From the NCBI GenBank assembly GCA_016218065.1, contig JACRFA010000294.1:1-33022 (forward strand): a stretch of DNA of 33,022 nt. Reading direction: 5' to 3'. Position 1 is the stretch's first letter. Each line of letters opens with the position of its first letter. The translations under genes were made by a program, and so were the position numbers. Source of the DNA: Ignavibacteriota bacterium. Its GTDB lineage: Bacteria; Bacteroidota; Ignavibacteria; UBA10030; UBA6906. The notes beneath the pieces are model-generated. The model did not search any database and was not told the DNA's origin. It saw nothing but the letters and a program-made list of their open reading frames with translations. Shown in pieces: positions 1-33,022 of this stretch.

Positions 1-1
1 C

Positions 2-2590
2 GGGCCGCAGGAGCGCGTATCGGAATCGGTCGGGTCGATCAAAGGAAGCGTCAAGGAAAAATCTGGCGATCCGCTGGTGGGGGCGAGCGTGCTCATCAAA
101 GGAACGAAGGTCGGATGCGCCACGGATGTGAACGGCCACTATACAATTCCGAAGTTGAAGCCCGGATCGTACACGCTGGACGTGAGTTTTGTCGGATGTG
201 CATCGACGAGTCGCGCAGTTGTTGTGCGGGCGGGCGAGGCGACAGTGGCAGATTTTTCGCTCGAGCCGTCGTCGTTCATGATCGGCGCGATTGAGTGTGT
301 GGGAGAAACAGAGTTGCTGCCGAAGGAGGCACAGACGAAAACAGTGATCACCGGCGCGGAGATCGAACACTACCAGGCATCGAGCGTTGGCGATGTGCTT
401 GATCTTGTTCCCGGAATTCAGAAGAGCGCGAATCCCGGCATTGCCAGGTCGAGTCTGGCGGCCGTTCGGGGTAACAACGTGACCGGGAATCAGGCCGACT
501 ACTTAGGCGAGTTCGGGACGCTCGTTGTTGTTGATGGGATTCCTATGTCGAATAACGCGAATCTTCAGTTCGAGAAGGTTACCACCTCAACCACAGGATC
601 AGGGAATCTCGGGCGCAGCGCCGATCTCCGCATGATTCCAGCCGATAACATCCAGACGATTGAAGTCGTCAGTGGAATTCCGTCGGTGCGCTATGGTGAT
701 GTTACGTCCGGTATCATCAACGTGCAAACGAAAATCGGGCGGCAGCCACATCGTCTCAAGATCAAGACCAACCCCGACACGCGGGAGGCAAACCTCGGCG
801 GCGGATTCGGTCTGGGCGAGTCGGGCATCAGCTACAATCTCAATGTTGCGCAAAGCGAGCGCAACGTTCGGCTGGAGGGAGACGAATTCTCGCGCCTGAC
901 GGGCCAGCTTGTTCTCTCGAACACCCTGTTTGAAAATCAACTGACGATGAACAACAAGGTTCTGGTGCAGCGCATCTTTGATGAAGAGGCGCCGAAGGAT
1001 GATGTGTTCCGAACGAGGAACTACAACCGCGGCTACACGCTCACGTACGGGCTTTGGGGCAAGTACGTTCCGCTTGAGAGTGTCTCGAACCTCGAATACA
1101 ATACCTACGTCACGTATCGACGTGAGAACAGCATGAAGTCCAAACTCGTGCAATCCGATCTTCGCATTCTCCCAACGGGCGACACGATTTCGACCTACAC
1201 GGGGAAAGTTGAAACCAGAGGAGCAGAGTGGACCATCGGAGGCAGACTCGAATGGAACACGCTGTTCTATACGGGCGATCTGATTCACCGATTGACGGTG
1301 GGAAGCGACGTGCAGTACAACGCAAACACCGGCGAGGGTCTTCTCATCGATTCGCTCTACAACTACTACGGCTCGACCTCGGGCCGACGATCGTACGCGT
1401 TCGACGAGATTCCAGGTCAAACGCTTTTGAGCTTCTATGCAGAAGACAGATTCACCGGCCAGCTCGGCGTGGATTTCAGCCTAAGTATCGGCGCCCGTTA
1501 CGAAACATATCGACCATTTGCATTCAATATCAAGGGACTCTGGGGAGATGGCGATCTTGTTCGTTCGCATCAAGGATCATTCTTCAACCCCCGCCTGAAT
1601 CTGCTTGTGTACTTGACTGATGAGAATCAGATTCGTCTGAGTGCAGGTCTCTCCTCCAAATCGCCGTCGATGAGTAGCATCTATCCGGCACCCGATGTAT
1701 TGCAGTGGCGTAACCAGGCAACCACCCAGACTCTCTACTTCCATCCCGATCGACGCGCCCCCGGGCTGAAAGGATATCGCGAGGGGCAAGTTGAGGTTGG
1801 CTACGACCACAAGTTGTTCGACGTCGTTGGCGCATCTGTTTCCGCCTACTACAAAAAGCGATCGAATGAACCAATCGAATCAAGCTATCCGGTCTTCACA
1901 ACAATGAGTGAGGCCGGAATAACGAAAGCATACTTTGTCGATACCTACACACGGTATGGCAATTCGGGATCGACTGAATCGAAGGGCATTGAGCTTTCGC
2001 TGCGCACAGTACAGATCAAGCCGCTGAACATGCAAATGCAGATCACCGGCTCGTACACTTTTTCGAAGCGGAAGAAAAATGCCTATGAATTTGCGGAAGC
2101 CGCCGATACGAGCATAGGTCGGTACGCGACGTATCGAGTGGTGCAGGGTCCGGTTGATACGCTCATCGGCTTTCTCTATCCCCGCGCGGGCGGTTGGGAT
2201 GAGCGGCTGATTCTGAATTACTATCTGAAGTACACGCTTCCACCACTTGGGTTGTGGATGACTTTGCGCGCAGAGTACACCTTGCTGGAGAACTATCAAG
2301 AACTCGACCTCAAACCACTCGACTATGCAAAACTTACACCTACCGGTCAAATGCAGCGCGACTTTGATGCCGCCGTCAGTCGTAAGCCAGTAAAGTGGCT
2401 CTTCAATCTCAACATTAGCAAGTCACTGTTCGCCGGAGCGGAGGTTTCGTTCTACGTGAACAACTTCCTCGACGAGCCTGCGATCTGGAGGCATTATTCG
2501 AGCCTCACACAGACGAGTGAGACAATTCGCAATCCTGATCTCTTCTATGGGATCGAGTTCAGCATGTCAATCGATCATTTACTCAAGTGA
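2..2590 (+). CDS. TonB-dependent outer-membrane receptor, 5'-truncated by window edge
   Basis: This is an outer-membrane active-transport receptor, presumably energised by TonB/ExbBD. The reading frame is open from base 2, so the signal peptide and true start lie outside the window; the in-frame GTG at 77 falls inside a domain and is not a credible start. The visible N-terminus is a carboxypeptidase-regulatory-like beta-sandwich (G-S-V-K-E at codons ~15-19, then a D-V-N-G-H-Y-T-I turn). A plug domain follows, with the A-E-I-E-H-Y and V-V-D-G-I-P-M elements and an E-V-V-S-G-I-P-S-V-R-Y-G-D-V-T-S-G-I segment. The rest is a large barrel of alternating aromatic strands. The terminal residue is Lys, not the usual aromatic. 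The lipoprotein gene starts 9 bp after the stop, so they are co-transcribed. The family is clear; the ligand cannot be read from sequence. Confidence 0.92.
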   Translation, partial: GPQERVSESVGSIKGSVKEKSGDPLVGASVLIKGTKVGCATDVNGHYTIPKLKPGSYTLDVSFVGCASTSRAVVVRAGEATVADFSLEPSSFMIGAIECVGETELLPKEAQTKTVITGAEIEHYQASSVGDVLDLVPGIQKSANPGIARSSLAAVRGNNVTGNQADYLGEFGTLVVVDGIPMSNNANLQFEKVTTSTTGSGNLGRSADLRMIPADNIQTIEVVSGIPSVRYGDVTSGIINVQTKIGRQPHRLKIKTNPDTREANLGGGFGLGESGISYNLNVAQSERNVRLEGDEFSRLTGQLVLSNTLFENQLTMNNKVLVQRIFDEEAPKDDVFRTRNYNRGYTLTYGLWGKYVPLESVSNLEYNTYVTYRRENSMKSKLVQSDLRILPTGDTISTYTGKVETRGAEWTIGGRLEWNTLFYTGDLIHRLTVGSDVQYNANTGEGLLIDSLYNYYGSTSGRRSYAFDEIPGQTLLSFYAEDRFTGQLGVDFSLSIGARYETYRPFAFNIKGLWGDGDLVRSHQGSFFNPRLNLLVYLTDENQIRLSAGLSSKSPSMSSIYPAPDVLQWRNQATTQTLYFHPDRRAPGLKGYREGQVEVGYDHKLFDVVGASVSAYYKKRSNEPIESSYPVFTTMSEAGITKAYFVDTYTRYGNSGSTESKGIELSLRTVQIKPLNMQMQITGSYTFSKRKKNAYEFAEAADTSIGRYATYRVVQGPVDTLIGFLYPRAGGWDERLILNYYLKYTLPPLGLWMTLRAEYTLLENYQELDLKPLDYAKLTPTGQMQRDFDAAVSRKPVKWLFNLNISKSLFAGAEVSFYVNNFLDEPAIWRHYSSLTQTSETIRNPDLFYGIEFSMSIDHLLK

Positions 2591-2599
2591 GATGATACG

Positions 2600-3694
2600 A
2601 TGAAGAAGTTCATAGTAGCAGTCTTCCTCAGTCTAATACTCGTGGCGGGCTGCGCCGAGAATCCGCCATCGATGGTGGATGGTAACGGGACTCTCTATCT
2701 CATCGCAGTCTGGGATTCGACTGATGGCGCCGTTCCCAATGCACCTTTGCTTCCGATGTCGTTTGCCAAAGTCATCATCCTCTCCGAGTACGGATTGATG
2801 ATTCGTGAAACCGACGGCAATGGAATACTTTTTCTCGACATGCTCCCCGCGACCACCTACACCCTCTCCGCTCGAAAACCAAATCCGAACCGACCGAACA
2901 TGCAGATCGTGGGGAGCAAACTGGACGTGTTGGTCTCTGCAGGCGCCATTCGGCGCGACACAGTTTTCGGTCAGAGCTTTTCAAGCACCGGAATCGCGAT
3001 CAATGAAGTCTATGCGTGTGGTCCGGTGAATAGCGTATTCTACTTCTACGATCAGTATATCGAGTTGTACAATGGAAGCGACAGTCTGCGCTATCTCGAT
3101 GGGATGATGGTGATGCGCTTCTCCGGCAATGGCGCAGGGAAAGGCCCGGGCGGAGATGAAGGCGACGATGGCGACATTGATGGTGCAACGTACGAGTTCA
3201 AGTTTCCGGGAGTGCCGGGTGAACGCAACTATCCAATTGCGCCTCGTCAGTTTGTCGTGTTGGCCCAGGACGCTGTTAATCACTCAACGAGCTGCGCGGG
3301 GGCAATCGATCTCACACGCGCAAATTGGGAATTCTACAATCAGTTCTCCGGCAGCGACATCGACAACCCGAACGTTCCGAACCTCATCAACATGCGCTCC
3401 TCGCACACGACTGATTTCTTTTTGAGTGTCACGAACGATGTCGTGGTGGTATCAGCGGGTCGAGACTCAAACTATGTGGATGGGATCGATATCGTTGACG
3501 TTATCGATGGCGTGGAGTATCAAACCAGTTCCAATCTGCTCAAGACACTCGATCGTCGCGTGGATCGCGGCTTCGCCCTCAGTCCTGGCTCGTATAGCGG
3601 CAAGTCGATGCAGCGCCGCGAGCCGGGCAGCGACACCAACGACGGAATAATCGATTTCGAAATTCTCAATGTACCAACACCCGGAAGGCAATGA
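2600..3694 (+). CDS. DUF4876-type lipoprotein with lamin-tail-like domain
   Basis: This is a predicted surface or periplasmic lipoprotein of 364 residues. The N-terminus is a lipoprotein signal with lipobox L-V-A-G-C and lipidated Cys18. Residues ~30-110 look like a small beta-sandwich similar to carboxypeptidase-regulatory domains (an E-T-D-G-N-G-I-L-F-L-D turn). From residue ~131 (G-I-A-I-N-E-V-Y) the pattern N-E-V-Y ... Y-I-E-L-Y-N-G-S resembles a lamin-tail domain, which matches what I recall of DUF4876 proteins. An acidic Gly/Asp-rich loop (G-D-E-G-D-D-G-D-I-D-G, ~residues 190-200) could bind cations. It sits directly behind the TonB receptor, so it may be the receptor's substrate-binding partner, in the way SusD serves SusC. 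That is inference. Its stop codon overlaps the next start (ATGA at 3691-3694), implying translational coupling. Confidence 0.8.
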   Translation: MKKFIVAVFLSLILVAGCAENPPSMVDGNGTLYLIAVWDSTDGAVPNAPLLPMSFAKVIILSEYGLMIRETDGNGILFLDMLPATTYTLSARKPNPNRPNMQIVGSKLDVLVSAGAIRRDTVFGQSFSSTGIAINEVYACGPVNSVFYFYDQYIELYNGSDSLRYLDGMMVMRFSGNGAGKGPGGDEGDDGDIDGATYEFKFPGVPGERNYPIAPRQFVVLAQDAVNHSTSCAGAIDLTRANWEFYNQFSGSDIDNPNVPNLINMRSSHTTDFFLSVTNDVVVVSAGRDSNYVDGIDIVDVIDGVEYQTSSNLLKTLDRRVDRGFALSPGSYSGKSMQRREPGSDTNDGIIDFEILNVPTPGRQ

Positions 3695-4581
3695 TGGAAT
3701 ACGCAGTTGAATGCAAAAATCTTACTCACTACTACGGCACGAGGCTCGTGTTTGAGAACATGAACTTCAATGTTCGTCGCGGCAGCATCTTCGGCTTACT
3801 GGGAAAGAATGGAACAGGGAAGACAACCACGATCAACATCCTGAACGGATTTCTTTCCCCGACAGGCGGGCAGTGTCTTGTCTTCGGCGAAGACTCGCGC
3901 AATCTTTCGCCTGCGACCAAAGCGCGCATGGGCTTCCTCATCGAAGGGCACATTCAGTATTCGTTCATGAACATCCGGCAGATCGAGAAGTTCTACTCCT
4001 GCTTTTTCCCCAAGTGGAACAAGGAACCCTACTACGAGCTGATGGCGAAGCTTGAAGTGACGGAGAACCAGAAGCTCTCGACCATGTCGTGCGGCCAGCG
4101 GTCGCAGGTTGCACTCGGGTTGATTCTCGCGCAGGACCCGGACTTGATGGTGCTGGACGATTACTCGATGGGACTCGATGCAGGCTACCGCCGTTTGTTT
4201 CTGGATTATCTCACTGAGTATGCCCACGGCGAAGGGAAGACGATCTTTATTACATCGCACATCATTCAGGATCTCGAGGCGTTCATGGACGACTGCGTCA
4301 TCATCGACTATCGGAGCGTACTCGTGACGATGTCGTTGAAGCAATTCAGAGCGGAGTTCAAGCGCTACTCGTTCGACGTGACCAATCCAGCATTGAAGCT
4401 CGTCAAGGACGGAGTTGTCAAGAATTTCGAGTTGATTCGAACCCACGCGTCGATCTACTCATTCAATCCATTGCCGGAAGTAGAGCACTACCTGAACGCA
4501 CATGGCGTCGAGTTCAGCGGCCTGCATGAAGTGCCGATGTCTCTCGAAGACGCATTCATCGGAATAACCGGAAAGTACTAG
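3691..4581 (+). CDS. ABC transporter ATP-binding protein with atypical catalytic motifs
   Basis: This is a 296-residue cytoplasmic ATPase that should power the permease encoded next. Walker A is G-K-N-G-T-G-K-T (residues 38-45), the signature is S-C-G-Q-R-S (133-138) rather than L-S-G-G-Q, Walker B is L-M-V-L-D (152-156), and the switch histidine is H190 (T-S-H). The residue after the Walker B Asp, normally the catalytic Glu, is Asp157 (L-D-D-Y-S-M-G-L-D), so the usual D-E-P is D-D-Y. A C-terminal extension of ~80 residues follows the nucleotide-binding fold. The start overlaps the lipoprotein stop, with GGAAGG at 3683-3688 as ribosome-binding site; a second ATG at 3694 is an equally possible start. 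It is similar in build to ATPases of ABC-2 exporters such as BcrA/YtrB/GldA types. Confidence 0.9.
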   Translation: MMEYAVECKNLTHYYGTRLVFENMNFNVRRGSIFGLLGKNGTGKTTTINILNGFLSPTGGQCLVFGEDSRNLSPATKARMGFLIEGHIQYSFMNIRQIEKFYSCFFPKWNKEPYYELMAKLEVTENQKLSTMSCGQRSQVALGLILAQDPDLMVLDDYSMGLDAGYRRLFLDYLTEYAHGEGKTIFITSHIIQDLEAFMDDCVIIDYRSVLVTMSLKQFRAEFKRYSFDVTNPALKLVKDGVVKNFELIRTHASIYSFNPLPEVEHYLNAHGVEFSGLHEVPMSLEDAFIGITGKY

Positions 4582-4589
4582 GAGATCGC

Positions 4590-5258
4590 ATGTACAAATC
4601 AGTTGTCTATAAGGAATGGTTGAAAATTCGCTGGGCGTATGCGGCAATGATTCTCATCAGCGTTCTTGCTCTCGGCAACACGATTCTCAATCTCAAATCA
4701 GTCGTGAGATTCCACTCGCCGGTTGCTGTATGGTCGGCGGTGATTCTGCAAAGCTATTTGTTCTACGACATCTTCAGGTTCGTTCCGTTGCTCGTTGCCC
4801 TTGTGATAGCAGCGTCGCAGTTCGTTCCAGAGGTTCACTCGAGTCGATTGAAGTTGAGTTTGCATCTCCCGGTACGTGAGAACACGATCGTGATGCAGAT
4901 GCTTTCCGTCGGTCTGATTGGCGTGGCGCTGATCTATGCCTTCATCGGTCTCGCTCTCTCGATCATCACCGCGGTGAACTTTCCGACAGAAGTACTCACC
5001 AGCATGCTCTTGACGATTGCACCGTGGTTTCTCGCCGGTGTTGTGGGATACCTCGCGCTGGCAACGGCAATCGTCGAGCCTCGTTGGATACGCAGGGTCA
5101 TTCTGGTTATCGTGGGGTATGGATTTGTCGATACACTTCTTGTCCTCGGCACGTTCAAGATGTACGAACGGGTGTTGCCACAACTGACGATGCTGGGAAG
5201 CTTCTTCACACTGGGGATTTTGCTTTCCGCGTATCGATTCCGAAGAGGTGTCCGATGA
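4590..5258 (+). CDS. ABC-2-like permease, six predicted membrane segments
   Basis: This 222-residue polytopic inner-membrane protein has predicted helices near residues 18-36, 61-80, 103-128, 137-162, 170-188 and 199-217. It has a short basic cytoplasmic N-terminus (Y-K-E-W-L-K-I-R) that resembles the start of ABC-2 permeases. The ATPase stop codon is embedded in its ribosome-binding site (TAGGAG, 4579-4584), 5 bases before ATG 4590, so the two are coupled and should form one transporter. The gene ends in an ATGA overlap with the next gene. I recognise the topology and context rather than a specific named family. No periplasmic binding-protein gene is nearby, which favours an exporter or mechanotransmission role over classical import; this is inference. 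Confidence 0.82.
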   Translation: MYKSVVYKEWLKIRWAYAAMILISVLALGNTILNLKSVVRFHSPVAVWSAVILQSYLFYDIFRFVPLLVALVIAASQFVPEVHSSRLKLSLHLPVRENTIVMQMLSVGLIGVALIYAFIGLALSIITAVNFPTEVLTSMLLTIAPWFLAGVVGYLALATAIVEPRWIRRVILVIVGYGFVDTLLVLGTFKMYERVLPQLTMLGSFFTLGILLSAYRFRRGVR

Positions 5259-6499
5259 ACCTCATCAAGATTGGTCGAGCGCTACTTCTTCTCGTCATCG
5301 CAGCAGTTGCTGCAATCGTCGTTCCGTACTATTACTGGCTTGCATTCGATGTCCGCATCCCGATCACGGGTGCGCGCTACAGTCCTGTTACCGATAAGCT
5401 CATATTGACGCGAGCGACGGAGAAGGAAACGAAGTACGTTGATGTCGATGGCAAGTCATACACACGCGATGAGTTCGAGCGACTCACCCCTTTGCTGAAT
5501 TACAGACAGCTTGCAATGGCGGGCACAATGCCCGAAACCTTGCGTGGTGTTCCCATTGACGTCAAGGAAGTTGCCCTCAATAACCTTCTTGTGCGCGGGG
5601 TTCCCGAGTATCTCGACGTCCCGCAGATTCCTCTCTTTCCGATGCTCGAATCGCAATCGGGGAGGGCAAAGCTTGAAATGCCGGACGAATTCTTCCGCAT
5701 CGGTCAACGAATGGAGTTCCTCGATGCGAAGACCAACAGGGTGAATGAGGAGCGGTCGGTGCTCTTTACACAGGCGCTTCAAGAAACGGGATTCGCGTTT
5801 CCGGCAAAACATATCGACGGCAACCCGACGACACGCAAGGCGTTCGACGAAGGATATTTTGTCGTCGATGCAGCCGATCATCTGTTTCACATCAAGCAGG
5901 TGAAGGGGAGACCGTATTGTGCATCGATAAAAACTCCGGACGATCTGAGAATTCGCTACATGATCATTCAGGAGTTTGCCCTGCGCGAGTTCTACGGCAT
6001 CATCATCGCTGAGGACGGGCGCGTCTACCTGATCTCGTACTCGGGTTACAAGTTGATTGCTCTTCCGATTCCCGCCTACGATCCATCGACCACCACGTTG
6101 ATGGTGCAGGGCGATTTTTTCTTCCGAACAATCAGCCTGACATCGCCGGGAAATCTCAACGTGACTGTGACGGACAGAAACTACAACGTCGTCGACTCCT
6201 ATAAGGAGTCATGGCCGACGAAGTTCGAACGACCACCCGGCATTATTGCGTCGTATCTGTTTCCGTTCACTGTGAGTCTGTCCGATTGGAGCAGCTCGTT
6301 CCTTAACCTGTATGTTCGCTGTTCGCATTGGGCCGGACTTGTGGGAATTGCTCTTTCGCTTGTCATCATTCTCACGATCTGGTTTGTGCGCAAGAAGAAG
6401 ATCGCGACTCGCTGGTTTGATCTGTTGGTTGTTGCAGGCACAGGAGTTTTTGGTTTGATCGCCGTTCTGCTGATCGGCGGCGTTGACGATTCTGTTTGA
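5255..6499 (+). CDS. DUF4857-type membrane-anchored periplasmic protein
   Basis: This 414-residue protein has one N-terminal membrane helix (~8-27), a ~330-residue predicted periplasmic domain, and two C-terminal helices (~360-377 and 389-408) separated by a basic loop (V-R-K-K-K-I-A-T-R). The periplasmic part opens with D-G-K-S-Y-T-R-D-E-F followed by N-Y-R-Q-L, a pattern I associate with DUF4857. It continues with repeated beta-rich units (D-A-A-D-H-L-F-H-I-K, E-D-G-R-V-Y-L-I). The ATG at 5255 overlaps the permease stop (ATGA), which decides the start; upstream in-frame sequence lies inside the permease gene. The topology resembles GldG-type accessory subunits that sit beside an ABC ATPase and permease. 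Function is not known; it may link the inner-membrane transporter to the envelope partners. Confidence 0.78.
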   Translation: MNLIKIGRALLLLVIAAVAAIVVPYYYWLAFDVRIPITGARYSPVTDKLILTRATEKETKYVDVDGKSYTRDEFERLTPLLNYRQLAMAGTMPETLRGVPIDVKEVALNNLLVRGVPEYLDVPQIPLFPMLESQSGRAKLEMPDEFFRIGQRMEFLDAKTNRVNEERSVLFTQALQETGFAFPAKHIDGNPTTRKAFDEGYFVVDAADHLFHIKQVKGRPYCASIKTPDDLRIRYMIIQEFALREFYGIIIAEDGRVYLISYSGYKLIALPIPAYDPSTTTLMVQGDFFFRTISLTSPGNLNVTVTDRNYNVVDSYKESWPTKFERPPGIIASYLFPFTVSLSDWSSSFLNLYVRCSHWAGLVGIALSLVIILTIWFVRKKKIATRWFDLLVVAGTGVFGLIAVLLIGGVDDSV

Positions 6500-6519
6500 A
6501 TCAATTTGTGTGATGTGAT

Positions 6520-7971
6520 ATGAAAAAACCGATGATACTCACGCTGCTGCTCGCCGTGTCAGTTGTTGCATCCGCACAGACGCTTCGCTTGCAATCGATG
6601 GGAGGAATGACGCTCGGGATTCGAGATACACAGCTGTCAATCAACCTCTATGACTTTGGCAGAAATCCGGCGTGGCTGCTGCGCGATGAAATCCAGAGCT
6701 GGTTGGAGATTACTCCGCGCTTGGATGACTCGTGGGGCAGCTACAGGAAGAAGTTCGACCCGCAAACATTTGAAAATTACCGGCTCGGGTTCGAAGGAGT
6801 GCAGGCGCTTGGGGAGAAAGGAACATTCCGGGGCTACGCATCCTACGTTTACGAGCGGCGTCGCGATGTGTATCGTGCGTTGAAACGCGTTCCCTACGGA
6901 GGCGACGCCTTCTTTCTGACCGATACAACAACGGGGAACATCAGATATAATGGGCCGCTCGTTCAGTTCATGTACGCCTATGATCTGTTTGACGACCTCC
7001 TTATTGGTGTATCGGGAACCTACCAAATTCTTGATGGCTTGAAAGATCGTTACAGCCGCATCAAAACAATTTGCAGAAACCTCGAGGGTACAGTTGGCCT
7101 CGCGTATCAGGTAACTCCCGCGTTGAGTGTCGGCGCAACGTTTACACCTGCAAGCGGTCAGGAAGGGATTGAGGCAAAAAGCGACGAGGTGTACAGTGTG
7201 GAGGTGTTCAACTTCCGCGGTGAAACGTACGCGTTCCGTCAGATGGGAAGTTCCGTCGATCACAAAATCAAAGTCAACGGCGAGTCAACATCGCTGCAGG
7301 CTGTGTGGCAAGCCGATTCTTCGCTGGTAATCGGGATGCGCGGCGAGTACGGCGTTGACCGAACACATGTGCTTGTCACTCGCAGCGCATCGATGGAACG
7401 GGAGGAAGGAACGGCGAGTCTTGAACACTATGCTGTCGATCTGCAAGTTCAATATGTCCCAGACAATGATTTCAGCCTCGGCGTGCTGGCGCAATACAGC
7501 AAGAACCGGGAGTGGTCGAAGTACACGACTCTTGATCTGCTGTTGTGGGACTGGAAGACTCGGGAATTTGCTCTTGGCATCGGGGCATCGTACTCGCTTG
7601 TTCCGAGTCGTTGGCTTCTCGGCGCTGAGTATCAATACTCCGGCGGCAAAGTCGATTCATCCAAATACATCGACAACAAATTTCGTTCGGAGACTTTTGC
7701 TGTACACACGTTCCGATCAGGCGTTGAATACCAGCTCTTCGAAAACGCGGCGGCACGCGTGGGGTATGCCGGTCGGATCAGTTCGTTTGATGTTGTGAGT
7801 GGAGGGAAGGATGTTGTGTTTCATGGAATCACCGGAGGCGGCACGGTGTGGATCAATAAAGATATCCAGCTCGATCTGCTGATCGAACACGGAAAGGCGT
7901 CGCCGCGAAACTCGGGCGTTTCGCGCACGGTGTTGAATGCAGGCGCTGCATTACGATTGTGGTCACGTTAA
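6520..7971 (+). CDS. DUF6850-type outer-membrane beta-barrel protein
   Basis: This 483-residue protein has a clear signal peptide (M-K-K-P-M-I-L-T-L-L-L-A-V-S-V-V-A-S-A, then Q-T-L). The mature part is made of alternating hydrophobic/polar strands with aromatic girdles (for example L-L-G-A-E-Y-Q-Y-S-G-G), typical of an outer-membrane barrel. It ends in a strand-like L-N-A-G-A-A-L-R-L-W-S-R. An early F-G-R-N-P-A-W-L motif resembles the N-P-A signature of many Bacteroidota barrels. I assign it to DUF6850 mainly because such a barrel accompanies DUF4876 and DUF4857 proteins as I recall; that label needs a profile check. It lies 20 bp after the DUF4857-type gene on the same strand. No strong Shine-Dalgarno is visible before ATG 6520, which suggests read-through or leader-independent initiation. 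Confidence 0.72.
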   Translation: MKKPMILTLLLAVSVVASAQTLRLQSMGGMTLGIRDTQLSINLYDFGRNPAWLLRDEIQSWLEITPRLDDSWGSYRKKFDPQTFENYRLGFEGVQALGEKGTFRGYASYVYERRRDVYRALKRVPYGGDAFFLTDTTTGNIRYNGPLVQFMYAYDLFDDLLIGVSGTYQILDGLKDRYSRIKTICRNLEGTVGLAYQVTPALSVGATFTPASGQEGIEAKSDEVYSVEVFNFRGETYAFRQMGSSVDHKIKVNGESTSLQAVWQADSSLVIGMRGEYGVDRTHVLVTRSASMEREEGTASLEHYAVDLQVQYVPDNDFSLGVLAQYSKNREWSKYTTLDLLLWDWKTREFALGIGASYSLVPSRWLLGAEYQYSGGKVDSSKYIDNKFRSETFAVHTFRSGVEYQLFENAAARVGYAGRISSFDVVSGGKDVVFHGITGGGTVWINKDIQLDLLIEHGKASPRNSGVSRTVLNAGAALRLWSR

Positions 7972-8018
7972 AAACGGGAAGTTGGTTTTCCCCATTTCAT
8001 CATCTAAGGAGAGATCAA

Positions 8019-10232
8019 ATGAAAACTCTTCGTGTACTCTTTGTTACAATGTTACTGGGATTCTTCATCAGCGTTGCGAGCGGACAGACGTGGAGAAAGG
8101 CACTTGACCCGACCTATCCGTCAATGTCGTTCAACAAAGTATTCTTTCTGAATAGCACGACGGGCTGGGTGGTTGGATCAACCGGATTGGTCATGAAGAC
8201 CACGAATGCCGGAACGACATGGACCAGCTCGACGACGGATGCTTCGACTACAAATTACAGCGTTTACTTCCTCGACGCCAACACGGGATTTGTCAGCGGT
8301 GGGAATCGAACCTACTACAAAACAACGAACGGCGGCACGACTTGGACTCCGACAGTTGTATCGTCGATCCCCGATGCAGCAGGCATCATTCGCGCAATCT
8401 ACTTCGCCGACACACAGCGCGGCTGGATTCTTTCGACGCTTGCCAGCACGAACGGACGCATTCTTCACACGACCGACGGCGGCGCAACATGGACGCTTGA
8501 TCTGACGGTCGCAACCAACAACATGATCGACATGAGCTTTTCGAAAGCAAATGTTGGCGTTGCAACAGGCAAAAGCGCCGCCACGCTCTACTACACATCC
8601 AATGGCACGACATGGAATCTTGCTCCAACGCCGTCGCTCGGCGGGTTTACCTACTCGCGCTCTGATGTGCGCGGCGTGTACATGGTTGATTCTGCGACAG
8701 CATACGCAGTCGGCTGGGGAACGGCGGCGGCGGGCTTGCAGCCAAGCATTCATTTCAAAACGACTGACGCGGGTGCAACATGGACGTATCTAACTCAAAC
8801 AGAAGCCAATCGCACGTACGACAATCTTTACGGTGTCTGGTTCAAGGATAAGAACAACGGCATTGCAGTTGGCGGCGCTAATCGCGGAAGCGTCGTTGTG
8901 CGAACAACAGACGGCGGCGCGAATTGGATTCAGCTCAGCTTCCCGTGCGGCGCGACGTTGAATAGCGTGCATGGTTTTGGCAACACGGTGTGGATTGGAG
9001 GAGCCGACGGCGTGTTGTACCTCTCTTCTGACTTTGGAACCACGTGGCAATTACTGACGGCCATTCCTTCGGCAACTCTCTACGCGCTGCAATTCGTCGG
9101 CGCATCGACGGGCTATGCTTCCGGCTTCGACGGCATCTTCCTGAAGACGACGAACAAGGGCGTGTCTTGGAAATCATCATTCATCGTTGCGAATAAACTC
9201 ACACCGAATGTCAACGGGATATACTTTGTGAACGAGAATGTCGGGTATGTCGCGCACAGCTATCGCATGGTGACGAAGACCACCGACGGCGGCGCTACAT
9301 GGACAATGGTTCTCCCCGACACGATCACGTCAACGGTGTCATCGGCCGCAGTGTACTTTCTGGATGCGAACAACGGCTTCGTTGCCGGACAGCTCAGCTC
9401 ATCGAACAGCGTCATCTACAAAACAACAAACGGCGGCAGCTCATGGACCTCAACTGCCGGCACCGTCGCAAAATCGCTTCGCGGCGTTGCGTTCGCGAAC
9501 GCGAATATCGGCGCGGTCGTCGGTGACGGCTTGACTGCAGCCTATACCACCAATGGTGGTACGACCTGGACTGCCGCCTCGTTTGTTGGCGTGAGCGGAA
9601 CGCCGAATCTCCGCAGCGTTGTGTTCCTTGATGCGACAACGGCGATCGCGGTCGGCAATACGGTTGTCGTCAAGAGCACGAACGGCGGCGCAACATGGAA
9701 TAACATCGCGGCCGGCGCGGCGAGTCTGCTGTACAATGTGAGCAAACAGAATGCGACAACGGCATTCGCGGTTGGCAGCGGCGAAGTGTGGAAGACCACT
9801 AATGCCGGCGACTCGTGGACGAACATCATCGATGCAGGAATCGTCACCGGCACATTGTACTCCGTCTCAGTCAACCAAAACAACTACGTGTGGATTGGCG
9901 CCGCATCGAGCACAATGTTTACCAACGAGCCGGCGACAGCAGTCGATGATCGCACGCCCGTGCCCGATCGGTTCATCGTCGATCAGAATTATCCGAATCC
10001 ATTCAATCCGAGTACCACCATCTCGTTTGCGTTGCCTCGCACGAGTGCTGTCTCGCTGAAGATTTACAATTTGATCGGACAGGAAGTGGCGTCGATTGTG
10101 AATGGCGAGACGCTCGCAGCCGGCAATCACCAATATTCATTCAAGGCGTTCGACCTTTCCAGCGGCATCTATTTCTATCGCATTGTGGCGGGAGAGTTTT
10201 CGCAAACGAAGAAGATGGTGCTGTTGCAATAG
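8019..10232 (+). CDS. Secreted YCF48/BNR-like beta-propeller protein with T9SS sorting domain
   Basis: This is an exported 737-residue protein. The start is ATG 8019, supported by AAGGAGAG at 8006-8013 and by the signal peptide that begins there (M-K-T-L-R-V-L-F-V ... A-S-G-Q); the in-frame upstream extension adds a non-signal leader and is rejected. By eye I count 13 copies of a T-T-[ND]-G-G-x-x-W-type strand-turn motif, characteristic of YCF48/BNR/sortilin-like propellers, which is enough for nearly two seven-bladed propellers. The last ~80 residues are a T9SS type A sorting domain (N-Y-P-N-P-F-N-P-S-T-T-I, I-Y-N-L-I-G-Q, G-I-Y-F-Y-R). The protein should therefore be delivered to the cell surface or medium. 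It may be a cargo of the upstream envelope system or simply a neighbour. Substrate unknown. Confidence 0.9.
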   Translation: MKTLRVLFVTMLLGFFISVASGQTWRKALDPTYPSMSFNKVFFLNSTTGWVVGSTGLVMKTTNAGTTWTSSTTDASTTNYSVYFLDANTGFVSGGNRTYYKTTNGGTTWTPTVVSSIPDAAGIIRAIYFADTQRGWILSTLASTNGRILHTTDGGATWTLDLTVATNNMIDMSFSKANVGVATGKSAATLYYTSNGTTWNLAPTPSLGGFTYSRSDVRGVYMVDSATAYAVGWGTAAAGLQPSIHFKTTDAGATWTYLTQTEANRTYDNLYGVWFKDKNNGIAVGGANRGSVVVRTTDGGANWIQLSFPCGATLNSVHGFGNTVWIGGADGVLYLSSDFGTTWQLLTAIPSATLYALQFVGASTGYASGFDGIFLKTTNKGVSWKSSFIVANKLTPNVNGIYFVNENVGYVAHSYRMVTKTTDGGATWTMVLPDTITSTVSSAAVYFLDANNGFVAGQLSSSNSVIYKTTNGGSSWTSTAGTVAKSLRGVAFANANIGAVVGDGLTAAYTTNGGTTWTAASFVGVSGTPNLRSVVFLDATTAIAVGNTVVVKSTNGGATWNNIAAGAASLLYNVSKQNATTAFAVGSGEVWKTTNAGDSWTNIIDAGIVTGTLYSVSVNQNNYVWIGAASSTMFTNEPATAVDDRTPVPDRFIVDQNYPNPFNPSTTISFALPRTSAVSLKIYNLIGQEVASIVNGETLAAGNHQYSFKAFDLSSGIYFYRIVAGEFSQTKKMVLLQ

Positions 10233-10260
10233 CGCATCCACATCCAATCAGAGAATGAGT

Positions 10261-10293
10261 GCCACAACCGCTTCCGGGTGAAGTGGTTGTGGC
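10261..10293 (+). terminator. Putative hairpin terminator after the propeller gene
   Basis: Bases 10261-10274 pair with 10280-10293 in a 14-bp stem with one G-T wobble and a 5-base loop (CGGGT). It sits 28 bp past the propeller stop codon and before the peptidase gene. No T-run follows, so classical intrinsic termination is uncertain. Confidence 0.55.
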
Positions 10294-10364
10294 GAGATGC
10301 ACGGAGACTTCCGATGCAATAGGGGATGGGCTGTGCATTCGCATAAATTTCCAACAGGAGAATC

Positions 10365-13181
10365 ATGAAGAGGAATATGAGTAGAAGGATTGTTGTGCTT
10401 GGACTTTTCACAGTGGCTGTGACTGCATTATGTCTGTTGTCGGGAAGAGCCGAAGAGAAGTTCGCGGAAGGAAAAGTGTACCGGCATTCGTTGGAGAATG
10501 GTATGATGGTGCTGACAGTTGAGAGACATATCGCTCCGTTCATCTACCACCAACTCACATACAACGTTGGTTCGCGGAACGAGCGGCTCGGCATTACGGG
10601 CATCTCGCACGTGGTCGAGCACATGATGTTCAAGGGAACCCCGAAGTACAAAAAGGGAGAAACGTCGAAGAAGATCTCGGACAACGCCGGCATCTTCAAC
10701 GCGTTCACGTCGAACGACATGACGAGCTACTTCGAATATCTTCCCACTAACAAAATCGAGTTGGCGCTTGACATCGAATCGGACAGAATGCAGAACTGCG
10801 TTTTCGATCCGAAAGAATTTGACTCGGAGATTCAGGTGATTCTCCAGGAGCGCCGCATGCGGACAGAAAGTAGTCCGCAAGGAGTGATCTCCGAAGAACT
10901 GAACGCCACCGCTTTTCTGAGTCACCCGAACCGCGACCCGATCATCGGATGGCCAAGCGACCTGAAGCACGTGACGCGCGACGAGGCGTTCACATACTAC
11001 AAGACGTACTACACGCCCAACAATGCGTTCCTTGTGTTGGTCGGTGATTTTGAGACGGCGAAGATGCTCGAAACCGTCAAGAAGTATTACGGAAAAATAT
11101 CGAAGGGGCCAGCCGTTCCGCCAATGTGGGCAGTCGAACAGTATCAGCGCGTGCGGCGTAGCTTCACGCTCTACCACAATGACTTCACTGCACCGATGTT
11201 CCGCATGGCATTTCACGCGCCGACGTACGCTGATTCAGACGCGGCAGCACTGCGACTCGCCGGCATGATTCTCGCGGAGAAGAGCCGCGACGCGAGACTC
11301 TTCAAGCGACTTGTTGAGAAAGAAAAGCTGGCGTCGTCCTGCGGCGGCGGCTTGCCCATCGGGAAAGACCCCGGACTGTTTTCCATCAGCGTTTCGATGA
11401 CACCCGACAGCAACATGCAGCGAGCCGAAGATATTGTGTGGGAAGAGATCGAACGGATGCAGAAAGAGCTTGTGAGTGATCATGAACTGCAGAAGGTGAA
11501 GAATCGCTATACGTTCACGCAAGTCACGGAGTACACAAAGAACACCGACATTGGTACGCGAATCTCGCGGTACGAAACGTACTTTGGCTGGGACTTCTTC
11601 GCCGAGTTCGACAAACGGATTCACAACGTCGGCAAAGAGGATGTTCAGCGCGTCATGAAGAAGTACTTCTCGAAGTCGGGTGTGACCGTTGCATACGGAC
11701 TGCCGAAAGATGGAACGAAGAAAGCCAAACGTGTAAAGCCGGCTGCTGAAGATGAAGAGAAGGAACCGCTCGCCGAGCCACACCTGGAGCCGGAATCATT
11801 CTACTACATGCCGCCGTTCGACGTGACGACGATGCTCTCGCTTGCCGGTGAGTCATCGGACATCGACTTTCCGCGGCCCAAACCCATCGCTCCGCTCGTC
11901 AAGCAAATGAAGCTTGACAATGGTATCACCCTTTACACTGTTGAAAACCATCTCGTACCTGCGCTCTTTGTTGGCGGGAAGATTGAAACCGGCAGCATGC
12001 CCGAAGCGCGGCAAGAAGGCAAGCCCGGACTCGCGACAGTTCTTGCCGATGTCATGAATCGCGGCGGCGAGGCGATGACCTCCGAGCAATTCACCGAACG
12101 TCTGGCGTTTGTGCCATTTTCGTTTTCCACGAGCGGCAGCTATCGCAGCTTCTCGTTCCAGGGTTACGCACTCACGAAAGATGCTGACGAGATGATGAAG
12201 ACGGGATGGGACGTGGTGACGCATCCCGCGTTCCGCGACGGGGACATCACCACACTGAAAAATCGCCACATGGTTTCGGCGCGTGACCGCTTCAAGAAAA
12301 CGGGAATCGCAGCGTTCTACTATATGTTCAATCGGCTCTTTGGCAATCACGTCTATTCGCAGGTCAACAGCACCGAGGAATCGATTAAGGCGATTACGAA
12401 AGATGACTTGAAGGAATTGCACCTGAAGTATTTCCATCCCGAGCGTGCGACGTTGGTAATGATGGGCGATATGACTCCCGACCAGATGAAGTCGCTGGCC
12501 AACAAGTACTTTGGACAATGGAAGAACCCAGCACCAGCCGCGGAACCGCAGAGAATTCCGCCTGCTCCTGAATTCACCGGCAAGGAAATCAAAGTCTTCA
12601 CAGAGAACGACTACACCGAATGCACGATCAACGTCGGGTTTGCTCCATCCAATAATATTGACCCGCAGGATCGAGAAGCGGTGGCGGTGTTGAACAGCAT
12701 TCTCGCTTCAAGCGCATTGACGTCCCGTATGGGTATCGAGCTGCGCGACAAGCAAGGGCTTGTCTACGGCATCAAGAGTGAATTGTGGGGGCCGAATGAC
12801 AACATCGGCTACTGGAAATTCAATACGAAAACAAGTCCGAAGAACGCGGAAAAAGTTATCCGTGGCATCTTCTCCGAAATCCGAAAACTGATCAAGGACG
12901 GCGTTACGGATGAAGAATTGCGTCAGGCAAAGCAGCGTCAACTCGGATTGCTGCCGTTGCTCGTTGAAACACCTGACGATATTGCATCGCGCGTGTTTGA
13001 GCTTCTGAACGAGAAGTTGCCGTTTGATTACTTCGACAAGAAGGCGGATCGCATCGAGGCAATCACGAAGGTTGATCTCGTGCGGATCGCGAAGCGGTAC
13101 TTCACCCTCGATCGTTTCGTGATTGTGGTCGATGGACCGCTCGATGAACACGCACTCGACCATCTGACGAACGAACTTTAA
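10365..13181 (+). CDS. M16-family zinc metallopeptidase, fused active and inactive halves
   Basis: This 938-residue peptidase has a hydrophobic N-terminal segment (residues ~8-26), so it is probably exported to the periplasm or membrane-anchored. The inverted zinc motif H-x-x-E-H is H82-V-V-E85-H86, and the third ligand is probably E162 (I-L-Q-E-R), 76 residues on, as in the family. The second half begins near residue 505 (M-K-L-D-N-G-I-T-L-Y) and repeats the fold, but the zinc-motif position reads G-L-A-T-V-L-A-D-V-M-N-R-G-G, so it is non-catalytic. One chain thus holds the active/inactive pair that other bacteria encode as two genes or as PqqL-like fusions. A Lys/Glu-rich linker (~residues 445-465) joins the halves. 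The start is ATG 10365 with CAGGAG at 10355-10360. The polyferredoxin gene starts 35 bp downstream. Confidence 0.93.
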   Translation: MKRNMSRRIVVLGLFTVAVTALCLLSGRAEEKFAEGKVYRHSLENGMMVLTVERHIAPFIYHQLTYNVGSRNERLGITGISHVVEHMMFKGTPKYKKGETSKKISDNAGIFNAFTSNDMTSYFEYLPTNKIELALDIESDRMQNCVFDPKEFDSEIQVILQERRMRTESSPQGVISEELNATAFLSHPNRDPIIGWPSDLKHVTRDEAFTYYKTYYTPNNAFLVLVGDFETAKMLETVKKYYGKISKGPAVPPMWAVEQYQRVRRSFTLYHNDFTAPMFRMAFHAPTYADSDAAALRLAGMILAEKSRDARLFKRLVEKEKLASSCGGGLPIGKDPGLFSISVSMTPDSNMQRAEDIVWEEIERMQKELVSDHELQKVKNRYTFTQVTEYTKNTDIGTRISRYETYFGWDFFAEFDKRIHNVGKEDVQRVMKKYFSKSGVTVAYGLPKDGTKKAKRVKPAAEDEEKEPLAEPHLEPESFYYMPPFDVTTMLSLAGESSDIDFPRPKPIAPLVKQMKLDNGITLYTVENHLVPALFVGGKIETGSMPEARQEGKPGLATVLADVMNRGGEAMTSEQFTERLAFVPFSFSTSGSYRSFSFQGYALTKDADEMMKTGWDVVTHPAFRDGDITTLKNRHMVSARDRFKKTGIAAFYYMFNRLFGNHVYSQVNSTEESIKAITKDDLKELHLKYFHPERATLVMMGDMTPDQMKSLANKYFGQWKNPAPAAEPQRIPPAPEFTGKEIKVFTENDYTECTINVGFAPSNNIDPQDREAVAVLNSILASSALTSRMGIELRDKQGLVYGIKSELWGPNDNIGYWKFNTKTSPKNAEKVIRGIFSEIRKLIKDGVTDEELRQAKQRQLGLLPLLVETPDDIASRVFELLNEKLPFDYFDKKADRIEAITKVDLVRIAKRYFTLDRFVIVVDGPLDEHALDHLTNEL

Positions 13182-13216
13182 ACTCTGATTCACAATAACG
13201 ACAAAGTGGATTGACT

Positions 13217-15187
13217 ATGGCTAGCAAATCACGATACCAAAACAGAATTCGAATAGGTTTTCAAATTTTCGTCCTCGGACTGATTGCGTATGTGGCAATA
13301 CGCCCGCTCTTTGGCGGCGGTTATATCGCCGACTTCGAAGCATACTGCCCCTTCGGCGGTATCGCGTCGCTCGGCAGCAAGCTCAATCAGGGCACGATGT
13401 CGTGTACCATGGGCGAGATTCAAGTAATGCTCGGCATCGGACTTCTCGTCGGAGCCATTGTGGTCGGCAAGCTGTTTTGCAGTTATGTCTGTCCGATTGG
13501 TTCGATCTCGGAATGGCTCGGCAAGCTTGGCGAAAAGTGGAAACTCCGGTTCGATCTTCCGAACGTCATCGACCGCCCGATGCGTCTTCTGAAGTACGTG
13601 CTTCTCTTCTTGACACTCTACTTCACGATGACGTCAAGCGAGTTGTTCTGCAAAGAGTTCGATCCGTATTTTGCGAGCACGAATTTGTTCCAGAACACGG
13701 ACATCGTTTTGTATTTCGCGATTCCCGCAACGCTGATTGCCATTCTTGGCGCGATCTTCCTGCGGCTGTTCTGGTGCAAATACCTTTGCCCGCTTGGGGC
13801 AATCAGCAATATCTTTCTCAACGTCGTGGGGGCGGGTGCGGTGATTGGAGCATTTGTCGTAGCGCGGCTCCTCGGCGCGGAAGTCGGCTACGAGTGGTTG
13901 CTTGCCGGACTCGTCCTCGTCGGCGTTGTTACCGAGTTGGGCTTCATGCGGAGTTTTGTGTTTCCTGCGGCGAAGATAACCCGCGTTGCAGCATCGTGTA
14001 CCGATTGCGGAATTTGCGACGACAAGTGTCCGCAAGGAATCCAGATTTCAAAGTACGAAACCGTCACACATAGTGATTGCACGTTGTGTACCGACTGCGT
14101 CTACGCGTGCCCTCTGAAAAACACGCTGACTATTTCGAAACAGAAGACGAACATCAAGTATCTTGCTCCCGCTGCGACGATCGTGCTCGTGGCGTTGAGT
14201 CTTGGTGCAGCAAGCAACTTCGAGTTCACAACGATTGCGGAACGATGGGGCGGGTTTGATAGCGTCGGGACGGTGGAGACTTTCCAGATGAGCGGCTTGA
14301 AGAATGTGAAGTGCTTCAGCAGCGCAATGTCTGTCAAGTCGAAGTTACAATCGGTACACGGCATCTACGGCGTGGATGCCTACGCGAGTTCGCACACGAT
14401 TCGCGTGTACTACAATCCGGCAGAAATTGCCGAGACGAAAGTGAAGGCTGCGTTGTTCAGTCCTGCCAAGCAGAAGGTACGGGAAGCGAAGAAGGATTTG
14501 CCCGACTCGCTCGCCATGCTCGAGATCGGCATCTATAAGCTGTTCGACCTGATCGACTTTAACAATCTCTTTTACGCGTTGCGGGGCGACGAGGGTGTGT
14601 TCGGTTTCGAAACGCATTTTGGCGAGCCGGTGATGGCGACCATCTTCTTTGATCCGAACAACACGAACGCAGGGAAGATTCGTTCCGAGATCGAGGCACG
14701 GGAGGTCGTTGCCAAGAAGCCAACAGGCGTAGAAACGATCTCGCTCAACTTCAGTTGTGAAGATGATGGCAAAGTCGTCGGCTTCATCAACGCGGCAGCG
14801 TATAGAAAGAGGATTTTCAAAACGTACGACAGAAAGTTCAACGGCTACGAGGAACACGATCTCAGCAAACTCAACGTGCTCGTGTTCCCGATGCCCGAAG
14901 CGGATGTCACGCCGCTCCGGCGATTCTTCGGATCGCTCTCAAGCCATCTCTCTGCTGACGACGGAGTCGTACGTCTTTCGACACGGTACTTCGATGAGCC
15001 GTCGGGTCTGGTGTACTTTGATCCGACGAAGACTTCAGTTGAGAAGATACGACTGGCGTTGACGAAGCCGAAGCTCACAGTGTTCAAGACCGATACCGAA
15101 ACCCAGGACATCGCCAACCCATTCCACATCAAACCGGATGGCGTTGTCAAGAAGGGTATTGATGTTGCACAGGGAGAAGAAGAGTAA
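13217..15187 (+). CDS. Membrane polyferredoxin (NapH/CcoG-like) with C-terminal HMA-like domains
   Basis: This 656-residue inner-membrane iron-sulfur protein is likely to pass electrons across or along the membrane. Start is ATG 13217 with AAGTGGA just upstream; a TTG two codons earlier is less likely. The membrane part carries Y-C-P-F-G-G (C44), C88-S-Y-V-C92-P-I-G and C187-K-Y-L-C191-P-L-G, the paired C-x3-C-P motifs of NapH/NosR/CcoG-type proteins. Two classical 4Fe-4S motifs follow: C261, C264, C267, C271-P and C288, C291, C294, C298-P. After another helix, residues ~350-420 resemble a heavy-metal-associated fold (one Cys, C366, in G-L-K-N-V-K-C). Two more V-x-F-D-P-type beta-alpha units follow to the C-terminus. 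That tail is not usual for the family. A role in reductant supply or metal handling is inference. Confidence 0.85.
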   Translation: MASKSRYQNRIRIGFQIFVLGLIAYVAIRPLFGGGYIADFEAYCPFGGIASLGSKLNQGTMSCTMGEIQVMLGIGLLVGAIVVGKLFCSYVCPIGSISEWLGKLGEKWKLRFDLPNVIDRPMRLLKYVLLFLTLYFTMTSSELFCKEFDPYFASTNLFQNTDIVLYFAIPATLIAILGAIFLRLFWCKYLCPLGAISNIFLNVVGAGAVIGAFVVARLLGAEVGYEWLLAGLVLVGVVTELGFMRSFVFPAAKITRVAASCTDCGICDDKCPQGIQISKYETVTHSDCTLCTDCVYACPLKNTLTISKQKTNIKYLAPAATIVLVALSLGAASNFEFTTIAERWGGFDSVGTVETFQMSGLKNVKCFSSAMSVKSKLQSVHGIYGVDAYASSHTIRVYYNPAEIAETKVKAALFSPAKQKVREAKKDLPDSLAMLEIGIYKLFDLIDFNNLFYALRGDEGVFGFETHFGEPVMATIFFDPNNTNAGKIRSEIEAREVVAKKPTGVETISLNFSCEDDGKVVGFINAAAYRKRIFKTYDRKFNGYEEHDLSKLNVLVFPMPEADVTPLRRFFGSLSSHLSADDGVVRLSTRYFDEPSGLVYFDPTKTSVEKIRLALTKPKLTVFKTDTETQDIANPFHIKPDGVVKKGIDVAQGEEE

Positions 15188-15226
15188 TTCAAGAGGTAGA
15201 GGAAAGAGTATCGCGTTAAACGGTAC

Positions 15227-15267
15227 CGACAACTCCCGATGCGCAGCCAGTTCATCGGGAGTTGTCG
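15227..15267. terminator. Bidirectional hairpin between convergent genes
   Basis: Bases 15227-15241 are perfectly complementary to 15253-15267 (15 bp, 11-base loop). The hairpin lies between the 3' end of the polyferredoxin gene (+) and the 3' end of the globin gene (-), 39 and 18 bp from their stops, so it can serve both. There is no T-run on either side. Confidence 0.72.
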
Positions 15268-15285
15268 CGTTGCTGACCCGCCGCC

Positions 15286-15771
15286 TCACTGCATAGTCTT
15301 CACCGTCACGATATCCCCTTTCGTCGAGCCGACAATAGTCAGTAACTCGTTCTGTTCCTTCTCGGGGACATTGAACTTTGCCAACGACTCTTTGAAATTC
15401 ACAACCAGCGCGTCCCATTCTTTTTCGGTGATGTTGAGATGCTTGTGCGATTCTTTCATCGAGCGACCGGTGTATTTGCAGGGTCCCCCGGTCGCCATGC
15501 ATACCATTTCCGTGACGCGATACTTCAGCCCTGCCGCGGGCACGCGATCGCGCGCTTCTTTGATCGCGGGGTTTGCGTTGAGGATGTCGTTCGCCACTAC
15601 GCGGTCGATGAAGTCATCCACCACAGCAGCGATAGCATAGACGCCGCCAAGCCGATCATAGAGCGATTTTCCTTGCTTCTTCGCCTGGGCAAATGCATCG
15701 ACCGGCGCGAGCATGCCAATGCACACTGCGGCGAATATCGCAACGCGCATCATGCGAGATAGGAATTGCAT
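15286..15771 (-). CDS. Exported group 1 truncated hemoglobin
   Basis: This is a 161-residue haem protein of the 2-over-2 globin fold. A signal peptide spans residues 1-29 (M-R-V-A-I-F-A-A-V-C-I-G ... A-F-A-Q), so it acts in the periplasm or outside, unlike most truncated globins. The globin starts S-L-Y-D-R-L-G-G (36-43). The proximal haem ligand is most likely H109 in R-S-M-K-E-S-H, preceded by G-G-P-C-K-Y-T-G. The B-helix reads V-D-D-F-I-D-R-V: position B10, usually Tyr after the Phe, is Ile55, so oxygen stabilisation by that Tyr is absent. AAAAGGAG (15788-15781, minus strand) precedes the ATG by 9 bases. It converges on the polyferredoxin gene and diverges from the LacI-type regulator gene. 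Candidate roles are oxygen/NO chemistry or haem handling. Confidence 0.9.
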   Translation of the reverse strand: MQFLSRMMRVAIFAAVCIGMLAPVDAFAQAKKQGKSLYDRLGGVYAIAAVVDDFIDRVVANDILNANPAIKEARDRVPAAGLKYRVTEMVCMATGGPCKYTGRSMKESHKHLNITEKEWDALVVNFKESLAKFNVPEKEQNELLTIVGSTKGDIVTVKTMQ

Positions 15772-15989
15772 AAGTGTTTACTCCTTTTGTTATGGTTGGT
15801 TGATAGTGGATTTTGCCATCCGGGAATGAAAGCCGCACCATTCACTATACGAATTAGCGGAGCCTTTGGACTTTGGATTCAGAAGAGTTTCGGATTTCGG
15901 TTAGTATGTGTGGCGAAGGTAGTTCGCACCGTACTTTTCTTTCGAGGTAGATTCAGATGTCGTGCGAAAGAAATTTGTAACTTTACCCC
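15772..15989. other. Intergenic region between divergent globin and LacI-type genes
   Basis: This is the promoter-distal part of a 382-bp gene-free interval. It must hold the globin promoter on the minus strand; a weak -10-like TATAGT (minus strand of 15844-15849) is the only candidate I see and no convincing -35 accompanies it. I see no RNA gene, repeat or plausible small protein here. The remainder, to 16153, carries the LacI promoter and two operators listed separately. Confidence 0.5.
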
Positions 15990-16018
15990 TTGACTTTACC
16001 CATCTCACAACGTATATT
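15990..16018 (+). promoter_or_regulatory. Sigma-70-like promoter for the LacI-family gene
   Basis: TTGACT (15990-15995) and TATATT (16013-16018) are separated by exactly 17 bp. Transcription would start near 16025, giving a ~130-base leader before the regulator ATG at 16154. The first operator-like palindrome begins at the last base of the -10 box, so a bound repressor would block initiation. Confidence 0.65.
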
Positions 16019-16031
16019 GTAAACGCTTACA
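16018..16031. promoter_or_regulatory. LacI/cre-like operator O1
   Basis: TGTAAACGCTTACA is a near-perfect palindrome with the central CG and T-G-T-A-A / T-T-A-C-A arms typical of LacI/GalR/CcpA-family binding sites. It covers the predicted transcription start of the neighbouring LacI-family gene, which suggests autorepression. Confidence 0.72.
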
Positions 16032-16070
16032 TATCGAATTCCATCGGATTCGATTTTTTTCCAGCAATAA

Positions 16071-16084
16071 TGTAAGCGTTTACA
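16071..16084. promoter_or_regulatory. LacI/cre-like operator O2
   Basis: TGTAAGCGTTTACA is the exact reverse complement of O1. The two centres are 53 bp apart, close to five turns of B-DNA, so two dimers would sit on the same face and could loop the DNA. It lies in the 5' leader, 69 bp before the regulator start codon. Confidence 0.7.
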
Positions 16085-16153
16085 TTACTTAACCTCTGCT
16101 TGGCCCAGTTTCCACTCACCGCCGAGCGACTTGCCTTCTTGACGAGATTTGCG

Positions 16154-17212
16154 ATGACAACTATCAAAGATGTTGCACGCGCTGCCGGAGTCTCAATAGC
16201 AACTGTGTCGCGTGTGTTCAACAACGTTGGTCCTGTCGACGAAGAGACGCGACGTCACGTTCGACAAGTCGCGAGTCAGATGAAGTACGTACCCAACGCG
16301 CTCGGCAGAAGTCTCAGCATACGGCGTACCGACGCGATCGGACTTTTGCTTCCCGATCTGTTCGGAGAATTTTTTTCGGAAGTGCTTCGCGGAAGTGATC
16401 AGACCGCGCAGCAGTCGCACTACCACCTTGTCGTCTCCAGCTCGCATAATAACAAAGAAGAAATTGAAGCAGCGCTCGCGATGATGCGTGGGCGTGTGGA
16501 CGGGCTTATCATCATGTCGCCGCATCTTGATGCTGAGTCGCTGAATGAGAATCTCCCGCAATCGCAGCCGGTCGTCTTGTTGAACTGTTATGTACAGAGT
16601 GATGGTTTTGATGCGTTGAACGTCGATAACTTCGGCGGGGCGTATGCCATGACGAAGCATTTGCTGTCGCACGGGCACGAACGCATCGCGATCATCAAAG
16701 GAACTGAGCGCAACTTCGACGCCGCGGAACGCTTGCGCGGATATCGGCTCGCCATGCAAGAAGCGGGACGTACGATCAGTCCGGACTTCGAGATTGGCGG
16801 CAACTTCTCCGAGTCGGGCGGGTACGATGCTGCGCAGAAACTGATTGCCATCGCGCCGCGACCGACGGCGATCTTTGCGTGTAACGACTCGATGGCGATC
16901 GGCGCGATGAGTGCGTTGCGCGATGCAGGCGTGCAGATTCCCGAGGAGGTTGCGCTCGCGGGTTTCGATGATGTTCCCATCGCGCCGTACCTGACTCCCG
17001 CTCTCACATCGGTTCACGTCGGCATTCATAATCTCGGCGTCAAGGCAATCGAAACCGTGCTTCACGCGGTTCGCAACAAGAATGGACACCACAAACAACA
17101 GATTACGCTGGAGACAACATTGAGCTTGCGAGAATCTTGCGGTTGTGAACAACAACATATCACAAACACATATCCTGATAGAGGAGGTGATGTTCAGACA
17201 GCAACCTATTGA
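16154..17212 (+). CDS. LacI-family transcriptional regulator
   Basis: This is a 352-residue DNA-binding repressor/activator. The N-terminal helix-turn-helix and hinge are classical: T-T-I-K-D-V-A-R-A-A-G-V-S, then A-T-V-S-R-V-F-N, and Y-V-P-N-A-L-G-R-S-L-S at the hinge helix. The rest is a periplasmic-binding-protein-like sugar sensor (I-G-L-L-L-P-D-L, A-I-F-A-C-N-D-S-M-A-I-G, A-G-F-D-D-V-P) ending in the common L-R-E-S-C. Start is ATG 16154, because the helix-turn-helix begins there; 18 additional in-frame codons upstream are not family sequence. The ribosome-binding site is weak. Two operator-like sites precede it, so autoregulation is likely. The neighbouring CBM9-like, TonB-receptor and GH94 genes are plausible targets, although I did not find the same 14-mer in front of them. 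The effector is presumably a sugar. Confidence 0.95.
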   Translation: MTTIKDVARAAGVSIATVSRVFNNVGPVDEETRRHVRQVASQMKYVPNALGRSLSIRRTDAIGLLLPDLFGEFFSEVLRGSDQTAQQSHYHLVVSSSHNNKEEIEAALAMMRGRVDGLIIMSPHLDAESLNENLPQSQPVVLLNCYVQSDGFDALNVDNFGGAYAMTKHLLSHGHERIAIIKGTERNFDAAERLRGYRLAMQEAGRTISPDFEIGGNFSESGGYDAAQKLIAIAPRPTAIFACNDSMAIGAMSALRDAGVQIPEEVALAGFDDVPIAPYLTPALTSVHVGIHNLGVKAIETVLHAVRNKNGHHKQQITLETTLSLRESCGCEQQHITNTYPDRGGDVQTATY

Positions 17213-17333
17213 CAGTTCTCGTTGTGCTGCACCGCGCGACCTTCGAGCTAGCTCTATGAACACAATGTGTGAGGAAAGAGGTATGAGCCGCGAAAAACAG
17301 TAAGTCTTCCGCATGAACACCAGCACTTTGCAT

Positions 17334-17375
17334 GTTAGCAGTCGGTTGAGGCAACGCCGGGGCTAACCAAGGAGA
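17334..17375 (+). promoter_or_regulatory. Leader hairpin plus extra Shine-Dalgarno before the CBM9-repeat gene
   Basis: GTTAGC (17334-17339) pairs with GCTAAC (17362-17367), enclosing a smaller G-T-T-G / C-A-A-C stem. A strong AAGGAGA (17369-17375) follows, 6 bases before an in-frame TTG at 17382. This is in addition to the normal AAGGAGA (17424-17430) that serves ATG 17436. It may be a leader structure or an alternative start; function unproven. Confidence 0.3.
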
Positions 17376-17435
17376 CACGATTTGTTTTCACTATCAATAA
17401 CTAACCAACTCCACTCAAAAAACAAGGAGACCACT

Positions 17436-20400
17436 ATGAACAAACGAGGTACCACTTCCAGAGTGATGTTTTTCATGGGTGCTCTAGCAATGGGTTTGCT
17501 TCTTCTTTCGTGGGATAGCAGTGCGGGGAATGAAACGAAAAGAGAAGCAGCTCTGCGCGATGAGGCATTGATGAAGAGTCTTCCACCAGGCGCGCTGGAA
17601 GAAATCCAGCGCATCATGAAAAACACATATCGAACAATCTACCAGGGAGATTCGCCTGACGTTGTGTACACGCACAGTCCGAACAAGAGCATTCCAGACA
17701 ACAATCCAGACGGAGTTCTCGACACAATCTCGATTCCCGCGACGAATATCGGCTTCATAGCCGTTAGGCTTGACACCGTACTTCACACGTATGTCGGCGA
17801 CCTCCGCATGACACTCAGGGCGCCGAACGGAGATACGGTTGTGTTGATGAATCGACCCGGACCTGGAAGCTTTGGCAGCGCCGGCGATAACTTCATCGCA
17901 ACAGTATTGACGGATACCGCCGTCCGCCCAATTGACTCCATTGTTACAGCGGGGGCGCCCTACACTGGTTTCTACCGTCCCGACTCGGCGCTCGCGCGAG
18001 TCCGTGTAAATATGGCTGCCGGTAATTGGATTTTGAAAGTCACAGATAACGAAGCGGCCGATTCCGGAAAAGTTGTGCAGTGGTCGATCATTATTGAACC
18101 GGCTGCTCCACCGCCGCCCGCATGGAATGATCCGGGCGTGATGACCGCGATGAATGCGTCTGGCACGATCACGGTGAACGGATCGATGGATGAAGCTGAT
18201 TGGTCTCTGGCCGCGCCGTATCTGGTTTTTGGACCCGGCGCAAAGACAACTGCAGCGACAAAATCAGTCACCGCAGGCGTTGAGGTTCGACCATCATACA
18301 CAGACACAAGCTGGGCTACTGTTAAGATGTTGCGAAAAGGCTTGCGACTCTATCTCGGCATTCAATCCTTGGACAAGTCGGTGGGAAGTTTCGGAGATAG
18401 CTGGGAGGGCGATGGTCTGTTCATGAAGATCAAGAACTCGGCGGGTACCGATGGAGAGTTCAAATTATATTACAACGCTCCGACCCGCATCGGCGCGTCA
18501 GCTGACAGCGCAGTGTACGAACCCGGTGGACCATTCCGCTCAGGATTTGGAAGAGGCATTGGATTAGTGAATGCAGGCACAGTTCCGTATGACACAACGC
18601 AGGTAGATGCCGGCTATACACTTGAGCTGGAGATTCGTTTGGACTCTCTCGGCTTTGCTGCCGGTGTTGACACTTTGCAGGCGATGCTGAATATTTTCGA
18701 CCCGGATGGATATCATCGTGGAACGCAGCCTTGGGTTGGTCCGCCCACTCGTACTTTCCATAAATCATGGTGGGGCAGTGAGTGGGGTCCTGCGATGCGC
18801 AAAATCTATCTTCAGCCTGCGCGTGCATACGACGACCCGGCAGTGCTGACGGCGAAGGCAGCTCTGAACAACATCGTGGTCGATGGCAGGATGGACGAGG
18901 CAGATTGGGCCTCGGCAACGCCATACCTGAAGTTCGGACCGAATCCTTCGACGACAAGTGCGGAACGAAGCGTCACAGGTGGCGTGCTTGTACGCGGTAC
19001 CTACTGGGATGCAAGCTACGCGACAATGAAATTCCTCCGTCGGGGTCAGCGACTCTATGTCGGCATTCAATCGCCCGACAAATCCGTAGGAAGCTTTGGC
19101 GACAGCTGGGAGGGCGATGGCTTGTTCATGAAAATCGCGAATGCTGCAGGTAACCAGGGAGAGTTCAAGCTCTATTACAATGCATCGTCGCGCACCGGTG
19201 CGTTGGCGGACAGCGCCGTGTACGAACCGGGAGGTTCTTTCCGCTCAGGTTTCGGATTTGGTGTGGGATTGGTGAACGCCGGAACAGTTCCGTACGATAC
19301 AACCCAGACGGACAACGGCTACACACTTGAATTGGAAATCCGTTTGGACTCGCTCGGCTTTGCATCTACTGTTGACACACTGAATGCGCTCTTTAACATT
19401 TTCGATCCCGATGGCTATCACCGCGGTTCAGTGCCGTGGGTCGGACCGGAAACGCGCGTGTTCCACAAAACATGGTGGGGAAGCGAATGGGGACCGGGCG
19501 CTCGCAAAATCTATCTCGAACCACAACGCGCCTACGACGACCCCGCAGTGATGACTGCGAAAGCCACACTCGGCGCCATCAATGTTGACGGTAAGATGGA
19601 TGAAGCAGAGTGGGCGCTTGCCAAGCCCTACCTCAAGTTCGGACCAACTCCCGCCGTCACCGCCGATGAACGCTCAGTAACAGGCGGCGCGTTAGTGCGC
19701 GGTACATACGACGATCCGAGCTTTGCAACAATCAAGTTGTTGCGAAAAGGCCCACGACTGTATGTCGGTATTCAATCAGCCGACAAATCTGTGGGACGAT
19801 TCGGCGACAGCTGGGAAGGCGATGGATTGTTCATGAAGATCCAGAACTCCGCCGGAACTGAAGGCGAGTTTAAGTTGTACTACAATGCATCCGATCGTAC
19901 GGGCGCATCAAAAGACAGTGCAGTGTATGAGCCGGGTGGACCGTTCCGCGCTACGTTTGGCAATGGCGTTGGTCTGGTCGCTTCCGGTACCATACCGTAC
20001 GACACGACTCAAGTGGATAGCGGGTACACGCTTGAGTTGGAGATCCGTTTGGATTCCCTTGGCTTCGCGGCAAACATCGATACGCTACGAGTGATGATGA
20101 ACATCTTCGACGCCGACGGATATCATCGCGGCACGCAGCCGTGGGTTGGTCCTCCATCACGTGCATTCCACAAGACGTGGTGGGGAACAGAATGGGGTCC
20201 GACGAACCGGAAGATTTATCTGGAGCCGCAACGTCCGTATGACGACCCGGCACGTCTCGTCGCGAATCTGGCTTCCGCGACCATCAACATCGACGGAAAG
20301 ATGGATGAGGCAGCGTGGGCATTAGCGAAACCGTACTTGAAGTTCGGACCGAATCCTGCGGTGAGCGCAGATGAACGATCTGTAACCAACGGAGCGCTTG

Positions 20401-21248
20401 TGCGTGGCGTGTATTGGGATCCGACTTTTGCCACGGTGAAGTTCTTGCGCAACGGATTGAAGCTCTACATTGGCATCGATTCGCGCGACAAGTCCGTTGG
20501 CCGCTTTGGCGACAGTTGGGAAGGCGACGGCTTGTTCATGAAGATCAAGAATGCCGCCGGCGCGGATAACGGTGAGTTCAAGTTGTACTACAATGCCTCA
20601 GATCGGACTGGTGCATCGAAAGACAGCGCCGTGTATGAGATAGGCGGACCGTTCCGCCCCGGCTTCGGCAGAGGCATCGGGCTTGTGCGACCCGGTACGA
20701 TTCCCTACGACACAACGCAGGTTGATAGCGGCTACACACTCGAGTTGCAAATCAATCTCGATTCGTTGGGATATGCGGTGAATGTCGATTCGGTACAACT
20801 CATGATGAACATCTTTGATCCGGATGGTTATCATCGCGGATCAGTGCCGTGGGTTGGGCCGCCGACTCGCTCCTTCCACAAAACATGGTGGGGAAGTGAG
20901 TGGGGTCCCGCGATGCGATGGTTGCGTCTCGGTCGTACGGTTGATGTCGCTACGACGGAAGGGATACCGACAGAGTTTGGATTGTCGCAGAACTACCCGA
21001 ATCCATTTAACCCGACAACGACAATCAAATTCGACGTGCCTGAACAAGCGCATGTTACGCTGGTGATATATGATGTCATCGGACGTGAAGTGACTACGCT
21101 CGTCAATAGCGATTTTGCTCCTGGCTATCAGCGTGCAACGTTCTCAGCAAGCAATCTTGCGAGCGGCGTGTACTTCTATCGTATGACGTCACTTGGCGCA
21201 AGCGGCAAGTCGTTCGTTCAGACCAAAAAGCTCTTATTGATGAAGTAG
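17436..21248 (+). CDS. Secreted P-domain protein with four tandem CBM9-like repeats and T9SS sorting domain
   Basis: This is a 1270-residue exported protein. Start is ATG 17436 with AAGGAGA at 17424-17430, followed by a signal peptide (V-M-F-F-M-G-A-L-A-M-G-L-L-L-L). Residues ~80-224 resemble a proprotein-convertase P-domain (I-P-D-N-N-P-D-G, V-G-D-L-R-M-T-L-R-A-P, N-W-I-L-K-V-T-D-N), but no protease domain is present. Residues 232-1171 are four ~235-residue units, each with D-G-x-M-D-E-A-x-W, G-D-S-W-E-G-D-G-L-F-M-K, G-E-F-K-L-Y-Y-N and Y-T-L-E-L-E-I-R-L-D-S-L-G, which fits the CBM9/DOMON-like carbohydrate-binding fold. The last ~90 residues are a T9SS sorting domain (N-Y-P-N-P-F-N-P-T-T-T-I ... 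G-V-Y-F-Y-R). It is a likely surface glycan-binding protein; the ligand is unknown. Confidence 0.88.
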   Translation: MNKRGTTSRVMFFMGALAMGLLLLSWDSSAGNETKREAALRDEALMKSLPPGALEEIQRIMKNTYRTIYQGDSPDVVYTHSPNKSIPDNNPDGVLDTISIPATNIGFIAVRLDTVLHTYVGDLRMTLRAPNGDTVVLMNRPGPGSFGSAGDNFIATVLTDTAVRPIDSIVTAGAPYTGFYRPDSALARVRVNMAAGNWILKVTDNEAADSGKVVQWSIIIEPAAPPPPAWNDPGVMTAMNASGTITVNGSMDEADWSLAAPYLVFGPGAKTTAATKSVTAGVEVRPSYTDTSWATVKMLRKGLRLYLGIQSLDKSVGSFGDSWEGDGLFMKIKNSAGTDGEFKLYYNAPTRIGASADSAVYEPGGPFRSGFGRGIGLVNAGTVPYDTTQVDAGYTLELEIRLDSLGFAAGVDTLQAMLNIFDPDGYHRGTQPWVGPPTRTFHKSWWGSEWGPAMRKIYLQPARAYDDPAVLTAKAALNNIVVDGRMDEADWASATPYLKFGPNPSTTSAERSVTGGVLVRGTYWDASYATMKFLRRGQRLYVGIQSPDKSVGSFGDSWEGDGLFMKIANAAGNQGEFKLYYNASSRTGALADSAVYEPGGSFRSGFGFGVGLVNAGTVPYDTTQTDNGYTLELEIRLDSLGFASTVDTLNALFNIFDPDGYHRGSVPWVGPETRVFHKTWWGSEWGPGARKIYLEPQRAYDDPAVMTAKATLGAINVDGKMDEAEWALAKPYLKFGPTPAVTADERSVTGGALVRGTYDDPSFATIKLLRKGPRLYVGIQSADKSVGRFGDSWEGDGLFMKIQNSAGTEGEFKLYYNASDRTGASKDSAVYEPGGPFRATFGNGVGLVASGTIPYDTTQVDSGYTLELEIRLDSLGFAANIDTLRVMMNIFDADGYHRGTQPWVGPPSRAFHKTWWGTEWGPTNRKIYLEPQRPYDDPARLVANLASATINIDGKMDEAAWALAKPYLKFGPNPAVSADERSVTNGALVRGVYWDPTFATVKFLRNGLKLYIGIDSRDKSVGRFGDSWEGDGLFMKIKNAAGADNGEFKLYYNASDRTGASKDSAVYEIGGPFRPGFGRGIGLVRPGTIPYDTTQVDSGYTLELQINLDSLGYAVNVDSVQLMMNIFDPDGYHRGSVPWVGPPTRSFHKTWWGSEWGPAMRWLRLGRTVDVATTEGIPTEFGLSQNYPNPFNPTTTIKFDVPEQAHVTLVIYDVIGREVTTLVNSDFAPGYQRATFSASNLASGVYFYRMTSLGASGKSFVQTKKLLLMK
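18129..20948 (+). repeat. Four tandem 705-bp in-frame repeats
   Basis: Units begin at about 18129, 18834, 19539 and 20244. The W-E-G-D-G codons occur at 18402, 19107, 19812 and 20517, which is exactly 705 bp apart each time. Unit 4 has one additional codon (A-D-N-G-E) after that anchor. The units are strongly similar at DNA level, which points to recent duplication or gene conversion. Confidence 0.93.
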
Positions 21249-21258
21249 GTGTTTTGAT

Positions 21259-21293
21259 GACGAGTCGGCGTCGCGCCAGCGACCCGACTCGTC
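21259..21293 (+). terminator. Putative hairpin terminator after the CBM9-repeat gene
   Basis: GACGAGTCGG (21259-21268) pairs with CCGACTCGTC (21284-21293). Inside, after one unpaired C, GTCGC pairs with GCGAC around a GCCA loop. It begins 10 bp after the stop codon. No T-run follows. Confidence 0.62.
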
Positions 21294-21378
21294 TGCGTTA
21301 TGTCTTACCGGTTGTCTGATGATCTACAGCGCTAAACGTAATTCACATCAATCCACAAAAACAAAAGGAGGTCACGTC

Positions 21379-23322
21379 ATGAAAAGGGCACTGTTCATGA
21401 TGATTGCATGCGCGCTGCTTGCGCTCGACGCGTTTGGACAAATGATTCCGCGTCAGGATGCGACATGGGCTCGCAGAGCGCCATCGGCAATTACGCTCGA
21501 TGGAGTGATGAATGAAACGGCATGGGCGCAGGCGGAGTCGATCAATGTGGTGTATGGCCTGATCGGGGGCTTACCGGGCAGCGGATGGAAAGACGAATCG
21601 CCGACGCCTCGAACGCCGGGCGATCCCACTCGTGCAACACTCAAGTTCTTGATCTTTAACGACAGTCTCTATGTCGGAATTCGCGTGCGCGATAGCTCGG
21701 TTGGCGGCGGACCGTTCAATGCGTTCGATGGTTTCTTGATGAACATGCGCTATCGGCAGGCAACAGGATTCCAGTATTCGGGTGGGGAAGGCAGAACGTG
21801 GAATACCCACCAATCGTATGAAGCGTTCTATGCTTGGATCAAAGAATCGTGGGGCGATCCGGATGCGGATCTGCCCGGGCGGATGCCGCATTTTGCAGGC
21901 TTCCATTCCAATCCTACGCCGGGCGGGCCTCGTCCGGATACATCGAAACTCGTCTGGGATGCTGCGACTACCGTTCAAGGCGCCCAAAACGTTGACGCCA
22001 CGATCGATCAAGGTTACACGTCAGAGTTCAAGTTCAACCTCCGACATAAATCGTACGACGTATCGCAGGCGGCAGGAGAAGTAATCATGTTCTCCATCTC
22101 GATCTACGACGCTGACTGGCGTTGGCCGATTAACCTCGGAAGAACCTACGGAAATCGAACGTGGGTGCAATGTCCGTGGGGAAGCGATGCGAACATCAAT
22201 CACTTGCGCATTCATACCAATCCAAGTGTCACAACCACGTCGGGTCCGGTGCCGCCGATTGCCCCCGACCTTGTTATCCCCGGAGCAGGTGCGTATCCCG
22301 CGCCCAACATGGACGGGGGACTCCTCGAAGCTGTTTGGGGGAATCCGGGCATCGGGACGCTGACGCTGAAATATGGCGACGCCGCAACTCGTAACGCCTA
22401 TCCGACCACCGCGCGTTACCGAAGCGGACATTTCCAACCTGAAGTGAACGGCGGCCGGGCTACAGTCCAGGATGTGAATACGGCTGTTGTCAAGTACTTC
22501 TACAAAGACGATGCATTGTATCTCGGCTTCGATGTGCAAGATCAGGTCGTGCAGTCAGTTGCTTCGAATGCGCGCTGGGACGGATTCACCGTTACTGTGT
22601 GCCAGAGAAATGCCGTCGAGGATGGGGGTATACTGCTCCGCAGGGAGCTTTCATTTAGAGTTGGCGGCGCGGGCACAAGTATGTTGACTGTGCGTGAAAA
22701 CGATCTGGCGGCACAATCCGGTAGATGGGACTCGGCAGCAACGAGAGTTCTGGTGACCATGGCGCGCAAGAGTGGAACAACCATTGATACGATCGGCGCG
22801 ACGCCAGATGTCGGTTATACCGCAGAAATGCGCATCAGGCTCGACTCGCTTGGATATCCGGGAGGTCGCGGGGATGGGATCGTGTTTTTCTCGGTCAAGC
22901 ATTTCGACGGCGACTCATTCACTCCTGTTACGCAGAGCTATGGCACGCAAACATGGTTCATGCGTCAGGAAGCACACCGGGATGGCGCAGCATGGGCGTG
23001 GATGAATCCGAATATCGTTCTTGCTGTCGATGAACAAGGGAATCAACTCCCCGACGCGTTCACGCTCGTGGGGAATTATCCTAATCCATTTAACCCATCG
23101 ACCACGATCAGATTCATGCTGCCGCAACGCAGCGAAGTGAAGCTCGAAGTGTTCAACGTGCTTGGTCAGCGTGTCGCGCTGAACAATCTTGGCGAACGTC
23201 AGGCTGGCGAGCAGAATGTCGCATTCGATGCAGGCAATCTGGCGACAGGTCTCTACAACTATCGGTTGACGATGGCGACGACAAACGCTACCGTGGCCGG
23301 CAAGATGTTGTTGGTAAAATGA
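21379..23322 (+). CDS. Secreted two-domain CBM9-like protein with T9SS sorting domain
   Basis: This 647-residue exported protein starts at ATG 21379, chosen for AAAAGGAGG at 21363-21371 and the signal peptide that begins there (M-K-R-A-L-F-M-M-I-A-C-A-L ... A-F-G-Q). Two CBM9-like units follow: one from residue ~28 (I-T-L-D-G-V-M-N-E-T-A-W) and a more divergent one from ~300 (N-M-D-G-G-L-L-E-A-V-W). Both carry the Y-V/L-G-x-x-V-x-D strand and Y-T-x-E-x/M-R-x-x-L-D-S-L-G patterns found in the preceding gene, so the two proteins are paralogous in architecture. The C-terminal ~85 residues are a T9SS sorting domain (N566-Y-P-N-P-F-N-P-S-T-T-I). Hairpins lie on both sides, so it may be its own transcript. 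Probable surface glycan capture; ligand unknown. Confidence 0.87.
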   Translation: MKRALFMMIACALLALDAFGQMIPRQDATWARRAPSAITLDGVMNETAWAQAESINVVYGLIGGLPGSGWKDESPTPRTPGDPTRATLKFLIFNDSLYVGIRVRDSSVGGGPFNAFDGFLMNMRYRQATGFQYSGGEGRTWNTHQSYEAFYAWIKESWGDPDADLPGRMPHFAGFHSNPTPGGPRPDTSKLVWDAATTVQGAQNVDATIDQGYTSEFKFNLRHKSYDVSQAAGEVIMFSISIYDADWRWPINLGRTYGNRTWVQCPWGSDANINHLRIHTNPSVTTTSGPVPPIAPDLVIPGAGAYPAPNMDGGLLEAVWGNPGIGTLTLKYGDAATRNAYPTTARYRSGHFQPEVNGGRATVQDVNTAVVKYFYKDDALYLGFDVQDQVVQSVASNARWDGFTVTVCQRNAVEDGGILLRRELSFRVGGAGTSMLTVRENDLAAQSGRWDSAATRVLVTMARKSGTTIDTIGATPDVGYTAEMRIRLDSLGYPGGRGDGIVFFSVKHFDGDSFTPVTQSYGTQTWFMRQEAHRDGAAWAWMNPNIVLAVDEQGNQLPDAFTLVGNYPNPFNPSTTIRFMLPQRSEVKLEVFNVLGQRVALNNLGERQAGEQNVAFDAGNLATGLYNYRLTMATTNATVAGKMLLVK

Positions 23323-23359
23323 TCTCGAGGCAATTCTGTTTCGGGGTTGATTGAGTAAC

Positions 23360-23385
23360 GTGGGGCGAGGTGATGCTCGCCCCAC
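23360..23385 (+). terminator. Putative hairpin terminator after the second CBM9-like gene
   Basis: GTGGGGCGAG (23360-23369) is perfectly complementary to CTCGCCCCAC (23376-23385) around a 6-base loop. It lies 37 bp after the stop codon and upstream of the second TonB receptor. No T-run follows. Confidence 0.65.
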
Positions 23386-23440
23386 AGTTGTTAGTCTTCA
23401 GCACCCGTGAGCACGATTCTCGCAAATTGGAAATACTGCC

Positions 23441-26101
23441 ATGAACATGATGCTACATAAACGCATAGCGCTTCTTGCCGGCCTGGCGCTGGTTTCAGCG
23501 CTGGCATTCGGCGGAACAACAGGGAAGATTTCCGGTCGCGTGCTTGATAAGAGCCAGGAGCCGCTTCCCAGCACAAACGTCATTGTCGTCGGAACCGCAC
23601 TTGGCGCGGTCACCGACCTTGATGGCTATTACTCGATTCTGAACGTACCACCGGGGAGGCATGAGGTTCAATTCCGTTTAGTTGGGTACAGGCCCGTGTC
23701 CGTCAAACAGGTTCAGGTGAATGTGAACAACACGACGAAACTGGATGCATCGCTTGAAGAAGACGCGATCACAACGGACGCCGTGGTTGTCGTCGCCAAG
23801 CGGCCTGTTGTGGAGGTCGGGCTTACGAGCACGGTCGCGACAGTGACCGATCAGGACATCAAGGCATTACCGGTGCAAGAGCTGCAAGATATCGTCAATC
23901 TGCAAGCAGGCGTTGTAGATGGACACTTCCGCGGCGGCAGAGCAGGCGAAGTCCAATTTCAAGTGAACGGCGTTTCGGTGAACAATGCGTATGACAACAA
24001 GTCGAGCATCAGAATCGATCGCTCGCTCATTCAGGAGGTGCAGGTCATTACCGGAACCTTCGATGCAGAGTACGGGCAGGCGATGAGTGGTGTTGTGAAC
24101 ACCGTTCTGAAATCCGGCGGCGAAGTTTTTCAACTGAACGCAGAAGCCATTGCAGGAGATTTCGTCTATGCAAGCGGAGGCAAGCGAGGTCTGACGTACA
24201 AAGCGCATCCCGGATCGTTGCAGAACTACCAACTCAGTCTCAGCGGTCCCACAGGTATTCCTCAGACGTATTTTCTCGTGAATGCTCGACGCAATGTGTT
24301 TGATGACTATCTGTATGGCGAGCGACGATTTGTCCCGACTGACACGGCGGATTTCGAACGGAGAATTGTCTATCCGACAGGAGATAAGAAGCAGGTCGCG
24401 CTCGGTTACAGTCGCGAATGGTCGGGACTTGCGCGAGTCACCAACCGTTCGATCAATGGAATGGAAATTAGTTACCAGGCCCTATTCAACTTCATTCAAG
24501 GGCGCGGACAGAGCTTTGCATGGCGCTTGAATCCCGATGGCATGAAGACTCAGAAGACCACGTCGCTTGTACACGGATTCGATTTCACGCATTCGATTTC
24601 TTCAACGACATTCTACACCATCAACCTCAGGCAGAACTACTTCGACTACCGCGATTGGGTGTACGACGATTTCTACGACAGACGATACGACATTGCCGGC
24701 GTCGCAAAATCGATGGCTGCCGATTACGAATACGGCGCGATCATACAGGGCGTCGACTTCGGACGCTTCCGCCAAAAGACCAATGCAGGAGTTGTGAAAG
24801 TGGGTGTGACAAGTCAAGTCACACGCGAACACCAATTGAAGTTCGGCGGAGAATTTACCATCTCCAACATCCAGTTCGGAACTGCCGGAACACTTACGTA
24901 CCGCAATGTTGCTGGACGCGACACGCTTGTCCGATACGTTGATTTTCCCCCCGACTTTCCCGGCATCCAGGAGTATCGCCCCATCGGGGTTTCCGCGTAC
25001 GCGCACGACCTGATCGAGTGGAACGACCTCACGATACGCGCGGGTGTGCGGTTCGAGTACTTTAACCCACGGTCATCGTTGCCCGGCGATTTACAAAATC
25101 CCGCGAATGCCATTGATCTTGATGGCGACCTTGTGCCGGATTCGACTTTGGCAAGGCGGGCGACGAAGAAACTTACCGTTGCGCCGCGCATCGGTGTATC
25201 GTATCCCATCACCGCCACGTCGTCCGTCTTCTTTTCGTATGGACACTTCTACCAGCTTCCGCCACTGGGGCAAATCTTCGGCAATGCCGATTACGCGCGT
25301 CTTGCGCGCATTCAAGCCGGTACGGACGAGTATGGCGTGCTCGGCAATCCGGATGTGAAGCCGGAGAAGACAGTGCATTACGAATTTGGGTACAAGAATG
25401 CCGTCACAGATTATCTTGGCGTGACGGTGAACCTTTTCTACAAAGACATTCGCGATCTCCTCGGCGTCGAATTCGTTTCGACGTACACCAACGCTCGATA
25501 TGCGCGGCTGACGAATGTGGATTTCGGGAACGTTATCGGTTTCACAATTTCGCTCGACCAACGACGCGTCGGTCTGCTCAGCTCAACGCTGGATTATACC
25601 TGGCAGATGGCGCAGGGCAACTCCAGCGATCCGTATGAGACGGCAAATCTTGCGGAGGCAAAAAAGGATGCGCGCCCACGCCAGGTGCCGTTAGGCTGGG
25701 ACCAACGCCACACGCTCAATATGACTGTGCAACTTTCTGAACCCGACAATTTTTCGGTAAGTTCGATTCTTCGCTTTGGGAGCGGCTTGCCCTACACACC
25801 GGCAATCGGTTCAGGGTTTGGATCTCAAATTGAAACGAATTCCGGTCGGAGACCGAGCGGCGTATTGGTGGATTTTCGCGCCGAAAAATATTTCTCAATT
25901 GCCGGAATGAACGCGAGCCTGTTTGCTCGAGTCTTCAATGTGTTTGATGCAACCTACTTCAATGGCGCCGTGTTTGCGACAACCGGAAGTCCGGACTACT
26001 CATTACAACCTGCAACTGATCGGAATTCGCTTGCCGACCCGACCCGGTACTATCAGCCACGCCGCATCGAGATTGGCATTTCGATGAACACCTCGCTATG
26101 A
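23441..26101 (+). CDS. TonB-dependent outer-membrane receptor (carboxypeptidase-regulatory plus plug plus barrel)
   Basis: This 886-residue protein has a signal peptide (residues ~1-25, I-A-L-L-A-G-L-A-L-V-S-A-L-A-F-G). A carboxypeptidase-regulatory-like domain follows at ~28-110 (G-K-I-S-G-R-V-L-D ... D-L-D-G-Y-Y-S-I). The plug is at ~115-230 (T-D-Q-D-I-K-A-L-P-V, V-N-G-V-S-V-N, F-D-A-E-Y-G-Q-A-M-S-G-V-V-N), and the rest is a large barrel. One extracellular-loop candidate is acidic (D-L-D-G-D-L-V-P-D). Start is ATG 23441; ATGs at 23447 and 23450 are alternatives and the ribosome-binding site is weak. Its stop overlaps an ATGA with the next gene, so it forms an operon with the large secreted protein and the PorV-like protein. 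By context it probably imports an oligosaccharide, by analogy with SusC, although no SusD homologue is recognisable. Confidence 0.93.
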   Translation: MNMMLHKRIALLAGLALVSALAFGGTTGKISGRVLDKSQEPLPSTNVIVVGTALGAVTDLDGYYSILNVPPGRHEVQFRLVGYRPVSVKQVQVNVNNTTKLDASLEEDAITTDAVVVVAKRPVVEVGLTSTVATVTDQDIKALPVQELQDIVNLQAGVVDGHFRGGRAGEVQFQVNGVSVNNAYDNKSSIRIDRSLIQEVQVITGTFDAEYGQAMSGVVNTVLKSGGEVFQLNAEAIAGDFVYASGGKRGLTYKAHPGSLQNYQLSLSGPTGIPQTYFLVNARRNVFDDYLYGERRFVPTDTADFERRIVYPTGDKKQVALGYSREWSGLARVTNRSINGMEISYQALFNFIQGRGQSFAWRLNPDGMKTQKTTSLVHGFDFTHSISSTTFYTINLRQNYFDYRDWVYDDFYDRRYDIAGVAKSMAADYEYGAIIQGVDFGRFRQKTNAGVVKVGVTSQVTREHQLKFGGEFTISNIQFGTAGTLTYRNVAGRDTLVRYVDFPPDFPGIQEYRPIGVSAYAHDLIEWNDLTIRAGVRFEYFNPRSSLPGDLQNPANAIDLDGDLVPDSTLARRATKKLTVAPRIGVSYPITATSSVFFSYGHFYQLPPLGQIFGNADYARLARIQAGTDEYGVLGNPDVKPEKTVHYEFGYKNAVTDYLGVTVNLFYKDIRDLLGVEFVSTYTNARYARLTNVDFGNVIGFTISLDQRRVGLLSSTLDYTWQMAQGNSSDPYETANLAEAKKDARPRQVPLGWDQRHTLNMTVQLSEPDNFSVSSILRFGSGLPYTPAIGSGFGSQIETNSGRRPSGVLVDFRAEKYFSIAGMNASLFARVFNVFDATYFNGAVFATTGSPDYSLQPATDRNSLADPTRYYQPRRIEIGISMNTSL

Positions 26102-26118
26102 CGATGGAGAACATTCCC

Positions 26119-29100
26119 ATGATGAAAGCAGATATGAAACCTTTACTCACCTTCCTCCTTGGGGCGTTTGCGTTTGTTGTGATCACGTCCGAGGTGTTTG
26201 CACAATTGCAACCTGTCATCCCTCCCGAGAAGCGAGGCGATTCACAATATGAACGTCTTGGCCTTCACGACGCGAACAACATTCGTACTCGGTTTTGGAG
26301 CTACGGCATGGTTGGAGATTATCCGACCGATCCGATTGGAGTGGACCTCAGCTCGTTTCACTCCTGTGAAGTGCCGAAAGGTTCCGGCATTAACTACAGC
26401 GATGGCATTACGCCATTTGTTCTGACACAAATTTTCCAACGCAATGGCGACACCGCGTGGATCATGGAAACAGGCTACCGCGAGCGGCAAGGAACTAGTC
26501 CGAACTTCAACCGCAAAATGCGTTTCGAGCCGAGGCCCGGATTTTTTCAACCCGATCCGGTTATCAACAGAGGATTGGCGCCTGCGCTCAGCAACGACCC
26601 GCGCACGTGGCCCACAACATGGCCCGACAAGGATCCGAGTTGGGATGGAACGTGGAACGGGTACTTCGGTAAACGCCCCGCTGCTGATCAGGAAAGCTTC
26701 ACCGTGATGGACGATAATTATTACGACGCGTGGCGGTACAGTCCCGACAACCGCGACACCACGCGCTATGGTCTTGGTTTGCGCGTAGAAGTGCGAGGCT
26801 TCCAATGGGCAAATCCACAAGCCGGCAATACGATTTTCTGGCACTACGATATTACCAATGAAAGCACGACGGATTATCCCGTCAACGGCCAGCCAGAGAA
26901 TATCATTTTCGGGATCTACATGGATTCCGGCGTGGGCGGTTCGGCGATTGGGTGCGACCCGGTGCCGGAGTCGGATGATGACAACGCTTTTTTTGATACA
27001 ACCTTTGGCATGAATCTCGTTTACACGTGGGACAATTATGGCCATGGTCGGGGGCTTAACAGAAATTGTGCGACGACCGGCTACCTCGGGTACGCATATC
27101 TTGAAACTCCCGGTAAGCCCGCCGATGGGATTGACAACGATGAAGATGGCATAACGGATGAAAGGCGAGACGGCGGACCGGGACAGTTGATTGTCGGTCA
27201 GGCGGCAATTGAAGCCTATGTTCGTGGGCATTACAACATGCAGCAATTCGATACGACGTTCGGACGCATCCAAACGCGCCCCGCCTTCCGCGCCGGGAAA
27301 TGGTGGACCGGAGATGAGGACATGGATTGGACGGAGGAGTTCAGCGACTTGGGCGCCGACGGCGTGCCGAACACGAACGACCCCGGCGAAGGAGATGGCC
27401 AGCCAACAAGCGGGGAAACAAATTTCGACAAGACCGACGTACACGAGTCGGATCAAATCGGACTGACGGGATTCAAATTCAATCGCATCAATGATCCGCA
27501 AGGAGGCGGACAAACGGATAACATCGTATTCTTTACGGACGACAAGAAATGGCCGCAGAGATTGTACCAGAAATTCACCGATCCGTCACCATCTGCTCGG
27601 TTCGATCCTCCCCTTGTCGCAAATTACAATATCGGCTTCCTGTTCGCTTCAGGTCCCTTCACACTCAAAGCTGGAAAGACCGAGCGGTTCAGTCTAGCGC
27701 TTGCGTATGGCGGCAACCTTGACGAGTTGCGGAATACGGTGCGGGTCGTTCAGGCGATCTACAATTCCAACTACCAGTTCGCCGTTCCGCCGCCGGCCCC
27801 GACACTCACCGCGGAGGCTGGCGATGGTTATGTGCAATTGTATTGGAATGACGAAGCGGAACGCTCAACGGACCCCGTAACATTTGAGAATGATTTCGAG
27901 GGGTATCGCATCTACCGCTCCACCGACCCTGATTTTCGCGATGTGAGAATCATACTCACGGGACGCGGGACGAATACGATTGGCAACGGGAAGCCCATCG
28001 CTCAGTTCGATCTGAAGAACAATCGTACCGGCTTCAGCGAGACCACCGTCGAGGGCGTTGCATACTATCTCGGCGGCGAAACCGGTCTCACGCATTCCTG
28101 GCGCGACACTACCGTGACGAACGGACAGCAATACTACTACGCCGTTACCTCATACGACTATGGCTCGGCCATCTCGCTGCCCCAGGGTGGTGTGTTCAAA
28201 TATTATCCTTCAGAGAATGCCATCAACGTTTCGCGCACGCTGCGCGGCGGCACGATCTTGCCGAAGAATGTTGTGAGCGTCAGGCCAAATCCCAAAGTAC
28301 TTGGCTACGCTCCGGCGCAGGCGTCGCAAGTAACGCACATCGCCGGCAGCGGTCAGGGCGCCATCCAGCTCAAGGTGATCAACTCGGCTCTTGTGCCCGA
28401 CAATCATCTGTTTGCAGTTTCATTCAATACTGTGCCCGACAGCGTTCATCCGATTTCATACAATCTCAAAGACAGCACGACGAACGAGGTTCTCTTTACC
28501 TCGGGCTCAGATTGGAATGCGAGCGGCATCGGACCGGTGGGCAAGGGAATTCTTCCGCTCATCTCAACGCCAGTCTCGATTGAGGTAGATTCTGCGCGAA
28601 GCGGGTTTGCGCCAGGAGCGACGACCAATGCGCAATTAAGCGTGAGCTACTCTCGTGGCGCCTCGATGCCAATCAATCACAAGCGGGAGGGCTTTCCGTA
28701 CGATCTGCGAATTACGTTTTCCGATCGTTACATCGATACGGTGATCACGACATTTGGACGATCACTGCCTGTGAAGTTCCGTGTCACCGCCCAAACTCCT
28801 TCCGGACCGAAGCGGCTGAATTGTTTTTTTGTGGACGCGAACGGCGACTCCACACTGAGTTACGCCGGTTCAGCCGAAGAAATCACGGCGCTTACCGGCC
28901 CGGACAGTCTGCTGTATATCGATCGCTATACGTGGAGTATTAAGCTCAGAGTTAACGCCGATTCAATCCGGACTCCGTCTGCAGGGGATGTGTACGACCT
29001 GCACTTGAAGTATCCATTTGGCGAGAGCGATCGTTTTGTTTTTGCGTCGAAGGGTGAAACGATTTCTGGAGACGCTGCAAAAAAAATGTTCAGTGGTGCG

Positions 29101-29403
29101 CCGTACGTTGTTCCGAATCCGTATGTGGGAGCGGCAAGCTTTGAACCCGAGCCGTATGGCGTGCAAGGTCGCGGCGATCGGCGAATCGAATTCCGCGGCC
29201 TGCCGCAGAGTTGCACCATTCGAATCTACACTGTGCGTGGAGAGCTTGTGCAAACGCTGCGCCACGATGCGACAACCGAGGGATACGTTCCGTGGGATCT
29301 GCGCACGAAAGATAATCTCGATGTTGCACCGGGTCTTTATGTCTTCCATGTCGATGCGGGGCAGTACGGTTCCCACATCGGCAAGTTTGCAATCATCAAG
29401 TGA
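26119..29403 (+). CDS. Large secreted protein with Ca-loop motifs, fn3-like domain and C-terminal sorting-like domain
   Basis: This protein is 1094 residues from ATG 26119, chosen because GGAGA (26106-26110) is 8 bases upstream and the signal peptide follows (L-L-T-F-L-L-G-A-F-A-F-V-V-I-T). An ATG at 26098 overlapping the receptor stop (ATGA) is the alternative, adding 7 residues. The first ~550 residues are unfamiliar but contain thrombospondin-3-like cation loops (D-G-I-D-N-D-E-D-G-I-T-D, near residue 337). Residues ~556-700 look like a fibronectin type III domain (V-Q-L-Y-W-N-D ... Y-R-I-Y-R-S ... Y-Y-Y-A-V-T-S). The last ~100 residues (V-V-P-N-P-Y-V, I-Y-T-V-R-G-E-L-V, P-G-L-Y-V-F-H-V) resemble a T9SS-type sorting domain of a variant class. 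Its position behind a TonB receptor suggests a surface partner; no enzymatic motif is visible. Confidence 0.8.
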   Translation: MMKADMKPLLTFLLGAFAFVVITSEVFAQLQPVIPPEKRGDSQYERLGLHDANNIRTRFWSYGMVGDYPTDPIGVDLSSFHSCEVPKGSGINYSDGITPFVLTQIFQRNGDTAWIMETGYRERQGTSPNFNRKMRFEPRPGFFQPDPVINRGLAPALSNDPRTWPTTWPDKDPSWDGTWNGYFGKRPAADQESFTVMDDNYYDAWRYSPDNRDTTRYGLGLRVEVRGFQWANPQAGNTIFWHYDITNESTTDYPVNGQPENIIFGIYMDSGVGGSAIGCDPVPESDDDNAFFDTTFGMNLVYTWDNYGHGRGLNRNCATTGYLGYAYLETPGKPADGIDNDEDGITDERRDGGPGQLIVGQAAIEAYVRGHYNMQQFDTTFGRIQTRPAFRAGKWWTGDEDMDWTEEFSDLGADGVPNTNDPGEGDGQPTSGETNFDKTDVHESDQIGLTGFKFNRINDPQGGGQTDNIVFFTDDKKWPQRLYQKFTDPSPSARFDPPLVANYNIGFLFASGPFTLKAGKTERFSLALAYGGNLDELRNTVRVVQAIYNSNYQFAVPPPAPTLTAEAGDGYVQLYWNDEAERSTDPVTFENDFEGYRIYRSTDPDFRDVRIILTGRGTNTIGNGKPIAQFDLKNNRTGFSETTVEGVAYYLGGETGLTHSWRDTTVTNGQQYYYAVTSYDYGSAISLPQGGVFKYYPSENAINVSRTLRGGTILPKNVVSVRPNPKVLGYAPAQASQVTHIAGSGQGAIQLKVINSALVPDNHLFAVSFNTVPDSVHPISYNLKDSTTNEVLFTSGSDWNASGIGPVGKGILPLISTPVSIEVDSARSGFAPGATTNAQLSVSYSRGASMPINHKREGFPYDLRITFSDRYIDTVITTFGRSLPVKFRVTAQTPSGPKRLNCFFVDANGDSTLSYAGSAEEITALTGPDSLLYIDRYTWSIKLRVNADSIRTPSAGDVYDLHLKYPFGESDRFVFASKGETISGDAAKKMFSGAPYVVPNPYVGAASFEPEPYGVQGRGDRRIEFRGLPQSCTIRIYTVRGELVQTLRHDATTEGYVPWDLRTKDNLDVAPGLYVFHVDAGQYGSHIGKFAIIK

Positions 29404-29410
29404 GGCGACT

Positions 29411-30421
29411 ATGATCAGGAAACTTCTCTTCTGCCTAACAATTATTTTCGCCGGTGTGGATTTTCCCTTTGCGCAGTCCAAAGTTGGAACAAGTGTCGGC
29501 GCGTTTCTTACGATTGAGCCGAGCGCGCGCATCGCGGGACGGGGAAATGCAGGCGTGACGTTGTACGACGAGCTTGAAGCCACGTACTACAATCCGGCTG
29601 CAATCGGTTATCTCAGCGGTCATGGCGCGCAATTTACCCACAGTCCATGGCTTGCGGATATTACGTATGACTATGCTGTGGTCGGTGCGAATCTCGGAGT
29701 GTTTGGCAATGTCTATGCAAATGTCACATCGCTGAACTCCGGTGAGATCGATGTGCGGACGGTCGAGAAGCCCCACGGCACGGGCGAACGGTACACCGTC
29801 TCGAATGTTGCCTTCGGTCTCGGCTACGGACGACAAGTCTCGGAACGTTTCTCCGTTGGAGTCCAGGTCAATTACATCACCGAAACCATCTGGCACAGCT
29901 CGATGAGCGCATTCTCGCTGAGCGTGGGAACCATCTACCGAATTTCCGAGGACGGCATACGCATCGGCGCGAGCATCTCCAACTTCGGAACCCGCGCAAA
30001 GTACGATGGGCGCGATTTGCGCATCCTGTACGATAGCGATCCGGCGAGGTACGGTGACAACTCAAATTTGCCCGGGGAGTTGTACACCGATGACTTCCCG
30101 CTGCCGATCGTGTTTCGCGTGGGGATCGGAATGCCGGTGAAAGTTGGAGAGGACAACATCATCTCATTTGCTGTCGATGCGTTTCATCCAAGCGATAACA
30201 CCGAAAGCGTGAGTCTGGGCGCAGAGTGGATGTTTCAAAACACGCTTGCCTTGCGTGCAGGATATCAGGAGATGTTCATGCCGGATTCGGAGCTTGGGTT
30301 GACGCTCGGCGCCGGCGTGCAGTACCAAATGGATGACTACCGGCTGAGTTTCGACTACGGCTGGGCTGAGCACGGACGATTGGAGAAGACTCACCGGTTG
30401 ACACTCGGGGTATCGTTCTGA
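29411..30421 (+). CDS. PorV/PorQ-family outer-membrane barrel protein
   Basis: This 336-residue protein has a signal peptide (M-I-R-K-L-L-F-C-L-T-I-I-F-A-G-V) ending near F-A-Q. The mature N-terminus has the family pattern V-G-T-S-V-G-A-F-L, A-R-I-A-G-R-G-N-A-G-V, and A-T-Y-Y-N-P-A-A-I-G, shared by PorV, PorQ and FadL-like barrels. The rest is regular amphipathic strands ending in L-T-L-G-V-S-F, with a C-terminal Phe as expected for barrel assembly. In T9SS organisms PorV escorts cargo to the cell-surface attachment complex. Additional PorV-like copies next to secreted proteins may be dedicated partners, which is inference here. ATG 29411 is 7 bp after the preceding stop; longer in-frame extensions upstream overlap the previous gene and are rejected. 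Confidence 0.88.
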   Translation: MIRKLLFCLTIIFAGVDFPFAQSKVGTSVGAFLTIEPSARIAGRGNAGVTLYDELEATYYNPAAIGYLSGHGAQFTHSPWLADITYDYAVVGANLGVFGNVYANVTSLNSGEIDVRTVEKPHGTGERYTVSNVAFGLGYGRQVSERFSVGVQVNYITETIWHSSMSAFSLSVGTIYRISEDGIRIGASISNFGTRAKYDGRDLRILYDSDPARYGDNSNLPGELYTDDFPLPIVFRVGIGMPVKVGEDNIISFAVDAFHPSDNTESVSLGAEWMFQNTLALRAGYQEMFMPDSELGLTLGAGVQYQMDDYRLSFDYGWAEHGRLEKTHRLTLGVSF

Positions 30422-30450
30422 TTCTTTGGGAACCACCCTGTGGGTCATAG

Positions 30451-30611
30451 CAGGTGTTGAAAAAGGCTCTCATGTCATTCCGATGGAGCGAAGCGACTGA
30501 GGAATCTCTCTCTTTTTGGATCAGATTCTCCCGAGGGGATGCCTTCGGCACTCACCCCGCCAAAGAGCGTCGGGGTTCGGAATGACATTGACCCAGTTTT
30601 TCAACAGCCTG
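30451..30611. mobile_element. 161-bp MITE-like element with imperfect terminal inverted repeats
   Basis: The left end reads CAGG-TGTTGAAAAA (30451-30464) and then ATGTCATTCCG (30472-30482). The right end, read on the minus strand, is CAGG-C-TGTTGAAAAA and then ATGTCATTCCG, giving ~33-bp imperfect inverted repeats. The interior carries the G-A-G-C-G-A-A-G-C-G / G-A-G-G-A-A-T-C-T type sequence often seen dispersed in genomes of this group. It is non-coding and only one copy is in the window. It lies between the PorV-like and GH94 genes. No obvious target-site duplication was found by eye. Confidence 0.7.
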
Positions 30612-30667
30612 ATAGTTGGATTTGAATAGTTTGCTTTGCTGGTGCTAGCCCAGCGCGGGTTGTAGAG

Positions 30668-30682
30668 AAAGGAAATTGATTG
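30668..30682 (+). promoter_or_regulatory. Ribosome-binding site that fixes a TTG start
   Basis: AAAGGA (30668-30673) lies 6 bases before TTG 30680-30682. An in-frame TGA sits immediately upstream (30677-30679), so the GH94 frame cannot begin earlier, and family-conserved sequence begins within ten codons of the TTG. Confidence 0.75.
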
Positions 30683-33022
30683 AAAACGTTCAAAACAAAA
30701 TACGGGCACTTTTCGAAAGACGGCAACGAGTACATCCTTACAACGCCACGAACACCAAGACCATGGATCAATGTTATCAGCAACGGCGATTATGGCTTGA
30801 CCATTTCGCAAACCGGAAGCGGCTATAGCTGGCGCACGCATGCGCAGCTCAACCGCATCACGCGCTGGGATCAGGACCTGATCAAGGACGAACAGGGGAA
30901 GTACATCTACATCCACGACGAAAAAGGAAACATCTGGTCGGCGGGATGGAAACCGGTTTGCATTGAGCCTGAGTCGTATCGGTGTTGTCACGGAATCGGG
31001 TACTCGATCATTGAAGCGAACTACTTCGGCGTCGAGACAAATCTCCTTGTGTTCATCCCGAACGACGAGCCGGTCGAGATCTGGCAACTCACACTCCGCA
31101 ATCGGACAAAGAAGCCGAAGACGCTGAGCCTGTTTTCTTTTTTTGAGTGGGGATTGGGTCAGGCGCCGGATTGGCATCGCGAATTTCACAAGTCGTTCAT
31201 CAAAACGGAATACGACTCCAAAGCTCAGGCGCTCTTCGCGTCGAAACGTCTGTGGGAAGTTCCGACCGAGCGCGGTCACTGGAATACCAACTGGCCTTAC
31301 GTTGGATTCCATTCTGCGAATCTGAAACCCGCATCGTTTGACGCCGACAAGGAATCGTTCCTCGGTATGTACAACACTCAGGCGAAGCCCGCAGCAGTAG
31401 CAGAGAAGAAGCTCAAGAAACGAACAGGCAATTGGCTTGATGCGATTGGAAGTCTGCATCATGTTCTTCAACTCAGGCCCGGCGAAGAGAAGACTCTCAT
31501 CTACACGCTCGGATGCGCCGATTCAAAAACGCAGGCGATCGACATGATTGCACGCTATCGCTCTGCCAACGAAGTGGACGCGGCGCTCGAAGAGGTGCGA
31601 CAGAGATGGGAGAAGCTGCTGGGCACCGTTGATGTCGCGACCCCCGACGATGCGATGAATCTGATGGAGAACACCTGGCTGAAGTATCAGGCAATCTCTG
31701 GCCGCATGTGGGGAAGAACGGCGTACTATCAAACGGGGGGAGCGTTTGGCTTTCGCGATCAACTGCAGGATAGCCAGCTCTGGCTCACGATCGATCCGCA
31801 GCGAACCAAGCAGCAGCTGCGACTTCATGCGCGGCATCAGTTCAACGATGGCTCCGTATATCATTGGTGGCATCCGATTTCGGAGGTCGGGCTGCGCAAT
31901 CAAATCTCCGACAACTTACTCTGGCTTCCGTACGTGATGAGTTCGTATCTACAAGAGACATGCGACTTCTCGGTTCTTCGCGACGAAGAAGCGTTTGTGG
32001 ACGGGACGACGACGGCGTCGATGTACGATCACTGCTGCAGGGCGATCGACAAAGCGCTCGAGCGCTTCAGCGAGCGCGGACTTCCACTCATTGGCGGCGG
32101 CGACTGGAACGATGGTCTCAGCGCCGTCGGACTTGACATGAAGGGTGAATCTATTTGGCTCGGCCATTTCATCCATCGCATTCTCTGTGACTTCGTTGTT
32201 ATTGCCGAACGAACTGCCGACTCCGAACGCGCGGCCCAATATGCTCAGGCGGCGAATACGCTTAAGGAACGATTGAACACGCTCGCCTGGGACGGCGAGT
32301 ATTATTACGGCGCGACAAAAGATTCGGGCGAGAAGATTGGCAGCAGCCAGAATACTGAAGGCGCCGTTTGGCTGAATCCGCAAACGTGGGCGATCATCGC
32401 AGGCGTAGCGGAGGGTCAGCGGGCAGAGCAGGTCATGGATGTTGTCGAGCAGAAACTGGAAACGAAGATCGGGCCGCTGCTTCTCGCGCCCGCGTACGAA
32501 ACGCCCGACAAGTGCGTCGGCTACCTTACACGGTACGCGCCCGGTATGCGTGAAAACGGAGGCGTGTACACGCACGGCGCAACATGGGCAGTGATCGCGG
32601 CGGCAATGCTGGGCCGGGGCGAAAGCGCGTATCGCCTCTACTCCAAACTGAATCCGATCAATCGCGGCAAACTTCCCGATGAATATGTTGCCGAGCCGTA
32701 TGTGACGTCGGGAAACATCGAAGGACCTGGCTCTGCGTTCTTCGGGCGCGGCGGCTGGACGTGGTACTCAGGCTCGGCGGCATGGTTGTACAAAGTGGGG
32801 CTCGAATGGATTCTCGGCGTGCGCGCAACATACGGTGGCTTGCTCGTCGATCCATGCATTCCTGCCGACTGGAAGGGTTACTCAGTGAAGAGAAGTTTTC
32901 GCGGCGCAGAGTATAGAATTGAAGTGAAAAATCCCGACCATGTTCAATATGGTGTCAAGGAATTGTGGGTCGATGGCGAGCGACGCTGTGAGACCAGCGG
33001 CCCGCGAAACAAAATCATCCCC
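30680..33022 (+). CDS. GH94-family glycoside phosphorylase, 3'-truncated by window edge
   Basis: These are 781 codons without a stop; the family is usually ~800 residues, so only a short tail is missing. GH94 enzymes cleave beta-linked disaccharides or oligosaccharides with phosphate to give a sugar 1-phosphate, usually in the cytoplasm; no signal peptide is seen. The N-terminus matches the family (Y-G-H-F-S-K-D-G-N-E-Y ... T-P-R-P-W-I-N). Conserved blocks include G-F-R-D-Q-L-Q-D (357-364), G-G-G-D-W-N-D-G (472-479, containing the family's catalytic Asp), E-N-G-G-V-Y-T-H (625-632) and the C-terminal V-D-P-C-I-P. The active-site block G-G-G-D-W-N-D-G followed by G-E-S-I-W-L is closer to the phosphorylase domain of cyclic beta-1,2-glucan synthases than to A-D-W-N-D of cellobiose phosphorylase, so the linkage specificity is left open. 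It starts with TTG. Confidence 0.93.
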   Translation, partial: MKTFKTKYGHFSKDGNEYILTTPRTPRPWINVISNGDYGLTISQTGSGYSWRTHAQLNRITRWDQDLIKDEQGKYIYIHDEKGNIWSAGWKPVCIEPESYRCCHGIGYSIIEANYFGVETNLLVFIPNDEPVEIWQLTLRNRTKKPKTLSLFSFFEWGLGQAPDWHREFHKSFIKTEYDSKAQALFASKRLWEVPTERGHWNTNWPYVGFHSANLKPASFDADKESFLGMYNTQAKPAAVAEKKLKKRTGNWLDAIGSLHHVLQLRPGEEKTLIYTLGCADSKTQAIDMIARYRSANEVDAALEEVRQRWEKLLGTVDVATPDDAMNLMENTWLKYQAISGRMWGRTAYYQTGGAFGFRDQLQDSQLWLTIDPQRTKQQLRLHARHQFNDGSVYHWWHPISEVGLRNQISDNLLWLPYVMSSYLQETCDFSVLRDEEAFVDGTTTASMYDHCCRAIDKALERFSERGLPLIGGGDWNDGLSAVGLDMKGESIWLGHFIHRILCDFVVIAERTADSERAAQYAQAANTLKERLNTLAWDGEYYYGATKDSGEKIGSSQNTEGAVWLNPQTWAIIAGVAEGQRAEQVMDVVEQKLETKIGPLLLAPAYETPDKCVGYLTRYAPGMRENGGVYTHGATWAVIAAAMLGRGESAYRLYSKLNPINRGKLPDEYVAEPYVTSGNIEGPGSAFFGRGGWTWYSGSAAWLYKVGLEWILGVRATYGGLLVDPCIPADWKGYSVKRSFRGAEYRIEVKNPDHVQYGVKELWVDGERRCETSGPRNKIIP

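Follow-up and report, generated by a model that had tools for sequence, protein, structure and literature searches.

A conserved trans-envelope gene block encoding DUF4876, DUF4857 and DUF6850 proteins in an Ignavibacteriota bacterium, a candidate system for iron-chelate acquisition

How iron is parted from its chelate ligand in the periplasm of Bacteroidota, and what becomes of the ligand, is largely unknown. The xenosiderophore system XusABC of Bacteroides (BT2063-65), which is induced by iron starvation, comprises a TonB receptor, a surface lipoprotein and a PepSY membrane reductase, and the ferrous-iron importer acting after XusC has been stated to be unknown (PMC13142918). The ExsFGH/FsrB/FeoB system of Bradyrhizobium combines periplasmic reduction, efflux of the siderophore from the periplasm and FeoB (PMC10760861). 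Also close to the block described here is the BT3625-BT3633 locus of Bacteroides thetaiotaomicron, with identical gene families, which is upregulated 37- to 128-fold on iron depletion, while PG1019-22 is induced 21- to 214-fold by dipyridyl; the induction medium kept hemin at 5 ug/mL (PMC10434189). The DUF4876 gene of Porphyromonas gingivalis is among those changing most strongly with hemin supply (PMC10470040). A literature search on BT3627, BT3632 and BT3633 returned nothing beyond transcriptome work.

We analyzed a stretch of 33,022 nucleotides (the window) from an Ignavibacteriota bacterium. As the initial annotation had described, positions 2 to 7971 contain 6 open reading frames on the + strand with intergenic distances of 9, −4, 8, −4 and 20 bp, and both ATGA overlaps could be read straight from the sequence (Table 1). 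The block end placed at 7971 was too early, since 2 related loci, L018 and L019, retain the same order up to 15187; the extended block (2 to 15187) comprises 9 genes, the additional 3 encoding a propeller with a type IX secretion (T9SS) sorting domain, an M16 protease and a polyferredoxin. The block begins at the contig start, and the operon's own promoter lies off the contig; compared with its L019 counterpart, the receptor lacks approximately 130 N-terminal residues, which were not found on the other contigs of the genome. Rfam and tRNA scans of the window were empty, and consensus promoter and terminator scans performed no better than, or below, shuffle level.

Table 1. Features of the extended block, with positions in the window.
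Feature	Position	Strand	Remarks
TonB-dependent receptor, CarboxypepD_reg + Plug (Pfam)	2..2590	+	5' end cut by contig start
DUF4876 lipoprotein	2600..3694	+	Pfam; lipobox Cys is residue 18
ABC ATPase, ABCA/NosF kind	3691..4581	+	ABC_tran (Pfam); signature MSCGQR; C-terminal TGKY
ATGA overlap, lipoprotein stop/ATPase start	3691..3694	+	
Six-helix ABC-2 (type V) permease	4590..5258	+	Predicted fold nearest NosY and CcmB
ATGA overlap, permease stop/DUF4857 start	5255..5258	+	
DUF4857 protein, periplasmic beta-propeller-like domain between transmembrane helices	5255..6499	+	Pfam and predicted structure
DUF6850 outer-membrane beta-barrel	6520..7971	+	Pfam; weaker matches to MtrB_PioB and PorV family
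Secreted YCF48/BNR-type beta-propeller with T9SS C-terminal sorting domain	8019..10232	+	Conserved neighbor
M16 metalloprotease, signal-peptide-like N-terminus, HVVEH at residue 82	10365..13181	+	Conserved neighbor
Membrane polyferredoxin, NapH/NosR/CcoG class	13217..15187	+	Fer4_5 and two 4Fe-4S motifs; weak HMA-like C-terminal part

The block consists of 2 modules, one formed by the TonB receptor and the DUF4876 and DUF6850 proteins and the other by the ABC ATPase, the permease and DUF4857. All 3 DUF assignments proposed initially score above the curated Pfam cut-offs: DUF4876 (PF16215) at 2.6e-14 and 54 bits against 27.9, DUF4857 (PF16149) at 6.8e-89 and 298 bits against 25, and DUF6850 (PF21012) at 2.7e-18 and 66.8 bits against 27. 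The modules are usually found together, each being able to stand alone. Among 395 sampled genomes, DUF4876 and DUF6850, with 37 carriers each, occur together in 35 (Fisher test, 3e-45), and DUF4876 and DUF4857 (15 carriers) in 12 (3e-11). The outer-membrane module is complete in 30 of the 40 wide loci, and the triad of ATPase, permease and DUF4857 is present in 70 of 71 testable loci from at least 5 phyla; the gene arrangement is far above chance expectation. Consistent with the earlier expectation that conservation extends beyond Bacteroides-like genomes, relatives of the block were identified in Ignavibacteriota, Calditrichota, Fidelibacterota, KSB1, and Verrucomicrobiota. The initial proposal of a single trans-envelope machine is not supported in the sense of an obligate unit: DUF4857 is missing from 25 of the 37 DUF4876 genomes, and 3 green sulfur bacteria carry the inner module without DUF4876. 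Given that the modules are separable, the ABC half is not required for uptake through the receptor.

The DUF4876 lipoprotein has a relative of known structure, the putative lipoprotein 4q1z. Most Bacteroidales DUF4876 proteins carry acidic residues after the lipid Cys, a feature found in none of 28 small partner lipoproteins. Certain loci also encode a small lipoprotein in which a Cys is conserved; it gives an OB-like match to DUF4920 and, by sequence, matched no solved structure in the PDB. In relatives, L019 included, genes for an ECF sigma factor and FecR lie upstream of the receptor gene; an STN domain gave a sub-threshold match on the window receptor, the N-terminus of which is cut by the contig start. 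Upstream regions of the homologues contain no excess of Fur boxes over shuffles when searched with the Escherichia coli consensus, and a palindrome search found no shared motif. The window genome encodes FeoB and Fur. Because homologues respond to iron starvation (PMC10434189) and hemin supply (PMC10470040), the description of the substrate as unknown can be updated, although both the substrate and the transport direction are our inferences. This link to iron is drawn from Bacteroidales, and Ignavibacteriota-like members could differ.

The nearest relatives of the ATPase are ABCA and NosF, and Asp replaces the catalytic Glu in the window protein and in 69 of 72 homologues. The permease matched no Pfam family, and only 7 of its 60 homologues match ABC2_membrane_4. 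Its AlphaFold2 model (pLDDT 93) has a six-helix ABC-2 fold, for which NosY (Z 14.7 over 201 residues) and CcmB (Z 14.5 over 198) both outrank MlaE, LptG, and KpsM. By predicted fold, the permease is thus a type V (ABC-2) protein of the NosFY/CcmAB class, unlike an importer. The likeness of the inner half to NosF-NosY noted earlier is borne out by this model; its extension to NosD is not, DUF4857 being predicted as propeller-like rather than as a NosD-type beta-helix. Nothing was gained from the analogy to GldA-GldF-GldG, because the ATPase scores 109 bits against a GldA cut-off of 403 and none of the 60 permeases matches GldF. In DUF4857, one N-terminal and 2 C-terminal membrane helices flank the periplasmic domain; a single His is near-invariant, and no Cys is invariant. 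Fold searches with DUF4857 returned generic propellers with Z not above 8.8, to which Foldseek adds cobalamin-binding lipoproteins; we take these matches as indicating the fold class alone, with no clue to the ligand. Sequence-profile searches of the PDB with DUF4857 and with the permease yielded no convincing relative. Overall, the inner-membrane pump has more in common with copper- or heme-loading machines than with an ordinary importer of iron.

A redox partner (PepSY_TM, polyferredoxin or MauG-like protein) usually lies near the homologous loci, with PepSY or polyferredoxin in 30 of 40 wide loci. The two tend to alternate (both in 4, PepSY in 28, polyferredoxin in 20, neither in 29; p 0.007, confounded by phylogeny). 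No PepSY gene is present in the window cluster, and many homologous loci have one; the polyferredoxin at 13217 to 15187 is likely the redox partner of the system. A gingipain-like identity considered for 740-residue neighbors was dropped, HEAT repeats being their sole Pfam match.

Collectively, we consider the block a trans-envelope system for acquisition of a metal chelate, most likely of iron, with periplasmic reduction and an ABC half that acts outward on the ligand once its metal is gone, a reading to which we assign a probability of roughly 0.5. By homology, the DUF4876 lipoprotein and the TonB receptor, aided by the DUF6850 barrel, would take the ferric complex into the periplasm. There, judging from the conserved neighbors, the metal would be reduced and loosened from the ligand by a redox protein of the membrane, a role assigned here to the polyferredoxin and in other loci to PepSY_TM or a diheme protein resembling MauG; Fe2+ would then cross the inner membrane via FeoB. 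The predicted structures suggest that ATPase, permease and DUF4857, the latter as periplasmic subunit, may form one outward type V ABC complex, which would rid the periplasm of the stripped ligand or drive its hand-over rather than import the metal. Precedents are XusABC with its PepSY reductase (PMC13142918) and siderophore efflux from the periplasm coupled with FeoB (PMC10760861). A bolder idea, which we hold only tentatively, is that the triad may represent a new class of mechanochemical device, in which a NosFY/CcmAB-type ABC motor with a conserved catalytic Asp uses ATP to work an anchored periplasmic propeller and, in concert with the redox partner, strips metal from the chelate or removes the ligand left behind, in iron uptake of at least 5 phyla.

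Against iron, transporters of the NosFY/CcmAB class act on copper or heme, and pairs of CcoG and PepSY serve copper too (PMC13038864); the missing Fur-box enrichment and the separability of the modules also count against the iron reading. The block could acquire copper or another metal for an enzyme of respiration or denitrification: the receptor would import a Cu chelate, polyferredoxin or PepSY would reduce Cu(II), and copper would be loaded or handed over with help from the NosFY-like ABC complex. This would suit the NosY-like permease, the NosF-like ATPase and a redox partner of the NosR/NapH/CcoG class with its HMA-like part, as well as the functional overlap of the PepSY_TM protein CrpH with CcoG in supporting heme-copper oxidases (PMC13038864), the import of copper by a TonB receptor-PepSY operon (PMC12914433), and the MauG/MbnH-type proteins encoded downstream of the outer-membrane module in some genomes. 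We regard it as unlikely, given that the Bacteroidales homologues answer to iron chelation and hemin supply, that the HMA-like part has a single invariant Cys instead of CxxC, and that the cluster showed no gene for a copper chaperone. Gut Bacteroides also have few copper enzymes. Acquisition of heme or another tetrapyrrole, in which the receptor would import heme, the iron would be taken out in the periplasm, and an ABC complex of CcmB type would dispose of porphyrin or move heme, seems unlikely to a similar degree. CcmB, the fold of which the permease matches, is reported as a heme translocase (PMC11868835), the permease-DUF4857 fusion of green sulfur bacteria adjoins PepSY_TM and 2 lipoprotein CbiX-type chelatases, and the P. 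gingivalis DUF4876 gene responds strongly to hemin; however, homologues were induced despite the hemin in the medium (PMC10434189), the window cluster lacks a chelatase or HmuY-like gene, and DUF4857 offers just the one near-invariant His and no Cys that is invariant.

That the receptor module, for uptake, and the ABC module, serving export or the envelope, are independent systems under common regulation, with different substrates, is suggested by the stand-alone occurrence of each and by their divergent transcription in Fidelibacterota, but is rendered quite improbable by their co-occurrence (3e-11) and by the gene order of the window's own clade, in which the ABC genes are interleaved between the lipoprotein and barrel genes. 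We would give very little weight to Fus-like piracy of protein-borne iron, in which an imported iron protein or peptide would be degraded by M16 and the freed cofactor handled by the ABC complex. FusA-FusC-FusD comprises the same 3 part types (PMC6793856; PMC6071955). An M16 gene lies near the receptor in 17 loci, window included (HxxEH kept in 16; in Fidelibacterota, adjacent to the receptor gene and co-oriented with it), and an M28 peptidase in 9. Nearly all Bacteroidales loci lack M16, however, and the nearest solved structures are the generic M16B zinc peptidases 4nnz and 3ami (about 1e-61), far ahead of PqqL (2e-17) and 6b03 (5e-12), which we take to be FusC; the protein thus falls outside the FusC/PqqL lineage.

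If uptake of an iron chelate with periplasmic reduction is correct, 3 DUF families gain functions at once, DUF4857 being predicted as the periplasmic subunit of a NosY/CcmB-like transporter. The operon is a conserved candidate whose homologue BT3625-33, in a tractable host, is strongly induced by iron starvation. That locus differs from the block in an extra PepSY and a fimbrillin-annotated protein, with M16 and polyferredoxin not listed. XusABC is built on a DUF4374 lipoprotein rather than DUF4876 and has neither the DUF6850 barrel nor the ABC-permease-DUF4857 complex; conversely, the window cluster contains neither a DUF4374 lipoprotein nor PepSY, the latter occurring in many homologous loci. 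The Bradyrhizobium exporter is of RND rather than ABC type and exports siderophore-bound iron (PMC10760861). The heme translocation complex CcmAB(CDE) shares the CcmB fold and, in some loci, an OB-like lipoprotein (DUF4920), whereas CcmC, CcmD and CcmF were not seen in the clusters. The copper-site assembly transporter NosFY(D/L) is similar in permease fold, ATPase and the NosR-class polyferredoxin within the extended block; no nosD or nosZ gene was found in the cluster or its conserved neighbors, and the block instead has an anchored propeller-like DUF4857 in place of NosD, together with coupling to a TonB receptor.

The window begins with a TonB-dependent receptor gene truncated by the edge of its contig (the genome comprises 5.17 Mb in 319 contigs); the part upstream of the receptor was sought on the other contigs of the genome and not found. 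Five further genes follow on the + strand, encoding in turn a lipoprotein (DUF4876), an ABC ATPase, a small permease, a DUF4857 protein and a barrel of the DUF6850 family. The gaps between successive genes are 9, −4, 8, −4 and 20 bp, and the DNA itself shows the two ATGA overlaps. The initial annotation described these genes, their strand, their spacing and the DUF names correctly but ended the block too early: in the two nearest relatives (loci L018 and L019; 52% identity in DUF4857), as in the window, the same order continues past the barrel with a T9SS-secreted propeller, an M16 protease and a polyferredoxin. In L019, an ECF sigma factor gene and a FecR-type gene lie immediately upstream of the receptor; FecR and ECF genes also precede the receptor in other Ignavibacteriota loci. 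From 16100 onward the window looks like a sugar-use locus.

Features in the window, in homologous loci and in a second region (L145) of the window's genome
Feature	Location	Strand	Remark
T9SS-secreted propeller	window, 8019-10232	+	also in L018, L019 order
M16 protease	window, 10365-13181	+	also in L018, L019 order
Polyferredoxin	window, 13217-15187	+	also in L018, L019 order
LacI-type regulator, two T9SS proteins with CBM9 domains, GH94 phosphorylase	window, 16100-33022
Second TonB receptor	window, 23441-26101
1101-residue protein	window, 26098-29403		no Pfam match
HEAT-repeat proteins	L030, 5616-7838; L165, 3531-5759; L170, 11165-13420		~740 residues
TonB/ExbBD-like genes	L067, 5457-7280 and 9327-13756		verrucomicrobial; named by eye
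PepSY_TM_like_2 gene	L145 (G000:C228:26000-40000)		away from operon

Scanning named genomes with a DUF4857 alignment yielded 80 loci in Bacteroidota, Ignavibacteriota, Calditrichota, Fidelibacterota (Marinimicrobia), KSB1 and Verrucomicrobiota. The ATPase, permease and DUF4857 genes adjoin each other in 70 of the 71 loci whose contig permits the test. Of the 40 wide loci (flanks of 7 kb or more on either side), 30 have the full receptor-DUF4876-DUF6850 set. The DUF4857 tree tracks the phyla closely, with Fidelibacterota and Calditrichota each forming one group, and only a minority of relatives from the window's own family and order (5/41) carry the system, suggesting that it is old and patchily retained. 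Proteins with HEAT repeats and an N-terminal part without assignment adjoin the module in at least two phyla.

The six genes constitute two modules rather than a single obligate machine. Among 395 genomes sampled evenly from the phylum, DUF4876 and DUF6850 (over its cut-off) were each found in 37 and both in 35 (Fisher 3e-45), and 12 of the 15 genomes with DUF4857 also encode DUF4876 (Fisher 3e-11). Conversely, 25 genomes have DUF4876 without DUF4857; in 7 inspected loci of this kind, which have the outer-membrane module without the ABC half (L147, L148, L149, L155, L159, L161 and L172), a CCP/MauG-type gene lies directly behind the barrel gene (confirmed by Pfam in 3). The 3 genomes with the inner module but no DUF4876 all encode the FMO protein of green sulfur bacteria. 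In these bacteria (L128, L129 and L130; one genus, counted as one event), the permease and DUF4857 are fused in a single continuous reading frame of ~660-680 residues, which favours the view that the two are in physical contact. The fusion genes adjoin several TonB receptors, with a PepSY_TM protein and lipoprotein CbiX-type chelatases also nearby in L128 and L130.

The best match of the AlphaFold2 permease model (pLDDT 93.3) is NosY (7o12_E; Z 14.7, 201 residues, 3.9 Å), followed by CcmB (7f02_B; Z 14.5), both outranking ABCG, PmtCD, LptG, KpsM, MlaE and Wzm; for helical bundles a Z of 13 may be noise, but almost every one of the top rows is an ABC-2 permease and the alignment spans the whole protein. 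An ABC2_membrane_4 match at the sequence level was obtained for 7/60 homologues, and a stretch conserved in their alignment, QFxPE....RLKLTLHLP, lies where the coupling motif of ABC-2 permeases is located. The DUF4857 protein (pLDDT 93.8), predicted to have a periplasmic propeller-like domain preceded by one transmembrane helix and followed by two more, matched generic propellers (Z ≤ 8.8). The nearest solved relatives of the ATPase are ABCA lipid transporters, with NosF next; its homologues bear marks of their own, namely the signature MSCGQR or MSCGQK (71/72), a C-terminal TGKY (72/72) and, at the catalytic Glu position following Walker B, an Asp (69/72). Since such a replacement usually reduces ATP turnover, the ATPase would be better suited to a slow mechanical cycle than to bulk transport.

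The solved structure 4q1z (5.8e-66), labelled simply a putative lipoprotein, belongs to the DUF4876 family. Most Bacteroidales members carry several acidic residues right behind the lipidated Cys, a kind of cell-surface lipoprotein signal in this group; the window's protein has one (AENPP), making its surface exposure less certain. A further small, OB-like lipoprotein with a conserved Cys-x-His occurs in 23 of the 40 wide loci (DUF4920 match in one lineage), and none of 28 has such acidic residues. In L067, TonB/ExbBD-like genes adjoin it, permease-DUF4857 and a receptor.

Three kinds of electron-transfer protein adjoin the modules, depending on lineage: PepSY_TM_like proteins with 3 conserved His (2 invariant, 1 in 91%), a membrane polyferredoxin (Fer4_5; NapH, NosR and CcoG models), as in the window, and, beside some loci with the outer-membrane module only, MauG-like proteins. 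PepSY and polyferredoxin rarely co-occur (81 loci: both 4, PepSY 28, polyferredoxin 20, neither 29; p 0.007), an alternation partly explained by lineage. Known PepSY_TM proteins act as reductases of ferric siderophores. In Bordetella, the functions of CcoG and a PepSY_TM protein overlap (PMC13038864). The sole PepSY_TM_like_2 gene of the window's genome has neighbours resembling, by eye, a quinol nitric oxide reductase and a RIC/YtfE-type repair protein.

Homologues respond to iron depletion and to hemin supply. BT3625-BT3633 of B. thetaiotaomicron (DUF4857, ATPase, PepSY, DUF4876 and receptor genes) rise 37-128-fold with 150 μM dipyridyl in hemin-containing medium, a second value column of the same table (about 14-19 for these genes) apparently being the colitis comparison, and PG1019-22 of P. 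gingivalis (DUF4876 and receptor) rise 21-214-fold (PMC10434189). The P. gingivalis DUF4876 gene is also among the strongest hemin-dependent changes (PMC10470040). No mutant or substrate study was found in the openly accessible literature. We consider metal acquisition of some kind the probable function of the operon (roughly 0.7). Iron is the most likely metal; the main rivals are copper, heme and iron borne by proteins. In the reading we favour, the receptor and lipoprotein would capture and import a metal chelate, most likely of iron, the adjoining redox protein would carry out reduction in the periplasm, and Fe2+ would enter through FeoB (the genome has two FeoB_C matches and one Fur), while the NosFY/CcmAB-class complex with DUF4857 would work outward, clearing the stripped ligand or handing it on. 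Read broadly, this full scheme has about an even chance of holding; that the ABC half serves precisely for ligand efflux is a tentative and rather doubtful assignment.

Each type of part is already known; the joining of a TonB-lipoprotein-reductase uptake set to a NosY/CcmB-like ABC complex and DUF4857 is undescribed in the searchable literature. The nearest precedent for the putative ligand-clearing step is ExsFGH of Bradyrhizobium, which exports siderophores from the periplasm but is an RND pump (PMC10760861).
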